DNA of 64,000 bases, from contig JABDOQ010000046.1 of assembly GCA_013043165.1 (NCBI GenBank), positions 1 to 64,000 of the forward strand. The letters are read 5' to 3'. A program made the translations under genes and the position numbers. The stretch is from Woeseiaceae bacterium (GTDB lineage: Bacteria > Pseudomonadota > Gammaproteobacteria > Steroidobacterales > Woeseiaceae). The notes beneath the pieces were generated by a model. The model was given only the letters and a program-made list of their open reading frames with translations. It searched no databases and was not told the DNA's origin. This document shows positions 1 to 64,000 of the stretch, piece by piece (the first letter of the stretch is position 1; each line of letters opens with the position of its first letter).

Positions 1-1460
1 TCCTGGTCGGCAAGACCGACGACCCCGTTCCGGTGTCGTTTGTCGCCAGGCAGTCCGCTACCTCGCCGCTCGTGGACGTCGCGTTTATCGTGCATACAGG
101 GGCTGGTTTTGATCCCGATGGCAAGAAGGGCCTTGCCGCAATGACGGCGGCGATGATTTCGCAGGGTGGATCGGAGGCCATGACGATTGAAGAAATCAAC
201 GAAGCGATGTACCCGATTGCCGCAGGATTCAACGCGCAGGTGGACAAGGAGATGACGCGTCTGGCCGGCCAGGTGCACAGGGATAATCTCGATACCTGGT
301 ATTCATTGGTGCGTGGCCAGCTGCTGTTCCCGGCCTGGTCCGATAGTGATTTTGATCGCATCAAGACCCAGTTGATCAACGTTATTCGGACCGATCTCGT
401 GGGCAACAATGACGAGGAGCTGGGTAAGGAGGTTCTGTATTCGACCATCTACGGTGCCGGGCATCCCTATGGCTCGTTCAACTATGGCGATATCAGCGAT
501 CTCGAGGCGATAACCCTGGATGATGTCAGGGCTTTTTATCGCGGCAACTACACGGTTTCGAACCTTACCGTTGGACTCGCGGGCGGCTATCCCGACGAAT
601 TTGTCGCGGCTGTCAGTGCAGACCTGCAAAAACTCCCTGCCGGCGAGCGTCTGACCCTTGAGGTTCCGGCAGCCCGCATCCCCGACGGTCGTGAAGCCGT
701 CCTGGTGCAGAAGGAGACGCCAGCCGTAGCGGTGTCCTTCGGGTTCCCAATCGAACTGCGACGTGGCGATCCCGATTGGGTTGCACTATGGCTGGTGCGC
801 TCCTACTTTGGCGAGCATCGGAATTCCAACAGCCATCTGTACAAGCGCATACGCGAAACCCGCGGCATGAACTACGGCGATTACGCCTACATCGAATATT
901 TTCCGCGCGGCATGTTCCAGTTTCATCCGGACACCAACCTCGCGCGCCAGCAGCAGATATTCCAGGTATGGCTGCGTCCGTTGCGGGACAATAACGACGC
1001 GCATTTTGCGACGCGCACGGCAATGTTCGAGCTGGACAAACTGGTAAGGGACGGCATGCGCGAGTCGGATTTTGAGACTACCCGCGCTTACCTGTCGAAA
1101 TTCGTAAGCCTGTTGATGGATGGCCAATCGCGGCAGCTCGGCTATGCGATGGACAGCCAGTACTACCGGATAGACAACTTTGCTGAATACGTTCGGGAAG
1201 GACTGAACAAGCTGACATTGGACGACGTCAATCGTGTGATCAGGGAGAACCTCAGTACTGACAACGTTCAGTTCGTCTTCGTTAGCAAAGACACAAAGGA
1301 TTTGCGTGACCGCCTCGTATCGAACCGCGCTTCCCCGATCAGCTACGACGCCGACAAGCCTCAGAAACTACTCGAAGAGGACACGCTGATCTCGACAATC
1401 CCGCTCAGCCTGTCCGAGGACAAGGTCAGAATCGTCAGCTCCGATGACGTTTTTAACTGA
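1..1460 (+). CDS. M16-family peptidase-like protein, 5' end outside window
   Basis: The reading frame is already open at the first base, so the N-terminus lies upstream; about 485 residues are visible. The sequence has the two-domain M16B (pitrilysin/processing-peptidase-like) layout: a GxxxDPDGKKGLA block followed by an alpha/beta domain, then an HPYGSFNYGDISDL segment typical of the first domain, then a second domain. Where active members carry the zinc motif HxxEH just after GLA, this protein reads AMTAA. It therefore lacks the metal ligands and is probably the non-catalytic partner of a paired M16 protease, as in many Gram-negatives where two M16 genes lie in tandem; the catalytic partner would be upstream. 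The visible part is probably periplasmic, but the signal peptide is out of view. Family assignment is confident; lack of activity is inferred from the missing motif. Confidence 0.85.
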   Translation, partial: LVGKTDDPVPVSFVARQSATSPLVDVAFIVHTGAGFDPDGKKGLAAMTAAMISQGGSEAMTIEEINEAMYPIAAGFNAQVDKEMTRLAGQVHRDNLDTWYSLVRGQLLFPAWSDSDFDRIKTQLINVIRTDLVGNNDEELGKEVLYSTIYGAGHPYGSFNYGDISDLEAITLDDVRAFYRGNYTVSNLTVGLAGGYPDEFVAAVSADLQKLPAGERLTLEVPAARIPDGREAVLVQKETPAVAVSFGFPIELRRGDPDWVALWLVRSYFGEHRNSNSHLYKRIRETRGMNYGDYAYIEYFPRGMFQFHPDTNLARQQQIFQVWLRPLRDNNDAHFATRTAMFELDKLVRDGMRESDFETTRAYLSKFVSLLMDGQSRQLGYAMDSQYYRIDNFAEYVREGLNKLTLDDVNRVIRENLSTDNVQFVFVSKDTKDLRDRLVSNRASPISYDADKPQKLLEEDTLISTIPLSLSEDKVRIVSSDDVFN

Positions 1461-1672
1461 GGAACCTCTGATTAATTATTTCAGGACTGCGTTGCGTGCC
1501 CAGTTGCGCAACCCTTTAATATCCATACTTACCCGTTCGGGCCGGGGCGAATCGGCCGAATAACTTTGTTGCAATGGCTCGACAGACTTATGGGTATGTT
1601 GTCGCCATCGCGCCTCGTTCTTCAACCGATTCTCCACCGGCGCAGCCGCAAAATAACTAATCAGAGGTTCCC
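1461..1672. mobile_element. MITE-like element with about 22-bp terminal inverted repeats
   Basis: The two ends are near-perfect inverted repeats. The left end (1461-1482) begins GGAACCTCTGATTAATTA and the right end (1651-1672) is its reverse complement with one mismatch. The 212 bp between the outer ends contain no convincing open reading frame. This is the architecture of a non-autonomous insertion-sequence derivative. No clear target-site duplication is visible. It fills the whole gap between the M16 gene and the FAH-family gene, beginning directly after the M16 stop codon and ending 3 bases before the next start codon. The parent insertion sequence cannot be named from this window, and no second full copy was seen here. 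Confidence 0.75.
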
Positions 1673-1675
1673 CAG

Positions 1676-2536
1676 GTGCAGCTAGTCAGCTTCAAACGCG
1701 ATGGCGAACTGAGCTATGGCCTCATGGACGGCGTTCGCGTCCGCGAGGCCAGCGCGGAATTTCGCGAGCGGTTTGGCGATCTTCGCGCCGTGATTGCGGC
1801 GCGAGCGGAACCCGAACTCGCCGACGATACCCGCGGCGCGGCCTACAGCGCCTCCGATCTTCGGTTTGTTCCCGTCATCCCGAACCCGGACAAGATCCTC
1901 TGTGTCGGCGTGAATTATCGGCCGCATATTGAAGAGATGGGGCGACAGGCCCCCGACCATCCTGTCGTTTTCGTGCGGTTCCCAGCCAGCCTGTCCGGAC
2001 ACAATGAGCCGATACTTCGGCCGCGTGCGTCAAAGCAGTTCGATTTCGAGGGCGAGTTGGCCATTGTGATTGGCAAACGTGCGCGCCATGTTGACCGAGA
2101 TGATGCGCTTGACTATATCGCGGGTTACTGCTGCTTCATGGACGGCTCGATTCGTGACTGGCAAAGGCACACACCGCAGTTCACGCCTGGCAAAAATTTT
2201 CACCGTAGTGGTGCGATGGGCCCTTGCATCGTTACGGCCGACGAAATTCCCGATCCGTCGGCGCTGCAACTCACCACGCTCGTCAACGGTGAGGAGATGC
2301 AGCGCGGGCGTGTAGCCGACCTGGTTTTCGACATTCCCGCGTTGATCGAATATTGCTCGACGTTTTCAGAATTGTTGCCGGGCGACATCATTGCGACCGG
2401 CACACCGGGCGGAGTCGGGGCAGCGCGGACGCCGCCGGTCTGGCTGCAGGCCGGCGACACGGTCGAGGTTGAAATCCCCGGTGTGGGCCGCCTGCGAAGC
2501 CCTGTTTTGGATGAATTGACGGAAGTGACCGCTTAG
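1676..2536 (+). CDS. Fumarylacetoacetate hydrolase (FAH) family protein
   Basis: This 286-residue protein has the FAH C-terminal catalytic fold, the family of 2-hydroxyhepta-2,4-diene-1,7-dioate isomerases, acylpyruvases and fumarylpyruvate hydrolases. Visible landmarks are the ILCVGVNYRPHIEEMG entry strand, the metal-binding DFEGELAIVIGK block, DGSIRDWQ carrying the next acidic ligand, and the GDIIATGTPGGVG glycine-rich strand. It probably cleaves or isomerises a 2,4-dioxo compound in the cytoplasm using Mg or Mn; the exact substrate cannot be told. The GTG start is chosen because AGAGG at 1663-1667 stands 8 bases before it. That ribosome-binding site belongs to the terminal repeat of the adjacent MITE. 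The gene appears to stand alone and has no obvious pathway neighbours. Confidence 0.9.
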   Translation: MQLVSFKRDGELSYGLMDGVRVREASAEFRERFGDLRAVIAARAEPELADDTRGAAYSASDLRFVPVIPNPDKILCVGVNYRPHIEEMGRQAPDHPVVFVRFPASLSGHNEPILRPRASKQFDFEGELAIVIGKRARHVDRDDALDYIAGYCCFMDGSIRDWQRHTPQFTPGKNFHRSGAMGPCIVTADEIPDPSALQLTTLVNGEEMQRGRVADLVFDIPALIEYCSTFSELLPGDIIATGTPGGVGAARTPPVWLQAGDTVEVEIPGVGRLRSPVLDELTEVTA

Positions 2537-2636
2537 GCGTTGATTTTTCAGGCAATCGTAACCTGAACGAGCCGTTGCGTTTAAACCACAAAAAAAGCAG
2601 AGACTTGGGCGCCATAGCTGGATGTCGTCTAAAGGA

Positions 2637-2820
2637 TTGACAACAAGCAAGTTTTCTGCGACTTTAAATCCCAGCAAACGTAGCCTTTCCACAACACCTT
2701 GGCTGCGACGCGATTGAAAGACACCTTCAGGTACGACTTGGCGGGGGATTCAGGGGGCCAGGAACCACGTGCTAACGTAGGTTTGAAGAAAGCGGTTTCG
2801 CGAGAAGCCGCTTTTTTTTT
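2637..2820 (+). ncRNA. Possible small RNA in the 304-bp gap, with its own terminator
   Basis: The gap between the FAH gene and the convergent dehalogenase has no coding sequence I accept. A TTGACA hexamer at 2637-2642 is followed 17 bases later by a weak -10 (GACTTT), and a clean intrinsic terminator ends at 2820. The terminator is about 250 bases beyond the FAH stop codon, farther than usual for that gene, so an independent transcript of about 150 nt is possible. It may instead just be the long 3' untranslated region of the FAH gene. No known RNA family was recognised. Confidence 0.25.
2791..2820 (+). terminator. Rho-independent terminator
   Basis: An AGCGGTTT/GAAGCCGCT-type stem with one G-T pairing and a short CGCGA loop is followed by nine T residues. 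It would stop transcripts coming from the FAH gene or from the candidate small RNA. The convergent dehalogenase gene ends 20 bases further on. Confidence 0.8.
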
Positions 2821-2840
2821 GCGAATTTCGCGCGGCCGTG

Positions 2841-3719
2841 TCAGGGCAGGGCCTCCAGCCATTCTCGAATCGCGGCCGCGATCTCCAGCGGAGAGTCCTC
2901 CTGGATGAAGTGACTGCCGGCGACCGTTACCTCGGCCTGGTTTGGAAAACCCCGGCAGAATTCACGCTGTGGCCCCGTGAGGATCGCTCCCGGCTCGGCG
3001 TTAATGAACAGTTTGGGGACCTCGGAATTGCACAACCAGTCCGCGTACCGCGCAACGATCTGATGCACGTCTGCAGGCTCGCCATCCAGCGGAATCTGGC
3101 GTGGCCAGGTCAAAGTAGGTCGTCGCGTTTCGCCCTCGTTTTCGAACGGCCGCCGGTAGACGGCCATTTCATCCTCGGTCAGGCCGCGAAGCACGGAACC
3201 GGGTAGCACGCGCTCCACGAATATGTTTTTTTCGAGCACCATAACCTCACCGGCTTCGGAACGAAATCCCTGGAACAACGGGCGTATCGCCTCGGGCCAC
3301 TCCATCCAACTGATGGGCCGCACGATGCCTTCCATGTAGGCGATACCGCGCACTTTGTCGGGGTGCTGACAGGCCCAGTCGAAGCCCAGTGCCGAGCCCC
3401 AGTCATGGATTACATAAGTGACCTTGTCAGTAACGCCCAGTTCTTGCCAGGCTGCAAACAGGTAGTCACGATGTTCCACGTATCGGTAGCTGTCGGGGCC
3501 CGGGTTATCGAGTTTGTCGGAATCGCCCATGCCGATCAGATCAACGGCGATGCAGCGTCCATGGTTTGCCAGTTCCGGCATGATATTGCGCCACAGGTAG
3601 GACGAGGTCGGGTTACCGTGTTGAAAAATAATCGGATCGCCTTCGCCCATCTCGACGTAGGCCATGCGCTTGCCGTTAACGTCAATATGCTGTTTCGGAT
3701 GTTCGGTGGCTGAAATCAC
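2841..3719 (-). CDS. dhaA: Haloalkane dehalogenase (LinB/DhaA type)
   Basis: This 292-residue alpha/beta-hydrolase should hydrolyse carbon-halogen bonds in haloalkanes to give an alcohol, halide and proton. The complete catalytic pentad of subfamily HLD-II is visible: nucleophile Asp106 in [11 protein letters not shown], halide-stabilising Trp107 and Asn36 ([12 protein letters not shown]), catalytic acid Glu130 (YMEG), and His270 in SHFIQEDSP. Length matches the family (about 290-300). The GTG start has GGAG a few bases upstream. It is monocistronic, convergent with the FAH gene and divergent from the CDF exporter. It has no signal peptide and so is cytoplasmic. It could act on a natural marine halogenated compound, but the substrate is unknown. 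Confidence 0.93.
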
Positions 3720-3821
3720 GGGTGTCTCCGTTATCTGCTACATTCGATGCTCAATATATTAGGGCACCGAGACATATGGAATCACTATCATGATCAGCGA
3801 CCACAACGAGTAACACTACGA

Positions 3822-4715
3822 ATGGCGCAAACGCACAGGCACGCGGCCAACGAAAGCAATCAACGGCGCGTGATGATCGCGCTTGTTCTCACCGGAACAT
3901 TCATGCTGGTCGAGATCGTGGGCGGCATCATCTCAGGGTCGCTGGCGTTGCTGGCGGACGCCGGCCACATGTTGACCGACACAATGGCGCTGTCACTCGC
4001 AGCCATGGCGTTTCACGTCAGCAAGCGTCCGCCGGGCGGTAATCTCACCTACGGTTACCAGCGCTTCCAGATACTTGCCGCGTTCGTCAACGGATTGAGT
4101 CTGCTTGCAGTTGTTGGCTGGATTCTCTATGAAGCGGTCAGCCGTTTTTTTAGCCCGAGAGATGTTTTGGGGGAAACGATGCTGGTCGTTGCCGCGGCGG
4201 GTCTCGTCATCAATCTCGTCTCGTTTGCTGTTTTGCATACCGGTGACAAGGAAAACCTGAATATTCGAGGCGCCGCCCTGCACGTCGCGGGCGACCTGTT
4301 GGGTTCTGTCGCAGCGATCGTGGCAGCAATCATCATCATTTACACGGGCTGGACGCCGATCGACCCGATATTGTCGGTTGCAGTCGCCGCACTGATCCTC
4401 AAGAGCGCGTGGTCATTGGTCAAGCGCAGCGCGCACATCTTGCTGGAAGGCGCGCCAGAGTGGCTCGACGTCGAAACCATGCAGCGACGCATCGTCGCAA
4501 AGGTGCCTGGCGTGGGCGAAATTCACCACGTCCATATCTGGGGACTAACGCCTCAGCAGCTGATGCTGACCATGCACGTGTCGCTGGACGGGCCGGTGGA
4601 AAGTCAGTCCGGAATGATCCGCGATGTAAAAACCTTCCTGCAAGAAGAATACGGTATCGGGCACTCGACGATAGAGGTCGACGTCGATGGCTGTGCCGAT
4701 CAAACAGGACACTAG
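3822..4715 (+). CDS. Cation diffusion facilitator (CzcD/ZitB-type zinc exporter)
   Basis: This inner-membrane antiporter of about 297 residues exports Zn(II), and possibly Co or Cd, in exchange for protons. Six transmembrane helices can be followed. TM2 carries LLADAGHMLTD, giving the Asp46/His49/Asp53 pattern, and TM5 carries ALHVAGD, so the HD-HD transport site typical of zinc transporters is present. A C-terminal cytoplasmic ferredoxin-like domain (HHVHIWGLTPQQLMLTMHV) completes the family layout. The upstream in-frame ATG at 3747 would add 25 atypical residues; I prefer the ATG at 3822 because the family begins near there with a His-containing tail. Its stop codon overlaps that of the convergent hpt gene by four bases (CTAG). 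Confidence 0.9.
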   Translation: MAQTHRHAANESNQRRVMIALVLTGTFMLVEIVGGIISGSLALLADAGHMLTDTMALSLAAMAFHVSKRPPGGNLTYGYQRFQILAAFVNGLSLLAVVGWILYEAVSRFFSPRDVLGETMLVVAAAGLVINLVSFAVLHTGDKENLNIRGAALHVAGDLLGSVAAIVAAIIIIYTGWTPIDPILSVAVAALILKSAWSLVKRSAHILLEGAPEWLDVETMQRRIVAKVPGVGEIHHVHIWGLTPQQLMLTMHVSLDGPVESQSGMIRDVKTFLQEEYGIGHSTIEVDVDGCADQTGH

Positions 4716-5278
4716 TCAGTAGGCGCGATGATGCCGATGTAGGGCAGGGTGCGATTTTTTTCCGCGTAATCGAGCCCGTAGCCAACGACCCATTCGTTGG
4801 GAATATCGAACCCCAGGTAGTCGATGTCCACATGGACCTCTGCGCAATCCGCTTTGCGTACGAGCGCGCAGGTCTTCACCGACGCCGGACCGTGGGACTC
4901 GAGCATGCCGATCAGGTATTCGAGCGTGTGGCCCGTATCGACAATATCTTCGACGATCAGCACATGCTTGCCTTCAATATTGCCACGAACGTCCATAACG
5001 AGGCGTACGGCGCCGCTCGAGCGGCTGCCCCGGCCGTAGCTGGATACTGCGATGAACTCTATGACGCGCGGTATCTCCAGCAGGCGCGACAAGTCAGCGA
5101 GGAAAATAAAAGCCCCTTTCAATACGCCGACAAGGACGAGTTCGCCCAGGTCTTTATAGTCATTCGAGATCTGTCGGGCAAGTTCCGCAACACGGGCCTG
5201 GATGTCGGCTTCGCTAATGAGAACTTTGAGGACTTCCTGAGACACATCGGCCACGCGTAAAGGATTTGCAGCGAGCAT
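4712..5278 (-). CDS. hpt: Hypoxanthine-guanine phosphoribosyltransferase
   Basis: This 188-residue cytoplasmic purine-salvage enzyme transfers the ribose-5-phosphate of PRPP to hypoxanthine or guanine. The PRPP-binding loop VLIVEDIVDTGHTL is plain, preceded by LVGVLKGAFIFLADL and followed by the base-contacting region YLGFDIPNEWVVGYGLDY. Length is normal. The frame stays open upstream, but the added residues match nothing in the family; the ATG at 5278 leads straight into the conserved core. It is divergently arranged with the deoxynucleoside kinase gene across 52 bases, so two nucleoside-salvage genes share one promoter region. Confidence 0.95.
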   Translation of the reverse strand: MLAANPLRVADVSQEVLKVLISEADIQARVAELARQISNDYKDLGELVLVGVLKGAFIFLADLSRLLEIPRVIEFIAVSSYGRGSRSSGAVRLVMDVRGNIEGKHVLIVEDIVDTGHTLEYLIGMLESHGPASVKTCALVRKADCAEVHVDIDYLGFDIPNEWVVGYGLDYAEKNRTLPYIGIIAPTD

Positions 5279-5330
5279 AGGCGATCTTCCGGATGGATGC
5301 CAGACGCGAATGCGGTATGGTTGGCGGGCA

Positions 5331-5966
5331 ATGAAACGATCAATCGCGATAGCCGGCAATATGGGAACGGGAAAGTCGACGCTTGTCGAATTTCTGCACA
5401 AGACATACGACGTCGCGCCATTTTACGAGCCCAACGACGAGAATCCCTACCTTGCCGATTTTTACAAGGACATGAAACGCTGGGCGTTTCAGTCGCAGAT
5501 GTATTTTTTGAGCAACAAGTTTCGACTGCATCAGGAACTCGACCGCCAACCCGGCGTTGTTGCCCTGGATCGGACGATTTTTGAGGATGCCGAGATATTC
5601 GCGACGGCGCTACACCAGATGCGCAAGATTTCGAAGCGAGACTGGGAAACGTATCGGGGTTTTTACAGCGCGATCCTCGACGCCATTCGCCCTCCGGATC
5701 TCATGATTTACCTGCGATGTTCAATGCCAACACTGCGCCAGCGAATCCGCCTGCGCGGGCGAAAAATGGAAAAAGATGTGCCACTTTCGTACCTGAAGCG
5801 GCTCGATCGTCTCTATGAAGGCTGGATTACGTCTTACGATCTCAGCGACGTGTTAATTCTGGAGACGGACAGGTTGGACTACATCCATGATTTGATTCAC
5901 AGGCTCGACGTCATGGAGCGCATAGAGTCTGTCTTGCCCGAGGATATCGGCCGGCCAGGCTGTTAA
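5331..5966 (+). CDS. Deoxynucleoside kinase (dNK/dGK-dAK family)
   Basis: This 211-residue cytoplasmic kinase phosphorylates deoxynucleosides for nucleotide salvage. It starts with a P-loop (GNMGTGKST, residues 9-17), then has NPYLADFYKDMKRWAFQSQMYFLSNKF, which forms the substrate-binding helix, and LDRTIFEDAEIFA, equivalent to the DRS motif. The lid-type Arg-rich segment LRQRIRLRGRKME follows. The ATG at 5331 is chosen because it places the P-loop close to the N-terminus. Base specificity (dA, dG or dC) cannot be read from these motifs. It is divergent from hpt, and its stop overlaps that of the convergent lytic transglycosylase gene by four bases. Confidence 0.9.
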   Translation: MKRSIAIAGNMGTGKSTLVEFLHKTYDVAPFYEPNDENPYLADFYKDMKRWAFQSQMYFLSNKFRLHQELDRQPGVVALDRTIFEDAEIFATALHQMRKISKRDWETYRGFYSAILDAIRPPDLMIYLRCSMPTLRQRIRLRGRKMEKDVPLSYLKRLDRLYEGWITSYDLSDVLILETDRLDYIHDLIHRLDVMERIESVLPEDIGRPGC

Positions 5967-6754
5967 TCGATCCTGAATCCGGCGCGTGCAAGCTGGCGGG
6001 CGCTGCGATCGTATTCCTCGCGATTCGCGTAGGTCATTACCACTTCAAATTCTCCGGTGCCGCGACGAAACCAGTCGAGATTCAGGTCTGACGAACGTTT
6101 TTCGAGGCGTTCGACAAACGCTTCGGCGCGGTAGGGCTCGCCGAACGTCAGCAGCGTTGACTGGCCGATTGCCGAGTACAGGGTATCCGGCACGGGCTTT
6201 ACGAGTGAGCCGCTGCCCAGGACGTAGTTCAGGTGGCGGTATATATAGCCGGAGTACCAGACCGCGCCCGACGGAATGCCGTATCCATCTTCCGCGATAC
6301 GACCTGGGCCATAGTTGTATGCCGCGAGCGCAAGATGCACGTTTCCGGCATAGCGCTGCAGCAGCTCCTTCAGGTAGCGCGCGCCGGCGTCAATGTTCGT
6401 GCAGGGATCATACAGATCGCTCAAGCGATGAATACCCAGGTGTTTGGCGGTGCCTGGCCAGAGAATTTGCATCACGCCGTGGGCATTGGCACGGGATCGC
6501 GCGGTGGCTTTGAAGTCACTTTCTCCACGCGCCACGGCGAGCAACAGCGACTCTGGCAGGTCGTATTCGAGGGCCGCGACGCTGAAACAAGTGGCATGGG
6601 GAAAAGTATAGGCCGGCTCGAGTGCCGTCTGATTTGCTGAATAATTCTGCCACGCAGCGTCGAGGTCGGGCTTCGCAGCATCGGCCGTAATCGCGAGAAT
6701 CATCACGATGATTCCACCTAAAGCGACTACGAACTTTTGACGATATTCCTGCAT
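5963..6754 (-). CDS. Family 1 lytic transglycosylase, last gene of the motor-like operon
   Basis: This 263-residue exported protein cuts peptidoglycan glycan strands to leave 1,6-anhydro-muramic ends. An N-terminal hydrophobic segment (residues 9-27, ending ADAA) looks like a signal peptide or anchor. The SLT domain follows: catalytic Glu78 in ARGESDF, then AHGVMQILWPGTAKHLG, the YDPCTNIDAGARYL block and ALAAYNYGPGRI. A C-terminal tail of about 90 residues is not recognised. The start at 6754 is one base after the preceding stop codon. In this operon it is likely to open or remodel the wall where the ExbB/ExbD-like complex works, as dedicated transglycosylases do for secretion systems and flagella; that role is inference. 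Confidence 0.9.
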   Translation of the reverse strand: MQEYRQKFVVALGGIIVMILAITADAAKPDLDAAWQNYSANQTALEPAYTFPHATCFSVAALEYDLPESLLLAVARGESDFKATARSRANAHGVMQILWPGTAKHLGIHRLSDLYDPCTNIDAGARYLKELLQRYAGNVHLALAAYNYGPGRIAEDGYGIPSGAVWYSGYIYRHLNYVLGSGSLVKPVPDTLYSAIGQSTLLTFGEPYRAEAFVERLEKRSSDLNLDWFRRGTGEFEVVMTYANREEYDRSARQLARAGFRID

Positions 6755-6755
6755 G

Positions 6756-7265
6756 CTAGCCACCTGACAAATCAAGACCCGTTGCGGAGGAAATCTGTAG
6801 CAATTTTTCCTGGATGTCCGAATCATCGGAATAGGCAAACGCGACCTCGTAAACGCCGGGCTTTAGTTTGACGACGCGATAGTCCAGCCCGGTCGTTTTT
6901 TGCAGCTGCGACACGAAGCCATCCGCGGCCAGTTTGCTGCGGAAAGGGCTCCAGAATGCAAACCACTGTTGATCAGTGGGTGTCGACACGTCTTCGGTCA
7001 CCGCCACGGTTTCCGGCTGCACAGTGGACGGTTCTGGCGGCACCTCGGCAATGGCAGCTTCGGATTCAGCATGCGGCGCGGGTTCCGATGCCGGCGGCGG
7101 TTCCGGAGGTGGTTCCGGCAGCGGTGCAGCGTAAGTCGGCGCCACGGGTCGCGGCGCCTCTGCAGGTTCCGGTTGCGGGGCCTTTAGTTCCGGTATGCCC
7201 AAAACAACGATCAGGAACGAAACTGCAAGCGCAGAGCCCGTCAGAATTCCAATAATTCTAATCAT
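6756..7265 (-). CDS. Membrane-anchored Pro-rich protein with SPOR-like C-terminus
   Basis: This 169-residue protein has one N-terminal membrane helix (residues 5-23), a long Pro/Glu/Ala-rich linker (28-95) and a compact domain of about 70 residues starting near WFAFWSPFRSKLAADGF. This end resembles a SPOR domain: a repeated beta-alpha-beta pattern, the F-x-S/A-x-x-A-x-x-F-x-x-x-L helix and a GxYEVAF strand. SPOR domains bind denuded glycan strands, so the protein could reach from the inner membrane to the wall like TonB or FtsN. The SPOR call is by pattern only. The gene is 10 bases after its upstream neighbour and one base before the transglycosylase gene. Confidence 0.6.
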   Translation of the reverse strand: MIRIIGILTGSALAVSFLIVVLGIPELKAPQPEPAEAPRPVAPTYAAPLPEPPPEPPPASEPAPHAESEAAIAEVPPEPSTVQPETVAVTEDVSTPTDQQWFAFWSPFRSKLAADGFVSQLQKTTGLDYRVVKLKPGVYEVAFAYSDDSDIQEKLLQISSATGLDLSGG

Positions 7266-7275
7266 CGCGGCCTCA

Positions 7276-8799
7276 CTACAGCACGTCCTTGACTCTCACA
7301 GCACGCCAGTCGACGTATTTCGATGACCGTGCGGTGATCATTGCAAAATCACTCAGCCATTCTCGAAGATCGTCGCCTTCGAGCCCCGGGCGAATCGACG
7401 CGGAGCATCGCAATGGCAGATTGTCCATGTGATTGGCAACGCGCCTGGCGAGCGAAGCATCCGATACGACCACGGCATAGTAGGTATCGAGATCCGGTTG
7501 CAGCAACCATTCGTAGGTCTCGCTCCAGTTTTGTCTTGCGGTCGTTGTCTTGGCGATGGGAAAACTCAGCAGTTCGCCGCTGCGTACGATATTTGCCTTG
7601 GTTCGATCACGGCATTCGGACCCGGCCAGCCGCACGAGCCCATGATTAGCCTGGTGTTCCAGGAAGAAGACTATCGAGTCCGCGTTTGCCCGAGTTTGCA
7701 GCATCGAGCATGGCCGCACACCGGTCATATACGTTGCTTCGCGAATGGCTACGCCACCGCCCTTGCATTCGCTCAATGAGGCCGGAGAGGACAGTTGCAG
7801 TGAATTGATCAACGAGTCTTTCCCGGCATTCGGTATGGAGATCGATGCCGGCATCACGGTGGCCGCTTGCGTCGTCGCGGGACTCGTTTTCGAATTTGCC
7901 AGGTGCGCCGATTGCGTGGCGGGCAATACGATGTAGGCGCTCGCACTAAGAGCCGTGACGTCATCATCTTCATTTTGCGGCGTCACCGTGAGCCAGTATT
8001 GAAATAACACGCCATCGATTTGATGCGCTTTGCCGCTCAACACCGCATTGGTTCGCGTTTCATCATTGCTCAATATGAGTGCCTGGCGGTTTGCGAGATT
8101 GTTGCTGATCAGTTCGACTGTTCCGTGCAGGCCGCTCGCCGTTGGTTCCTGGAGATCTGCGGCGACCACGTATTCGTCCGATACGCGCTTTTGCATTGTG
8201 CAGGTCAGCTGGTGGGCGAGATGCGCCGCGAGCAGGTCCGTCTGCGCCAGCGTGAACGGTACATCGCGGGCGCCGAGAAACGTCTCGTCGATGCGCGACT
8301 GTCGCATCGCCTGGCGTTGGGTCGTGCTGAGCTGTCCTTTCCAGTGCTTGCCGAAACCGGTCACCCAGTTACGGTCCTCCAGGTCCAGTGCACGTACGTT
8401 TACCGAATAGCTGCCGTCAAGTTTTTGCGTGAGCTCGATTCCGATGTAGTAGTGCACGTCGTCAAGCGTGCAATCCTGCGGCTGCGAATCGAGCGAATTG
8501 CCGCTCCGGCCCTGCTGCCAGCCAATGGCAACGCCGGGTGTTGCCACGGCCGCGGCCAGGATACGATCGCGCAGCGACAGTGCCAGTGCGTTGCTCGCAG
8601 AAGCCGGCGCATTGTCGCGCAGTACCACGAACATTACGGTTTCGTTTTTGAAGCGCGGATGTACGATCAGCTGTTGTCGTACGTAAGGTATAAGGTCGCG
8701 GTCCAGCCAGCGATCGAGGTCTTTTTCACGCGACTGGGCAACGGCTGGAATGGCCTGCGCAACGAGGACCGTTAGCAGAATCAGGATACGTCGGATCAT
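7276..8799 (-). CDS. Exported protein of unknown function in motor-like operon
   Basis: This 507-residue protein has a clear signal peptide (MIRRILILLTVLVAQAIPAVAQ) and no other membrane helix, so it is periplasmic or outer-membrane associated. I do not recognise the family. The N-terminal half has alternating strands and helices with the segments YYIGIELTQKLDGSYSVNVRALDLED and a conserved-looking RNWVTGFGKHWKGQL. The middle (about 300-350) is Ser/Thr/Ala-rich and linker-like. The C-terminal half carries several Cys residues (SECKGGG, RPCSML, SECRDR, LRCSAS) that could form disulphides. It overlaps the ExbD-like gene by four bases (ATGA), which implies coupled translation and a shared complex. 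Confidence 0.6.
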   Translation of the reverse strand: MIRRILILLTVLVAQAIPAVAQSREKDLDRWLDRDLIPYVRQQLIVHPRFKNETVMFVVLRDNAPASASNALALSLRDRILAAAVATPGVAIGWQQGRSGNSLDSQPQDCTLDDVHYYIGIELTQKLDGSYSVNVRALDLEDRNWVTGFGKHWKGQLSTTQRQAMRQSRIDETFLGARDVPFTLAQTDLLAAHLAHQLTCTMQKRVSDEYVVAADLQEPTASGLHGTVELISNNLANRQALILSNDETRTNAVLSGKAHQIDGVLFQYWLTVTPQNEDDDVTALSASAYIVLPATQSAHLANSKTSPATTQAATVMPASISIPNAGKDSLINSLQLSSPASLSECKGGGVAIREATYMTGVRPCSMLQTRANADSIVFFLEHQANHGLVRLAGSECRDRTKANIVRSGELLSFPIAKTTTARQNWSETYEWLLQPDLDTYYAVVVSDASLARRVANHMDNLPLRCSASIRPGLEGDDLREWLSDFAMITARSSKYVDWRAVRVKDVL

Positions 8800-9602
8800 G
8801 AGGCCTCCAATCGGATGTCACCGCTTGCCCCGATAATCAGTGCGCCGCCGCTATGGGCCTGCATGAGATCGTCGAGTTGTGTTTTCAATTTGCCCGGCAA
8901 GGTGACGCCCCAGCTGACGGCGTCGGCTGTTATTCCGGTCCGGGTCAGCGCTTCAATCACGGCCGCAGGTACGGTGGCCGCTTCCATTTCGTGAAAAGTA
9001 TTTGGTACGGATGCGTCCCAGAAACTGATGCGGCTGCTGCTGACGGTCATGCGCTGCGCGCGGTCGCTTTCGATGGCGTACAGACCGACGTGACTTGCCG
9101 CGACAAGCCGTGTCAGTACGGCATCGGATTCAAAGCGAAGTGTGAATCCTTTTGCCTCGCTCTCAGCCGCTGGCACCGCTGGCGGCGTTGCTTCCGGTAT
9201 AGCCGGCGCTGTCGCCCGGACTTGGGGCGCGGCTTTGATCGGGGCGGCCTGTTGTTGGGTCGGCGGGAACTTCGGAATCCACTTTGGTCGCGTCAGCGTT
9301 ACGGCTTTTTCGACCGGTTTTTCGACCGGTTTTTCGATCGCTTTGGGAAGCGCCGCTTTTGGCGGGCCGGCCGGCTCGGCTTTTGCGGCTATTGGAGCCG
9401 GTTCCACCGCTGCGAGTTTTGGCTCGGGCTCGACGGGCGGCGCCGGCGTCATCGGAATGCTCTGCACGAGCGCGAATATTGCAACCAGGCACAGCGAGAG
9501 GATTGCCATGAATCTCATGATATCGGTCTGCAGGTCTGCGGCTCCGCCGCCATCCATGTCGGCGGAACGATTGAGAGGGTAGGCTAGTGGTGAGCGCGTC
9601 AT
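8796..9602 (-). CDS. ExbD/TolR/MotB-like protein with periplasmic domain
   Basis: This 268-residue protein has a short cytoplasmic head and then LQTDIMRFMAILSLCLVAIF. A single Asp (Asp27) at the entrance of the only transmembrane helix is the hallmark of the proton-carrying helix in ExbD, TolR and MotB (compare their D-V/I-M-L motif). A long Pro/Ala/Lys-rich linker (about 50-150, with a repeated EKPVEK unit) follows, then a periplasmic domain of about 115 residues that I do not recognise and that is not an evident OmpA domain. It overlaps both neighbours by four bases: the ExbB-like gene upstream and the 507-residue gene downstream. The pairing with an ExbB-like protein supports a stator or energy-transducing role. 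Confidence 0.65.
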   Translation of the reverse strand: MTRSPLAYPLNRSADMDGGGAADLQTDIMRFMAILSLCLVAIFALVQSIPMTPAPPVEPEPKLAAVEPAPIAAKAEPAGPPKAALPKAIEKPVEKPVEKAVTLTRPKWIPKFPPTQQQAAPIKAAPQVRATAPAIPEATPPAVPAAESEAKGFTLRFESDAVLTRLVAASHVGLYAIESDRAQRMTVSSSRISFWDASVPNTFHEMEAATVPAAVIEALTRTGITADAVSWGVTLPGKLKTQLDDLMQAHSGGALIIGASGDIRLEAS

Positions 9603-10249
9603 GGCTTCGCCTCGACAACTTCGGATGCATCGTTGCCATTGCGAAGATGTGTCTCAATTCTCTTCAGGCTTTCGCGCATCTCGGAGGTATCGGCACGCGC
9701 AGCCGTGTCGTAGTGCTGCTGCAGCTGTGTACCGAGCGATACAGTTTTGTACACACGCATCACGTATCCGCCAACGCCACCAAAAATAGTGGTGGAGAGC
9801 GCCAACAGGATGCCGCCGTCGATCATACGTTCGAGCATTGCGAAAGCACCTTGCTGCAGCGCCGCATGGCGATCGCCGAGCGCAAATATCAATGCGCTGC
9901 GCATGCCGATTGCAGTCCAGATAACACCCGTGCCAAAAAACAACGTCGTCCAGATATCGGTGAGGTGATCGAGCTGCACAACCTGGTTGATCGGACGCGC
10001 GTTCCCCAGCGCGTCGCGCAGACGCCCAAGAGTGACGAAATAGGCGAGCAACAGTACGGCGAAGACCGGAATAGAGGAGCCGAGATTCGTGTACGCCCAG
10101 TGCAGCCACTCGCCGGGGCTGCTGATCGCCGTGTCACTGAAATGAATCACGCCGCTGCGGCTTAACAGGTACAGCGTCGCCGCACCGCCGATCAGGGTGC
10201 CGAGCGCGCCGGCGGCGAGCCCTTTGAAGAAGACGAGGCTGCGGCTCAT
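9599..10249 (-). CDS. ExbB/TolQ/MotA-like channel protein
   Basis: This 216-residue inner-membrane protein has four predicted helices (about 7-30, 59-77, 98-124 and 142-166) and a cytoplasmic C-terminal helix. The last two helices look like the conserved hairpin of the MotA/TolQ/ExbB family. TTLFFGTGVIWTAIGM resembles the LLGLLGTVxGM helix, and GGILLALSTTIFGGVGGYVMR resembles the ALxTTAxGL helix with its channel Thr residues (Thr153/Thr154). Overall identity to the classical members looks low, so this is a divergent branch. It lies directly before the ExbD-like gene with a four-base overlap, the usual order for such pairs. It is predicted to form the oligomeric ring around the ExbD-like helix. 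Confidence 0.65.
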   Translation of the reverse strand: MSRSLVFFKGLAAGALGTLIGGAATLYLLSRSGVIHFSDTAISSPGEWLHWAYTNLGSSIPVFAVLLLAYFVTLGRLRDALGNARPINQVVQLDHLTDIWTTLFFGTGVIWTAIGMRSALIFALGDRHAALQQGAFAMLERMIDGGILLALSTTIFGGVGGYVMRVYKTVSLGTQLQQHYDTAARADTSEMRESLKRIETHLRNGNDASEVVEAKP

Positions 10250-10264
10250 CGTCGTTTAATCGAT

Positions 10265-10816
10265 CTATCGGCTGGCCGAACAGGCGGTGCAGGTCGCCTC
10301 GAGCACGAGCTCGACTTCCTGGTACAGCTGGTCAGCACGGTAATAGCCTTCGTTGTCGAGACTGACTTTTAGCAGGCCACGCTCCTTTTCAGACAGTTCG
10401 CGCTCCATGTCGAACAGTACTTTCTGCTTATTAGGGCAGGTATGCGAGCAGTTGTTGTAGTCGCCCTTGAGTGACATGAACTTCACGTTGAAGAAGCGAT
10501 TGTAGTAATCCTCCGCCTGTCGGTTACTGAGCAGCCCCTTGTCGGTGGACCAGACCAGGAACTGGCTAAACTCCCGCTTGTTCTCCGGTTTTGGGTCGCC
10601 TTCCGCGATGGTCAGCAGATCGTCATAATAGCGATCGAAGTGCGCGTGACAGCCTTCCAGCAACGATGATTGCGTGGTGCTGATAGCTGAATTGAGATTC
10701 TTCGATTGCGGCGCTGCGCAGGTCGGGGCTGTCGATGCACAAGACGCTATGAAGAGGGCTGTCGCGATCAGTCCCGCGACAATAAGCAGCGGATTTCGAC
10801 TGGCGTTTGATTTCAC
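10265..10816 (-). CDS. Cys-containing lipoprotein of unknown function
   Basis: A signal peptide ends in a lipobox (ALFIASC), so the mature protein of about 160 residues should be lipid-anchored. The residue after the lipid-modified Cys is Ala, which favours outer-membrane sorting. The mature part is helical and hydrophilic, with CHAHFDRYYDDLL, NNCSHTCPNKQK and a C-terminal TCTACSASR; these Cys residues may form disulphides. I do not recognise the family. GTG at 10816 is chosen as start because GAGGAG stands just upstream and it leads directly into the signal peptide. It lies 15 bases before the ExbB-like gene and may be the outer-membrane component of the same machine. Confidence 0.6.
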   Translation of the reverse strand: MKSNASRNPLLIVAGLIATALFIASCASTAPTCAAPQSKNLNSAISTTQSSLLEGCHAHFDRYYDDLLTIAEGDPKPENKREFSQFLVWSTDKGLLSNRQAEDYYNRFFNVKFMSLKGDYNNCSHTCPNKQKVLFDMERELSEKERGLLKVSLDNEGYYRADQLYQEVELVLEATCTACSASR

Positions 10817-10841
10817 GGGAATTCTCCTCACTGTACTTTTT

Positions 10842-11657
10842 TCACTGTTCAAGCGGACTGCGGTAGGCTTGCTCGACGCTGCCTGGCGGTGGGCCGGCAA
10901 CGAGCGCCTGGCCTTCCTCGTCGCCGAACAGGATGGATTTGACACCGCCAACGACTTCAATCATTTCCGGTGTGATGATGCCGAACGACTGGTTGAGCTG
11001 TTCCATAAGCGTTGCACGAGCGATTTCCTGGCGCGTGCGTTGAATCAGCAAACTGGTCTCTTCCATATCGAGGTAGATGTCCGACGCCAGTACCGCAAGC
11101 GACTGGTCACCTTTGGCGCCGGACGTAGCGACCAGTTGATAATATTGATTGAAACGTTCACTGAGACGCATGCCTGAACGGCCGCGCAACGTCGGGGAGG
11201 ACTTGCTTACCGTTTTGTTAGCGTCACTGCCTATCAGCGTTTCCTGCAATGTCCAGGGTGTCATTTTCCGACCGAGCTCGTTGCGCAGACCCTTCTCCAG
11301 GCTTAGCCGGGTGTTGTTCACCGTGTGCTCCATGTCCGGCAGCCGCTCATCCATGATGGTGAGCATTTCGAGATAGCTCGCGCCAATCTGACGTGCGAGG
11401 CGTTGGCACCCGGAGTCATCTTCGGCGCCGTCGCATTTGCTTTCGTGGTACAGCTCCTGCTGCTGATCGAGTTGGCCAATCACTTCCTGCAATCCGGTTT
11501 CCATGTCGCGCGCGACATTGCCGGTTTGACGCAGATCTTCGACAACCGTCGTCGGGAAGAGCCGGATGGTCGGTGTATTGGCTAGCGCTACGCGTGTCGT
11601 CAGCGTGGCGACGCTGACGAGCAGGACTGGGATCAGGATTCGGGCGGTCGTATTCAT
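10842..11657 (-). CDS. Exported helical protein of unknown function, first gene of motor-like operon
   Basis: This 271-residue protein starts with a signal peptide (MNTTARILIPVLLVSVATLTTRVALA). The mature part is almost entirely helical and rich in Gln/Glu/Leu, suggesting coiled-coil or helical-bundle structure, with one close Cys pair (SKCDGAEDDSGCQ) probably bridged. No family is recognised. The ATG at 11657 has GAGGAT upstream and begins the signal peptide; the longer open frame before it is not protein-like. It is the promoter-proximal gene of seven genes on the minus strand and faces the feoAB operon across about 240 bases containing a Fur box. Confidence 0.6.
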   Translation of the reverse strand: MNTTARILIPVLLVSVATLTTRVALANTPTIRLFPTTVVEDLRQTGNVARDMETGLQEVIGQLDQQQELYHESKCDGAEDDSGCQRLARQIGASYLEMLTIMDERLPDMEHTVNNTRLSLEKGLRNELGRKMTPWTLQETLIGSDANKTVSKSSPTLRGRSGMRLSERFNQYYQLVATSGAKGDQSLAVLASDIYLDMEETSLLIQRTRQEIARATLMEQLNQSFGIITPEMIEVVGGVKSILFGDEEGQALVAGPPPGSVEQAYRSPLEQ

Positions 11658-11699
11658 GTCGCGATCCTCGCGGTTGGTGACTGGCTGAGCGGGGTGGCC

Positions 11700-11728
11700 G
11701 CTATCGAGATACGCTAACCGCGAGTCAA
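11700..11728 (-). promoter_or_regulatory. Possible promoter of the motor-like operon
   Basis: On the minus strand TTGACT is followed, after a 17-base spacer, by GATAGC. The -35 is good and the -10 weak (three of six). It lies about 45 bases before the first start codon of the operon. It is the best sigma70-like match in that interval but remains tentative. Confidence 0.3.
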
Positions 11729-11820
11729 TGAATGCAGCCTGAACGCCGGCTTTTTGCGACATTCGTGAACTGGGTCACAGGCTGGATGACGCAACCGGGG
11801 GATATCCGTACAACTCCCTA

Positions 11821-11850
11821 TTGCATATCGTAATGCGAATCATTATCATT
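11821..11850 (+). promoter_or_regulatory. feoAB promoter overlapped by a Fur box
   Basis: The sequence TAATGCGAATCATTATCATT (11831-11850) closely follows the Fur consensus of repeated GATAAT/ATTATC hexamers. It covers a likely -10 (TATCAT, 11844-11849) placed 17 bases after TTGCAT. Iron-loaded Fur would therefore block polymerase. The site is about 50 bases before feoA and about 175 bases before the divergent motor-like operon, so an effect on that operon is possible but not shown. Confidence 0.8.
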
Positions 11851-11898
11851 TCAGCCATAGTCACCAATTGGCTGAAACTTCAGTATTTATAGGAACTT

Positions 11899-12150
11899 AT
11901 GGAAATCAACGGCAACACGCTCGCGACGCTGAAACGCGGCGAGAAGGGCATCATCCGGTTTGTAGACGCGGCTGATCCGCAGGTGCAGCGCCTGATGGTG
12001 CTCGGCCTGGTCGAGGGTGCCGAGGTCGAGCATGCCAGTTCGGCGATCGGTGGCGACCCGATGGAGTTTCGACTGTTTGGTTGCGGTATATCTTTGCGCC
12101 AGGAACACGCAAAGTACTTCAAGGTTTCACCTGTAGCGGCTGGTGACTAA
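11899..12150 (+). CDS. feoA: Ferrous iron transport accessory protein FeoA
   Basis: This small cytoplasmic SH3-like protein of 83 residues works with FeoB. The typical DAADPQVQRLMVLGLVEGAEVEH turn and the closing FRLFGCGISLRQEHAKYFKV strand are visible. It is the first gene after the Fur box, and its 3' end overlaps the feoB start by eight bases, so the two are co-translated. Length is normal for FeoA. A third gene, feoC, is not present downstream. Confidence 0.92.
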   Translation: MEINGNTLATLKRGEKGIIRFVDAADPQVQRLMVLGLVEGAEVEHASSAIGGDPMEFRLFGCGISLRQEHAKYFKVSPVAAGD

Positions 12151-14332
12151 ACGCTCAGAAATCCGCATTCCCGCCAATGAAATCCCCTTTGCCAAGCGCT
12201 CGGACGCCAGCATCGCGGTGGTTGGCAATCCCAATTCGGGAAAAAGCACGCTCTTTAACCGGCTGACGGGTTTAAAACAGCGCATCGGCAACTACCCGGG
12301 CGTTACGGTTGAGCGACACATTGGTCTTCTGAAAGTCGACGACAAGGTCATAGAGCTCGTCGACCTGCCCGGCACGCACTCGCTCAGCGCGCATTCCCTC
12401 GAGGAACATATTGCCGTCGATGTAATTTTCGGGCGAATGCAGGGGATGCAAAAGCCCGACGGCATACTCGTGGTCCTCGATGCAACCAATCTCTACCAGG
12501 GACTGTTCCTGGTGCAGCAGCTGATCGACCTCAAGCTGCCGATGGTAGTCGCGCTGACGATGACCGATGCGGCCGAACGCAGCGGCGTGGGCATCGATAT
12601 CGAACGGCTGCGACAGGCGCTCGGCGGTGTTCCGATCTACCCGATTGTTGCAACGACAGGTGCCGGGCTGCCGCAGCTTCGCCTGGCGATTGCCGACATG
12701 CCGAGTCTCGTTCCGACCGAGAGAATCGTTGTCTGGCCCGAGCTGACCGAAGCGGCCCGCGAACTTTCACATGATGCGCGGGAACCGCTACGTTTTGCGG
12801 AGCTTGAACGCTTGTTGATCGATGGACCGATCGATGCCAACCGTGAATTCCTCGAAAAACTCGGCGGCAATGCGCGAGGCAAACTGGAAGCAGTAAGAGA
12901 TTCGCTGTTCGGCATCGAGCCGCCCATCGCCAAGGATGCCAGGATCCGATATGCCTGGGTCCGTAAAGTACTTGCCGAGGTGCAGCATTCGGCGCCGCCG
13001 TTCTACTCCTGGCGGGTGCAGATCGCGGCTTTCATCAACCGGCCGGTTCCCGGAACGATCGGCCTGTTTCTCGTCATGGCGATCGTGTTCCAGGCGGTTT
13101 TTGCCTGGGCAACGCCGATCATGGATCTTATTGACGCCGGAGCCGCGGTGTTGGGCGCCAGCGTCACGCAAGCTCTCGGTGAAGGTGCCTTTTCGAGCCT
13201 GATCGCCGACGGAATAATCGCGGGCGTTGGCAGTGTCGTGATCTTCCTGCCGCAAATTCTGATTCTGTTTCTCTTCATAATTTTGCTGGAAGACTCGGGT
13301 TACCTCGCGCGCGCTGCCTATCTGATGGACCGCGCAATGCGTTCGGTAGGGCTCTCCGGTCAGTCCATTATTCCAATGATCTCGAGTTTCGCGTGCGCCG
13401 TGCCCGGAATCATGGCGACGCGTGTAATTCCGAACCGCCGTGACCGAATTGCGACCATCATGGCGGCGCCATTCATGACCTGTTCTGCAAGACTTCCCGT
13501 TTATGCTTTGTTGATCGCGGCGTTCGTACCCGCCAGGCAGGTCGGTTTCATGAACCTGCAGGGACTGGTTCTTTTCGGTCTTTACCTGTTTGGAATAGTG
13601 GCCGGTATTCTCACGGCCCTGCTGATCCGCAAGACGGCGCTGCGCGGCCCGAAACCATCATTCGCGCTGATGCTGCCCGAGTTCCGGCGCCCCAATTTGC
13701 AAACCGTGTTTATTCAGCTGCTGGGGCGTGCGAAGGTGTTTCTTTATCGCGCCGGTACCGTCATCTTCACGGTCGCCGTCATCGTCTGGGCGCTGGCTTA
13801 CTTCCCGCGTTCAGAGTCGATCGCACCGGCAGTCGAGCGGCAACAGACCATCGCCGCGTATACGTTGTCAGGTGAGGAACTGGCGGCTGAGTACCAGCGA
13901 ATTGAGAATGTCGCGGCGGCCGCACAGATGGAGCAGAGCTGGCTGGGCAGAGCGGGGCACTTTGTTGAGCCCGCGTTTGCGCCGCTGGGATGGGACTGGC
14001 GTGTATCGTCCGCAGTGATCGCCGGATTCCCGGCCCGCGAGGTTGTGATCGCCGTGCTCGGTACGGTTTACGCAGTGGGTGACGAGGCGAATGAAGGAAC
14101 GTTGTCCGGACGTCTGAAAGCCTCGACATGGCCGGACGGCAGGAAGGTGTTTACGTTGCCGATGGTTATAGGTCTGCTGATCTTCTATGCGTGCTGCCTG
14201 CAGTGCGCAGCCACGCTGGCGGTCATTCGGCGTGAGACGAACTCCTGGCGCTGGCCCGTTTTCGCGTGGCTGTACATGACGTCGATTGGCTACCTGGGCG
14301 CGCTGCTGGCCTTTCAGCTTGGAAGCGCCTAG
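12143..14332 (+). CDS. feoB: Ferrous iron transporter FeoB
   Basis: This 729-residue inner-membrane Fe(II) importer has an N-terminal G domain. G1 is GNPNSGKST (28-36), the switch region is YPGVTVE, and G3 is DLPG (74-77). The G4 position reads TMTD (139-142), where most FeoB proteins have NMxD. A helical GDI-like domain follows, then the membrane domain with the two Gate motifs (SSFACAVPGIMATR and the second near FYACCLQCAATLAVIRRETNSWRW). It starts with GTG inside feoA. The stop overlaps that of the convergent aminotransferase gene by four bases. Function is secure; the G4 change may relax nucleotide specificity. Confidence 0.95.
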   Translation: MTKRSEIRIPANEIPFAKRSDASIAVVGNPNSGKSTLFNRLTGLKQRIGNYPGVTVERHIGLLKVDDKVIELVDLPGTHSLSAHSLEEHIAVDVIFGRMQGMQKPDGILVVLDATNLYQGLFLVQQLIDLKLPMVVALTMTDAAERSGVGIDIERLRQALGGVPIYPIVATTGAGLPQLRLAIADMPSLVPTERIVVWPELTEAARELSHDAREPLRFAELERLLIDGPIDANREFLEKLGGNARGKLEAVRDSLFGIEPPIAKDARIRYAWVRKVLAEVQHSAPPFYSWRVQIAAFINRPVPGTIGLFLVMAIVFQAVFAWATPIMDLIDAGAAVLGASVTQALGEGAFSSLIADGIIAGVGSVVIFLPQILILFLFIILLEDSGYLARAAYLMDRAMRSVGLSGQSIIPMISSFACAVPGIMATRVIPNRRDRIATIMAAPFMTCSARLPVYALLIAAFVPARQVGFMNLQGLVLFGLYLFGIVAGILTALLIRKTALRGPKPSFALMLPEFRRPNLQTVFIQLLGRAKVFLYRAGTVIFTVAVIVWALAYFPRSESIAPAVERQQTIAAYTLSGEELAAEYQRIENVAAAAQMEQSWLGRAGHFVEPAFAPLGWDWRVSSAVIAGFPAREVVIAVLGTVYAVGDEANEGTLSGRLKASTWPDGRKVFTLPMVIGLLIFYACCLQCAATLAVIRRETNSWRWPVFAWLYMTSIGYLGALLAFQLGSA

Positions 14333-15492
14333 AGCTTACACAATCGTCGCGCTGCGTCATCAAGCGTCGCGTCAGCTTTCGCGAAACAGAAACGCAGTCG
14401 TGTCCCTGTAATCGGAGTTTCAGAAAAAACCGATAAGGGAATCGATGCGACGCCGATCTCCCGGGTCCATTTCTTCGCCAGTGAGAGGTCGTTTTCCTGG
14501 CTTATTTCGCCGTAGTCGACGATCTGGAAGAAGGTGCTGCGTGCCGGCCTGAAACGAAAGCGCGAACCCTCCAGCAGGCGGCAAAAGCGATCGCGTTTAT
14601 CTTCGTAGAACGCAGGCAGATTGGCCGCGAAGTCCGGGTCACTGATCAGAAAATCGGCAATACCATGCTGCATGGGCGTGCTGACCGAAAACGTCGTGAA
14701 CTGGTGTACTTTCCGGAATTCGGTCGACAGTGCAGCGGGAGCGATGCAGTACCCGAGCTTCCAGCCGGTAGCGTGATACGTCTTGCCAAATGATGCGACG
14801 ACCAGCGATCGTTCCCGGAGTTCGTCATGGCCCGAGAAGCTCTGATGCTTTTCTCCGTCGAAGACTATGTGTTCGTAGACTTCATCTGAAAGCAGCAAGC
14901 AGTTTGTGTCTCGCACAATGTCCGCGAGCTGGTCGAGGTCATCGGAAGTAAGAATTGCACCCGTCGGATTGTGCGGGAAGTTCATGACGATCAGGCGCGT
15001 CTTGTCGCTAATCGTATCTTTTAGGCATTGCCAGTCCATGCCGAAGTCGTGACCGTTATCGGCGATCAGTAATGGAACGTGCCGCGTGATACCGCCGGCC
15101 AGCGTGACAGCAGGTTCGTACGAGTCATAGGCCGGATCGACGACAATGACTTCGTCACCGCGATGCACCACGGCCTGGATCGCGCTGAACAGTCCCTCGG
15201 TTGCCCCGGTGCATACGGTTATCTCGTTGTCTACGTCGACAGCACGGCCATGCAGGCGCAGCGTCATTTCTGCAATTGCGGCCCGCAAAGCGGGAATGCC
15301 GGCCATTGGAGCGTACTGGTTCGCGCCGTGGTTCAGGTGGTAGCTGATTCGGTCCGTCAGGGCTTTTGGCGGCTCGAAACTCGGGAATCCCTGTGCAAGG
15401 TTGATCGCGCCCACGTCATTCGCGAGTTGACTCATGACCGTGAAGATCGTGGTACCGACGTCGGGGAGTTTGCTGGCTAGGCTGCGATTCAT
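14329..15492 (-). CDS. Class I aminotransferase (methionine/YbdL-type)
   Basis: This 387-residue PLP enzyme of fold type I is cytoplasmic. The PLP lysine is Lys237 in SFGKTYHATGWKLGY, and NPTG (175-178) and the late substrate-Arg region TGTRLRFCFAK are present. The sequence pattern (INLAQGFPSFEPP, NQYAPMAGIPALR, TFFQIVDY) resembles methionine aminotransferase YbdL/MtnE and kynurenine aminotransferase. It may convert methionine or its keto acid 4-methylthio-2-oxobutanoate, or aromatic amino acids. The ATG at 15492 begins the family-type N-terminus. No methionine-salvage genes are near, so the substrate remains open. Confidence 0.88.
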   Translation of the reverse strand: MNRSLASKLPDVGTTIFTVMSQLANDVGAINLAQGFPSFEPPKALTDRISYHLNHGANQYAPMAGIPALRAAIAEMTLRLHGRAVDVDNEITVCTGATEGLFSAIQAVVHRGDEVIVVDPAYDSYEPAVTLAGGITRHVPLLIADNGHDFGMDWQCLKDTISDKTRLIVMNFPHNPTGAILTSDDLDQLADIVRDTNCLLLSDEVYEHIVFDGEKHQSFSGHDELRERSLVVASFGKTYHATGWKLGYCIAPAALSTEFRKVHQFTTFSVSTPMQHGIADFLISDPDFAANLPAFYEDKRDRFCRLLEGSRFRFRPARSTFFQIVDYGEISQENDLSLAKKWTREIGVASIPLSVFSETPITGTRLRFCFAKADATLDDAARRLCKL

Positions 15493-15523
15493 TTGACGGA
15501 GTGTATGCGATAAGCACCATAAT

Positions 15524-15573
15524 GGGGACATTCTTAATTTAACGTATTAATACGTTAAATTAAGAATGTCCCC
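15524..15573. repeat. 50-bp perfect palindrome (REP/RAYT-type)
   Basis: Arms of 25 bp beginning GGGGACATTCTTAATTTAAC are exactly complementary with no spacer, the centre lying between 15548 and 15549. Palindromes beginning GGGGACA are familiar in Gammaproteobacteria next to, or mobilised by, REP-associated tyrosine transposases; no such transposase gene is in this window. The palindrome separates the aminotransferase start from the end of the DUF418 gene and could also act as a hairpin terminator. The DUF418 reading frame terminates inside it. Confidence 0.85.
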
Positions 15574-16987
15574 GTTGGTGTCGAGGAGCTTTCATCGGCT
15601 GGAGTTTTTCATACGTCAAACATCGCCACGCCCATTCCAATGGGCCGAATTGATATCGGCCAAGCCACCAACGCGAATAAAAAAATTGAAATATGATTAT
15701 TGCGACAACAAGTAACATTTGTGATGCTCGCGAGATCTCGCCAAATAGTCCACCGGCATATCCGTAGGAGATCGTGGTCAGAATCACCGAGTGCACAATA
15801 TAATTCGTCAAAGCCATTCTTCCCATTGGCGCAAAGCTACCCAATACTTTCGACCAACGCAGCGAGCCCAACAGCGTGATAATCAATCCCAGGTAGCCGG
15901 CCGCCATTGCGTATTGACCAAGAAAAAATAATGTTTCCCCCGTACCGCGCAGTACGAAAGACTGCTTGGCCGCAGGATGTTGTATGACCAGCAAAGCTGC
16001 GATGGTAAGGGCCAGCCCAAAACTCATGCCAATCCAGGCCATCGGTCGGAACAGATGGTCATATTCTCTGTGGTTCCTTACTATGCCGCTGGAGACAAAC
16101 CAAAAGCCCAACAGAAATACAGGCAACAAGACGAACACGGCAAGAACAGGGGTCAATAACAGCATGAAACCTGCATAACGAAGGCGAAATTCGGTGGCCC
16201 GCCAAAAAGAATCTTGAGTCAACGCGGCGAGTTCGATTTTTTCCTCTGCATTCCTCTTTCCTTTTCTTTCTGCGATTTCTCGTACTCTTTTCTCGATGCT
16301 TTGTTCTTCAGTTAGTTCGGCGCCCGGTTCCGTCGAATCTTGCGGTTCAGCGGGTTCAGACCGTGATGCCATCCGGGCTGCAACCATTTGAGCGATAGCC
16401 TGGTCGTCCTGCCACTGCTTCTCCAGTTTCGCATGGTCAAAACCCAGGGCAAATCCCGTTGCTGCCAGCGCTGACAGGACAAATGGAGCGGACAACCAGA
16501 TCAAAGCAATTCTCAACGTCGATCGTGGATTGTCAAATCTACTGAAATATTTCGTGCGTAACAGGTAGATCCATCCCATGAGCAGCAAACCGGCGAAAGC
16601 ATAGTCATGCAAAATGTCCCCGCCCCAAATGAAAATCATGTGCAGCATGCCGATGAGAAACAACACCAACATGCGTCGACGAAACCACGCAAAGAATGGT
16701 CTGCCAGCTTCCTTCGCACGAATTAGCATTACAGCGAAACCCATGCCGAACAGCAACGCGAACAGTTTGTAAAACTTCCCTTCAACGAAGCAACGTATCA
16801 GCCAACCGACCGCGTGATCCAGGCCGGTCAGGCTCTCATCAAAGTGGCCGATACCTGAAAAACTGCGGTGAAACCACTCGATATTCATCAAGAGAATACC
16901 GATTATCGCGATGCCCCTGAGAATATCCATCGCGTCGATACGCTCTGACCGCGTGACTGGATTCAGATCGATATTGTTTTTGGTCAT
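15560..16987 (-). CDS. DUF418 (YeiB-like) membrane protein
   Basis: This 475-residue inner-membrane protein starts with the family signature RIDAMDILRGIAIIGILLMNI and ends with the conserved DUF418 block (ALTNYIVHSVILTTISYGYAGGLFGE and FQFFYSRWWLGRYQFGPLEWAWRCLTY). About ten transmembrane helices are predicted. Between them lies an insertion of about 80 residues rich in Gln, Glu and Lys (near residues 205-290) that is charged and probably helical. DUF418 proteins have no settled function; transport or modification of envelope molecules has been suggested. The last residues and stop codon come from the adjacent palindrome. The ATG at 16987 matches the family start. Confidence 0.85.
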   Translation of the reverse strand: MTKNNIDLNPVTRSERIDAMDILRGIAIIGILLMNIEWFHRSFSGIGHFDESLTGLDHAVGWLIRCFVEGKFYKLFALLFGMGFAVMLIRAKEAGRPFFAWFRRRMLVLFLIGMLHMIFIWGGDILHDYAFAGLLLMGWIYLLRTKYFSRFDNPRSTLRIALIWLSAPFVLSALAATGFALGFDHAKLEKQWQDDQAIAQMVAARMASRSEPAEPQDSTEPGAELTEEQSIEKRVREIAERKGKRNAEEKIELAALTQDSFWRATEFRLRYAGFMLLLTPVLAVFVLLPVFLLGFWFVSSGIVRNHREYDHLFRPMAWIGMSFGLALTIAALLVIQHPAAKQSFVLRGTGETLFFLGQYAMAAGYLGLIITLLGSLRWSKVLGSFAPMGRMALTNYIVHSVILTTISYGYAGGLFGEISRASQMLLVVAIIIFQFFYSRWWLGRYQFGPLEWAWRCLTYEKLQPMKAPRHQRGHS

Positions 16988-17402
16988 GCCCGAAGTGTAG
17001 CGCAGCGCCGCTGGACGAACACTGAGAGCAACATCGCCAGTTGGAAGTGGCCCGCCACCATCTGTAATCGCCAACTGGGTGGGCACCGATGTTTTCATCT
17101 GTGTCGCCGCGCTTGTCGTCGGCGAGAGCACCAGAAACGATCAAAAACAAAGCGGGAAATACCGCGGCGTTTGCCGTGATCCGGGTGTATCCGAAAGGCA
17201 GCTTCGGCACCGCACGATCAGGATTATGGAAAAAGTGAGAAGCGGGTCACATCCTGGCCAAAAAACGACGACGATATGTGATGCAAATCGGCGTGATTTC
17301 CTCGGATTCTCAGTAACTTAAGCGTTCTCTCCCGACAGGGGGGGGAATCGATGCCAGCAAGCGAATGACAGGGCCCGCAGGTGGCTTTGCCCGGGCGCCT
17401 GA
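16988..17402. other. 415-bp non-coding region upstream of the giant surface-protein gene
   Basis: I accept no gene here. The part nearest the giant gene holds an uninterrupted run of eight G residues (17338-17345) and a GC-rich segment (about 17370-17400) that can fold as GGGCCCGCAG/GCCCGGGC stems, possibly a structured leader. No convincing sigma70 promoter is visible for the giant gene. I looked for a c-di-GMP riboswitch because of the nearby GGDEF gene and found no match to the known consensus. Confidence 0.5.
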
Positions 17403-20400
17403 TTGAGCTACCGACGGATTGAAACTGAGACCAGTCAATTGCCAATTTCGGCCGACAACAAGAGGCTCCTGACCCCGACAGCAAGGGTCCCATGGTGGCT
17501 GAGCGTTCTTCGTTCAGCGGCGATTGCCTTGTTTCTGTGCGGTGGAGCGGTGCCTTTGGCGAGCGCCGCGACTTTTACGGTTACGAAAACAGCCGACACC
17601 AATGACGGCACGTGTGACGCCGATTGTTCATTGCGTGAAGCGATCACTGCGGCAAACGCGCTGGGCGGATCGCACATGATTGCATTCAACGTTCCGTCGG
17701 GTGGCCTTACCGGTGGCGTTGCGGTTATCACTCTTGCTTCCGCACTGCCGCCTCTGACGCGTAACGGCATCACGATCGACGGTACGACGCAGACCAGTAA
17801 CCAGGGAAATACGAATCCATCGATCTTGGGTGCCGGCGGCACGGTCGGCGTCGATGGGCTGTTTTTGTCCCAGGTCGCTGGACCGGAAGTCGAAATCAGG
17901 GCTGGCGCAACGATTGCGAACGGTCTGCACATTCAAGCCAACAACGTCGTCGTTCGCGGGCTGGCCATACTCGGTTTCGGCGCCGCAAACGGGGAGGCCG
18001 CCATCCGTGTCGAGAACCTCAGCGCTCTTATCGAGAACAACGTGCTCGGCTCGACTGCGATCGCATTTAGCGATCCAGGCGTTGCGTTGCGCAACTACGC
18101 AGGCGTCGAATCGGTCGGTGGATCCAGCGGCACGATTCAGAATAATGTGATCGGCTTCGGCCACCGGGGAGTTTTTCTGACCACCGGCTCTTCCGGTTGG
18201 ACCATCAGCGGCAACGAGATCAGAGATAACGATCTGGCATCGACCGATGGCGATGGAATAGCGATCGCGGACTCATCAAGCAATACGATCGTAGGCAACC
18301 TGATCACCGGCTCATCCAGTCAAGGCCTGGTCGTTACGAACTCGAGCTCGAGTAACTTCGTCAACAACACCGTGATCGGCAACGGTGTTGGATCGACGAC
18401 GGCGGTAGGTCAATCGGCTGGCATTACGATGCGATCCACGGCGACTTCCACGACGATTGATCGTAATATCATTCAGTCGAACTACGGCGCTGGAATCCAG
18501 GTCAATGACGGCGCGACGGGCACGACCATAACGCGCAACTCTTTCGCCGATAACGGCACAATCCTCGCGAGAGATCTTTCGCTGCCGACTGACCAGATTG
18601 GTATCGACCTTAATGTGGCTGGCGATGATAATAATTTTGGTACTCCAAATTATTTTTCTGTCAATACCGGCGCGGACAGTCTCCTCGATTTTCCAATCCT
18701 CGAGTCAGCAATAATCTCTGCTGGCAACCTGACATTGACTGGCTGGTCGAAACCCGCTGCGACCATCGAATTATTCATCGCAAACGTCGACCCCTTTGGG
18801 TTCGGCGAAGGCGAAACGTTTGCCGGCACCTTTGTAGAGGGCTCGATTGTTGCCCCGGTCGATGCGGACCCGACTGTGACGCCCTACAGCGGTCTAATTA
18901 ACGGCCTGGACCAGGGAAGCGATACGACAAACCGCTTCAGTTTTACGGTGCCGCTGCCGGCTGGCGTTGCCGATGGAACATTTCTGACATCGACAGCATC
19001 CGTTGGTACCGATACGTCCGAATTCAGCGGCGTAGTTGCCGCCGTTGCCGCCTCAACGATTTCCGGTCGCGTATTCGAAGACGCCGATTTCGCCGGCATC
19101 GCTACAGACTACAATGCTGTCACTGACGACGTCGCGCTCGCCAATGTCGACGTCGAGCTCTACAGTGACGCCGACGCCTATATCAGTTCGACAACCACCG
19201 ATGGCAGCGGCAATTTCTCATTCGCGGGGATCGCCAACGGTACCTATAAGGTTAGAGCCCGCACGGCTACGATTGGCGACTCGAATACGCCTCCAAGCGG
19301 TGCGTTCAACGGCGCCTGTGGCATAACGGACCCTGTGAGCGGTCCTGGCTGCGTCGTCCCCGAGCTGACATGGGCCAATGGTGCCGCCGCTTATGGCGGC
19401 CAGTCTGCCACGGCGGACGACACCTCAACCAACAATAATGCCGGGCCAGGTGACACCTGGACCAGCGTCGTCATCGACACGGCCGACGTTGCAAACGTGA
19501 ACTTTGGCTTTGCCTACAACCTGATTGCCAATACCAACAACGCGGGGCAGGGCTCGCTGCGCCAGTTCGTCGACAACGCCAACGAGATTGGTAGCGCGGG
19601 CGGCACGACCGCGAATAGCAGTGAATTTCGCATTCCGCTGTCGGACCCGAACTACAATGCCGCTTTGGGTGCGCACACCATTACGCTATCAAGTGCGTTG
19701 CCGTTGATTACCGACAGTCAAACGGTCATAGACGGGCAGACCCAGACCGACAATGTCGGGAGCACGAACGCGGCAGACTTTACCCACCCCTTCTACGGCG
19801 CCGCCAAAACCGTCGGAACTGGCGTTGATGGTATTGCGGGTACGGGAGATGAATTCACTTTGTCTGCCTACCCGAATCCTGAAATCGAGATCAACGGTAA
19901 CGACGTTGGCTCCATATTCCGGTTGACCGCGGATGCAGGCGTCGTCAAACGCCTGGCGCTATACAACTCGTCACCGGGTGAAGCTGTACTCATCTCAGGC
20001 GGCAACGCAAACCTGGTTGAGGAAAACTACGTGGGCACTCGTGCAGATGGCAGCGACCCTGGTTTGGGGCTAAGGCTGCAGCATGGCCTTGAAATTACGG
20101 GTGGCTCGGGAATTATTCGCAACAATGTCGTCGCCTTTTCCGAGGCCGGCGGCAGTCTGCTCGCATCGACCGTTACGATCTCCGGCAATGACTACCTTTC
20201 AAACGCGCTACAAAGCGCGTCCGGCGACGCTGTGAGCACAGAAACATCAAGCGGACAGGCCATTGCCATCCGCGACAATCGATTCCACGACTCGTCGGCT
20301 TACGGTATTGAATCCTGGAATGCCCAGGGTCCGTTCACGATCGAGAACAACACGGTTTCGGACTCGGGCAATGGCGGTGGCCTGGAGATTGGTGGAATCC

Positions 20401-23400
20401 GAATCTTCGGCGCCAACAGTACGGTTCGCTACAACATAGTTACCGCATCGGTTGGTGCCGGCATCGTCATTGCACAAACCGGCGCATCCAATTCGCAAAA
20501 CTTGCTATCTCGAAACTCGACTTTCGCAAACGGCGGTCTCGGTATCGACATTGAAGCCACAGACTTCGTGTCTCCCGATGGCGACGGCGTTACACCGAAC
20601 AATGGCGCGATGGATGCGGGTTTGCCGAACAACGGAATGGACTACCCGGTCCTAACAGTGTCAACCCTGAGCGGCAGTACCCTGCACGTTGAGGGCTACG
20701 TAGGCACATCTGCTACCAGGATCGCAGCTGTACACACCTTGGAGTTCTACAAAGCGGCCGACGACGGCAACAACGATGGCGAGATCGAGCTGGGAGATAC
20801 ACTAAACGTCGCCCATGGTGAAGGACAGACCTACATAGATTCCTGCTCTACGGCAGCCACCGGCAATTTCATTTGCGATCTTACAGTTCCGGTTTCCGTA
20901 TCGCTGTCTGTCGGCGAAGACATAACAGGGATTGCCTACGATACAAATGGCAACACATCGGAATACGGCGCCATTTCAGCTGTTGCGAGTCCTGCTGTCG
21001 CTATATCGGGCACCATTTTCGAAGACATCGATGGCAACGTGCTGGACGGCGCCGAGACCATCGGTGATACGGCAAATCCTGTCGTCAGCGGCGTGGACGT
21101 CTATCTTTATCTTGACGATGGCGGCACACCGGGTCTACCCGATGCAACGGACACGGTCCAGAACGGTGGTGTACCCGTGGTGACAAATGGTTCCGGCGTT
21201 TTCACGTTTCCGGGTATTGCCGATGGAAGCTATTGGGCCGTCGTCGATTCCCGAACGGTCTCGCCAGCAGCCGGTGTTCATCCGTCATACCTGGCGACGA
21301 CGCCGTGGTCGGAACAGACCTATGGCCCCGATTTGGGCTGGTGTGCCGACGGTACGGGCGGCACCAGCGAGCGGGCTGGTCCCGGACCCTGTTTCGGCGG
21401 CGTCGATGGCGCCACCGCGGACGATGCGTCTGCGCTGACGACTTCCGAGCACATTGCACGCGTGGTGGTCTCGGGCGCCGCAGTCTCCAACGTCGACTTC
21501 GGTTTCAGCTATAACGTCGTTACCAACGTCGAGCCGGCTGGCAACGTCAGTCTTACGGCGAATACCTACCAGGGCTCGATTGATCAGTTCGTTCGCAACG
21601 CCAACTCCGTTAACGGTGCCAACGCCATGCGGTTTGTTCCCGCCGTGCCGACGAATGCGTCTGGCGGTGGGGGCGCATGGTGGCAGATCGACTACACGGG
21701 CAGCATCATCGGCGAGACAATCACCAATACACACGACGCCAATACCAGTATCAACGGAAGCGCCTTCGATCTGGCGGATGGAGTGGCCATTCGTAATACC
21801 AACCCGGGTAATCTCGGCGCCAATGCTGGCGGCGGCCTGACCGCCGGTGTCGACGACGTGGCGCTTCCGCAGGTGGCGCGCCCCGAACTCGAAATCATGC
21901 GCTCCGACCCGGCCGTTGGCGTCGCATTCTATTTCTACTCCAATAGCTCGACCGGCCAGGTTCCAGACAACTTCGCGGTTCGCGACGTCGCCACGTGGGG
22001 TTTTGTCGGCGGCGTTGGCATGACCGGAATTGCCGGCTTAAGACCGTCCGGCGTCGTGGTCGAGCGCAACGTTGTCGGTTCGGGCCCCGATGCTTTTTCC
22101 GATCCGGCAATACCAGGCACTTTACGCGGCGTCGCGCTTCTGAATACCGACGGTGCGACGATTCGCGACAACCTCATCGGCTTCGTTGACGCCAACGGCA
22201 TCACAGCCTCGGCCGTGACCGGCACAACCATCAGGGGTAACGAAATTCGCGAGGCGGCACAGGTTGATAACGTGGCTGACGGTATTAACTACGGCGCCAG
22301 CAGTACTACCGGAACCATCACTGCGAATCTTATCGCCGATGCCGGTGGCATGGGAATCGACGGTACCGCTTCAGGGAATATCGTGGCAAACAACACGGTT
22401 ACCGGATCGGGACAGCTTGGCGTTCAAACCGCGGGCATACGTCAAACGGGAAGCGCCAATACGATCCGCCGCAACGTCGTAACCGGAAGTGCCGGCCCCG
22501 GTATCATCGTGCCAGACACGGTCAACGCCATTTCGATCACCGAGAACCACTTCGGCAGCAATGGCTCGATCGCAATCGATTCGGTTGATGCGGGCGGCGA
22601 CACGGCTGTCGGTGATGGCGTAATGCTCAACGACGGTGGCGTCGACGCCGCCGACGGTAACGACGGCCTCGATTTTCCTGTCATCGACAGCGCCGTACTC
22701 AGCGGTGGCAATCTGACCGTCACCGGATTTGCTCGCGCCGGAGTAACGATCGAATTTTACGAGGCAGTCGCCGCTGCAAACGACAACAACGCTTCGGGCA
22801 ATCCGCATGGTGAAGGCGTCCTTTACCTGTTCACGTCGACCGAAGGCGTTGCGGACGCGGATGCGACGACCGGCGCATCCTATACTGACCCCGGTTATGG
22901 CACGGATCCGGACGTCAATCGATTCAGCTTTACGGTTCCCGCACCTGCCGCGCTTGCAGTCGGCGAAGACATCAGTGCTATCGCGAACCTGGCGGCGAAT
23001 GGTAGCTCCGAGTTCGGACCGAACTTTGCCGTTACCGGCGCACTCACCACGATCGCCGGCACAATCTTCGTCGATGAAGCCGGCGACGGCCTGGCCGATG
23101 GTCCGATCGGTCCCGCACCGAACGCTTTCGAAAGCGGGGCGCGCATCGAGCTTTTCCGGGCCGGGCCCGATGGCAATCCGGACGGCGGCGACGATACCTA
23201 TGTGACCTTCACGACCTCATCGGCCGTTGACGGCAGCTATACGTTCACGGGACTGTCGCCCGATACCTACTATGTAACCGTTGATTCCCAGGGTGTCGAC
23301 GACGGTCCATATAACGGGGCCTACACCGCCACCGACACCTGGGCCGAGCAAACCTATGGCCCGATCGGTGCGGCGAGTTTCGACGGTGTATCCACATGGA

Positions 23401-26400
23401 CGTATGCAGCATCGGCGGGAGCATTCTATGGCGGCGCCCGATGGGATGTATCCGACGATCACGTGCCGACAAATTCACTGCCGACGGGCGAACATATCGC
23501 GGCCGTAGACACGACTGGCGGCAATGTCAGTAACGTCGACTTCGGATTCAGCTTCAATGTAGTAACGACGACACGCGGCGGCAACGGTGCCCAGGATCCG
23601 GGTGCTGGCGCTGGCCAGCGCACGGTACAAGGCTCTCTGCGTCAATTCATTACAAACGCGAACGCCCAGTCCGGTGCAAACGCCATGCGGTTTGTGCCGG
23701 CTGCGCCGGCCAATGCGTCCCTGGGCGGCAATAGCTGGTGGCGTACCTCGATCACGGCGCAACTGCCGAACATTGAGGATGCTGCGACCACGATTGACGG
23801 CAGTGCTTACAACCCGGCCAACGGCGTCACGCCATTCAACACGAACACTGCCGCGATTGGCGCCGGCGCTGCCGTTGGCGTAGCGGGCACATTCAATACG
23901 CCGTTGCTGGATCCGGAGCTCGAGATCCAGGGTGACAACATCGTCAACAACGGTCTCTTTGTACTGGCGGGCGCCGACAATAGCGCCATTCGCAACCTTG
24001 CAATTACGTCGTTTGCCCAGGCAGGCATCAGGCCGGCCGGCTCAGCGCCGGATTTCCTCGATACTCTGGCGATCGAAAACAACGTCATCGGTACAAGTCC
24101 CGCGTCATTTGCCGACAACCCGGCCCTTTTCGTAGGGCGCGCCATCGTTGCAAGGGATCTCGACAACAGCACGATTCGCAACAACCTGATTGGCTGGACA
24201 GGCTGGGGCATCCAGTTCGATTTCGACAATGAAGATACGCTCATCGAAACGAATGAAATTCGCGGCGCCGATACCTGGGGATTGTACTTGCGCGGCGTCG
24301 CTTCAACGGGACAACAACCCGAGCGGCTAACGGTGCAGGGCAATCTCGTCGAAAATAATGGCAACGACGGTATTTATACGACCGAAAGCCTGAGCAATTT
24401 CGTCATTAATCAGAACTCGGTGCGGTCCAACGCGACCGGCATACGTCTTTGGGGTGCAAACAACAGCGTAACCGGCAACGTCATTACCGACAATGCGGGC
24501 ACCGGGCTGCTACTCACGGGAGACGGTTTGCCCAGCTATGCGGCACCCGCGGCCAACCTGATCTCGCAGAACATTTATGGCAACAATGGCCTGCTGGGCA
24601 TCGACCTGGTCGAGACCGGCACCGACCAGGACGGCGTCACGTTAAACGACAACGGCGATGTCGACCTGGGTGCGAACGAGTTGCTGAATTATCCGATCAT
24701 CGTATCGGCTCAGATTGCAGGCCCGGACCTGGTCGTCAGCGGGTTTGCGGCCGCGGGCAGCAATATCGAATTCTATATCGCGGACGCCGACCCGAGCGGA
24801 TTCGGCGAAGGCGTGACCTACCTGTTTAATGCGTTCGAAGGGTCCGGTGCAGACACGGATGCGACCTCTGGCAGCTACGGTCCGGGCCCCATCAACGGTC
24901 TTGCACAAGGTACCGATACGGCCAATCGCTTCACGTTTACCGTTCCGACACCAGGTGGAGTAGGTGTTGGCACCGATCTGACCGCCACCGGAACGATCGC
25001 GGGCGCTACGTCCGAATTCAGCGGCAGGACTACAGTCAGTAACGATTCGGACCTGGTTACAACCAAGGTGCTGGATCCGGGTACGCCCGGGCCGTTCGCC
25101 GAAGGAGACGCCGTCACCTATCTGCTAACGGTAACCAACACTGGCCCCGCCCAGGCGACAAACGTTACTGCCACCGATACCTATCCGGCCGAGCTGACGC
25201 TGGGCGTGCCCGTGCCAAGCGCACCGACCACCTACGATGCGGGGACGGGCGTCTGGACGATTGGCACTTTAAGCAGCGGCGCAAGTGCAACGCTGTCATT
25301 GCCGGGCACCATTAATGCTGGCACCGCAGGTGACGTGATAACCAATAATGTCACTGCTGCCAGCGGCGATCAGGCGGATCCGACCACAGTTGGCGATGAT
25401 TTGAGCGAAGCGTTCGCCGTGTTGCCATTTCTCAGCATCAATGACGTTGCTCAGATCGAAACAGACTCCGTTCCAGGCACGACAACGTTCACATTCACGG
25501 TAAGCATCAATCAGGCGATCGGTAACAACGTTACGTTCGACTTTGACACGGCGGATGGTACCGCCACCGTTGCCGACAGCGACTATGTCGCGATTTCGGG
25601 CGGAAGCGGGACAATCCTCGCGGGTGCTACTACGACAACGATCGATGTAACCGTCAACGGTGACGATGGCATCGAAGCGAATGAGACGTTTTTCGTCGAC
25701 ATCAGCAACGTTGTCGGTGCGGCCGTCACGGACGCGCAGGGCCAGGGTACGATCAACAACGACGACGGCGCCGCTACCGTCAGTATTGCTGCGACGACAA
25801 ACGGCGCAGAAAGCGGCCCTGTTGACGGGCTATTCACCGTCACGCAGAGCGCGACGACCATCAATGACACGGTCCTGACCTACGTGGTTGCCGGCAGTGC
25901 AACCAGCGCAAGCGACTACGCGGCACTCAGCGGAACGGTCACGATCCTGGGCGGCGCAACTACCGCGACAATCAGCGTGCCTGTGATTGACGATGCAATC
26001 GCCGAGGGCATCGACGAGACCGTCATAGTGACACTAAGCAGCATCAGCGCCAGCGATCCCGGTGTCAGCATCGCGGCGAGCCCGCTGGACACGGCATCGC
26101 TCACGATCGCCGACAATGACAGCGATCTCGTAACGACAAAATCCGTCAGCGACGTCGCACCGGTTGAAGGCGACTCGATTATTTACACGATTCTGGTGGC
26201 CAATAGTGCTGGTGTGCAGGCAACCAACGTAAGCCTGACCGATTTGCTGCCTGCCGGAGTCACTTACGTCAGCGACGACAGTGGCGGCAACTACGAAAGT
26301 ACAACCGGCGTGTGGAATATCGGCACACTTGATAGCGTTGCGCCAGGCAATGTCGCGACGTTGAATATCACGGCCACCGTTGATTTGGGTGCAGGCGCAT

Positions 26401-29400
26401 TGGCGCAGCCGATCACGAACACAACAACGGCGGCGACAGGCGATCAGCCGGATCCGGATACGGCTACCGACAATCTCACCGCAGATATCACGGTCAACTA
26501 CAACGCCAACCTCGTTACGACCAAGACCGTTGATAACGCGTCTCCGCAAGCCGGCGATACGATCATCTACACGCTCACCGTGGTTAACAACGGCCCGGCA
26601 CCGGCGAGCAATGTCAGTTTGGCTGATGTTCTTCCGGCGGGCGTAAGCTACCTCAGTGACGATAGTGCTGGTGCATACGACCCTGTTGCCGGCGCGTGGA
26701 CGATAGGCAGTATTGCGAACGGGGCGACCGCAGCGCTGAATATTTCGGCGATTGTTGACAACGGTGCCGGACTGTTGCCGCAGCCGATAACGAATACAAC
26801 GACGGCGGCTAGTGGTGATCAGACGGACGCCGATAACACAGGCGACGATCTGGCTGCGGATATCGTAGTCGACCTGATCGATCCGAACCTGATTCAGCTC
26901 AACAAAACAGTTGGCCGTGATCGTGCCAACGTCGGTGAAATCGTTGCCTACAGCGTCGAGATTCGAAACACGACAGGCAACGCGATCGCCGCCGTGCAAA
27001 TCAGCGATTCACCGGCGCGCGGCTTCAAATACGTGCCAGGCAGCGCGCAGCTGAACGGTATATCGATTGCCGATCCCGCCGGCGGCTTACCGATTGAGTT
27101 CGATACCGGGGTACTGCCCGGATTCGTTGATAGCGACGGCAGCGGCTCAGCGGACCCCGGCGAACCCGGCTACGCGATACTGAGCTACCGAATGGTTGCC
27201 GGCGCTGGCGTTGCGCCAGGAATCTGGACGAATACTGCGATCGCAACCGCCACTTGCGACGTGTGTTTCGTCTCGAATATTGCGACGGCGGATATCGAGA
27301 TTGTCCAGGACACTTTGTTTGATCTGGGTACGATCATCGGCAAGGTATTTTACGATGCCGATGGCGATGGCTGGCAGGACTCCGGGGAAGCAGGCATCGA
27401 AGCGGCGATGGTTGCACTGGACGACGGCACGTATGCGCTGACTGACAGATTCGGGCGCTACCATTTCCCGGCCGTGAAGCCCGGGCAGCGCTTGCTGAAG
27501 ATCAATCTGAACAGCCTTGCAGGTCGAGCAAGGGCCACCAGGGGCACGACTCGCATCGTAAACGTGACGCCCGGCCTAATGGCAAAAGCCAACTACGGCG
27601 TCGTTCTCGACACGGTCGATGCGGCTATCGGCGACGATGGCCATTTGGGCATCGCGGTGGATACAGAGACGATCCATCCTCCGCTGTTAATTAACGGCAG
27701 TACAGTCATGCCGAGTCTTCTCGTCAACGGAGAGCCGGTGGCATTGGCCTCGGCCGACGTGCGGCTTGGCAGGCAAAAGCTTCAGGACGTGGTCGAGTTA
27801 AGCGGTGGCCGATTAGCGCAACCTATCCGGTTCATCACCAACGTTGGTAGCGATGCTGAGGTCAGGCGATGGACGCTGAAAGTGTCGGGAACAAGCGACG
27901 AGACAGTGAAAAGCTGGAAAGGCAAAGGTGCCCCGCCCGAATTCATCGAGTGGGACGGCATGCGCAAAAACGGCAGGCTTATTCATGGCGGAGGCGTCTA
28001 CACCTATCACCTCGAGCTGAGTACCAGCGATGGCCAGACTGTGAGCAGCAGCCATCGCCTGTTCGGCGTCAATCGCAGCAATTCGATCTCGCTGAATCTG
28101 GCCGGTGGTGCATTCATTAGCGGTTCACACGCACTGACGAACGCCGCGAAAGGCCTGCTAAGCGATACAGCAGAAGCTATTCGTGCCTACCCCGACGAGA
28201 TCGTCGTAATCAGCGGTCATACGGATTCCGTTGGAACCGCCGAGAGCAATATGGCGCTCGCGGAGCGTCGAGCCCGGGCAGCGTACGACTACCTGCGTAA
28301 AGAAGAGAGTTTACCTGAGGAACAATTTGTCATTCAGGCATTCGGCGAAACCAGACCGATCGCAGGCAACGACACGGGCTGGGGTCGTGAGCTCAACCGG
28401 CGCGTTGAGATCTCTGGCGACCTCAACAGCATCGAGCGTGCAAAAAACTATGATCCGTATCGTCAGCCACCGGTTGTCAGGATCAACTCGAAAGAGATGG
28501 CCGTCGATGCCAGCGGTGCATTCCGTGGCAAAGTTGAGCTGGAACCTGCTGAAGAAACACTGAGAGTCCTTCTCGGCACATCCGGGGGAAGCAGCGTCGA
28601 AGCAACGGTGCGCCTGCCGACCCTCGAGATCATTTCGCCACAGGGACGGATCTCGGTACCGGTTAACAGTGACCGAGCTGACACCGCGCGCTTTGATAGC
28701 AGCGATGAGCGGACACTCCTGCACACTGAAGTACTCGGTCGAACCGAGCCTGAAAACACGATCGAGCTGAACGGCGAAGCACTCGATATTGACGATAATG
28801 GACTGTTCCTGACGACGCTGCCGCTACGTACAGGTGAAAATGTCTATGGCCTGGTGGTGCGAAATCCGACCGGAATACTCCGTATCGCAAACCTCAAGTT
28901 GACGCTCGATGAGGCCAACCTCGCTACGCCGGAGTTCTTCATCGAGCCGATTCCACAGCTAGCGCTGCAGCTGCCGCCGCCCGGCATTCCCATGACGAAT
29001 GCAAATCTGGTTGTTCCGGGGACGACGGTTCCGGGCAATCGTGTCTTCATTAACGATCGCGAAATCGAGGTGGGTGCGGACGGCAGCTTCTCAGCGATGG
29101 TTGCGCTCGAGCGAGGCGAGAATCTGTTTACCGCACGCGTCGTTGATGCGGACGGTCATTCGGGTGAAATCGAGCAGCGCTTCAGTTACAACGGCGATCC
29201 CTTGTTCTTTATGGCGCTAATCGATGGCACCGTTAGCAAACTCCAGACCAGCGGGAATCTCGCCGCAGCTGGAAAGGTCAAACGCGAAGAGACGATATCG
29301 GAGGGACGAATCGCGTATTACCTGAAAGGACACGTGCTTGGGAAATACCTGCTGACATCGGCTTTCGACAGCGGGCAACAGGAGTTCGGCAAGATCCTCT

Positions 29401-31775
29401 CTGACCTGACTGCACAGGACAATGATCGATTATTGACCAACCTCGACCCTGATACGCTGTACCCGGTATACGGCGACAGCAGCACACTGGTTTACGACGC
29501 TCAGTCGCAAGGCAAATTCTATCTTGCGCTCGAGAGTGACGCCTTAACGGCACTCGTTGGCAACTACGCGTTGAATTTTACTGATACGGAACTCGCTAGC
29601 TACCAGCGCACGCTGTATGGCGCGTCTGTTGCCTATCAGTCGGCGGCCAAAGACGCAGCGGGCAACCCCAGAACCAAAGTGCAGGCCTTCCACGCCAATA
29701 TCGCACAGGCGCATGTGCGCGATGAAGTCAGGGCGACCGGTGGATCGCTTTATTACCTTAGCCGGCGAGACGTTATTGAAGGTAGCGAGCACATCAGCGT
29801 CATTGTCCGGGATCAGGATTCCGGGCTCGTTCTGCGTCGCACGGCGTTACAGCAAGGACTGGATTACAGCATCGACTACGTGGACGGTCGCTTACTAACG
29901 AACCGCCCAATATCCAGCTTTACGGAGGATTACTCTTTAATTGAAAGCGACCTGCTGGGCGGCAGTGCCGTATATCTGCAAATCGACTATGAAACGGCCC
30001 TCGGGGGATTCGAGCAAACGGCCTCGGGTGCACGAATCAGGCAGGGTCTCGGTGAACGCCTGGCCGTTGGTGTGACGGCGGTCGATGAAGACCAACTTGG
30101 CGGTCATTACTCGCTACAAGCTGCAGACGCAGAGCTAAGACTCGGCGAGAATTCACGGCTCATCGCCGAGGTCGCTGCCAGTGAAGGCAATAATTCGATC
30201 GCAAACGTCAGTGTGGACGGCGGCCTGACCTATCAGACCGTAGCTCAAACCGCGGGCAGCAGCGGAGACGCTTACAAGATCGCGGCTGAGATCGATATTG
30301 GCGAATGGTTTGGCGCCGAAGATCGGCTGCTGTTGAACACCTACTTCAAGCACCTCGATACCGGATTTTCAGCCAACAGCGTCGGCAACGAGCAAGGTTC
30401 CGAAAAACGCGGCGTGGCGGCAAGCTGGAAGATCAGCGATGCCACATCGGTGACGGGCCGTTTTGAACAACAGACGAATCTGTTGGACGATAGCGAGAAT
30501 ACGCTGGGCACCGTGCAATGGAATCTCATTCGCAAGCAATGGGGACTGGCGGCAGAAGTCGAAGATCGCGAAGGTTTCGCCGGTGAATCGACGCTGGCGG
30601 CCATGCGTGCGAACTACCGTTGGACCGACGCGCTGAGTACGTCGATCCTGCATCAGCAAACGCTTGCCGGCATTGACAATGACCGGTCGACCCTGGGCGT
30701 TTCTTATCGCGCCAGCGACATGTTGACCCTCGATGCCAGCGCGACCCATGGTACCAAAGGCGACTCGGCCAAGCTTGGCGCACAGATGAATTGGCGCGGA
30801 AACCGTCTCTATTTCGCACAGCAGTTCAACGATCTCGAGGAGAGCGGGCTCACTACGAACCGCCTCGTTGGCGCCGAAGCGCCGTTCGGAATGGACGGCG
30901 CCGTCTACAGCGAGTACCACTGGAGCCGGCTGCCCAATGGCCGGCAAGGCCAGGCACTGTTCGGCGCCAGGCAGCGTTTCCAGGCAATGGACGGCCTGCG
31001 GATTGAAATATCCGGCGAGCACAGCGCTGAGAATGCTGTAACCAACAACACCGGCGAGCGCTATGCGCTGTCGATCGGTGCGACGTTCGATAACGCCAGG
31101 GGCATTACATTGGCCACGCGAAACGAGTACCGCAAAGACAGCCGCTCGATCGCCAGTGAGCAATTCATCTCGGCGAGCCACCTTAAGCTCGCGCTCAGCG
31201 ATGACCTCGCCGTGCTCGGTAACTATCGGTTCAGCAAGAGCGAGTCAAGTGCCCAGGCTGACCGAAATATCGATTTTACCGAAGCCAGCATTGGCCTAGC
31301 GTATCGCCCTGTCGAGCACGATCGCCTGAACCTGCTGACTCGTTTCACACGGCTCAACAACACGCCTACGGAATTCCAGACCGCAGGAGCGTTTGGCGGA
31401 TTAACCAGCGATATTTTTGCCGTCGACTGGTCGTACCAGCTCACTCACGGCATCGAATGGGTAGGAAAGCAGGCAATGCGTTGGAGTGATAGCGACGACG
31501 ACCCGACGTATGAGCGCTCACGCACGTCGCTGTCGGTACAGCGGCTGAACTGGAGCATGCCAAAAGACCTGCTTTTTGGCACTGAGTATCGCGTGATAGA
31601 TCAGAACATTTCCGACGATCGCCGCACAGGTTTCGTCACCGAGCTGATGTGGGAGGGACTCGATCCGCTGATCCTCGGCCTTGGCTACAACTTCTCCGAC
31701 GTATCGGATAGCGCGTACGTTGACTACGACTTCTCAACGCAGGGCCCGTTCTTTCGACTGCAAGGAAAATTCTAA
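17403..31775 (+). CDS. Giant (4790-residue) surface protein: beta-helix, SdrD-like, DUF11, Calx-beta, OmpA and barrel domains
   Basis: After a signal peptide (hydrophobic core about 34-56, ending ASA) comes a CSLREA motif (75-80). Four beta-helix blocks of asymmetric NNxVxGxxxxGI turns follow (about 80-550, 706-1200, 1371-1880 and 2052-2545). The first three are each closed by an SdrD/Cna-B-like domain (I-x-G-x-[IV]-F-x-D, near 553, 1201 and 1884). Then come a DUF11 repeat (about 2548), two Calx-beta domains (about 2676 and 2790), three more DUF11 repeats (2909, 3037, 3163), a further SdrD-like domain (3311), an OmpA domain (3561-3676, GHTDSVG near 3605) and a final 850 residues of amphipathic strands ending in Phe, as in outer-membrane barrels. 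It should be barrel-anchored and displayed or wall-bound. The TTG start directly after an in-frame stop is uncertain; TTG at 17439 is an alternative. Confidence 0.9.
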   Translation: MSYRRIETETSQLPISADNKRLLTPTARVPWWLSVLRSAAIALFLCGGAVPLASAATFTVTKTADTNDGTCDADCSLREAITAANALGGSHMIAFNVPSGGLTGGVAVITLASALPPLTRNGITIDGTTQTSNQGNTNPSILGAGGTVGVDGLFLSQVAGPEVEIRAGATIANGLHIQANNVVVRGLAILGFGAANGEAAIRVENLSALIENNVLGSTAIAFSDPGVALRNYAGVESVGGSSGTIQNNVIGFGHRGVFLTTGSSGWTISGNEIRDNDLASTDGDGIAIADSSSNTIVGNLITGSSSQGLVVTNSSSSNFVNNTVIGNGVGSTTAVGQSAGITMRSTATSTTIDRNIIQSNYGAGIQVNDGATGTTITRNSFADNGTILARDLSLPTDQIGIDLNVAGDDNNFGTPNYFSVNTGADSLLDFPILESAIISAGNLTLTGWSKPAATIELFIANVDPFGFGEGETFAGTFVEGSIVAPVDADPTVTPYSGLINGLDQGSDTTNRFSFTVPLPAGVADGTFLTSTASVGTDTSEFSGVVAAVAASTISGRVFEDADFAGIATDYNAVTDDVALANVDVELYSDADAYISSTTTDGSGNFSFAGIANGTYKVRARTATIGDSNTPPSGAFNGACGITDPVSGPGCVVPELTWANGAAAYGGQSATADDTSTNNNAGPGDTWTSVVIDTADVANVNFGFAYNLIANTNNAGQGSLRQFVDNANEIGSAGGTTANSSEFRIPLSDPNYNAALGAHTITLSSALPLITDSQTVIDGQTQTDNVGSTNAADFTHPFYGAAKTVGTGVDGIAGTGDEFTLSAYPNPEIEINGNDVGSIFRLTADAGVVKRLALYNSSPGEAVLISGGNANLVEENYVGTRADGSDPGLGLRLQHGLEITGGSGIIRNNVVAFSEAGGSLLASTVTISGNDYLSNALQSASGDAVSTETSSGQAIAIRDNRFHDSSAYGIESWNAQGPFTIENNTVSDSGNGGGLEIGGIRIFGANSTVRYNIVTASVGAGIVIAQTGASNSQNLLSRNSTFANGGLGIDIEATDFVSPDGDGVTPNNGAMDAGLPNNGMDYPVLTVSTLSGSTLHVEGYVGTSATRIAAVHTLEFYKAADDGNNDGEIELGDTLNVAHGEGQTYIDSCSTAATGNFICDLTVPVSVSLSVGEDITGIAYDTNGNTSEYGAISAVASPAVAISGTIFEDIDGNVLDGAETIGDTANPVVSGVDVYLYLDDGGTPGLPDATDTVQNGGVPVVTNGSGVFTFPGIADGSYWAVVDSRTVSPAAGVHPSYLATTPWSEQTYGPDLGWCADGTGGTSERAGPGPCFGGVDGATADDASALTTSEHIARVVVSGAAVSNVDFGFSYNVVTNVEPAGNVSLTANTYQGSIDQFVRNANSVNGANAMRFVPAVPTNASGGGGAWWQIDYTGSIIGETITNTHDANTSINGSAFDLADGVAIRNTNPGNLGANAGGGLTAGVDDVALPQVARPELEIMRSDPAVGVAFYFYSNSSTGQVPDNFAVRDVATWGFVGGVGMTGIAGLRPSGVVVERNVVGSGPDAFSDPAIPGTLRGVALLNTDGATIRDNLIGFVDANGITASAVTGTTIRGNEIREAAQVDNVADGINYGASSTTGTITANLIADAGGMGIDGTASGNIVANNTVTGSGQLGVQTAGIRQTGSANTIRRNVVTGSAGPGIIVPDTVNAISITENHFGSNGSIAIDSVDAGGDTAVGDGVMLNDGGVDAADGNDGLDFPVIDSAVLSGGNLTVTGFARAGVTIEFYEAVAAANDNNASGNPHGEGVLYLFTSTEGVADADATTGASYTDPGYGTDPDVNRFSFTVPAPAALAVGEDISAIANLAANGSSEFGPNFAVTGALTTIAGTIFVDEAGDGLADGPIGPAPNAFESGARIELFRAGPDGNPDGGDDTYVTFTTSSAVDGSYTFTGLSPDTYYVTVDSQGVDDGPYNGAYTATDTWAEQTYGPIGAASFDGVSTWTYAASAGAFYGGARWDVSDDHVPTNSLPTGEHIAAVDTTGGNVSNVDFGFSFNVVTTTRGGNGAQDPGAGAGQRTVQGSLRQFITNANAQSGANAMRFVPAAPANASLGGNSWWRTSITAQLPNIEDAATTIDGSAYNPANGVTPFNTNTAAIGAGAAVGVAGTFNTPLLDPELEIQGDNIVNNGLFVLAGADNSAIRNLAITSFAQAGIRPAGSAPDFLDTLAIENNVIGTSPASFADNPALFVGRAIVARDLDNSTIRNNLIGWTGWGIQFDFDNEDTLIETNEIRGADTWGLYLRGVASTGQQPERLTVQGNLVENNGNDGIYTTESLSNFVINQNSVRSNATGIRLWGANNSVTGNVITDNAGTGLLLTGDGLPSYAAPAANLISQNIYGNNGLLGIDLVETGTDQDGVTLNDNGDVDLGANELLNYPIIVSAQIAGPDLVVSGFAAAGSNIEFYIADADPSGFGEGVTYLFNAFEGSGADTDATSGSYGPGPINGLAQGTDTANRFTFTVPTPGGVGVGTDLTATGTIAGATSEFSGRTTVSNDSDLVTTKVLDPGTPGPFAEGDAVTYLLTVTNTGPAQATNVTATDTYPAELTLGVPVPSAPTTYDAGTGVWTIGTLSSGASATLSLPGTINAGTAGDVITNNVTAASGDQADPTTVGDDLSEAFAVLPFLSINDVAQIETDSVPGTTTFTFTVSINQAIGNNVTFDFDTADGTATVADSDYVAISGGSGTILAGATTTTIDVTVNGDDGIEANETFFVDISNVVGAAVTDAQGQGTINNDDGAATVSIAATTNGAESGPVDGLFTVTQSATTINDTVLTYVVAGSATSASDYAALSGTVTILGGATTATISVPVIDDAIAEGIDETVIVTLSSISASDPGVSIAASPLDTASLTIADNDSDLVTTKSVSDVAPVEGDSIIYTILVANSAGVQATNVSLTDLLPAGVTYVSDDSGGNYESTTGVWNIGTLDSVAPGNVATLNITATVDLGAGALAQPITNTTTAATGDQPDPDTATDNLTADITVNYNANLVTTKTVDNASPQAGDTIIYTLTVVNNGPAPASNVSLADVLPAGVSYLSDDSAGAYDPVAGAWTIGSIANGATAALNISAIVDNGAGLLPQPITNTTTAASGDQTDADNTGDDLAADIVVDLIDPNLIQLNKTVGRDRANVGEIVAYSVEIRNTTGNAIAAVQISDSPARGFKYVPGSAQLNGISIADPAGGLPIEFDTGVLPGFVDSDGSGSADPGEPGYAILSYRMVAGAGVAPGIWTNTAIATATCDVCFVSNIATADIEIVQDTLFDLGTIIGKVFYDADGDGWQDSGEAGIEAAMVALDDGTYALTDRFGRYHFPAVKPGQRLLKINLNSLAGRARATRGTTRIVNVTPGLMAKANYGVVLDTVDAAIGDDGHLGIAVDTETIHPPLLINGSTVMPSLLVNGEPVALASADVRLGRQKLQDVVELSGGRLAQPIRFITNVGSDAEVRRWTLKVSGTSDETVKSWKGKGAPPEFIEWDGMRKNGRLIHGGGVYTYHLELSTSDGQTVSSSHRLFGVNRSNSISLNLAGGAFISGSHALTNAAKGLLSDTAEAIRAYPDEIVVISGHTDSVGTAESNMALAERRARAAYDYLRKEESLPEEQFVIQAFGETRPIAGNDTGWGRELNRRVEISGDLNSIERAKNYDPYRQPPVVRINSKEMAVDASGAFRGKVELEPAEETLRVLLGTSGGSSVEATVRLPTLEIISPQGRISVPVNSDRADTARFDSSDERTLLHTEVLGRTEPENTIELNGEALDIDDNGLFLTTLPLRTGENVYGLVVRNPTGILRIANLKLTLDEANLATPEFFIEPIPQLALQLPPPGIPMTNANLVVPGTTVPGNRVFINDREIEVGADGSFSAMVALERGENLFTARVVDADGHSGEIEQRFSYNGDPLFFMALIDGTVSKLQTSGNLAAAGKVKREETISEGRIAYYLKGHVLGKYLLTSAFDSGQQEFGKILSDLTAQDNDRLLTNLDPDTLYPVYGDSSTLVYDAQSQGKFYLALESDALTALVGNYALNFTDTELASYQRTLYGASVAYQSAAKDAAGNPRTKVQAFHANIAQAHVRDEVRATGGSLYYLSRRDVIEGSEHISVIVRDQDSGLVLRRTALQQGLDYSIDYVDGRLLTNRPISSFTEDYSLIESDLLGGSAVYLQIDYETALGGFEQTASGARIRQGLGERLAVGVTAVDEDQLGGHYSLQAADAELRLGENSRLIAEVAASEGNNSIANVSVDGGLTYQTVAQTAGSSGDAYKIAAEIDIGEWFGAEDRLLLNTYFKHLDTGFSANSVGNEQGSEKRGVAASWKISDATSVTGRFEQQTNLLDDSENTLGTVQWNLIRKQWGLAAEVEDREGFAGESTLAAMRANYRWTDALSTSILHQQTLAGIDNDRSTLGVSYRASDMLTLDASATHGTKGDSAKLGAQMNWRGNRLYFAQQFNDLEESGLTTNRLVGAEAPFGMDGAVYSEYHWSRLPNGRQGQALFGARQRFQAMDGLRIEISGEHSAENAVTNNTGERYALSIGATFDNARGITLATRNEYRKDSRSIASEQFISASHLKLALSDDLAVLGNYRFSKSESSAQADRNIDFTEASIGLAYRPVEHDRLNLLTRFTRLNNTPTEFQTAGAFGGLTSDIFAVDWSYQLTHGIEWVGKQAMRWSDSDDDPTYERSRTSLSVQRLNWSMPKDLLFGTEYRVIDQNISDDRRTGFVTELMWEGLDPLILGLGYNFSDVSDSAYVDYDFSTQGPFFRLQGKF

Positions 31776-33118
31776 TGGCTGTTGTTGCCGAATCACTGAG
31801 AGAGCCCGCGCGGCTTCCGCCCGACGAGCGAAAATCATGGGGTCGTTACCTCAGGGTATTGGATATCGCGGTACTGCTGGCAAGCCTGGTCATATTCCTG
31901 GTTTTTCTCGCGCTCCTGATACGGTTCGTCTTTCCGGAAGGTCAACGACTGGGCGACCTGGCGTCCGGTAGTGGCGCTACGACCATTGAGACCGACGAGG
32001 TAGGTCTGGTCGACATTTCAGGCGGCAGTATTAGCAGGTTCGGTAAATTTATCGCGCAACTCGGCGATGTTCGTCGCGACGTGAGAATTCGATCTGCTGA
32101 CAGCATAGCCTGGAGCAATGCAAGCGCGGGCATTACTGTGCGCAACCGTGATGCCGTACAAACGTTCTCGCACTCGCGCGCTCGTGTCGATTTCACGACC
32201 GACAACGAGCTGCGCATCGGCCAGAACTCGCTGGTCGTGTTTCGCAGCGGTACCGCGGATCCCTTCCTGCAGCGTCGCGATCCGGCGATCGTCGTGATGA
32301 ATGGCGAGCTAAGCGGTACGGTCAACGCCGACTACGGCGCACTCGGCGTACAGTTTCCAGCAGGCCTCGTGGAGCTCGCGGCAACCGGGCCGACGAAAGA
32401 GGCGGTCGATTTTCGCGTCGGCGTCAATCCCGACGGATCGTCCACCGTTGCTGTCTACTCCGGGCAGGCCGACGTCAATATTGCCGGCAATCATTACCGC
32501 GTCGGTGCGAACCAGGGCCTGACGATCCTCGAAAATGGCCGAACATCGGGAACTCGCACGTTGCCCACTGTGCCCGTGAATCTTCGTCCCAATAACAATA
32601 CGGTCGCCAAGTTCCTGGCCGCGCCGCCGCGCGTCGATTTCGTCTGGAACAAGGTGTCAAACGCACAAACCTATCGACTCGAAATTGCCGGTGATGCGGG
32701 CTTCGAAGAAATACTTGTCGACGAGTATTTGAGTGATCCATCGTTCACACATGCCAATCTGTCGGCCGGCACCTATTTCTGGCGAATCAGCGCTCGCGAT
32801 GGTTGGGTTCTCGGACCGACGTCAAGCGCTCGGCGCCTGCGCGTCGTTGCCGACTCGATGCCGCCGCCGCTCGACGTGCGCCCAATCCAGCCGTCTGCCG
32901 GCGGCCAATATTCGCTGCGCGGCAAGACGACACCCGGAGCCAGGGTGTTTGTACAGGGACAACCGGTGCCACCAACGGCCGGCGGCGAATTCGAGTTTCT
33001 TTTTAGCCCTGAACCCGGCGCGCAAACGATCGTAGTTGAATCTGTCGATGAGGTTGGAAACGTTGCCTATAGTTCTCAAGTTCTGCATGTTCCCGGAACG
33101 TCCGGGAGGAGTGAATGA
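31775..33118 (+). CDS. FecR-domain protein with C-terminal Fn3/Ig-like domains
   Basis: This 447-residue protein has one N-terminal membrane helix (about 30-54) and is otherwise periplasmic. The middle resembles a FecR domain (RNRDAVQTFSHSRARVDF followed by LRIGQNSLVVFR and the GxLSGTV turn). A fibronectin/Ig-like domain comes next (FVWNKVSNAQTYRLEIA and AGTYFWRISARD), then a Big-like domain (TTPGARVFVQGQPVPP). This combination is typical of FecR proteins that partner large outer-membrane proteins or cyclases rather than ECF sigma factors, and no sigma factor is nearby. Its ATG shares one base with the stop codon of the giant gene, so translation is coupled, and it overlaps the kinase gene by four bases. 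Confidence 0.82.
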   Translation: MAVVAESLREPARLPPDERKSWGRYLRVLDIAVLLASLVIFLVFLALLIRFVFPEGQRLGDLASGSGATTIETDEVGLVDISGGSISRFGKFIAQLGDVRRDVRIRSADSIAWSNASAGITVRNRDAVQTFSHSRARVDFTTDNELRIGQNSLVVFRSGTADPFLQRRDPAIVVMNGELSGTVNADYGALGVQFPAGLVELAATGPTKEAVDFRVGVNPDGSSTVAVYSGQADVNIAGNHYRVGANQGLTILENGRTSGTRTLPTVPVNLRPNNNTVAKFLAAPPRVDFVWNKVSNAQTYRLEIAGDAGFEEILVDEYLSDPSFTHANLSAGTYFWRISARDGWVLGPTSSARRLRVVADSMPPPLDVRPIQPSAGGQYSLRGKTTPGARVFVQGQPVPPTAGGEFEFLFSPEPGAQTIVVESVDEVGNVAYSSQVLHVPGTSGRSE

Positions 33119-34905
33119 TCATGCCTCGATTTAGTTTTCCCATTCGCGTGAAGGTTCTTCTGACCGTACTGATGCTGATCATGATCGTGATGAGTCTCAA
33201 TACAAGCACCATGGCGGGTCTCTTTCGTAGTGACAAGACGGCTTATATTCGCGACCTGACCGTCGTCATGGCTATACATACTGCAGAAGAGGCCGACGCG
33301 TTGTTGCGAAACTACGTCGCCAATATGCAGGCGTTTGGTGACGTAATCTACGACACCAGGATGGACCCCGAGACTAAGCAAGACGTGATTCAGAGTCTCT
33401 TTCGTAACTACCAGGACATCGTCGCAATCACGGCACAACGCGGCGATTCCGATCCGGTGACTGCCTTTGATACGAACGAACTCACGCGGCTGGAAGTTAG
33501 CCGGGAGACGTTACTTCAGTACCGCGATCAGCACCCTCTGCCCGCGGGCACGCCATGGGAGCTCGAGCTGAAGATGGAGAACATCAAGGAGGGCGTCGGC
33601 CTGCTGCGGCTATTCATCGAGGTACCGGCGACGGAATCCCGACAGGCCTTTGTGCTGGCGGCAAATATCAAGCCCGCGCGTCTCGCTGCGGTGACAACCC
33701 GGTCGCGCGGGTTTGCAGTGTCGATTCTCGATTCCAATGGTCAACCGCTTTTTCAAAAGGGTGCGATATCGGAGAATCATGCCACTCACTGGGCAAATCG
33801 CGCCAATTCAAAATCGGGAAATGCTATCGGCACTGCGATCGAGTTTGTCGAAGACGGCGTGCCAATGATAGGCGCATTTGCACCAATCGCTAACCAGGCT
33901 CTATTGGCGACGATCCAGGTGCCCAGCAGTGTCGTTTATGTCAGTGCCAGAGATCTGCTATCGAATCTCAAGGTCGTGGCACTGCTTTTATTCGCCGTTG
34001 CTGCAATAGCCAGCCTCATATTTGCGCGAAGACTTTCCAAGCCGCTGGAAAATCTCACGGAGGCCGCAGAAAGAGTCGGTAAGGGCCAGTTCGAGGTATC
34101 AGTCAGCTCAACCTCCGGTGACGAGATTGGCGTGCTCTCACGTTCGTTCAATCGTATGACGGACGAACTACGCGAGCGCGATGCCAAACTCGCGGGAGCA
34201 AATGCGGCACTAGTGCAGTCGGAAAAATTGGCAGCGTTTGGACAGCTCGGAGCAGGTATCGCGCATGAGGTGAAAAATCCGCTTGCGGGAATTCTCGGGT
34301 ACGCACAACTCGCTCTACGAAAACTGGATAGCGACAGCCCCATCAAGAAGAACCTGGCGGTCATCGAGTCCGAGACTCGGCGTTGTACGGAGATTATCTC
34401 GAACTTGCTGCAATTTGCTCGACAGGAAAGCGGCAAGATGGAGCCAACAGACGTCAACGCGGTCGTCGATGCGGCTCTTCAAATCGTTGATCATCAGCTC
34501 GGTGTCAATAACGTCAGGATAAGCAAGGAACTTGCGGCCGATCTGCCGTCGTTCGATGCGAATGCGAATCAGCTGCAGCAGGTCATTATGAATTTCGCCA
34601 TCAATGCCCAACAAGCGATGGGATCGGAGGGTGGCAGCCTTGTTGTCCGCACCCGCCGGGGCGATGCTGGCACGGTGATAATCGAAGTCGAGGATGATGG
34701 CCCTGGCGTATCGGAAGACGTGCGCGGGAAAATTTTCGAGCCCTTTTTCTCGACCAAGCCGGCTGGTCAGGGGACCGGGCTGGGGCTTTCGGTGACCTAC
34801 GGAATCATCAAGGATCACGGCGGTGAGGTATGGGTCGAGGACGCTCCGGGCGGTGGAGCCCGTTTCGTAGTGAGTCTTCCCGGCACCAGGGCACAAGCCG
34901 CATGA
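33115..34905 (+). CDS. Membrane sensor histidine kinase (HAMP-HisKA-HATPase)
   Basis: This 596-residue kinase has TM1 at about 11-35, a periplasmic sensor of about 245 residues that looks dCache-like, TM2 at about 281-303 and a HAMP domain (RRLSKPLENLTEAAERV). A short coiled coil precedes the HisKA domain with phospho-acceptor His384 in GIAHEVKNPLAGILGYAQL. The ATPase domain has an N box (NFAINAQQAM), G1 (DDGPGV), F (FEPFFSTK) and G2 (GTGLGLSVTYGI). The H-box type resembles NtrB/AtoS-class kinases. It overlaps the FecR-like gene by four bases, so giant protein, FecR-like protein and kinase form one translational unit. Its partner is probably the receiver-GGDEF protein encoded next. Confidence 0.92.
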   Translation: MIMPRFSFPIRVKVLLTVLMLIMIVMSLNTSTMAGLFRSDKTAYIRDLTVVMAIHTAEEADALLRNYVANMQAFGDVIYDTRMDPETKQDVIQSLFRNYQDIVAITAQRGDSDPVTAFDTNELTRLEVSRETLLQYRDQHPLPAGTPWELELKMENIKEGVGLLRLFIEVPATESRQAFVLAANIKPARLAAVTTRSRGFAVSILDSNGQPLFQKGAISENHATHWANRANSKSGNAIGTAIEFVEDGVPMIGAFAPIANQALLATIQVPSSVVYVSARDLLSNLKVVALLLFAVAAIASLIFARRLSKPLENLTEAAERVGKGQFEVSVSSTSGDEIGVLSRSFNRMTDELRERDAKLAGANAALVQSEKLAAFGQLGAGIAHEVKNPLAGILGYAQLALRKLDSDSPIKKNLAVIESETRRCTEIISNLLQFARQESGKMEPTDVNAVVDAALQIVDHQLGVNNVRISKELAADLPSFDANANQLQQVIMNFAINAQQAMGSEGGSLVVRTRRGDAGTVIIEVEDDGPGVSEDVRGKIFEPFFSTKPAGQGTGLGLSVTYGIIKDHGGEVWVEDAPGGGARFVVSLPGTRAQAA

Positions 34906-34975
34906 GGTACTTTCTTAGCCGAGTATTGTGCGGCGGATCACGCCGAAATCGGGTCAAAATTGGTCAAATGTGCAG

Positions 34976-35968
34976 ATGAACAGCCAATTACAGCGCCGGC
35001 ATGAGGCTGAAAAATCGACTGTAACGAGCGTACTCGTGGTCGATGACGACGCCAGCATCCTTGGTGTTGTCTCCGAGGTCCTGGAGGACGACGGTTACGT
35101 CGTCAGTACTGCGGCAACTGGCGAAGAAGCGATCGAAATTCTGAAAAGCAATACGTTTTCGCTCGTTATGTCCGATATCCGCCTTCCGGGCATCAACGGC
35201 GTCAAGGTGCTGGAATACGTAAAACAGCAGAGCCCCCGCACGAACGTCATCATGATCACGAGTCACGGCTCACTGGATACGTCGATCGATGCGATTAAAC
35301 ATGGGGCCTACGACTATTTGTTAAAGCCGTTCGAGGATTTGTCGCTGATTTCGAGCGCCGCTAAAAGAGCAGTTGATGCGTACAGGCTCGAGGTGGAACG
35401 CTCGCAACTGATTCGATCCTTGAAGCTCTCGAACGAGGAGCTGGCACGCGTAAACAACGTGCTTCATGGCCTGGCTGTTCGCGATGGTCTAACGGAACTG
35501 TACAATCATCGATACATCAACGAAATTCTGGATAAACATATTGATAAGACAGTGATGGAAGGAGCTGACTTGTCACTGATTTTCATTGACGTCGATAATT
35601 TCAAGGTATTCAATGACGCACACGGACACCAGACTGGCGATGTCTTGCTGCGCGAACTGAGCGCACTAATGCGCGAAAACGTACGAAGCAAAGACATCGT
35701 TGCCCGCTGGGGTGGCGAGGAGTTCGCGATCGTATGCCCGACCACAGATGAAGAGACTGCGACCAGACTGGCTGAGTCGCTGCGCGCGGCAATCGCGAAA
35801 CATGTTTTTGCACAGGATATCGTAACATCGAATGCATCGGTTACCATCAGTGCCGGGGTCGCCTCGTTTTCAAAAAATAAATCAAAGTCAGCTATGCTCG
35901 AGGCGGCAGATTCGGCACTTTATGTGGCAAAGGACAACGGCCGCAATCAGGTTCGAACTGCGCTTTAG
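34976..35968 (+). CDS. Response regulator with diguanylate cyclase (REC-GGDEF)
   Basis: This 330-residue cytoplasmic protein has an N-terminal receiver domain (acidic pocket VVDDD near 22-25, phospho-acceptor Asp67 in VMSDIRLPG, ITSHG, and Lys in LLKPFED). A helical linker leads to a GGDEF domain with an intact GGEEF active site (246-250) and an RSKD inhibitory site (237-240) five residues before it. It should therefore make c-di-GMP when phosphorylated and be feedback-inhibited. It lies 70 bases after the kinase gene on the same strand. The ATG at 34976 is preferred; a GTG at 34928 would add 16 residues. Confidence 0.92.
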   Translation: MNSQLQRRHEAEKSTVTSVLVVDDDASILGVVSEVLEDDGYVVSTAATGEEAIEILKSNTFSLVMSDIRLPGINGVKVLEYVKQQSPRTNVIMITSHGSLDTSIDAIKHGAYDYLLKPFEDLSLISSAAKRAVDAYRLEVERSQLIRSLKLSNEELARVNNVLHGLAVRDGLTELYNHRYINEILDKHIDKTVMEGADLSLIFIDVDNFKVFNDAHGHQTGDVLLRELSALMRENVRSKDIVARWGGEEFAIVCPTTDEETATRLAESLRAAIAKHVFAQDIVTSNASVTISAGVASFSKNKSKSAMLEAADSALYVAKDNGRNQVRTAL

Positions 35969-35990
35969 CTGCTCGCAAGAGCGATTTCCC

Positions 35991-36008
35991 GGCCGCGCTA
36001 TCGCGGCC
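35991..36008 (+). terminator. Stable hairpin after the REC-GGDEF gene, weak terminator
   Basis: GGCCGCG and CGCGGCC pair around a CTAT loop, a strong 7-bp stem. No T run follows on the plus strand, so it is at best a weak or Rho-assisted terminator between the signalling genes and the permease. Confidence 0.35.
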
Positions 36009-36037
36009 TAAACGGGACCGACAAGCGCGACTACTGA

Positions 36038-37351
36038 ATGACTTCAACGAAGTTCAAGTTCACGACGGTCACTGCCGTCGTAATTGCCAACATGGTAGGC
36101 ACCGGTGTTTTCACCAGTCTTGGCTTCCAGCTGCTGGATATCCAATCGGGATTCGTCATCCTGGTGCTCTGGGCGATCGGCGGCCTGATCGCGTTGTGCG
36201 GTGCAATGACGTATGCGGAACTCGGCGCTGCGCTGCCGCGTTCGGGCGGCGAATACAATTTTCTTACGCGTATTTACCATCCGGCCGCGGGTTTCGCCTC
36301 GGGCTGGACTTCGGCGACGATCGGCTTCGCCGGGCCGACGGCACTGGCGGCAATGACCTTTTCTGCCTACGCCACGTCGGTTCTGCCAGCGCTTTCATCC
36401 GAACCGATCGAAAAGGCGCTGGCGGTCGGTCTGGTCGCGATTCTGGCCCTCGTCCATGGCAGCACCCGACGAAACTCGGGCGGGCTGCAGGTTGTTTTTA
36501 CGCTACTAAAAGTCGGCGGGATTGTCGTATTTTGTCTCGCTGCTGTAATAGTGGTTGACAACCCGCAGCCGATTCGATTCTTGCCATCCGGCGGCGATGG
36601 TGCGCTCCTGACCAGCAGCGCATTTGCCATATCGCTGATTTATGTAAGCTATGCTTACACAGGGTGGAATGCCGCGACCTACCTGAGCAGCGAGCTTGAA
36701 AATCCACAGCGAACGTTGCCGGGCATACTGCTGACGGGCACGCTCATCGTGACTGTTTTGTATGTTGCGCTGAATTTCACTTTTCTATACTCGGCGCCCG
36801 TCGATGCGATGAGGGGTGAGATCGAGGTCGGTTTCATCGCGGCGCAATTCGTGTTCGGAGACCTGGGTGGACGTTTTACCGGGCTCGTCCTGGCATCGCT
36901 GCTGATCTCTACAGTCAGCGCGATGACAATAGCCGGCCCGCGTGTATTACAGGTGATTGGAGAAGATTTCAGCGCCTTGAGGTTTCTTTCCTACAAGAAC
37001 GAGGACGGGATTCCGAGTCGCGCGATCTACGTGCAGTCTGCACTTGCGATCGTATTTATTCTGTCTTCGAGTTTTGAATCAGTCCTGGTTTTTGCCGGCT
37101 TCACGCTGGCGCTCAATAGTTTCGCGACTGTCATCAGCGTGTTCGTACTACGCTATCGACAACCAGATCTACCACGCCCTTACCGTACTTTCCTGTTTCC
37201 GATACCGCCAATCATCTACCTGGCACTGACGGGCTGGACGCTATGGTTCGTGCTAATGAACAGACCGGTGGAGGGCCTGTTTGGTATCGGCATCATTGGT
37301 TCGGGTTTGCTCGTATACTTTTTCTCGCGCGCCAGGAGCCGCTCCCGCTAA
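36038..37351 (+). CDS. APC-family amino acid permease
   Basis: This 437-residue inner-membrane transporter has about twelve helices. The first helix carries the unwound substrate-binding motif NMVGTGVFTSLG, and the TM2-TM3 region has the family signature GAMTYAELGAALPRSGGEYNFL. TM6 (ISLIYVSYAYTGWNAATYLSSELENPQRTLP) is the second conserved substrate helix, and YTGWNAATY suggests an LAT/YfnA-like amino-acid permease working by proton symport or exchange. The substrate cannot be set. The ATG at 36038 begins directly before the first helix. It is a single gene, convergent with gpsA; the AAAGATCG/CGATCTTT arms at 37353 and 37401 could form a long-looped terminator between them. Confidence 0.88.
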   Translation: MTSTKFKFTTVTAVVIANMVGTGVFTSLGFQLLDIQSGFVILVLWAIGGLIALCGAMTYAELGAALPRSGGEYNFLTRIYHPAAGFASGWTSATIGFAGPTALAAMTFSAYATSVLPALSSEPIEKALAVGLVAILALVHGSTRRNSGGLQVVFTLLKVGGIVVFCLAAVIVVDNPQPIRFLPSGGDGALLTSSAFAISLIYVSYAYTGWNAATYLSSELENPQRTLPGILLTGTLIVTVLYVALNFTFLYSAPVDAMRGEIEVGFIAAQFVFGDLGGRFTGLVLASLLISTVSAMTIAGPRVLQVIGEDFSALRFLSYKNEDGIPSRAIYVQSALAIVFILSSSFESVLVFAGFTLALNSFATVISVFVLRYRQPDLPRPYRTFLFPIPPIIYLALTGWTLWFVLMNRPVEGLFGIGIIGSGLLVYFFSRARSRSR

Positions 37352-37412
37352 GAAAGATCGCGCCGTGCGAATACCCTTCGACCTTGCAGGACGGGCCTGA
37401 CGATCTTTTCTC

Positions 37413-38414
37413 CTAACCCGGATCGGACTCCGCGCCGGCGAGTCTCTTCAGCAAACCGCGAAAGGCCTGGCGCGCCGTGCTTTTGTCCCGCACAACCTCA
37501 AACACTTCCCGGGCGATCGGCATGTCCACGTTGTATTTCTTCGCCAGCGCCATGACGGCCGGCGCGCTTTTTACGCCTTCGGCAACCATGAACATCTCTT
37601 CCGTGATTTCCCGGATTGTCCGTCCCTTTCCGAGCTCATAGCCAACCGTACGATTTCGGCTTTGTGGGCTTGTACAGGTTGCGATCAGATCACCGGTGCC
37701 GGCGAGTCCCGCAAACGTTTGCGGTTCTCCGCCCATTGCGACACCCAGGCGCGTGATCTCTGCCAACCCGCGCGTAATGACGGCCGAACGTGTGTTTTCG
37801 CCGGCGCCCTGTCCATCTCCCATGCCCGTGGCGATCGCTATGATGTTCTTCAGAACGCCACCGAGTTCGCAGCCAATGACGTCGTGATTCGTATAAACGC
37901 GAAACAGGCCGCTGTGAAACAGCTTTTGCAGTTCTTTGACGATAACTTCGTCTTCCATTGCGATGACGCTTGCGGCGGCATAGCCCGACATGATTTCCCG
38001 CGCCAGATTCGGCCCGGTTAATACACCGGCCGGATGCCCGGGAAGCACCTCGTGAATCAGTTCGGTCATGCGTTTGCCGGTGCTGAGTTCGAGTCCCTTG
38101 CTCAAACTGATGACCGGCACCCAGGGCCGAATGTGCGGCTTGATTTGCTCGAGTACGCCACGGAATGACTGCGACGGAATACCCATAACAACCACGTCCA
38201 TCCCTGCCACAGCTTCTTCAATGTCGGTCGTTGCGCGGACACTTTTCGGAAGCACGGCTTCGGGCAGGTACTTTTCGTTGCTGTGCTTCGTATTTATCTC
38301 GTCTACGGTACCGCGATCGCGGGCCCACATTGTAATCGGTGCGTTCTTCGCGATTAATGCCGCTACGGTCGTTCCCCAGGATCCGCCCCCGAGCAGTCCA
38401 GCGTTAAGTTCCAT
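37413..38414 (-). CDS. gpsA: NAD(P)-dependent glycerol-3-phosphate dehydrogenase
   Basis: This 333-residue cytoplasmic enzyme reduces dihydroxyacetone phosphate to sn-glycerol-3-phosphate for phospholipid synthesis. The N-terminal nucleotide-binding turn LLGGGSWGTTVA, the SLSKGLE and LTGPNLAREI substrate segments, the catalytic-lysine helix GGVLKNIIAIATGMGDG and TRGLAEITRLG followed by AGTGDLIATCTSPQSRN are all present. Length is typical. It stands alone on the minus strand here, divergent from the secreted Cys-rich protein gene. Confidence 0.96.
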   Translation of the reverse strand: MELNAGLLGGGSWGTTVAALIAKNAPITMWARDRGTVDEINTKHSNEKYLPEAVLPKSVRATTDIEEAVAGMDVVVMGIPSQSFRGVLEQIKPHIRPWVPVISLSKGLELSTGKRMTELIHEVLPGHPAGVLTGPNLAREIMSGYAAASVIAMEDEVIVKELQKLFHSGLFRVYTNHDVIGCELGGVLKNIIAIATGMGDGQGAGENTRSAVITRGLAEITRLGVAMGGEPQTFAGLAGTGDLIATCTSPQSRNRTVGYELGKGRTIREITEEMFMVAEGVKSAPAVMALAKKYNVDMPIAREVFEVVRDKSTARQAFRGLLKRLAGAESDPG

Positions 38415-38760
38415 AGTGATTCCCCGGATATTCTTGTGTGCTTTTCCAAGACTCCATGGTACAGGCCCACAAAATCCCTACAACTCGGCCCGATAAAGAC
38501 AGTGTTCGGGCCGGGGCGTCTAGTCGACCGATCTGGAATGGCAGAAAGCGGTGGATGAGAGAGAAATTAGGCTCATTTAACTGGCTGATTTGTATAGTGA
38601 ATCAGGAGGCGTCCACGGACAACGATGCAGGACTGACTACCTCAAAACTCCCGCCCCAGTCGATCGCGACCGATTTTCTTCTCTGCAGGCGTCAAACAGG
38701 CAAGACCAGGAAACTGGGGTCCAATCAAGCACAGCAACGTGCCAGACAGGGAGAATAGCC
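38415..38760. other. 346-bp intergenic region between gpsA and the Cys-rich protein gene
   Basis: The region holds the divergent control sequences of gpsA and the secreted Cys-rich gene. An AGGGAGAA element stands just before the ATG at 38761 and is a good ribosome-binding site. Frames that run through the region do not look like protein. No recognisable RNA or mobile element was seen. Confidence 0.5.
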
Positions 38761-39906
38761 ATGTCAGTAAGAATTCCTTCACTTTATGTCCTTGTTGGTT
38801 TGGCGGTCGCACTGACAGCCGCCGCGAGCTACGCCGACTATTCAGACAATCATTCCCGCAAGTATTCGCATCGGGGCGAACAAGCCTGCAGCAAACACGC
38901 AAGGATCATGCGGCGCGCATGCTCCGCCGACAAAATTGATGACTACTGGGTGCATATTGCCGACTGCACCTATGTGACCAAAAAGGAAGACGAACGAGAT
39001 TGCCGCTATGACGCTCGCGAGGAAATGTACGAAAAGGCTGAGGAGTGCAGGGACGTTTATGAAGCCCGCCGCGATGTCTGCGAGTTGGTCGGCGAGAAGC
39101 GATACGACGTCGAGTTCGATCCAGCGGACTTCGTCGATCCCGACGAGATTGGTAACGGCGTCGCACCCAATCCCTACTGGCCGCTGACCGCGGGTCATAC
39201 GCATGTGATCCTCGGCGAGGACGAAGTCGTAGTGGTCACCGCGACGGATGAAGTACGCGACGTCGGCGGGCTGCCCTGCCGCGTGATCAGGGATCTGGTG
39301 TTCGAAGCAGGTGAAGACGACGAGGGTGATACGGAATACGAGGCGGTAGAGGTCACCCAGGACTGGTATGCGCAAAACATGTATGGCGACACTATCTACT
39401 GCGGCGAGAACACCTACGAAATCGAAGAAGGTTTGATCGACAACACCGACGGCTCGTTCGCCAACGGTACGGACCGCGCGCGGGCCGGCTTCCTGGTGCG
39501 GGCGATGCCAGTGCCGGGCGAGGGCGATCGCCAGGAGATGGCGACCGACGAGGCCGAAGACTACGTCGAATACATCAGCCTGGCCGCTACGCCATCCGAT
39601 GACGAGGGTGGCGACGTCGAGGCCTTCCCGTGCAATGGTGAGTGCCTGAAGACGTTCGAGGTCAATCCCCGCGATCCCGGCCAGGCGGAGCACAAATACT
39701 ACCTGCCGGGTACGGGATTCGTTCTTGCCGCCAAACTCGACGAGGACGGCAATCCGACCGGTGAGCGCGAAGAGGTCAGCTGCAGCGGTGATTCTCTCGA
39801 CGAGGTTCTTGAAGATGATTCCTGCGGCATCGCCGATTTCGAGGCCCTGCGCGACGCAATGTGCATCTGGGCGCCCGAAGGGTTAGGAAACTTCTGTGAT
39901 GAGTGA
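38761..39906 (+). CDS. Secreted acidic Cys-rich protein of unknown function
   Basis: This 381-residue protein has a clear signal peptide (SLYVLVGLAVALTAAASYA) and no other membrane segment. The mature protein is very acidic and has 14 Cys residues, an even number suited to disulphides, mostly spaced in an N-terminal helical part (ACSKH, RACSA, ADCTY, RDCRY, EECRD, DVCEL) and a C-terminal part. The middle (about 130-300) has a beta pattern of repeated VVVVTATDEVRDVGGLPCRVIRD type, reminiscent of periplasmic proteins seen in metal-rich or marine bacteria, but I cannot name the family. The many Asp/Glu residues could bind calcium. A strong terminator follows, so it is monocistronic. Confidence 0.65.
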   Translation: MSVRIPSLYVLVGLAVALTAAASYADYSDNHSRKYSHRGEQACSKHARIMRRACSADKIDDYWVHIADCTYVTKKEDERDCRYDAREEMYEKAEECRDVYEARRDVCELVGEKRYDVEFDPADFVDPDEIGNGVAPNPYWPLTAGHTHVILGEDEVVVVTATDEVRDVGGLPCRVIRDLVFEAGEDDEGDTEYEAVEVTQDWYAQNMYGDTIYCGENTYEIEEGLIDNTDGSFANGTDRARAGFLVRAMPVPGEGDRQEMATDEAEDYVEYISLAATPSDDEGGDVEAFPCNGECLKTFEVNPRDPGQAEHKYYLPGTGFVLAAKLDEDGNPTGEREEVSCSGDSLDEVLEDDSCGIADFEALRDAMCIWAPEGLGNFCDE

Positions 39907-39942
39907 CGCGTGATGCCGTCGATTGGGCACGCCAAAAACGAA

Positions 39943-39966
39943 AGGGCCCCATCCCGGGGCCTTTTT
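39943..39966 (+). terminator. Rho-independent terminator after Cys-rich protein gene
   Basis: GGGCCCC and GGGGCC pair across a short ATCCC loop and are followed by TTTTT, with A residues on the other side. It ends transcription of the Cys-rich gene and could also work weakly in the reverse direction. Confidence 0.75.
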
Positions 39967-39975
39967 CCTTATAAC

Positions 39976-39994
39976 TGGTCGGGGTGAGAGGATT
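39976..39994 (-). repeat. Duplicated 3' end of tRNA-Pro
   Basis: The 19 bases TGGTCGGGGTGAGAGGATT repeat exactly the 3' end (CCA, acceptor and part of the T arm) of the intact tRNA-Pro gene at 40127-40145. Both copies are preceded on the plus strand by a GGCCCC-type hairpin terminator. The rest of the tRNA is missing from this copy, so it is a remnant of a second tRNA gene or a duplication scar. Confidence 0.7.
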
Positions 39995-40085
39995 GACCGT
40001 CGCTTCGCGACGTTTGTCGGACGGCTGCGCCGCCCTCGGTGGAACCTTTGATTCGGTTCCATTGCCCTCCCAAGTCCAAAAAGAG

Positions 40086-40121
40086 AAAGGCCCCAACGAG
40101 TTGTAAGGGCCTTTTCTTTTT
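40086..40121 (-). terminator. Terminator of tRNA-Pro
   Basis: On the minus strand AAAGGCCC and GGGCCTTT pair around a loop of about a dozen bases, followed by a run of T (read as A residues on the plus strand). It lies six bases after the tRNA end and is the expected stop for tRNA-Pro transcription. Confidence 0.65.
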
Positions 40122-40126
40122 GATCT

Positions 40127-40203
40127 TGGTCGGGGTGAGAGGATTTGAACCTCCGGCCCCTGCCTCCCGAAGGCAGTACTCTACCAGGCTGAGCTACACC
40201 CCG
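40127..40203 (-). tRNA. tRNA-Pro (anticodon CGG)
   Basis: The 77-nt sequence starts CGGGGTGTAGCTCAGCC and folds as a standard cloverleaf. The acceptor stem is CGGGGTG/CACCCCG. The anticodon stem CTGCC/GGCAG encloses the loop TTCGGGA, whose central triplet CGG reads the proline codon CCG. The T arm is GGAGGTTCAAATCCTC. The CCA end is encoded. C1 and A73 agree with bacterial proline tRNAs. It is closest in type to E. coli proK. Confidence 0.95.
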
Positions 40204-40213
40204 AATGCGCGCA

Positions 40214-40242
40214 ATCATACACAGTCTGTGGTTCTCGTGAAA
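40214..40242 (-). promoter_or_regulatory. Probable promoter of tRNA-Pro
   Basis: On the minus strand TTTCAC and TATGAT are separated by 17 bases and are followed by a GC-rich stretch just before the tRNA start, the discriminator type expected for a stringently controlled stable-RNA promoter. The -35 is imperfect. Confidence 0.5.
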
Positions 40243-40244
40243 GC

Positions 40245-41084
40245 TCAGTCGCGCGGGACGAAAAGGCAGTTTTCGAGCTCTTTTTCCGGTATTTCGTCGA
40301 GCCATTCAGGTTTTCTGAAATTTCGCTTGATGCCGTGGGCGAGCTTACCGATCTGCATGCCGTCGACGATGCGATGGTCGAAGGTGCCGGTCAGCGGCAG
40401 TATCGTGCGGATGACGATCTCCCCACGGCGAACGACAGGCTTCTGCTCAACCTTGCCCAGCACGATTACGGCCGGAACTTTGGCAGCCGGCATCAGCGAT
40501 GTCATGCCGGTATTGAGGCCGAAACTGCCGATGTCCGAGACGACGAATGAGCCGAAGCTGTGCGCCGACAGCCCGAGTGCCTTGATCTCGATACCCATAT
40601 CAACCGTGATCCATTTCAGAAAACGGAACGCCGGACGCCGCAGAGGCCAGGGAATGCGATTCAGCAGATACTTGTTCTGTACGGCCCTGGTTTCGACGCC
40701 GGAGCGGCCGCTCGCGGCCTTGTCACGTACTTCCTCGGCAATACAGCTGACCGTTCGTGCATGCGCATCTTTGACAATCGCGGCCGTGACGCCAGAGTCA
40801 CCGCCAACAGAAATCGGCACCATGACATCCAGGCGCTCGCGTCCGACAACAGCACCGCGCCGAATGAAACAATTCATCTCGGGTACGTCGAATGCAACAG
40901 CGCGCGCCAGCACGGCCGTAGCGAGATGGGTCATTGTAATTTTCACACCTGCCGCACGTTTCTTGTCGAGGAATCGTTTGGCGCGCGTGACATCGATGTC
41001 AAGCGTACCGTAGACGCGGGAATCGGTGGGTGTAGTGTAGATAGCGGCCGACGTCACCCGCCACGGCGTATTGAACTGATCCAT
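40245..41084 (-). CDS. 2-oxoacid dehydrogenase E2-type acyltransferase domain protein
   Basis: This 279-residue cytoplasmic protein is the catalytic domain of the E2 (lipoamide acyltransferase) family without any lipoyl or E1/E3-binding domain. The chloramphenicol-acetyltransferase-like fold is shown by TMTHLATAVLARAV, the LDVMVPISV strand, FGSFVVSDIGSFGL and the catalytic TFDHRIVDGMQ motif with the active-site His and Asp in place. Lacking a lipoyl arm, it probably transfers an acyl group from CoA to some other acceptor. The start places the first conserved strand (YGTLDIDVTRAKRFL) about 25 residues in. It lies between ispB and tRNA-Pro on the same strand, 17 bases after ispB. Confidence 0.85.
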   Translation of the reverse strand: MDQFNTPWRVTSAAIYTTPTDSRVYGTLDIDVTRAKRFLDKKRAAGVKITMTHLATAVLARAVAFDVPEMNCFIRRGAVVGRERLDVMVPISVGGDSGVTAAIVKDAHARTVSCIAEEVRDKAASGRSGVETRAVQNKYLLNRIPWPLRRPAFRFLKWITVDMGIEIKALGLSAHSFGSFVVSDIGSFGLNTGMTSLMPAAKVPAVIVLGKVEQKPVVRRGEIVIRTILPLTGTFDHRIVDGMQIGKLAHGIKRNFRKPEWLDEIPEKELENCLFVPRD

Positions 41085-41101
41085 CTAGTGGCTAAACTGC
41101 A

Positions 41102-42100
41102 CTAGGATCGCCGCTTGACGGCGAATTCGGCAATAGAGATCAGCGCCTGTTTGTACTCCGAGTCAGGAATATTCGACAGCGCGCCGATGGCGATATCGGC
41201 GGCCTCGTGGGCCCGGCGGGCCGTGTACTCCAGTGCGCCGGTGGACTCGATGATCGACTGGATCTTGCCGAGTTTGCCAAGTCCGCCTTCGACGATAGCT
41301 GCGCGGACAAGTGCGCGTTCACTCTCCGAGCCGACACGCATTGCATGTATAAGCGGCAGCGTTGCCTTGCCCTCGGCCAGGTCATCACCGAGATTCTTGC
41401 CGAGTTCTTCGGGCGATGCATCGAAGTCGAGTGCGTCGTCGACAAGCTGGAACGCCGTGCCGAGATTTTGCCCGTACTCGACCATCGCGGCTTCATCCGA
41501 CGAGTCGCGTGATGCGAGCACGGCTGCGATCTGGGCACCGGCTTCGAACAGCCGGGCGGTTTTGCGATAAATCACCTGGCGGTAGTCGTCCTCGCTCGTA
41601 TCCGGATCGTGGATATTCATGAGTTGCATGACTTCGCCAGCCGCGATCGTGTTGGTGGCGTCGGCGAGGATTTGCATGACGCGCATGTCATTGATGTCGA
41701 CCATCATCTGGAACGAGCGCGAATACAGGAAATCGCCGACCAGGACGCTGGCCTGGTTGCCAAACACGGTATTCGCTGAATCGATGCCGCGCCGGCGATC
41801 CGACGAGTCGACGACATCATCGTGGAGCAGGGTAGCCGTATGGATGAACTCGATGATGGTGGCGGCTCGGACGTGTTGCTCTCCTTCATAGCCCAGGGCT
41901 CGAGCCGCTAGCAGTACGATGAGCGGGCGCAGCCGTTTGCCGCCGCTCATGACGATGTACTCCGAAACCTGCGATACCAGAGCAACGTCACTCTTGAGAC
42001 TCGCGGCGACAAGCCGGTCGACGGCTCGCATGTCATCAGCGGCTAGCGCGGCGACGTCGTCGAAGCTGAGGGGCACAGCTGTTTTTGCGGCCATTTGCAT
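41102..42100 (-). CDS. ispB: Octaprenyl diphosphate synthase (trans-polyprenyl synthetase)
   Basis: This 332-residue cytoplasmic enzyme extends farnesyl diphosphate with isopentenyl diphosphate to make the ubiquinone side chain. Both Asp-rich motifs are present: FARM, LLHDDVVDSSDRRRG (Asp94, 95 and 98), and SARM, FQLVDDALDF. SGGKRLRPL binds the pyrophosphate. Location beside and divergent from rplU-rpmA-obg is the classic gammaproteobacterial arrangement for ispB. Two in-frame ATGs (42100 and 42094) are equally possible starts. The frame stays open further upstream across rplU, but those residues have no family support. Confidence 0.95.
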   Translation of the reverse strand: MQMAAKTAVPLSFDDVAALAADDMRAVDRLVAASLKSDVALVSQVSEYIVMSGGKRLRPLIVLLAARALGYEGEQHVRAATIIEFIHTATLLHDDVVDSSDRRRGIDSANTVFGNQASVLVGDFLYSRSFQMMVDINDMRVMQILADATNTIAAGEVMQLMNIHDPDTSEDDYRQVIYRKTARLFEAGAQIAAVLASRDSSDEAAMVEYGQNLGTAFQLVDDALDFDASPEELGKNLGDDLAEGKATLPLIHAMRVGSESERALVRAAIVEGGLGKLGKIQSIIESTGALEYTARRAHEAADIAIGALSNIPDSEYKQALISIAEFAVKRRS

Positions 42101-42217
42101 AGGTTCGGCGATAATGCCTGAAAGCACTGCTATTGGCGAGATTGCCGGCGGATTAAAGGCCTGCCGTACTGGATTGCAAGCTATTGAAATTCGATGTAAT
42201 TCTGCGACACTGGGACG

Positions 42218-42246
42218 TTGACCGCGGGCGGCGGAGTCTATAGAAT
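42218..42246 (+). promoter_or_regulatory. Strong sigma70 promoter of rplU-rpmA-obg
   Basis: TTGACC and TAGAAT are separated by exactly 17 bases, each matching five of six consensus positions. Transcription would start near 42253, giving a leader of about 113 nt before rplU, long enough for autoregulatory structure. The promoter lies between rplU and the divergent ispB. Confidence 0.75.
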
Positions 42247-42365
42247 TCCCGCTCTTTTGTGGCGCCCGCCGGATTTCGCCCGCGTGGAAGATTGATCGTC
42301 CCACAGAAAATTTATAATTTTCAGTGAGTTGCATAGATTGCGGCTCACTTTTTGGAGCAAACATA

Positions 42366-42866
42366 ATGTATGCGGTATTTCGCAGCGGCGGCAAACAGTA
42401 CCGCGCGGCAAAAGGTGATGTTCTACGTCTCGAGAAGATCGAGGCCGATGAGGGCGCATCCGTCGATTTCGACGATGTCCTGTTGATTGGCGAAGGCAGC
42501 GATATCAAGGTCGGCAACCCGGTGCTTTCGGGCAGTTCGGTGAGCGCCAAGGTGCTGCGGCAGGGCAAGAGCAGGAAGGTGTCGGTCGTCAAGTTCAAGC
42601 GCCGGCAAAACTACCTGCGGCAGGGCTCGCATCGCCAGTTCTTTACCGAGGTCGAGATCACGGGCATTAGCGCCACGGGCGCGAAAAAAGCGGCGCCGAA
42701 GAAAGACGACAAGGCCACCGAGAAGGCGCCCGCGAAGAAACCGGCCGCCAAGAAAGCGACTGCCAAGAAAGCGGCCGCGAAGAAACCGGCCAAGAAAGCG
42801 ACTGCCAAGAAAGCGGCCGCGAAGAAACCGGCCAGGAAAAAGGCTGCAAAGAAGACAGGCAAGTAA
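42366..42866 (+). CDS. rplU: 50S ribosomal protein L21 with a long Lys/Ala-rich tail
   Basis: Residues 1-103 are a complete bacterial L21 ([42 protein letters not shown]), which binds 23S rRNA. The usual protein ends there at about 103 residues. Here 62 more residues follow, made of [10 protein letters not shown] repeats, resembling the C-terminal tail of histone H1 or AlgP. The tail is encoded in frame with no stop at the normal end and contains a perfect 42-bp tandem repeat. It probably binds nucleic acid. The ATG is chosen by alignment with the family start. It is the first gene of the rplU-rpmA-obg operon. Confidence 0.95.
42750..42833 (+). repeat. Perfect 42-bp tandem repeat inside rplU
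   Basis: Two identical 42-bp copies lie head to tail (42750-42791 and 42792-42833), each encoding 14 residues of the [14 protein letters not shown] type. Because the unit is a multiple of three, copy-number changes by slippage would lengthen or shorten the L21 tail without frameshift. Confidence 0.9.
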
Positions 42867-42918
42867 TCTTTTTGAGACCAGGCTTTGCCTGGGTCATCAC
42901 ACAGACAGGTACAGTACA

Positions 42919-43176
42919 GTGGCACATAAAAAAGCAGGTGGTAGCACCAAGAACGGTCGCGATTCGGAAAGTAAACGCTTAGGCGTCAAAATTTATGGCG
43001 GCGAGAAAGTGGTTGCGGGCAACATCATCGTTCGTCAGCGTGGTACACGTTTCCACCCCGGCGTAAATGTTGGAATCGGCCGCGATCATACTTTATTCGC
43101 CAAGAAAGACGGGCACGTAAAATTCGAGAAGAAGGGTCCGCAGAATCGCCAGTTCGTCAGCGTTCTCGACGCATAG
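42919..43176 (+). CDS. rpmA: 50S ribosomal protein L27
   Basis: This 85-residue L27 reaches the peptidyl-transferase centre. The family start [21 protein letters not shown] and the core [22 protein letters not shown] and GRDHTLFAK are complete. It starts with GTG, 52 bases after rplU in the conserved order, and ends before a strong terminator. Confidence 0.97.
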
Positions 43177-43231
43177 CAGGAGCTTGCCCCGGCGCGAGCG
43201 ATCGCACTGAGGGCAAACAACGAATTACGAA

Positions 43232-43256
43232 GCCCCGCTCTTGCGGGGTTTTTTGT
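43232..43256 (+). terminator. Rho-independent terminator between rpmA and obg
   Basis: CCCCGC and GCGGGG pair around a TCTT loop followed by a run of six T. It lies between the ribosomal genes and obg, so obg should receive fewer transcripts than the ribosomal proteins, either by read-through or from its own promoter. Confidence 0.85.
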
Positions 43257-43281
43257 TTTTGATTAATACAATGGCGTACAG

Positions 43282-44337
43282 ATGAAATTCGTCGATGAAG
43301 CAACGATTCGCGTCCTTGCGGGCAACGGTGGCCACGGAGCCTTGAGTTTTCGGCGTGAGAAGTACGTGGAAAGGGGCGGGCCGGACGGTGGAGACGGCGG
43401 CCACGGCGGCAGCGTATACCTGGTTGCGGACTCCTCGCTGAATACACTTGCGGATTTTCGTGTCGCCCGAAAATTCAAGGCAGAGGGCGGGCAGGGCGGC
43501 TCCGGGCGCAACAAAACCGGCCGATCCGGCGACGACCTCGATGTCATGGTGCCACTCGGGACGGTCGTTCATGACGTCGATACGGGCGAGCTCATATGTG
43601 ACCTGACCGAGCCCGGGCAACGCCAGAAGGTCGCTGACGGTGGCCGCGGCGGCCTCGGCAACACTCGTTTCAAAAGCAGCGTCAATCGTGCGCCCAGAAA
43701 AATTACTAAGGGTACGCCTGGCGAAGCACGGCACCTGCGCCTCGAACTCAAAGTGCTGGCCGACGTTGGTCTTCTGGGCATGCCGAACGCAGGCAAGTCG
43801 ACGTTGATTACCGCGATGTCCTCGGCGAAGCCGCGCATTGCGGACTACCCGTTTACGACGTTGCACCCCAACCTCGGCGTCGTTCGGGTAGGTCAGCTGC
43901 AGAGCTTTGTCATGGCCGATATTCCGGGCCTTATCGAGGGTGCTTCAGAAGGCGCCGGACTCGGCATTCAATTCCTCAAACACCTGCAGCGTACGCGATT
44001 GTTACTGCACCTTGTCGATATTGCACCGATTGATCCTGACGTGGAGCCGGCCGTTGAGGTCAGGGCAATTGCGAGTGAACTGCTGAAGTTCTCTGCAGAG
44101 CTTGCCGAAAAGCCGCGTTGGCTCGTGATCAACAAGATTGACCTGTTAAGCGATGAGGATCTGCCGGTCGCACGTGACATGCTGCTGGAAGCACTGCAAT
44201 GGACGGGCCCGGTGTTCGAGGTCAGCGCAGCAACCGGAGCCGGGACCGAGGAACTGGCCCAGGCTGTCATGCAGCAGTTGGAGTTGATTGGTCAGGAAGC
44301 CGAAGCTGTCGAGGAGTTCGACCCGGCCTCGGCTTAG
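43282..44337 (+). CDS. obg: Obg-family GTPase (ObgE/CgtA)
   Basis: This 351-residue GTPase takes part in 50S subunit assembly and growth control. The Gly-rich Obg domain occupies residues 1-158 ([25 protein letters not shown]). The G domain has G1 GMPNAGKST, a switch [13 protein letters not shown]3 [17 protein letters not shown]4 NKID and G5 SAATG. A short acidic tail ends the protein, as in Gammaproteobacteria. The gene is convergent with rpsT, overlapping its stop by four bases. Confidence 0.97.
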
Positions 44338-44600
44338 GCGCTTAGCGTTTTTACTCGCTGATTCAGGCGGCTCTTGTGACGTGCGGCTTTGTTTTTGGTG
44401 ACAATGCCTTTGTTGATCATGCTGTCGATGACCGGTACGGCAGCTTTATAGGCGGCCACAGCAGCGTCCTTGTCGCCGGCATCGCATGCCTTGACGACAT
44501 TCTTGATCTGCGTGCGCATCATCGAGCGCATTCCCATGTTGTGCTTGCGGGTCTTCTCGGCCTGACGGGCGCGCTTGCGGGCTGATTTGATGTTTGCCAC
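44334..44600 (-). CDS. rpsT: 30S ribosomal protein S20
   Basis: This 88-residue basic helical protein binds 16S rRNA. The family N-terminus [20 protein letters not shown] and the [20 protein letters not shown] end are present. It has its own strong promoter and, as usual in Gammaproteobacteria, is divergent from murJ. Confidence 0.97.
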
Positions 44601-44635
44601 TGGATTTTCCGTGTCCTGCTCTCAAAGAGCCGCGT

Positions 44636-44664
44636 ATTATTCGTGGCCGGAGAGGTATTGTCAA
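44636..44664 (-). promoter_or_regulatory. Strong sigma70 promoter of rpsT
   Basis: On the minus strand a perfect TTGACA is followed after 17 bases by AATAAT (five of six), with a GCGGCTC discriminator. It lies about 35 bases before the rpsT start codon and is the clearest promoter in the window. Confidence 0.8.
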
Positions 44665-44752
44665 TGCTGGCCGGAAGCCGTAGCCGGACAGGCTCGAGAT
44701 AATGTGTAAATGACTGATTTCATGAATTTTTTAGGCTAAACTCGTCGCTCCC

Positions 44753-46336
44753 ATGACGACCAAGAAACGCACTTCCGGACTGAAGTTGGCGCTGAAGACC
44801 TCGGTCGTCAGCGGCATGACCCTGATTTCCAGAATACTGGGGCTGGTCAGGGACATTGTTTTCGCCCGTTATTTCGGGGCGTCGCTCGTAATGGACGCGT
44901 TCCTCGTGGCACAACGCATTCCGAACATGCTGCGGCGCTTTTTCGCGGAGGGCGCTTTCTCGGCCGGCTTTATCCCGGTCATGGCTCGTTATCGCGAAAA
45001 GCATGATCACGAAGAAGCGCGCGAATTTGTCGATGCCGTGGCCGGAACTTTCGGCATCGTGCTGTTCCTCGTGACGCTGCTTGGCGTAATTGCATCGCCG
45101 TTACTCGTGTTGATTGTTGCCCCCGGCTTCATCGGCGATGGCGGTGACTTCGATCTTGCCGCACTCATGCTGCGTTTCACGTTTCCATACCTGTTGTTTG
45201 TTTCGCTGACGGCATTTGCAGGTGGAGTCCTGAATACCTACGGGCGATTCGGTGTGCCCGCGTTTACCCCGGTTATTTTGAACGTAGTATTGATTGTCGC
45301 GGCGATCTGGGTTGCGCCCATGCTCGAACAACCTGTAATGGCCCTGGCATATGCAATCCTGGTCGCGGGCATTCTGCAGCTGCTGTTTCAGCTGCCGTTT
45401 CTCGCACGGATACGCGCCTTTCCGCGACCGATCTGGGCGCCGCGGCATGACGGCGTACGGCGGGCGTTCCGTCTGATGGTGCCGGCGGTATTCGGCTCCT
45501 CCGTGGCACAGATCAATGTGCTGATTGGCGGAGTGATCGCCTCGCTGCTGCCCGTCGGGAGCATCAGTTACCTTTATTTCTCTGACAGGCTCATGGAGTT
45601 TCCATTGGGCCTATTCAGTATTGCATTGGCCACCGTCACGCTGCCTACGCTGTCGCGCCTGTGGGCGAGCGATGACAAGACGGAGTTTTCACAAACGCTC
45701 GACTGGTCGATGAGACTTGCGATGTTGATCGTCCTGCCGGCGGCCGCGGGGCTCGTTGTTCTTGCCGGTCCTTTGATAACGACGTTGTTCTACGGCGGCA
45801 TTTTTGACGAAAAGTCGGTCGGCATGACGAGGCTTGCCTTGCAAGCTTACGCGCTGGGGCTCATCGGGTTTTCCTTTGTGAAGATCCTGGCGCCGGCATT
45901 TTTCGCTCGCGAAGACACGCGGACGCCGGTGCTTTTCGGGCTGGTTGCCCTCGGCGTCAACTTCGTGCTGAGCATCGCGTCGGCCTGGTACCTGACATCG
46001 GTTGATTTCGCGGGACCTCACGTAGGGCTGGCCGGGGCTACCTCGGTCGCGGCAATACTCAATGCCGCATTGTTATACCGCGGCCTGCACAAAGATGACG
46101 TTATTCAGCACTCCACGGGATGGCTACTGCTGATGGTTCGCGTTATCGCCGCAAACATAGCCATGTGCGCCGTCCTGTTGCTGCTCTACCGTCCGCCGGA
46201 ATGGTGGCTGGGCGTCGGCTCTTTCGATCGTGTTTACTGGCTCGGCGTGTCGGTGGTCGCGGGAGCGGCCGCGTATTTCGTGAGCTTGTTGATCCTGGGC
46301 CTGCGGCCGTCGCAGTTCCGGTTCAGGGTTAATTGA
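44753..46336 (+). CDS. murJ: Lipid II flippase MurJ
   Basis: This 527-residue inner-membrane protein flips the peptidoglycan precursor lipid II to the periplasmic face. Fourteen helices of the MOP superfamily can be followed, starting with SGMTLISRILGLVRDIVFARYFGAS and the conserved FLVAQRIPNMLRRFFAEGAFSAGFIPV. The segments FGSSVAQINVLIGGVIAS and LMEFPLGLFSIALATVTLPTLSR are also family blocks. It is the first gene of murJ-ribF-lspA and is divergent from rpsT, the normal gammaproteobacterial position. Confidence 0.96.
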   Translation: MTTKKRTSGLKLALKTSVVSGMTLISRILGLVRDIVFARYFGASLVMDAFLVAQRIPNMLRRFFAEGAFSAGFIPVMARYREKHDHEEAREFVDAVAGTFGIVLFLVTLLGVIASPLLVLIVAPGFIGDGGDFDLAALMLRFTFPYLLFVSLTAFAGGVLNTYGRFGVPAFTPVILNVVLIVAAIWVAPMLEQPVMALAYAILVAGILQLLFQLPFLARIRAFPRPIWAPRHDGVRRAFRLMVPAVFGSSVAQINVLIGGVIASLLPVGSISYLYFSDRLMEFPLGLFSIALATVTLPTLSRLWASDDKTEFSQTLDWSMRLAMLIVLPAAAGLVVLAGPLITTLFYGGIFDEKSVGMTRLALQAYALGLIGFSFVKILAPAFFAREDTRTPVLFGLVALGVNFVLSIASAWYLTSVDFAGPHVGLAGATSVAAILNAALLYRGLHKDDVIQHSTGWLLLMVRVIAANIAMCAVLLLLYRPPEWWLGVGSFDRVYWLGVSVVAGAAAYFVSLLILGLRPSQFRFRVN

Positions 46337-46337
46337 C

Positions 46338-47279
46338 TTGCGGCTTGTACGACACCAGGTCGATCTGCCGCACAGTGAGCTGGCGCGCGGTAGTGTCGTG
46401 ACCATCGGTGCCTACGATGGCCTGCACCTCGGACATACGCAGCTGCTGGATCGGGTCGTAAAGACAGCGCGTGCCAGGGGCTGGCCCTCGATTGTGATGA
46501 GTTTCGAGCCGACTCCGAAGGAGTTTTTCGCGGCGGCCAGCCCACCGGCCAGGCTCATGCGTTTTCGGGAAAAGTACGAGGCACTTGCCGATTACGGTAT
46601 CGATATTTTCTATTGCCCGCGTTTCGATGCGGCGATGCGCAGCATTCGGGCGGATGCGTTCGTCCGTCAAATACTCATCCACGGTCTCAATGCACGACAC
46701 ATCGTCGTCGGTGACGACTTCCATTTCGCGAGCCGGCGCGAGGGAACGATCGAGCATTTGCGAAAGGCAAGCAAAGCGCTACAGTTCGAAGTGGACCAGG
46801 TGCCGAGCATTGTTGTCGACGGCGTAAGAGTGAGTAGTACGGAAATTCGCGATGCGCTCGCCGATGGTAATATCGGGCGTGCGACGGCATTATTAGGGCG
46901 GCCGTATCGCATGTCCGGAAAAGTCGTGAAAGGTCGGAACGTGGGCCGATCACTCGGTTACGCAACTGCGAATGTCGATATCCGGAGGCGACAAAGCGCG
47001 GTGCTCGGAATCTTTGCCGTGCGCGTACACGGGTTGCCCCAGGGGCCGCTCGACGGTGTCGCCAGCGTTGGAACGCGTCCGACGTTCGATCTTTGCAAGC
47101 CCGTGCTCGAAGTACACCTGTTTGATTTCGATGCAGATATTTACGGCGAATATATCCACGTTGATTTCCTGGCGCACCTTCGTGCCGAGGAGAAATTTTC
47201 GTCGGTTGACGAACTGGTTGCGCAAATGGCGATCGATGCCGAGAATGCACGTATGGCACTTGCTGCTCACCCGGTTTGA
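46338..47279 (+). CDS. ribF: Bifunctional riboflavin kinase/FAD synthetase
   Basis: This 313-residue cytoplasmic enzyme makes FMN and then FAD. The N-terminal adenylyltransferase domain has GAYDGLHLGH (usual form GNFDGVHLGH), PTPKEFF and the ISSTEIRD-like VSSTEIRDAL. The C-terminal kinase domain has GRNVGRSLGYATANV (usually GFPTAN) and GTRPTF. It starts with TTG two bases after the murJ stop and lies six bases before lspA. In most Gammaproteobacteria ileS stands between ribF and lspA; here it is absent. Confidence 0.95.
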   Translation: MRLVRHQVDLPHSELARGSVVTIGAYDGLHLGHTQLLDRVVKTARARGWPSIVMSFEPTPKEFFAAASPPARLMRFREKYEALADYGIDIFYCPRFDAAMRSIRADAFVRQILIHGLNARHIVVGDDFHFASRREGTIEHLRKASKALQFEVDQVPSIVVDGVRVSSTEIRDALADGNIGRATALLGRPYRMSGKVVKGRNVGRSLGYATANVDIRRRQSAVLGIFAVRVHGLPQGPLDGVASVGTRPTFDLCKPVLEVHLFDFDADIYGEYIHVDFLAHLRAEEKFSSVDELVAQMAIDAENARMALAAHPV

Positions 47280-47285
47280 GAGGAA

Positions 47286-47816
47286 ATGACTTTGACTAAT
47301 GGACAGGAAAGCAGCGCCGGCAATGCACGCTTCATAACGTGGATGATCATTGCGCTCCTCATCGTCGTTGTCGACCAGCTGACGAAGTGGGCAATTGTCG
47401 AGTGGGTGCCACTCTATGACCGAGTTCCCCTCAACTCGTTTATCAATCTGACGCACCAAAAAAACTCGGGTGCCGCGTTCAGTTTTCTCGCCGATGCGGG
47501 CGGCTGGCAGCGCTGGTTCTTTGTAACGCTGGCCAGTGTTGTCAGTGCGGTCATTGCCGTTTGGATATGGCGGATACGTAAAGAAGGGCAGGTATTTCTG
47601 TCGATCGGACTCTCATTCGTGCTTGGCGGCGCCGTCGGCAACCTCATCGATCGTGTCCGGCTCGGGCACGTCACGGATTTCATTCAAGTGTGGTTCGGCG
47701 CGTGGGCCTTCCCGTCGTTCAACGTTGCCGATGCCGGCATTACAGTCGGCGCCGCCTTGCTGATTATCGATGCGCTGTTTTTCTCAGGTAGGCAAGCTCC
47801 ATCGAAGACGCCCTGA
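47286..47816 (+). CDS. lspA: Lipoprotein signal peptidase
   Basis: This 176-residue inner-membrane aspartic protease removes signal peptides from diacylglyceryl-prolipoproteins. Four helices are predicted. The conserved VDQLTKWAI, NSGAAFSFL, GGAVGNLIDRVRLGHVTDFI and FNVADAGITVG blocks are complete and supply both catalytic Asp residues. It follows ribF by six bases. The usual downstream genes fkpB and ispH are not here; instead a convergent type IV pilin gene begins after 21 bases. Confidence 0.96.
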   Translation: MTLTNGQESSAGNARFITWMIIALLIVVVDQLTKWAIVEWVPLYDRVPLNSFINLTHQKNSGAAFSFLADAGGWQRWFFVTLASVVSAVIAVWIWRIRKEGQVFLSIGLSFVLGGAVGNLIDRVRLGHVTDFIQVWFGAWAFPSFNVADAGITVGAALLIIDALFFSGRQAPSKTP

Positions 47817-47837
47817 GCCCCGGCGCGATGCCGGCGT

Positions 47838-48257
47838 CTAGTTCTTACGCGTCCAGCAATCGGTCGCCGGCTCCGACGTCTTGTTGCCGCGGCCATCAAT
47901 GATGAACTTCTTGCATTTGAGGGACTCGCCGTCGTCTGCTACCAACGTCGCGGTCACAGTGAAGTCGCTCGCCGAGGCTGGCTCGGAAACGCTGAGCTGA
48001 TAGGTTCCTGAGTCCGTCTTGAACGGCGCGCTAAAACCAAGCTCTGCCAGGTCTTCCGAGAATATCTGATTCTGCAGATAAAACTTCTCCTGGTTGGTAG
48101 CCGCTTTCAGCAGCGCCGCTTTTGCCTCGGCACGCTTGGCCCGGGTAACGTAGTTGCGATAGTTCGGAAAAGCGACCGCAGTGAGGACACCGATGATCAC
48201 CACCACGATCATCAGCTCCATCAACGTGATGCCGCGCATGTAGATGCGCATTTTCAT
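47838..48257 (-). CDS. pilE: Type IV pilin-like protein PilE
   Basis: This 139-residue prepilin has a short leader cut after Gly in RGITLMELMIVVVIIGVLTAVAFPNY, with Glu at +5 of the mature protein, and a globular head with a C-terminal Cys pair (LKCKK and TDCW), as in PilE minor pilins. The ATG at 48257 is chosen because AGGAA stands just before it; several upstream Met codons would lengthen the leader without need. It is the last gene of the eight-gene minus-strand pilus cluster, 40 bases after pilY1. Confidence 0.88.
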   Translation of the reverse strand: MKMRIYMRGITLMELMIVVVIIGVLTAVAFPNYRNYVTRAKRAEAKAALLKAATNQEKFYLQNQIFSEDLAELGFSAPFKTDSGTYQLSVSEPASASDFTVTATLVADDGESLKCKKFIIDGRGNKTSEPATDCWTRKN

Positions 48258-48297
48258 GATTCTGTTCCTGGCAGACATGCGTGCCAATTCCGTACGA

Positions 48298-51200
48298 CTA
48301 TTCAATGCCATCTTGAGTCCACAATGTACGAACCGGATTGTTCGCAAAGCCCGGGTTGAAACACTCGACGCCTACGCAGCCAATCGGCGGCGGTGAACAG
48401 GCATCTCCCTCGCAAGGTTGGGGTGCACTCGGGAAAAGGAATGCGGGCGTCGGTGCTATGCCGCCCTGTTTCAATGCCGTCGTTCGAGCCGCTTCCGCCT
48501 CGGTCCCAGTCATTTCGTCCAGGTTATTCGCAACCGGATCACCGTTTGCGACATTGACGCGATACAGATAGTTTATGCCCGGTATTACCTGGCAGGTTGC
48601 CGCAGAAGCCACGTTCGGTTCATAGCCGAGGAAGAACACGGAGTTGTCGAATGTCGCGGACGACGACAGCATCATTTGCTCATCCAGAAACGTGTATTTC
48701 CAGCCACGCTGGTCGTTACCTATCTCGGTATTGACCTGGCCACGGACTTCAGCCATGTCGCCGTCCAGTGCGATGCCGGTAGTTGAATCGTAGTTGTTGT
48801 ATGCATCCTGATTGAGCTTCGCAAAAAGGTCCGGATCGCGCAGCGAATAGTAGGCGTCCGGCGCGCTGACATCGAGCGGGTGCGCCCGGTAGCCGCTGCC
48901 TACGCCGATAGCAACGAACCGGCGGTTGATTACCGGATCGTAAAAGATCGAGACGTCCGGCGCGGAATAGAAGCGACGGGTGTCCGTCTCACCGCCTGAG
49001 GCAATTCCTTCGCCCCCAAACCGTGCTATGACGCCGCCCGTTACGAGCGGGTCGTCCGTATCGTCGGGTTCTTTATTGCGGAAAACGTCAAAGCGCCATA
49101 CCTGCCCACCTACGTCGACACTGTAGAGACGATCGACAAATCCGTCACCGCTGAAATCGATAGCCTGAACCTGGCTCGGTATCGACCGCGTCATATCTTC
49201 AAGGACGAGGTCAGCATCCGATCGCCCGGCGCGCCACAGGCGCTCACCCGACATCAGGTCCAGCATCGAAATGCCGGCGCCGACATTGTCGGGATTGCTG
49301 GGAAATGCCGCCGTGTCGTGCACGGTGTCGTAGCCCTCGCCGATAATGACGACCGCCTTCAGCGCGTTGAGGTCCGCATGCACCATATCGACTCGTGCTA
49401 CAACCGGCCTGCTCCAGCTCTGACCAAATTCCGGATAGCTTGCGGTCCACATCAATTCCGGACTGTCCTTGTCAGTTACATCGAGCGCATAGAACTCCGT
49501 TCCGCCGCGGCGCAGGCCGAAGATAACGTACACGAAGTCGGTGCCATCAATGACGCCATTGTCATTCAGATCGGCAACGACGGGAACGATGTCACCGTCA
49601 ATACCGTAGTGCTTGTAGGTCGAATCGCCGTTAAGCATAAGCTCAGGCAGGTCCGCCAGGAACTGCTTGGGTATGAATGACCAAAGTTCGACGCCTGTCT
49701 CGCCATCGACTGCGTGGAAATAGCCGTCATTCGTCGCCGTAAAGACGACCACCTCCGGATCGTCCGCGTCGCCGCCGTAGACCACAGCCGCGGGCTGCGA
49801 ATGCAGCGGATCACCCATGACGTTACGTGCGTCATCGGTTTCGTCGTCATTGTCGTCATCCAGAATGTCCTGACCGCGCGCCCAGCGAATAACATCCTCG
49901 ACCGACGGTTCACCCGTGGCGCCCGTGAGGCCGAAATCACTCGGGCTGAACGCCGTCGCGTTCGACGGCGTGATTGCGTTGTTGGCCGCAGTCAGGTCGG
50001 TCAGTGTGCCGTTGTTGGTATAGACGTTTCGGTCTTGCGGTATTGGCAGTTTATTGGCCGCGCCACCAAATTCGACTCTGTCGCCATCCTCTACGGTAAT
50101 GTCCGTCCAGATGCTCCTCGCGGTATCTTTGAAGAAGCCGGTCTCCGCGTTCACGGCGTCTTCAGGCTTGTCGTCTTTGATGACGCCTTCTGGCGTTATC
50201 GTGTATTTCTTCAGGTTACCGGGCCAATGGACCCTGGCATCCGGGAGAAACGTCGAAATATAGAGATCGTTGATATTCTGCGTACGATTGAACGTATTCA
50301 CAGCGACCGCCGGCGCTGAAAACGACAGGCCCTTGTCGACGACGCTCTCAATGATACGCATCAGCGCCGTCGTCAGCGTCTCGACGTTTTCGGCCAGGTA
50401 ATAGTCGCCATCGGATACTTCCGCCGCCGTCTTAAGAATTGGCAGGTCGATGTCGAAGCCGATGGTATGCGTTGTGACGACCTGCTCACCTTCCGTCGTG
50501 GAGCTGATGTCGACTTTGTACATGTACTCGGAAATATCGTCCAGGCAACGACCGTCGACCTCGTCGCCGTTACATGCCTCACGAATGTCGCCAGCAAAAC
50601 CCGGCAGCAGCGGTACTTTCGCCTGATCGTCCGCATCGTCGACAGGCATACCATCGGTCAGCAAGACGTTGAAGTTGCGTGTGCAAACCGGCATGGCCGG
50701 GCTTTGGTAGGTGCCCGGCGCCTCGCCGACAAACGCCTTTGGATCAATGTCGCCGATTGGTTCACCGGTATCGGGATCGACCTGCAGGTCTCCGTAGTCG
50801 GCATCCAGGCCGCGCCAGTAAAGCGTTGACTCGTACAGCGCTTCAGCAAGAGGCGTGGCGCCGCCGGCACCGAGCCCTTCGATCTTGTTCAATATGGCAG
50901 TGCGGTCAGTATCGATCGGGCTGACCGCGTGCAGAACGCGCCCGCCCGCGGATCCTGTGAAACGCATAAGGCCGACGTTTACGTTCTCAATTGCGTTCAT
51001 GAGGTTTTTCGTCACGGCCTTCATGATGTCGATCTTCGGCAGGTTGGCCGTTTCCGGGTTTTCCTTCCAGTTGAGGTAGTTACCGTCATACACGGTATAG
51101 GCTTGTGCCGCGTCGCCGCTGCCCCACGAGATTTCCGCATCGGGGTCGGAAGTAAATTCATCGGGGAGCCCGGTACCGGCCTGGGCATATACTGCGCCTG

Positions 51201-51696
51201 TCGTGCCGTCGCCGTGGACGCCGGAATCTCTCTGGCATTCAACCCGGCTCGTCGCGTTACCAATCTCAAGCTGTTGCCAACGGCTGTCATCGCTGTCGTT
51301 GCCGCGATACTGGACCATGACGCCGGTGTAGGCGCCGATGCCGCTCATACGCAGCGTGGCGTCTTCACATAGGAATGCGGCTTCCTCAATGAACTGGGTA
51401 TTGGTGTCGCCGACACAGGTGGGTTCGATGTCCAGCTTGGTCCAGTAGAACCTGCTCGTATCACAAGACCCGTCCGAATAGTCAAAATCGCTGTCATAAG
51501 GCCTCGTCGTGCTCACCGGGTCGCCCATACTGCCGGATGTGTCGAGGATGAACATTATGTTCGGCGGCGTCCCGGATATGTTGCTCGGATCAACGACCAG
51601 CAGCTCCGTATCGTCAGCGACAGCGGGCATTCCAGCCAGAATCGTGAGCACAAAAGATGTGCCGATCGACAGTGCTTTTACATTTTGAGATTTCAT
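48298..51696 (-). CDS. pilY1: Type IV pilus tip adhesin/assembly factor PilY1
   Basis: This 1132-residue secreted protein has a signal peptide and then an N-terminal von Willebrand A domain with the MIDAS start DTSGSMG (Asp52, Ser54, Ser56) and TDGMP. The C-terminal half is a PilY1 beta-propeller (DPLHSQPAAVVYGG, FTATNDGYFHAVDGETGVELWSFIP, YALDVTD). The EF-hand-like calcium loop DLNDNGVIDGTDF lies near residues 709-721, and a second Asp-rich loop DFSGDGFVDRLYSVD follows later. PilY1 promotes pilus extension, primes assembly with the minor pilins and binds surfaces. It lies between the small CxxC protein gene and pilE. Confidence 0.95.
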   Translation of the reverse strand: MKSQNVKALSIGTSFVLTILAGMPAVADDTELLVVDPSNISGTPPNIMFILDTSGSMGDPVSTTRPYDSDFDYSDGSCDTSRFYWTKLDIEPTCVGDTNTQFIEEAAFLCEDATLRMSGIGAYTGVMVQYRGNDSDDSRWQQLEIGNATSRVECQRDSGVHGDGTTGAVYAQAGTGLPDEFTSDPDAEISWGSGDAAQAYTVYDGNYLNWKENPETANLPKIDIMKAVTKNLMNAIENVNVGLMRFTGSAGGRVLHAVSPIDTDRTAILNKIEGLGAGGATPLAEALYESTLYWRGLDADYGDLQVDPDTGEPIGDIDPKAFVGEAPGTYQSPAMPVCTRNFNVLLTDGMPVDDADDQAKVPLLPGFAGDIREACNGDEVDGRCLDDISEYMYKVDISSTTEGEQVVTTHTIGFDIDLPILKTAAEVSDGDYYLAENVETLTTALMRIIESVVDKGLSFSAPAVAVNTFNRTQNINDLYISTFLPDARVHWPGNLKKYTITPEGVIKDDKPEDAVNAETGFFKDTARSIWTDITVEDGDRVEFGGAANKLPIPQDRNVYTNNGTLTDLTAANNAITPSNATAFSPSDFGLTGATGEPSVEDVIRWARGQDILDDDNDDETDDARNVMGDPLHSQPAAVVYGGDADDPEVVVFTATNDGYFHAVDGETGVELWSFIPKQFLADLPELMLNGDSTYKHYGIDGDIVPVVADLNDNGVIDGTDFVYVIFGLRRGGTEFYALDVTDKDSPELMWTASYPEFGQSWSRPVVARVDMVHADLNALKAVVIIGEGYDTVHDTAAFPSNPDNVGAGISMLDLMSGERLWRAGRSDADLVLEDMTRSIPSQVQAIDFSGDGFVDRLYSVDVGGQVWRFDVFRNKEPDDTDDPLVTGGVIARFGGEGIASGGETDTRRFYSAPDVSIFYDPVINRRFVAIGVGSGYRAHPLDVSAPDAYYSLRDPDLFAKLNQDAYNNYDSTTGIALDGDMAEVRGQVNTEIGNDQRGWKYTFLDEQMMLSSSATFDNSVFFLGYEPNVASAATCQVIPGINYLYRVNVANGDPVANNLDEMTGTEAEAARTTALKQGGIAPTPAFLFPSAPQPCEGDACSPPPIGCVGVECFNPGFANNPVRTLWTQDGIE

Positions 51697-51726
51697 TGGG
51701 TGTCCTCAGTGTCCGTTCTGAGCGGC

Positions 51727-52071
51727 CTACTGTGTATAGATAAATACTTTGGTAATCGTGTCTGTCTGGAGGTCTCGTCTTACATTGACAACGTGACCGC
51801 CTTCGCGCCTCAATTCGTCAACAAGCTCACGAAAATCCTCGAGCGACATATTTTTTCCATTCAGTGCGTAGCTTGTGCGCGGCGTCACCTGATGAGTTTC
51901 ATAGTTGCATTTAGCGCATTCCCGCACCGTAATGCTGCCGTTATCGGCACTTGGCAAGCGCACTTCCTTTACCAGCACTTCGTATGTTCTCGTCGGCGGA
52001 TAATTATCTGCAAAAGCAGCCGCGCTCATAGCGAGCACGAGCGAGAAAAAGGCGGTCTTGATCATGTCCAT
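51727..52071 (-). CDS. Small exported protein with a CxxC motif, in the pilus cluster
   Basis: This 114-residue protein has a signal peptide (about 1-21, ending AFA) and one CAKC pair (Cys52/Cys55) in a predicted beta-rich body, with a helix (SLEDFRELVDELRR) near the end. I do not recognise the family. A small protein, PilY2, is encoded next to pilY1 in Pseudomonas, but on the other side and of uncertain function; this could be its counterpart or an unrelated periplasmic factor. The gap to pilY1 is 30 bases and to pilX 21 bases, so it is co-transcribed. Confidence 0.6.
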   Translation of the reverse strand: MDMIKTAFFSLVLAMSAAAFADNYPPTRTYEVLVKEVRLPSADNGSITVRECAKCNYETHQVTPRTSYALNGKNMSLEDFRELVDELRREGGHVVNVRRDLQTDTITKVFIYTQ

Positions 52072-52092
52072 CCGACTACTCCGTTTCGAATT

Positions 52093-52572
52093 CTAAAGTG
52101 TCGACGACTCGGGGCCGACGACGTAAAAAGCTTGTGTATGGATCGCGCTGGAATCGCGGTCGGTGCCGCCCGCCGCGCGCTTCGATTTGGCTTCCGCTGT
52201 CGCAAGGAAGTGATAGGCGCTAACACCGCTACCAACACCGAGGCTGAACGCGCGGTCAGGCACGAGCGTTGAATCTTCGAACCGGATCTTCGTCGTGACC
52301 TCGTCATTTGCGTTTATGACGTATTGGCCCAGATCTGTTTCGGCGAGCGTGTTGAAGCCTCCCTGCGCGATCGCAGTCTCGAGCCCCGTTTCCGCGGCCT
52401 GGAAGGCGTACTCGTAGTTCTGGTCGTTTCGTGCCATCGCAAGCTCGGTCGTCGCGGTATTCATACCCGATATAGCCAGCGTCGTAATGACAACCAGCAG
52501 CAGCAGGCTGATCACAAGCACAGCGCCGCGCTGCTTGTTAGCATGATTGATCGACTGATTCGTGGTTTTCAT
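52093..52572 (-). CDS. pilX: Minor pilin PilX
   Basis: This 159-residue protein starts with a charged leader and RGAVLVISLLLLVVITTLAISG, the PilX/GspK-type hydrophobic helix cut after Gly and lacking Glu at +5, as is usual for PilX. AFQAAETGLE follows, the conserved PilX N-terminal block. It takes part in the minor-pilin tip complex that primes type IV pilus assembly with PilV, PilW and PilY1. It is 15 bases after pilW. Confidence 0.88.
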   Translation of the reverse strand: MKTTNQSINHANKQRGAVLVISLLLLVVITTLAISGMNTATTELAMARNDQNYEYAFQAAETGLETAIAQGGFNTLAETDLGQYVINANDEVTTKIRFEDSTLVPDRAFSLGVGSGVSAYHFLATAEAKSKRAAGGTDRDSSAIHTQAFYVVGPESSTL

Positions 52573-52587
52573 AAGCTTGTCTCTTGA

Positions 52588-53613
52588 TCAGGTTCTGGCA
52601 TTGCGCAGAAGCACGGTTTTCGACACCTGCATGCGACGATAACCGTCATCCAGCGTAAGGGCATCGGCAAGATCGCCTGGTTTATAGGTGTTGGTATCCT
52701 GGACCCCGGGTTCCCGGGTGACGCTTCGCACGATCATCCAGACGCGCGCCGTCATGACACGGGCGCCGGGGACGTAGTCCGCTGAATTCGGGTCATAGAT
52801 ACCGTCTCCAGGATTGACGTAACGATCGACCGTGTTGTCCTGGTCAACGTCGATACCGAGCTGCAGCTGAATATTCTCGACACCCGGTGCAACCTCCTGA
52901 TCGTCGATAACGGAAACGCCGGTATCGATGGTCAGCGTCTTGCGTCGCAGTGTAGGTACGCCCGGAATCAGCTGCGACTCCTGTGCAACGTAATAGCTAT
53001 TGATCAGGAGGTTATGGGTTGCTGACGGATCTGTGGGCGTGGCAGCCAGGGCCGCGTTTGCCGGCGGTTCGAAGCTGTTCGGGATGACACCATCCTTGAA
53101 CAGTTCGCCCTGGATACGTGTGCTTTGAATCTGAAACCGCCCGATGTCGGGAGCGACCGGATCCACGCTGGCGCGCCGCACCGTAATGACGTCGGAGTTC
53201 GGCTGCGCGGCACCGGCCTCGACGGTAGGCCCGCAGGCGAGGTCGAAAGAATTATTGTTGCCATCGATCGGCTTGCCGAGATCGAGTACCCATCGCGCGC
53301 CGCAATCTGCGGGTGGATCAAGGTCGTTTGGGTCCGCATCATCGGTCAGGGAGCGGCCCTCAACGGCAAGACCGCGACTGTTGCGGCCCCAGTTGCTGGC
53401 CATGCGCAAATCGGCCTCGATAGTGTCCATCGCGAACTGCGCGGTTTCCTGCACGCGGGCGATAGACTCGTTGACGACGAATGCTTCGCGACTTTGATTG
53501 TAGATCTGAATGGCGCCGATCATCAGGAAAGAACCGATTGCCAATGCGACCATAAGTTCGGTCAATGTCAGGCCGGTCTGATGGCGGGCCGATTTAACGT
53601 GTACTTCGTTCAT
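52588..53613 (-). CDS. pilW: Minor pilin PilW
   Basis: This 341-residue prepilin has the cleavage site and helix TGLTLTELMVALAIGSFLMIGAIQIYNQSREAF and a large C-terminal head with a likely disulphide (DCGARW and LACGP). VENIQLQLGID and the C-terminal VSKTVLLRN segment are typical of PilW. It forms part of the tip complex and lies 12 bases after pilV. Confidence 0.9.
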   Translation of the reverse strand: MNEVHVKSARHQTGLTLTELMVALAIGSFLMIGAIQIYNQSREAFVVNESIARVQETAQFAMDTIEADLRMASNWGRNSRGLAVEGRSLTDDADPNDLDPPADCGARWVLDLGKPIDGNNNSFDLACGPTVEAGAAQPNSDVITVRRASVDPVAPDIGRFQIQSTRIQGELFKDGVIPNSFEPPANAALAATPTDPSATHNLLINSYYVAQESQLIPGVPTLRRKTLTIDTGVSVIDDQEVAPGVENIQLQLGIDVDQDNTVDRYVNPGDGIYDPNSADYVPGARVMTARVWMIVRSVTREPGVQDTNTYKPGDLADALTLDDGYRRMQVSKTVLLRNART

Positions 53614-53625
53614 CTGCCGGCCCCC

Positions 53626-54102
53626 TTAAATTCCGAGCACCGGAATTACAATCGTGTACGTCGGTGTCCCGTCTGCACCCGCCTCTTCCCAGCTCACGGC
53701 AATTGTGTAGGTCGGCGGCACAACATCGTCGTTGTAAGTAACCGTTACGTCACCGTTCGGCAGCATATCGTCGGCCTGTGTCTTCCAAAGATCGATGTCG
53801 TTGGCGGCCATCTGCTCCGGGTCGCAGTTCACATTGCCCAGGACACAGTTGTTATTGCCGCGGACGCCTGCGTAAGCGTTACCGGCTCTCGGGTTTGCGC
53901 GAATTCGATCAGCAACGTCACCTGCAAGCGTCACGGCATGGTGGCGAAATATGGACGTTCGCCCCGCATTCATGCCTTCAACATACAGGCCGGCAATGCC
54001 CAGCATGCCAACGGACATGATGACCAGAGCGATCAACACTTCAATCAGTGAAAAGCCGCCCTGGTTGTGCGTTGTTCCGGGTCTTGTATTCCTGCGAGTC
54101 AT
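53626..54102 (-). CDS. pilV: Minor pilin PilV
   Basis: This 158-residue prepilin starts with QGGFSLIEVLIALVIMSVGMLGIAGLY, the family signature, cut after Gly with Glu at +5. ADRIRANPRAG follows, also typical of PilV. Its head has a Cys pair (NNCVLGNVNC). It works with PilW and PilX in the priming complex. It lies 39 bases after the FimU-like gene. Confidence 0.9.
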   Translation of the reverse strand: MTRRNTRPGTTHNQGGFSLIEVLIALVIMSVGMLGIAGLYVEGMNAGRTSIFRHHAVTLAGDVADRIRANPRAGNAYAGVRGNNNCVLGNVNCDPEQMAANDIDLWKTQADDMLPNGDVTVTYNDDVVPPTYTIAVSWEEAGADGTPTYTIVIPVLGI

Positions 54103-54141
54103 TGCGTTTTTTCCTTGCTCTTATTCGAAGCGCAAATCTGC

Positions 54142-54747
54142 CTACGGGCAGGATTCGTCCCATTCTTCCAGTACTTCCTCGATCATGGATTTATCGCGCT
54201 GGATCGTTGCACGGCCCAGCGGCGTGGCAACAAACAGCCGCGCGGCCGAGTTGCCACCGGCTGCCGTTATGTTGCCGCGCTCGTCACACATGATGACTTG
54301 TGACAGGGCCGGTAAATCGTTCACATTCGCACGTCCAAGACCGGTCGCGGCGAAACTGAAATACCTGGCGTCGTTGGCGACTTTGAGCACTACGCCATCC
54401 GCGATTGCCGGCTGCGCGCGAATCACCGTTTCGGTGTCACCGGCGCGCGCGATATCGCCATCCGTATCGACGAACACAATATAGCCCTGGTCCCAGGTGC
54501 CGCCGCAGTCCGCGTCGGCGGTCATCGAGTTGGCACTGGCACAGAGCGTGATGTTGGTCTTCGCCCGGGATGACTCGCTGCGCGCCAGGTGGAACGCGGC
54601 GTGCAGGTCGTTGGCAGTGCTGGTCATCTTCGAGTTCTGGGAGAATTGGCGCATATTTGGAACGCCAAAGGCCAGGACGACGCCGACGATCGCCACGGTA
54701 ACCATGAGTTCGTAGAGCGTGAAACCGCCCTGATTCGTATTATTCAT
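54142..54747 (-). CDS. fimU: FimU/GspH-type minor pilin
   Basis: This 201-residue prepilin has GGFTLYELMVTVAIVGVVLAFGVPNMRQF and then the GspH-type block LHAAFHLARSESSRAKTNITLCAS with the conserved W-x-x-G (TWDQGYIVFVDTDGD). The C-terminal part ends in a Cys (ESCP) that can pair with an earlier one. It caps or joins the pilus tip. The ATG at 54747 is preferred over 54756. It is the second gene of the cluster. Confidence 0.88.
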   Translation of the reverse strand: MNNTNQGGFTLYELMVTVAIVGVVLAFGVPNMRQFSQNSKMTSTANDLHAAFHLARSESSRAKTNITLCASANSMTADADCGGTWDQGYIVFVDTDGDIARAGDTETVIRAQPAIADGVVLKVANDARYFSFAATGLGRANVNDLPALSQVIMCDERGNITAAGGNSAARLFVATPLGRATIQRDKSMIEEVLEEWDESCP

Positions 54748-54846
54748 ACAGCTCACTATAAAAGAGCGCGCTGCGGCGGAGTGGACTTTTCGACGAATGG
54801 CGGCACAGCGCCGATAAACGGTCCAATTTGCCGGCCCCGACTTAAC

Positions 54847-55380
54847 CTAATGCGCACATGAGTAGGGCTTCCCGCTGGTCCTGCTGAGCGCGACTCGCGG
54901 CCGTCCCGTGTAGCTGATGACCAGGCCTTTTGCAGGAATGCGGCTGCCGCGGTCGCAGACAATGAAAGTACCGTTCGTCGCACGAAGAAACGTGGCCCGC
55001 AAAGTAAAGCTGCGCCGGTTGGCCCGGATGATGATATCGCTGGCCACGGCGTGGCGCTGCAGTACGGGCTCTCCGGCATCGACGGTGGGCGGCGAGTCGC
55101 GATCGCTGTCTTCGAACATGAGCCAGCCGCTCGACCAGTCGGTGCTGTTCGCGCAGCCGAGACCATCGTGGCTCGGGCATAAGGATACGACTTTGCGGCG
55201 CATGATGGATTCCTTGCGGGCAACGTGAATGGCATGGAACAGGGCATTGATCTCGGCCGCTTGACGCTGGCGCGCGGCGATGGACGCGAACGACGGAATG
55301 CCTACGGCCAGCAAAACCGCGATCAATGCTGTTGTGACGAGCAATTCGTAAAGCGTGTAGCCGTTAGTGCGCCGATGCAT
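54847..55380 (-). CDS. fimT: FimT/GspH-type minor pilin
   Basis: This 177-residue prepilin starts NGYTLYELLVTTALIAVLLAVGIPSF and has the same GspH-type head (LFHAIHVARKESIMRRKVVSLCPS and DWSSGWLMFEDSDRD). FimT members can bind DNA and aid natural transformation; the Arg-rich C-terminus here (RPRVALSRTSGKPYSC) is suggestive of that, but this is inference. The ATG at 55380 gives a normal short leader; the long open frame upstream is not protein-like. It heads the eight-gene pilus cluster and is divergent from the Fur-family gene. Confidence 0.88.
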   Translation of the reverse strand: MHRRTNGYTLYELLVTTALIAVLLAVGIPSFASIAARQRQAAEINALFHAIHVARKESIMRRKVVSLCPSHDGLGCANSTDWSSGWLMFEDSDRDSPPTVDAGEPVLQRHAVASDIIIRANRRSFTLRATFLRATNGTFIVCDRGSRIPAKGLVISYTGRPRVALSRTSGKPYSCAH

Positions 55381-55539
55381 GTCGGACCTCCCTGTCCTCT
55401 CTGCATTGTCGCGACATGGGCGGCCGTTCGCTGGCCGCAAATGTCGGCTGTTCCAGCGGATATGGAATCGGGCGACTGACTCCCCCGGCCCGGCTCGTGA
55501 TATCCTGTCGCCTGACCCTGGACCGAAAGGACAGACTGA

Positions 55540-55947
55540 ATGGCGCGCTCTGACATTCTTGTGCAGTTCGACCTGCACGGCATACTGCCAACGCCACAAC
55601 GCCTGGAAATAGCGGAAATCCTGCTTGCGAAACCGCAGCATCTTTCGGCCGAGCAGATCCTCGAACGGCTGCGTCAATCGGGCAGCTCTGTGTCCAAGGC
55701 GACCGTGTATAACACTCTGAATTTGTTTGGAGAATGCGGTCTCGTAAAAGAGCTGAGCCTGGACCCCGAACGCCGCTATTACGATTCGTCTACGGTGCCT
55801 CACCACCATTTCTACAACGTCGATACGGGCGAGGTTACGGACATTAGCGAGGACGAGGTGAGTTTCAGTGCGTTGCCGCCATTGCCGGAGGGTACTGAAA
55901 GCCAGGGCGTCGAGGTCCTTATCAAGGTGCGTCGCCGGCGCGAGTAA
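55540..55947 (+). CDS. Fur-family regulator, Irr-like
   Basis: This 135-residue regulator has the Fur winged helix (TPQRLEIAEILL, the recognition helix SKATVYNTLNLF, and LVKELSLDPERRYYD) and a dimer domain beginning PHHHFYNVDTGEVTDI. The CxxC pairs of the structural zinc site in Fur, Zur and PerR are missing. The HHHF motif (88-90) and the acidic -DTGEVTDI- segment resemble Irr, the haem-responsive regulator of Alphaproteobacteria. It probably controls iron or haem genes from the cytoplasm, but the targets cannot be read here. It is divergent from the fimT cluster and followed by tRNA-Thr. Confidence 0.8.
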   Translation: MARSDILVQFDLHGILPTPQRLEIAEILLAKPQHLSAEQILERLRQSGSSVSKATVYNTLNLFGECGLVKELSLDPERRYYDSSTVPHHHFYNVDTGEVTDISEDEVSFSALPPLPEGTESQGVEVLIKVRRRRE

Positions 55948-55960
55948 TCGCCGCAGACCC

Positions 55961-55989
55961 TTTTCGCGATGAGCGGGCGACGCTATACT
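55961..55989 (+). promoter_or_regulatory. Promoter of tRNA-Thr
   Basis: TATACT (55984-55989) is a strong -10 and is followed by GCGCGCCG, the GC-rich discriminator of stringently controlled stable RNAs. The -35 position (TTTTCG at 17 bases) is weak. It lies about 17 bases before the tRNA and just after the Fur-family stop codon. Confidence 0.6.
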
Positions 55990-56006
55990 GCGCGCCGCTT
56001 GTCTGT

Positions 56007-56082
56007 GCCGGATTAGCTCAGTTGGTAGAGCACATCATTCGTAATGATGGGGTCAGGTGTTCGAGTCACCTATCCGGCACCA
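56007..56082 (+). tRNA. tRNA-Thr (anticodon CGT)
   Basis: The 76-nt gene starts GCCGGATTAGCTCAGTTGG and folds as a standard cloverleaf. The acceptor stem is GCCGGAT/ATCCGGC. The anticodon stem CATCA/TGATG holds the loop TTCGTAA with CGT in the centre, reading the threonine codon ACG. The T arm is AGGTGTTCGAGTCACCT, and CCA is encoded. Confidence 0.95.
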
Positions 56083-56342
56083 TTTTCTCCAAGCAACGAA
56101 ATAATCGACTTCCTGAGCGACCGGATCGTGACCCCGTGTCGGCTTTGCGGCCGCGACCGTGCTTGTTGCCACGCGCGCGGTAAATCGATTCCAGTACGAG
56201 TAGGGCAGCCGGGAATGTCCGGCCAGGTTTGATGGTGCTTTTGCGAAGCGGGGCTGGCGCCGTTAATATTAGTGAAGTATAATTAAGCGAATTCTAATAT
56301 ATTGGTCGTGGCTCTGTTCGTCATGGTCCCGAGGTTTCGCAA

Positions 56343-57374
56343 TTGAATCAACTACTTAAGAAATATTCCCTGACGATGGCGTTGGTGCTGCTCGCCCAGG
56401 CCGCGCCGGCTGGGCCACTGCCGACCGCGAATGTAGTCTACGAAGTTGCGCCACGCGAACGCATCTGGGATGGCCGCATCGAGGCCGTGAACCAGGCGAC
56501 GGTTTCGGCGCAAACGTCGGGACGTATCGCCGAATTGCCGTTCGACGTCAACGACTTCGTCGACGCGGGCGAGGTCGTCATGCGTTTTACAGACACGGAG
56601 CAGCGTGCCGCGATGACGCGTGCCGAGGCGGCCCTCGAAGAAGCGCGGGCGCGATATGCCGAGGCCGATCAGGAGTTCAAACGTTTCTCGAGCATGCTCG
56701 AAAACCAGACGGTGTCGCGGGCCCGCTTCGATCAGGCGAAAGCGAACCGGGAAGCTGCGCAGGCGCGCCTGAACGCAGCCCGATCCGGCGTTGCAACGGC
56801 GAAGGAACAGCTGGAATACACGGTTGTGCGCGCACCCTATGCCGGCATCGTCGCCAAGCGACACGTCGAACTCGGCGAACTGGTGTCACCGGGGCAACCA
56901 CTGATCACGGGACTGTCGCTGCAGTCGCTGCGCGTCAACGTGGACGTTCCACAAAGCATGTTTCATGCCGTTCGCACGATCGGCAAGGCGTTCGTGTATA
57001 TCGACGACGAGCGTATCGCTGGCACAGAATTGACGTTCTTCCCGATCGCCGACACGGCTGCCAATACATTCCGCGTGCGCGTCGACCTGCCGGACGGCGG
57101 CCCGGCCCTGTACCCCGGCATGATCGTCAAAGTCGGTTTCGTCGTCGGCGAGACAGAGCGCTTGTTAATTCCGGCGTCGGCGGTCGTGCGGCGCAGCGAG
57201 CTCAGTGCCGTCTACGTGTCGGCTGACGGTCGGGTAACGCTCCGGCAAGTACGCCTCGGGCGTCGCTACGGTGATTCGATAGAAGTCCTGGCGGGCCTGA
57301 ACGAGGGCGAATCGGTCGCGACGGATCCTGTGAGCGCCGGCATCTATCTCAAAGAAACGGCCGGAGCTCAGTAG
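56343..57374 (+). CDS. RND efflux periplasmic adaptor (HlyD/AcrA family)
   Basis: This 343-residue membrane-fusion protein has a signal peptide (TMALVLLAQAAPAG), a lipoyl half-motif (GRIEAVNQATVSAQTSGRI), an alpha-hairpin of about 90 residues (AEAALEEARARYAEADQEFKR and later AQARLNAARSGVATA), the second lipoyl half (YTVVRAPYAGIVAKRHVELGELV) and beta-barrel and membrane-proximal domains (LYPGMIVKVGF, LLIPASAVV). It joins the pump encoded next to an outer-membrane channel not encoded nearby. TTG is the start; an AT-rich stretch (TATAATTAAGCGAATT) about 60 bases upstream may hold the promoter. The next gene begins directly after its stop. Confidence 0.92.
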   Translation: MNQLLKKYSLTMALVLLAQAAPAGPLPTANVVYEVAPRERIWDGRIEAVNQATVSAQTSGRIAELPFDVNDFVDAGEVVMRFTDTEQRAAMTRAEAALEEARARYAEADQEFKRFSSMLENQTVSRARFDQAKANREAAQARLNAARSGVATAKEQLEYTVVRAPYAGIVAKRHVELGELVSPGQPLITGLSLQSLRVNVDVPQSMFHAVRTIGKAFVYIDDERIAGTELTFFPIADTAANTFRVRVDLPDGGPALYPGMIVKVGFVVGETERLLIPASAVVRRSELSAVYVSADGRVTLRQVRLGRRYGDSIEVLAGLNEGESVATDPVSAGIYLKETAGAQ

Positions 57375-60300
57375 GTGTCGACGGAACGAAAGCTCGGTTT
57401 TTCAGGATCGTTGGCAAAGAGATTCCAGGACTCGAAAATTACGCCGCTGCTGGCATTGACCGGGCTGTTGATGGGCGTATTTGCGGTCATGGTGACGCCG
57501 CGCGAGGAAGAGCCGCAGATCAACGTCACTTTCGCCAACATCTTCGTGCCGTTCCCGGGCGCCAGCGCCGTCGAGGTCGAGAATGTCGTTGCAATACCGA
57601 TGGAGCAGGTGCTGGCGGAGATCGAAGGCGTCAAACACACCTATTCGGTTTCACGGCCGGGCATAGCGGTACTGACGATTCAGTTTGAGGTCGGCGAGGA
57701 CAGGACTGCTGCAATTGTACGCCTGTACAACGCGGTCTATTCGAACCAGGACTGGCAGCCGCCCGGCACCGGCGTGTTGCAGCCGCTGATTCAGCCCAAG
57801 GGCATCGACGATGTGCCGACCGTGACGGTGACGCTTTGGACTGAAGACGAGCTTCGTGGCGCGCACGAGTTGCAGCGCATCGCTCACTCGATCGAGGCGG
57901 AAATCAAGCGCGTACCGGGCACGCGCGACGTATTCACGGTCGGCGGTCCCGATAACGTCGTGCACGTAGAGCTCGATCCGCAGCGGCTCGCAGCCTACGG
58001 CCTTTCGCTGGATGCGTTGCGTTATGCGCTCAAAGTGAGCAATGCCGCAACGCATGCGGGCGCTATTGTTTCGGAAAACCGCACAGTCCCGGTAACAGTT
58101 GGCACATTCCTGGCCGATGTGGACGATGTTGCCGCGCTGATCGTCGGTGTCAGTAACGGTAAAGCGATATACCTGGAGGATGTTGCCGATGTCTCGGCCG
58201 GGCCCGATCATCCTGAACAATACGTTCGCTTTGGCACGGGCGCGGCGGCCGGTGACATCGGCCTCGCTCCCGGTATCGGTGCACCCGCGGTAACGCTGGC
58301 CATCGCAAAGAAGCCGGGTACGAATGCGGCGGGCATGGCGGAGCAGGTCATCGAGCGGCTCGGCGAGCTTGAGGGCATCTTTATACCCGACGGCGTCAGG
58401 TACACCGTGACGCGCAACTACGGCAAGACTGCCGATGACAAAGCGAAAAAGCTGATTCAGAAACTTGCGTTCGCGACGATCTCGGTGATCCTGCTGATCA
58501 TGGTCTCGCTCGGGTGGCGCGAGGCCGTTGTGGTCGGATCCGCTGTCGTCGTCACGCTCATGCTGACACTGTTCGCTTCCTGGGCCTGGGGCTTCACGAT
58601 CAATCGCGTGTCGCTGTTCGCGCTGATTTTTTCCATCGGCATCCTGGTCGACGACGCGATTGTCGTCGTCGAAAACATTCACCGTCATATGGCGATGGGC
58701 GACAGGACGCTGCTCGAAGCCATACCCCCGGCCGTCGACGAAGTAGGCGGTCCGACCATACTCGCGACCTTCACCGTGATTGCCGCACTGCTGCCGATGG
58801 CTTTTGTCACGGGACTGATGGGCCCTTACATGAGCCCGATACCGATCAATGCGAGCATCGGCATGTTGCTGTCGCTGGCTGTCGCGCTGATCATCACGCC
58901 ATGGGCCAGCCAGAAACTGCTGCCGCATAATCACGAGGAAAACAAAAGCGATGCGTCAGTCCTGTGGCTGGATCGGCTGTTTCGCAGGGTTGTCGGCCCA
59001 TTCCTGCGCGGCACCGACGGCAAGCGTTCGCGCCGCTGGCTGCTGGGCGGCGTAGTTACAGCGATTCTGCTCGCCATGAGTCTCGTTGTCGTGCAGGCCG
59101 TAGTAATGAAGATGCTGCCATTCGACAACAAGTCCGAATTCCAGGTCGTGCTCGACATGCCCGAGGGTACGACGGTCGAGCAGACCGGGCGGGTGCTCGA
59201 CGACATGGCGCAGTACCTCAGCGAGTTGCCCGAAGTCACGGACTACCAGGTCTATGCAGGCACGGCGGCGCCGATCAACTTCAACGGCCTTGTACGCCAG
59301 TACTACCTTCGCGAAGGTCCCAACGTCGGTGACATACAGGTCAACCTCGTCGGCAAGTCCCATCGCGATCGGAAAAGTCATGAAATTGCGACGGCCGTGC
59401 GAGCGCGTCTCGATGAAATCGGCAGCCGATTTGGCGGTTCGGTAAAAATTGTCGAAGTCCCCCCGGGCCCTCCCGTGCAATCACCGCTGGTTGCCGAAAT
59501 TTACGGCCCGAACTACGCAGGTCAGCAATTGGTCGCGGGAGAAGTTCGCGAGCTGTTTGCCGCTACGCCGGATATAGTCGACATCGATGACAGCGTCGAA
59601 GTGCCGGCGTCAAGACTCGTCGTTTCGATCGACCGGAGCAAAGCGGCACTGCTGGGCGTCTCGCAGGCCAGCGTGACGCAGGCGCTGCAAACGGCTTTAA
59701 GCGGCGAAGATGTCACTTTCGTACGCGACGGCTATCAAAAATACCCGGTGCCCGTGCGGCTGGAGCTGGCGGTATCGGACAAATCCGAGCTGGACAGTCT
59801 CCTGATGATTCGAGTCGCCGGTCGAGACGGCAATCTTGTCCCCCTGACCGAGATTGTCGAGGTGCATACATCCGAATGGGAGCAGACCATCTACCACAAG
59901 GACCTGTTACCCGTGGTATTTGTCACAGGCGATATGGCCGGGCGCTTCGATTCGCCGCTGTATGGCATGTTCGACATGGTGGGCCGCATTGGAGATGAGG
60001 CGCTGGATGGTGAGAAGATTGAACAGCGCTTTATCAACCAGCCAGACAACCCTTACAACTACAGCCTCAAATGGGACGGCGAGTGGCAGATCACCTACGA
60101 GACCTTTCGTGACATGGGCATCGCGTACTCGGTCGGATTGATACTCATTTATCTGCTGGTCGTGGGGCAATTCCGGTCTTACGCGGTACCGCTGATCATT
60201 ATGGCGCCGATTCCGCTCACGATTATCGGTGTCATGCCGGGACACGCGCTGCTCGGAGCACAGTTCACGGCGACTTCGATGATCGGCATGATTGCTCTCG

Positions 60301-60587
60301 CCGGTATCATTGTGCGCAACTCGATATTGCTCGTCGACTTCGTGCGCCAGGAGGTCGATGCCGGCGTCGAATTTCAGGAAGCCGTGATTCGGGCGGGTGC
60401 CGTTCGGGCCAAGCCCATCGCGCTGACGGCGCTGGCAGCCATGCTGGGTGCCTTCTTCATCCTGGACGATCCGATCTTCAACGGGCTTGCCGTGACGCTT
60501 ATCTTCGGCATCCTGGTTTCGACTGTTTTGACACTGGTTGTCATTCCGGTTCTTTATTACGCGTTTGCCTACAAGTCGGAACAATGA
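57375..60587 (+). CDS. RND-type efflux pump, inner-membrane subunit
   Basis: This 1070-residue proton-driven pump has twelve helices and two large periplasmic loops. The conserved TM4 acidic pair Asp426/Asp427 lies in GILVDDAIVVVENIHRH, and AFVTGLMGPYMSPIPINASIGML and the TM10-TM12 blocks (GIIVRNSILLVDFVRQE, RAKPIALTALAAMLG) are present. The N-terminus PREEEPQINVTFANIFVPFPGASA is of the type found in the hydrophobe/multidrug-like RND branch rather than in the CzcA or CusA metal pumps. The substrate is unknown. It starts with GTG right after the adaptor stop. Confidence 0.93.
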   Translation: MSTERKLGFSGSLAKRFQDSKITPLLALTGLLMGVFAVMVTPREEEPQINVTFANIFVPFPGASAVEVENVVAIPMEQVLAEIEGVKHTYSVSRPGIAVLTIQFEVGEDRTAAIVRLYNAVYSNQDWQPPGTGVLQPLIQPKGIDDVPTVTVTLWTEDELRGAHELQRIAHSIEAEIKRVPGTRDVFTVGGPDNVVHVELDPQRLAAYGLSLDALRYALKVSNAATHAGAIVSENRTVPVTVGTFLADVDDVAALIVGVSNGKAIYLEDVADVSAGPDHPEQYVRFGTGAAAGDIGLAPGIGAPAVTLAIAKKPGTNAAGMAEQVIERLGELEGIFIPDGVRYTVTRNYGKTADDKAKKLIQKLAFATISVILLIMVSLGWREAVVVGSAVVVTLMLTLFASWAWGFTINRVSLFALIFSIGILVDDAIVVVENIHRHMAMGDRTLLEAIPPAVDEVGGPTILATFTVIAALLPMAFVTGLMGPYMSPIPINASIGMLLSLAVALIITPWASQKLLPHNHEENKSDASVLWLDRLFRRVVGPFLRGTDGKRSRRWLLGGVVTAILLAMSLVVVQAVVMKMLPFDNKSEFQVVLDMPEGTTVEQTGRVLDDMAQYLSELPEVTDYQVYAGTAAPINFNGLVRQYYLREGPNVGDIQVNLVGKSHRDRKSHEIATAVRARLDEIGSRFGGSVKIVEVPPGPPVQSPLVAEIYGPNYAGQQLVAGEVRELFAATPDIVDIDDSVEVPASRLVVSIDRSKAALLGVSQASVTQALQTALSGEDVTFVRDGYQKYPVPVRLELAVSDKSELDSLLMIRVAGRDGNLVPLTEIVEVHTSEWEQTIYHKDLLPVVFVTGDMAGRFDSPLYGMFDMVGRIGDEALDGEKIEQRFINQPDNPYNYSLKWDGEWQITYETFRDMGIAYSVGLILIYLLVVGQFRSYAVPLIIMAPIPLTIIGVMPGHALLGAQFTATSMIGMIALAGIIVRNSILLVDFVRQEVDAGVEFQEAVIRAGAVRAKPIALTALAAMLGAFFILDDPIFNGLAVTLIFGILVSTVLTLVVIPVLYYAFAYKSEQ

Positions 60588-60652
60588 GCAAAAAGTTTCG
60601 TTAGAATTGCAGGAGACCCGACGCTGACCAACGTTTGACCTGAAGGACGAGA

Positions 60653-61396
60653 TTGAAAAACTCGCTGATCGCACTTTCCCGAGACGCGCTGGGCAGCCTG
60701 CGCGATCTCACGCCGATCGTCTTGGTGATTGGCGTTTTTCAGATCTGGGTCATCAAGCAGCCGGTATCCGGTTTCGTATCGCTGATATTCGGTGCTCTGC
60801 TCGTTCTTGCAGGTCTCACGTTCTTCATATTCGGACTGCGCCTGGCGCTGTTCCCGATCGGTGAAAATCTCGCACACTCGCTGGCGAAAAAAGGCAGCGC
60901 GTTCTGGCTGTTCGCCTTTGCGTTCGTGCTCGGATTCGGTACAACCATCGCCGAGCCCGCTTTACTGGCCGTTGCGGCCGAGGCCGCTGCGGTCGCGGTT
61001 GACGCAGGTGCTATTGCGGCAACCGACGAAGCTAAGGCCAACTATGCACTAGGTCTGCGACTCGTCGTCGCATTGTCGGTCGGCGTTGCGCTGCTCATCG
61101 GCGTATCGCGCATCCTGGCCAACTGGTCGCTCCCTGTCATGATTATCGGAGGCTATATTCTCGTCGTGCTTGCGACGACCATTGCCCCCTCGGAAATTGT
61201 CGGAGTGGCCTATGACTCGGGCGGTGTGACGACGTCAACGGTCACAGTACCGCTGGTGACCGCGCTCGGCGTCGGTCTCGCCAGTTCATTGAAAGGACGC
61301 AATGCGATGACGGATGGTTTCGGCCTCATCGCGTTCGCGTCGCTGACGCCGATTCTTTTCGTGCTGTTGTACGGGACGATTCTCGAATGGATTTGA
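60653..61396 (+). CDS. DUF1538 membrane protein, first copy
   Basis: This 247-residue polytopic inner-membrane protein has about seven helices. It carries the two DUF1538 signatures: [17 protein letters not shown] in the first half and [24 protein letters not shown] in the second, each likely a broken or re-entrant helix, as in secondary transporters. The substrate is not known. It starts with TTG after AAGGACGAG. The second DUF1538 gene overlaps its end by ten bases, so the two are probably subunits of one complex. Confidence 0.88.
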
Positions 61397-62205
61397 TTCT
61401 CGACGCCCTGAAGTTTGTCGGCAACAGTGCAATCGACGTACTGCCTATTGCCGTTTTCCTGTTTGCATTCCAGATTCTTGTCATCGGCGGCCGAATGCCG
61501 AATATCCGACAGATCCTGGTTGGCTTCGGGTTTGTCATCGTCGGATTAGGTTTATTCCTCGAAGGCCTCGAGCACACGCTTTTTCCGCTCGGCCGGCTGA
61601 TGGCGCAGCAGTTGACGAATCCCGAATTCCTGGAGTCGACAAGATTAAGTGTTACCGGTGTGCTGGTGTGGCGGGACTACTACTGGGTATACCTGTTTGC
61701 TGCCGCCGTCGCCTTCAGCACGACGCTGGCCGAACCCGCGCTGATGGCTGTTTCGATCAAGGCGAATGCCGTATCGGGCGGCGCGATCGGTGTTTGGGGG
61801 CTACGGGTCGCTGTCGCGATCGGCGCTGCCGTCGGCGTGAGCCTGGGCTGCTTCAGGATAATTTCGGGCCTGCCGTTGCAACATTTCATCGCGGCCGGCT
61901 ATCTGGTCGTCATCGCGCAGACAGCGTTAGCGCCGAAAATAATCGTACCGCTGGCGTATGATTCTGGTGGCGTCACCACATCCACCGTAACCGTGCCGCT
62001 GATTACGGCGCTCGGCCTTGGACTGGCCGAGGCGGTACCAGGGCGCAGCCCGTTGCTGGATGGATTTGGATTGGTGGCATTCGCGGCCCTGTTTCCGATA
62101 ATCTCGGTGTTGGCCTACGGCCAGCTGGCAGTCTTGCGACAAAAAGTGGACCTTTCCGCTATCGAAACAGACGATTTGGAAGAGGAAGAAGACCATGCAT
62201 TTTAA
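61387..62205 (+). CDS. DUF1538 membrane protein, second copy
   Basis: This 272-residue paralogue of the preceding protein has the matching motifs [19 protein letters not shown] and [26 protein letters not shown]. It has a longer acidic cytoplasmic C-terminus ([14 protein letters not shown]) that could be a docking site for the PII-like protein. The start lies inside the first copy and the end overlaps the PII-like gene by eleven bases. Two non-identical copies suggest a heterodimer, or one pore formed by both halves. Confidence 0.88.
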
Positions 62206-62545
62206 ACTGATCGTTGCGTTCGTCGAGGACACTGCAACTGACGCCATCATGGAAGCCGCAAGAGAAGCGGGTGCAACAGGATGTACCGTCATCCCTAATG
62301 CACGCGGCGAGGGCATCAAAGAGAGCAAGACTTTTTTCGGGCTCACGCTGAGCTCGCAGCGTGACGTCGTGCTGTTGCTCGTTGAGCAGCATTTGAGCCG
62401 GCACATACTGGAGCATATCGGCGACGTTGGAGAGTTCGACAAAAAGCCCGGCACCGGAATTGCCGTTCTGATCGATGTCGAAGACGCGGTCGGTGTCGTG
62501 CACCAGGCGCAGGAGCTGGTTGATCTAGTGGAGGAGAACCTATGA
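62195..62545 (+). CDS. PII-like signalling protein
   Basis: This 116-residue protein has the ferredoxin-like beta-alpha-beta x2 pattern of PII proteins. [31 protein letters not shown] forms the first half, then a T-loop-like segment (GEGIKESKTFFGLTLSSQRD), then VVLLLVEQHLSRHILEHIG and KKPGTGIAVLIDVEDAVGV. The uridylylated Tyr of GlnB is absent. Known PII-like proteins gate membrane transporters in response to adenine nucleotides or 2-oxoglutarate, so this one probably controls the DUF1538 pair. It overlaps both neighbours. Confidence 0.8.
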   Translation: MHFKLIVAFVEDTATDAIMEAAREAGATGCTVIPNARGEGIKESKTFFGLTLSSQRDVVLLLVEQHLSRHILEHIGDVGEFDKKPGTGIAVLIDVEDAVGVVHQAQELVDLVEENL

Positions 62546-62946
62546 AAATTCCGAACTGGGGTCCCGTGCGGGATTGCATGCGCACCGAGGTGACCGAGGT
62601 CGATGGCTCGATCGATGTCCTGACGGCACTAAAAATAATGAAAAAAGTCAGTGCAACCAGCCTGATTGTCAAGCGTCGTGACGAACATGACGAGCACGGT
62701 ATGCTGCTGTTTTCCGATATTGCCAAGCAGGTCATCGCCAAGAACCGCGCGCCGGAACGCGTGAATGTCTACGAGATAATGGCGAAGCCGGTTCTCACGG
62801 TGCGACCCGACATGGAAATTCGCTACTGCGCGCGCCTGTTCGAGAACTTCGGCATCAGCCATGCACCGGTCGTCGAAAACGACAAGATTATTGGCATGGT
62901 GAGCTACTACCTGCTTGTGCTGCACGGCCTGCCGGATCTCGACTGA
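62542..62946 (+). CDS. CBS-domain pair protein
   Basis: This 134-residue cytoplasmic protein consists of two CBS motifs (about 10-70 and 72-130). The second is the clearer one: YEIMAKPVLTVRPDMEIRYCARLFENFGISHAPVVENDKIIGMVSYYLLV. CBS pairs bind AMP, ATP or similar adenosyl ligands and regulate partner proteins. It overlaps the PII-like gene by four bases and is the last gene of the four-gene operon. It could give a second nucleotide input to the membrane proteins. Confidence 0.88.
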   Translation: MKIPNWGPVRDCMRTEVTEVDGSIDVLTALKIMKKVSATSLIVKRRDEHDEHGMLLFSDIAKQVIAKNRAPERVNVYEIMAKPVLTVRPDMEIRYCARLFENFGISHAPVVENDKIIGMVSYYLLVLHGLPDLD

Positions 62947-62947
62947 T

Positions 62948-64000
62948 TCAGGCGATGGGCTCGAACCTCGCCTGGAAAAATCTCAGGTACTCGGGTTCGT
63001 ACACCATCTTCAGGCCGCGGATTTGCTCCCGCCGCTGGTATAGATCTATGACGCACTCGGCGACCACGTCCATGTGCGCCTGCGTATAAACACGCCGCGG
63101 AATGGTTAGCCGCACGAGTTCCAGTCTCGGACGACGATTCTCCCCGGTCACGGGGTCGCGTCCCGCGGAGACATTGCCGCGCTCCATCGAGCGAATACCC
63201 GATTCAATGAACAGCTCGGCAGCCAGCGCCTGCGCCGGATACTCGTCCTGGTCGATGTGCGGTAGAAAGCGCCGCACATCGAGAAATATGGCGTGCGAGC
63301 CAATCGGCTCGACGATTGGCACGCCCGCGGCTTCGAGTTTTTGCCCGAGGTAACGCACCTGCCCGATGCGGGCCGCCATGTGCTCCTCGGTAACCGCTTC
63401 GCGGATACCCTGCGCCATGGCCTCCATATCTCGCCCCGCCATGCCGCCGTAGGTGTGCAGACCTTCGTATACCACTACAAGGTTCTGCGCTTTTTGGTAC
63501 ACCTCGTCATCATTGCAGGCAAAGAACCCGCCGATGTTGACGAGCGCATCCTTCTTGGCTGACATCGTGCAGCCATCGGTCATATCGCAAATTTCGCGGA
63601 GAATCTCGCGCACCGTTTTCCTGGCGTAGCCGTCTTCGCGCTCGCGAATGAACCAGGCGTTCTCGATAGTGCGGGTGGCATCGAGCATGATCGGGATGTC
63701 GTGCTGGTCGCAGTAAAGACGCAGCTCCCGCAAATTTGCCATCGAGAACGGCTGCCCGCCGGCCATATTGACGTTGCCCTCGAGACTTATGTACGGCACA
63801 TGATTGGCGCCGACCTCGTCGACCAGTGCGGCCAGTTTGCGGAGGTCCACGTTGCCTTTGAATTGAAAAGTACTTTCCGGTTCATGTGCCTCGTCGACGA
63901 TTACATCAACGAATATGCCGCCCGCCAGCTCCTGGTGCAGGCGCGTCGTTGTGAAGTACATGTTGCCGGGCACATAGTCGCCTTTCTCTATGAGGATCTT
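62948..64000 (-). CDS. Beta-eliminating lyase, tyrosine phenol-lyase-like, N-terminus outside window
   Basis: About 350 C-terminal residues of a PLP-dependent tetrameric lyase are visible; the frame runs past the window end. The PLP lysine is in MSAKKDALVNIGGF, and DYVPGNMYF, AGGQPFSMAN and VVVYEGLHTYGGMAGRDMEA are common to tryptophanase and tyrosine phenol-lyase. At the specificity positions it reads SMERG (Arg, as in tyrosine phenol-lyase, where tryptophanase has Ile) and LRFFQARF (Phe, where tryptophanase has His). I therefore read it as tyrosine phenol-lyase-like, splitting tyrosine to phenol, pyruvate and ammonia. Its stop is two bases from that of the convergent CBS gene. Confidence 0.85.
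   Translation of the reverse strand, partial: KILIEKGDYVPGNMYFTTTRLHQELAGGIFVDVIVDEAHEPESTFQFKGNVDLRKLAALVDEVGANHVPYISLEGNVNMAGGQPFSMANLRELRLYCDQHDIPIMLDATRTIENAWFIREREDGYARKTVREILREICDMTDGCTMSAKKDALVNIGGFFACNDDEVYQKAQNLVVVYEGLHTYGGMAGRDMEAMAQGIREAVTEEHMAARIGQVRYLGQKLEAAGVPIVEPIGSHAIFLDVRRFLPHIDQDEYPAQALAAELFIESGIRSMERGNVSAGRDPVTGENRRPRLELVRLTIPRRVYTQAHMDVVAECVIDLYQRREQIRGLKMVYEPEYLRFFQARFEPIA

Follow-up and report, generated by a model that had tools for sequence, protein, structure and literature searches.

A seven-gene operon of marine Gammaproteobacteria that may encode a motor-driven trans-envelope machine

Seven genes, here named A to G, lie in a row on a contig from a Woeseiaceae bacterium (GenBank GCA_013043165.1, contig JABDOQ010000046.1, forward strand 1-64,000; the whole 64,000 nt stretch analysed is hereafter the window), and this block is kept together in certain marine Gammaproteobacteria. 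Our best explanation, to which we give a probability of roughly 0.47, is that A to G make up a single trans-envelope machine, in which an ion motor (C and D), fed by the ion gradient across the inner membrane, would be coupled to a wall and outer-membrane module, and which probably remodels the envelope. Its parts probably look like very distant relatives of Tol components, joined by a wall-cutting enzyme of their own. Ion motors of the 5:2 type power flagella, Tol, Ton, gliding and phage defence, and according to a recent survey further ones await discovery (PMC12204202, section 8). The family models that we tried miss this candidate motor; the seven parts of the operon stay together despite the divergence of their proteins. 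Within 5.7 kb the operon combines a candidate motor and a presumed periplasmic adaptor with a lipoprotein and an enzyme that cuts the wall, and if confirmed it would be a small, self-contained system in which to study how wall cutting is coupled to a membrane motor.

Results

Operon layout

The seven minus-strand genes of the original prediction were recovered as ORFs between 5963 and 11657 (Table 1), neighbouring genes being separated by 1-25 bases or overlapping by 4 (from the coordinates: A-B 25, B-C 15, C-D overlap 4, D-E overlap 4, E-F 10, F-G 1). Their translations bear out the predicted signal peptide of A, lipobox of B, helical membrane protein C, Asp27-bearing helix of D, exported 507-residue protein E and Pro-rich anchored protein F. 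Across 33-40 loci the six gap medians span -4 to 19 bases (the C-D gap being -8 to 6 bases in 40 loci), and the genes stay together with hardly an exception, in support of the single operon that had been proposed. Promoter and terminator scans gave background levels, and Rfam found two tRNAs and nothing else.

Table 1. Coordinates of the operon, its genes and a nearby site in the window
Feature	Position	Strand	Description
Operon A-G	5963-11657	-	seven genes, from ORFs and translations; ~5.7 kb
Gene A	10842..11657	-	exported, helical-looking periplasmic protein, 271 aa
Gene B	10265..10816	-	lipoprotein, lipid Cys26; GTG start
Gene C	9599..10249	-	TolQ/ExbB/ZorA-like (predicted fold) helical membrane protein, 216 aa
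Gene D	8796..9602	-	candidate TolR/ExbD-type B subunit: single helix with Asp27
Gene E	7276..8799	-	exported protein, 507 aa
Gene F	6756..7265	-	N-terminal anchor, Pro-rich linker, SPOR-like C-terminal domain
Gene G	5963..6754	-	exported SLT-family lytic transglycosylase with C-terminal SPOR-like domain
Fur-box-like 19-mer	11829..11847		between gene A and divergent feoA

G is the sole one of the seven to pass a Pfam cut-off. A to F match no family over the curated cut-offs (best match E 0.0036), so that the earlier observation that proteins of this set lack a family holds, with the count corrected from four to six. None of the seven matched a PADLOC model at E up to 1, searches of PDB sequences with profiles of C, D, E, A and B returned nothing or chance matches, and a plasmid collection searched for C gave no match.

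Co-inheritance and selection

Using A, C or D, we gathered 47 distinct contigs. In 37 of these all seven genes are represented at least partially, always in the same order and on one strand, with loci L059 and L066 counted as complete and L044 as cut; in the remaining 10, the block reaches within 0-149 bases of the contig end. The neighbourhood survey thus confirmed that the set co-occurs, all 47 contigs being syntenic as far as each reaches, with one exception, genome G001 (below). The block was found in several different flanking contexts, and its distribution is patchy. It occurs in 25 of 60 relatives and in 6 of 369 genomes across the class; among 398 genomes from the phylum, the source genome is the one that has it. 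The class tally for C is 6 and not 7 because a match of its profile in another genome (G160, E 7e-4) was dropped, as it spans 45 residues of an ORF that by reading is unrelated and lies beside phage-like proteins. A weak tblastn match of D in locus L146 (36%, E 2.7e-4), which falls within repetitive sequence beyond feoB, was likewise not counted.

Presence counts per genome cover A to E. Among the 60 relatives, D was found in 25, A in those and in two further genomes that have relics, and C and B in 24, B matching C exactly; the contig of the 25th genome (G009) ends inside the operon. E was found in 24 of the 25 operon genomes and not in G039, which has A-D and whose contig ends 149 bases after D. 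Conversely, G001 (97% complete) carries an E relative, 37% identical, with A-D absent from that genome; its contig starts inside E, so that it gives no view of F or G. Because E sits there without A-D, the genes cannot be called inseparable without exception, which slightly lowers our confidence in the best explanation.

Of 28 gene comparisons, three were saturated and the remaining 25 gave a dN/dS ratio of 0.04-0.33, which corresponds to purifying selection, and A and B were the most constrained of the set (0.04-0.08 for A). The A-G proteins diverge to 24-57% identity while the gene set stays together. Given the tight gaps, the 37 of 47 complete contigs and the low dN/dS, we conclude that the operon reflects more than chance.

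C and D as a candidate motor pair

Structures were predicted for C and E. In the VIA comparison, rows 1-12 for the predicted C model (mean pLDDT 77, pTM 0.61) were TolQ, ZorA or ExbB (Z 9.1-9.9 over 97-162 residues, 2.5-5.5 Å), on a scale where chance alone may give a helical model a Z of up to about 13 and unrelated helical proteins stand at 7-9 in the same table. Foldseek placed chains of TolQ and of flagellar stators in rows 1, 3, 4 and 6 (E 0.18-0.27), and p130Cas, a helical bundle without relation to them, in rows 2 and 5; no Foldseek match of the C or E model reached E 0.001. The loop between the predicted helices 59-82 and 87-124 of C is very short.

Two residues of C, Thr112 and Thr154, are invariant (41/41), and an hhalign alignment with 33 MotA/ExbB-family proteins places them on two family Thr columns, those of E. 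coli TolQ T145 and T178. This profile comparison is not significant (probability 1.5-4): when columns were shuffled, the score was reached in 6 of 200 cases and both Thr were matched in 10 of 200, and in an earlier shuffle set the score was reached in 4 of 59, one far higher. Profile comparison with E. coli TolQ alone gave a different, meaningless alignment. In TolQ, the polar Thr ring (T145/T178) contacts D23 of TolR (PMC12583513). Scanned at E up to 1, the 41 C proteins matched 9 families, none of them PF01618, and a PF01618 search of the source genome at the same threshold hit seven other places and missed C.

The D gene adjoins that of C, and its product has a single N-terminal helix in which Asp27 is invariant (40/40), within a motif LQTD-x-MRFMAIL in most sequences, followed by a Pro-rich linker (41-154 residues, median 94) and a C-terminal domain of ~115 aa. 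With E up to 1 as the limit, the 40 D proteins matched 11 families, none of them PF02472. A PF02472 search of the source genome at the same threshold missed D, and profile comparison of D with ExbD/TolR gave nothing.

The likeness of C to ExbB/TolQ/MotA proteins, as first proposed, is supported by the predicted fold and not by the MotA_ExbB HMM, and that of D to ExbD/TolR by the helix Asp and not by the ExbD HMM. Since HMM and profile comparisons are not significant, the kinship of C and D to motors rests on the predicted fold and on residues, and on these grounds we consider it quite probable that C-D is a very divergent ion motor of the 5:2 type.

The periplasmic and wall module

The E model suggests two LpoB/TolB-N-like domains in tandem (51-162 and 185-292) and a C-terminal beta-sandwich (about 327-507), in an arrangement that is uncertain (pTM 0.41). 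For the predicted model, residues 185-292 matched LpoB with Z 8.2 and 7.8, the next unrelated row being at 6.2, and the N-terminal part matched TolB and LpoB with Z 6.0 over 51-162 and 27-158; the first Foldseek row was LpoB (E 0.0035). By hhalign, no mutual sequence similarity was found between the two LpoB-like domains, and no repeat was recognised.

Cys75 and Cys84 are invariant in A. B has a lipobox (..FIAS|C26) and six further invariant Cys, and its lipid Cys26 is followed in the window by Ala, which we take to be of the outer-membrane type by the +2 rule. The prediction that G is an SLT lytic transglycosylase was clearly correct (Pfam E 3.6e-27 for the window protein), the domain being found in 33 of 33 G proteins (best E 3.7e-29), with an invariant Glu78, presumably the catalytic residue, within the stretch aligned to Slt70. 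The SPOR-like end predicted for F fared less simply: PF05036 matched weakly 8 of 36 F (best E 0.028) and 5 of 33 G proteins (best E 0.0036), with window G scoring 12.7 against a cut-off of 21 and window F giving no match, so the assignment is weak for F alone, but the end domains of F and G are homologous (hhalign probability 93, E 2.6e-7). The linker of F is Pro-rich (53-160 residues, median 85).

Discussion

A proposed machine

If C formed a pentamer around a dimer of D, the result would be a proton-driven 5:2 motor, in which a proton would travel by way of a ring of the polar C residues Thr112 and Thr154 to Asp27 of the D pore helix. Rotation or cycling could then be passed through the Pro-rich arm of D to its C-terminal domain in the periplasm, which may act on E with its predicted tandem domains, on the helical A and on the Cys-rich lipoprotein B. 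F and G would hold the machine at the wall via their common SPOR-like, putatively wall-binding domain, and G would cut glycan strands; the transglycosylase might, as suggested earlier, help to build a trans-wall structure. The cellular job is most likely, we infer, to remodel the envelope locally or to couple its inner membrane, wall and outer membrane, such that A-G would resemble Tol-Pal in logic while being an extra system rather than a replacement.

Comparison with known systems

The TolQ-TolR pair resembles C-D in the predicted C fold, the two putative ring Thr, the B-subunit Asp and a neighbouring gene whose periplasmic product has predicted TolB-N-like domains. It differs in that C and D escape the family models, the loop of C between its second and third helices is very short, the Pro-rich arm of D (median 94 residues) leads to a different C-terminal domain, and the operon lacks Pal, TolA and the TolB propeller and has A, B, F and G in addition. 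ExbB-ExbD-TonB shares the predicted C fold, the Asp-bearing single helix of D and Pro-rich arms, whereas the operon has no TonB C-terminal domain, no receptor gene and no SHLS-type His in F (35/36). ZorA-ZorB (Zorya) is alike in the helix fold of the predicted C model (Z 9.4 and 9.1), but C, at 216 aa, has no long ZorA tail and the seven have no PADLOC match. LpoB and the TolB N-terminal domain resemble the predicted fold of two E domains; E, however, is exported without a lipobox, combines two such domains with a beta-sandwich and has no significant sequence match to them. Motor-coupled vWA force transducers, uncharacterised motor operons whose pore-helix protein may carry a periplasmic effector domain (Williams-Jones et al. 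2025, PMC12204202, section 8), are alike in that D may be such a protein, and unlike in that our operon has seven specific genes, a wall-cutting enzyme and no vWA match. A bolder reading, which we consider somewhat less likely than not, sees in A-G a kind of trans-envelope machine not described before, no closer to Tol, Ton, Mot, Agl or Zorya than those are to one another. It would comprise a minimal 5:2 motor beyond the reach of current family models, with the pore subunit D as the force arm that drives the LpoB/TolB-N-like E and an outer-membrane lipoprotein, and its wall-cutter would share a wall-binding domain with a second anchored arm.

Alternative explanations

That the operon is a diverged second Tol-Pal (C as TolQ, D as TolR, E as TolB-like, B as Pal-like lipoprotein, F as TolA-like) would account for the gene order, in which a candidate motor pair precedes a periplasmic protein predicted to have TolB-N/LpoB-like domains, and for the presence of a lipoprotein. 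We regard it as quite improbable: at E up to 1 in Pfam, the seven window proteins show no OmpA/Pal, beta-propeller or TolA/TonB C-terminal domain, and F lacks the SHLS-type motor motif that TolA and TonB carry (PMC12204202, section 8), since 35 of 36 F proteins have no His in their first 25 positions. The source genome, moreover, already has tolQ, tolR, tolA, tolB, pal and cpoB in a row on contig 107, hence we see the operon as an addition to Tol-Pal. The earlier statement that the set is not Tol-Pal holds for TolA, the TolB propeller and Pal, but its "no TolB" was too strong, given the predicted LpoB/TolB-N-like domains of E. A passive role, in which C-D would anchor a wall-modifying complex (E-F-G with A and B) without ion flow, Asp and Thr being structural, agrees with the non-significant sequence homology of C/D to ion motors and with the solitary E relative of G001. 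The invariance of Asp27, Thr112 and Thr154 and the ion motors among the best structural rows for C speak against it, and we consider it unlikely.

A motor of the same type could instead power surface motility or trans-envelope export (of Agl/Glt- or T9SS-like logic), with G opening the wall for a moving or exported part. Non-flagellar 5:2 motors do include AglRS and proteins of unknown function (PMC12505986), the operon has PomA/PomB- and Flg-like neighbours and a flagellin on the same contig in genus g8, and within the source genus flagellin is commoner in genomes with the operon (11/21 vs. 3/16, Fisher p 0.048). This association is weak and uncorrected for shared ancestry, and over all 60 genomes the figures are 14/25 with and 12/35 without (p 0.12). 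In the source genome (98% complete) no flagellin was found though the operon is present, which agrees with the original view of the set as not flagellar and indicates that the operon does not depend on flagella. By reading of the 25 loci compared, neither an adhesin nor a barrel nor any eighth gene is a repeated neighbour of the block across differing contexts. We therefore judge motility or export rather improbable, and retain the envelope-remodelling machine as our preferred reading.

Neighbours and upstream sites

In the two genomes of genus g8 (G043 and G056), the operon borders ORFs named by reading as PomA/PomB- and FlgN/M/A/B-like. By eye, genomes of the source genus that carry the operon do not differ clearly in size from those that lack it. 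Iron regulation of the operon was considered and rejected, as the Fur-box-like site is strong solely beside feoB: in the 24 of 37 upstream regions next to feoB it matches at 13-16 of 19 positions, a score reached by 0-5 of 200 shuffles, and in the other 13 it is at the background level, with 9-12 matches, which 22-198 of 200 shuffles reach, so that it belongs to feoAB and not to the operon.

A conserved seven-gene operon

The window belongs to contig 81 in a genome of 3.19 Mb, and open reading frames for all seven genes (A–G, see table) were found where the original prediction had put them, with successive intergenic gaps from A to G of 25, 15, −4, −4, 10 and 1 bases. Of the window proteins, G alone passed a curated cut-off (Pfam SLT) in searches of Pfam, NCBIfam, PADLOC and PHROGs; A–F gave nothing better than E 0.0036, which raises from four to six the number of proteins without a family match over cut-off. 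A Pfam scan of the family-alignment members for C (41), D (40), E (36), F (36) and G (33) recovered SLT in every G and weak SPOR matches in 8/36 F and 5/33 G. In the E set, FTCD_C came up eight times (best 0.006), and a weak DUF4384 (E 0.005) and ABC_trans_aux (E 0.003) once each. The MotA_ExbB and ExbD families, to which C and D had been likened, matched 0/41 and 0/40 of these members, respectively.

Operon and features of the window and related genomes
Feature	Location	Length	Description
Operon A–G	window 5963-11657, minus strand		seven genes, A first
A		271 aa	exported, helical-looking
B		183 aa	lipoprotein, start GTG
C		216 aa	membrane protein
D		268 aa	single helix, Pro-rich
E		507 aa	exported
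F		169 aa	anchor, Pro-rich
G		263 aa	exported SLT enzyme
Fur-box-like site	window 11829-11847		between A and feoA
Giant ORF	window 17403-31775	4790 aa	exported
Minor pilin cluster	window 48298-55809		by reading
Operon border in genus g8	L070 14866-19393 (G056)		also L071 (G043)
A relics	L146 8326-8478; L147 2737-2883 (G004, G011)	about 50 codons	76% and 67% identical
E relative	L154 61-1335 (G001, contig 14)		37% identical over 440 residues
Unusual motor locus	L148 1-9030 (own genome, contig 109)		MotA_ExbB protein

Co-inheritance and distribution

Presence was counted gene by gene for A–E in 60 relatives (own genome included): A was found in 27, B and C in the same 24, and D and E in 25 each. 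In G009, where D was found but C and B were not, the contig breaks off within the operon. E was detected in 24 of the 25 genomes with the operon, the exception being G039, where the contig stops 149 bases past D, and additionally in G001. Of 49 loci collected via A, C or D (the loci of the named collection being MAGs of Woeseiaceae, Gammaproteobacteria and one Proteobacteria), 47 remained once duplicate contigs were merged (L066/L074 and L038/L094), and 37 of these carried all seven genes, whole or in part, arranged A–G on a single strand, the other 10 being cut by a contig end. The gene set is real and well conserved, although the E relative of G001 occurs without A–D.

The flanks vary. Many Woeseiaceae have feoAB, a nucleoside kinase and a phosphoribosyltransferase there, and ten loci (L057, L058, L060, L064, L067-L071, L075) have other neighbours. 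The Fur-box-like site is strong only where feoB adjoins. Reading 25 loci revealed no eighth gene recurring across different contexts, the recurring extra ORFs being antisense or usual Woeseiaceae neighbours. Two assemblies, G024 (L072, L073) and G400 (L095, L096), hold two diverged copies of the block, which in G024 possibly come from mixed strains (5% contamination). Class-wide the operon is rare (A in 6/369 genomes; C in 7/369, one false), and in a phylum-wide sample A was found in the own genome only (1/398).

Two 1.5-Mb genomes retain A alone, as a relic directly adjoining feoA-feoB, and B–G were not found beside it on the fetched stretches; the operon thus seems to have once stood there and been lost. 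G001 lacks A–D, and its contig begins inside E, so that the presence of F and G there cannot be judged; the E relative points to a possible role of E, perhaps shared with F and G, apart from A–D.

A candidate divergent motor pair

The C model built from 41 sequences (mean pLDDT 77, pTM 0.61) retrieved TolQ, ZorA and ExbB chains as VIA rows 1-12, at Z 9.1-9.9, with unrelated helical proteins from Z 9.0 down and values of about 13 attainable by chance alone for helical models. In Foldseek, rows 1, 3, 4 and 6 were TolQ and flagellar stator chains (E near 0.2), and rows 2 and 5 an unrelated bundle (p130Cas). Sequence profiles do not prove this kinship: hhalign of C against 33 family members scored 23.8, equalled by 6/200 shuffles (4/59 in an earlier set, best shuffle 31.3), and an alignment with E. 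coli TolQ by itself was meaningless. In the program-chosen family alignment, the invariant Thr112 and Thr154 of C fall on two Thr columns (Thr in 30/33 and 33/33), both matched by 10/200 shuffles. In E. coli TolQ these columns are represented by T145 and T178, which, in passages of PMC12583513, make a polar ring touching D23 of TolR. Asp27 of D is kept in 40/40 sequences, ahead of a linker of 41-154 residues (median 94) with a median Pro content of a quarter. On the basis of predicted fold and residues, C-D is likely a very divergent 5:2 motor (probability about 0.7). The second and third predicted helices of C are joined by almost no loop, whereas MotA carries a large cytoplasmic domain at that place.

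Selection was measured as dN/dS against four relatives (28 comparisons, 3 saturated). A and B gave ratios of 0.04-0.08, C 0.04-0.10, E and G 0.07-0.13, D 0.14-0.23 and F 0.29-0.33, placing the strongest constraint on A and B.

Periplasmic components and possible role

In the predicted E model (mean pLDDT 78.6, pTM 0.41), residues 185-292 resemble LpoB, an activator of a wall synthase (Z 8.2 and 7.8, 3.3 Å, about 100 residues; Foldseek top row, E 0.0035), residues 51-162 resemble TolB (Z 6.0), whose N-terminal part meets TolA, and the C-terminal part gave generic beta-sandwich rows. F and G share homologous SPOR-like domains at their C-terminal ends (hhalign probability 93, E 2.6e-7), and Glu78 of G, within the Slt70-aligned stretch, is kept in 33/33. 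All 39 B sequences share the lipid Cys plus six others, and all 37 A sequences share two Cys.

In the mechanism we propose, protons would pass from the Thr ring of C to Asp27 of D, D would cycle or rotate within C, and its arm would work on E and, via E, on A and lipoprotein B, while the SPOR-like ends of F and G would bind the wall and G would cut glycan. Our best guess for the cellular job is remodelling of the wall, at the septum or locally, coupled to the outer membrane; it is favoured because the SPOR domains of other proteins attach to denuded glycan where cells divide. The main rival is that the operon serves motility or export, as hinted in genus g8, where it borders PomA/PomB-, FlgN-, FlgM-, FlgA- and FlgB-like ORFs (by reading). 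The set does not need flagella: the own genome carries the operon and no flagellin was found there, in line with the original view of it as non-flagellar.

Relation to known systems

Contig 107 of the own genome carries consecutive genes resembling ybgC (by reading), tolQ, tolR, tolA, tolB, pal and cpoB, and genome-wide seven PF01618 and nine PF02472 places outside the operon exceed cut-off; the seven-gene machine is therefore additional to these. None of its parts matched Zorya or another PADLOC model. The variety of 5:2-type motors was surveyed in 2025 (PMC12204202; PMC12505986), and the set goes unmentioned in the abstract, section 8 and passages of the former and in passages and section 14 of the latter; SPOR, transglycosylase, Woeseia and LpoB are absent as terms from the main text of PMC12204202, as are TolQ, ExbB, flagell- and transglycosylase from that of a Woeseiales transcriptome paper (PMC7451513). 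No description was found in the literature searched, outside which lie subscription papers and preprints, and the set is probably a new variant within the 5:2-motor kind.

By reading, the motor locus on contig 109 also encodes kinase-like ORFs and two single-helix proteins whose helices bear FLDC-x-x-CGFGA; it recalls the vWA motor families of PMC12204202. Within the window, the giant ORF combines, by reading, beta-helix-like and DUF11-like repeated stretches with an OmpA-like part, ends in a barrel-like region and is followed by a FecR-like ORF; the pilin cluster includes a PilY1-like 1132-aa ORF and PilW- and FimT-like ORFs.
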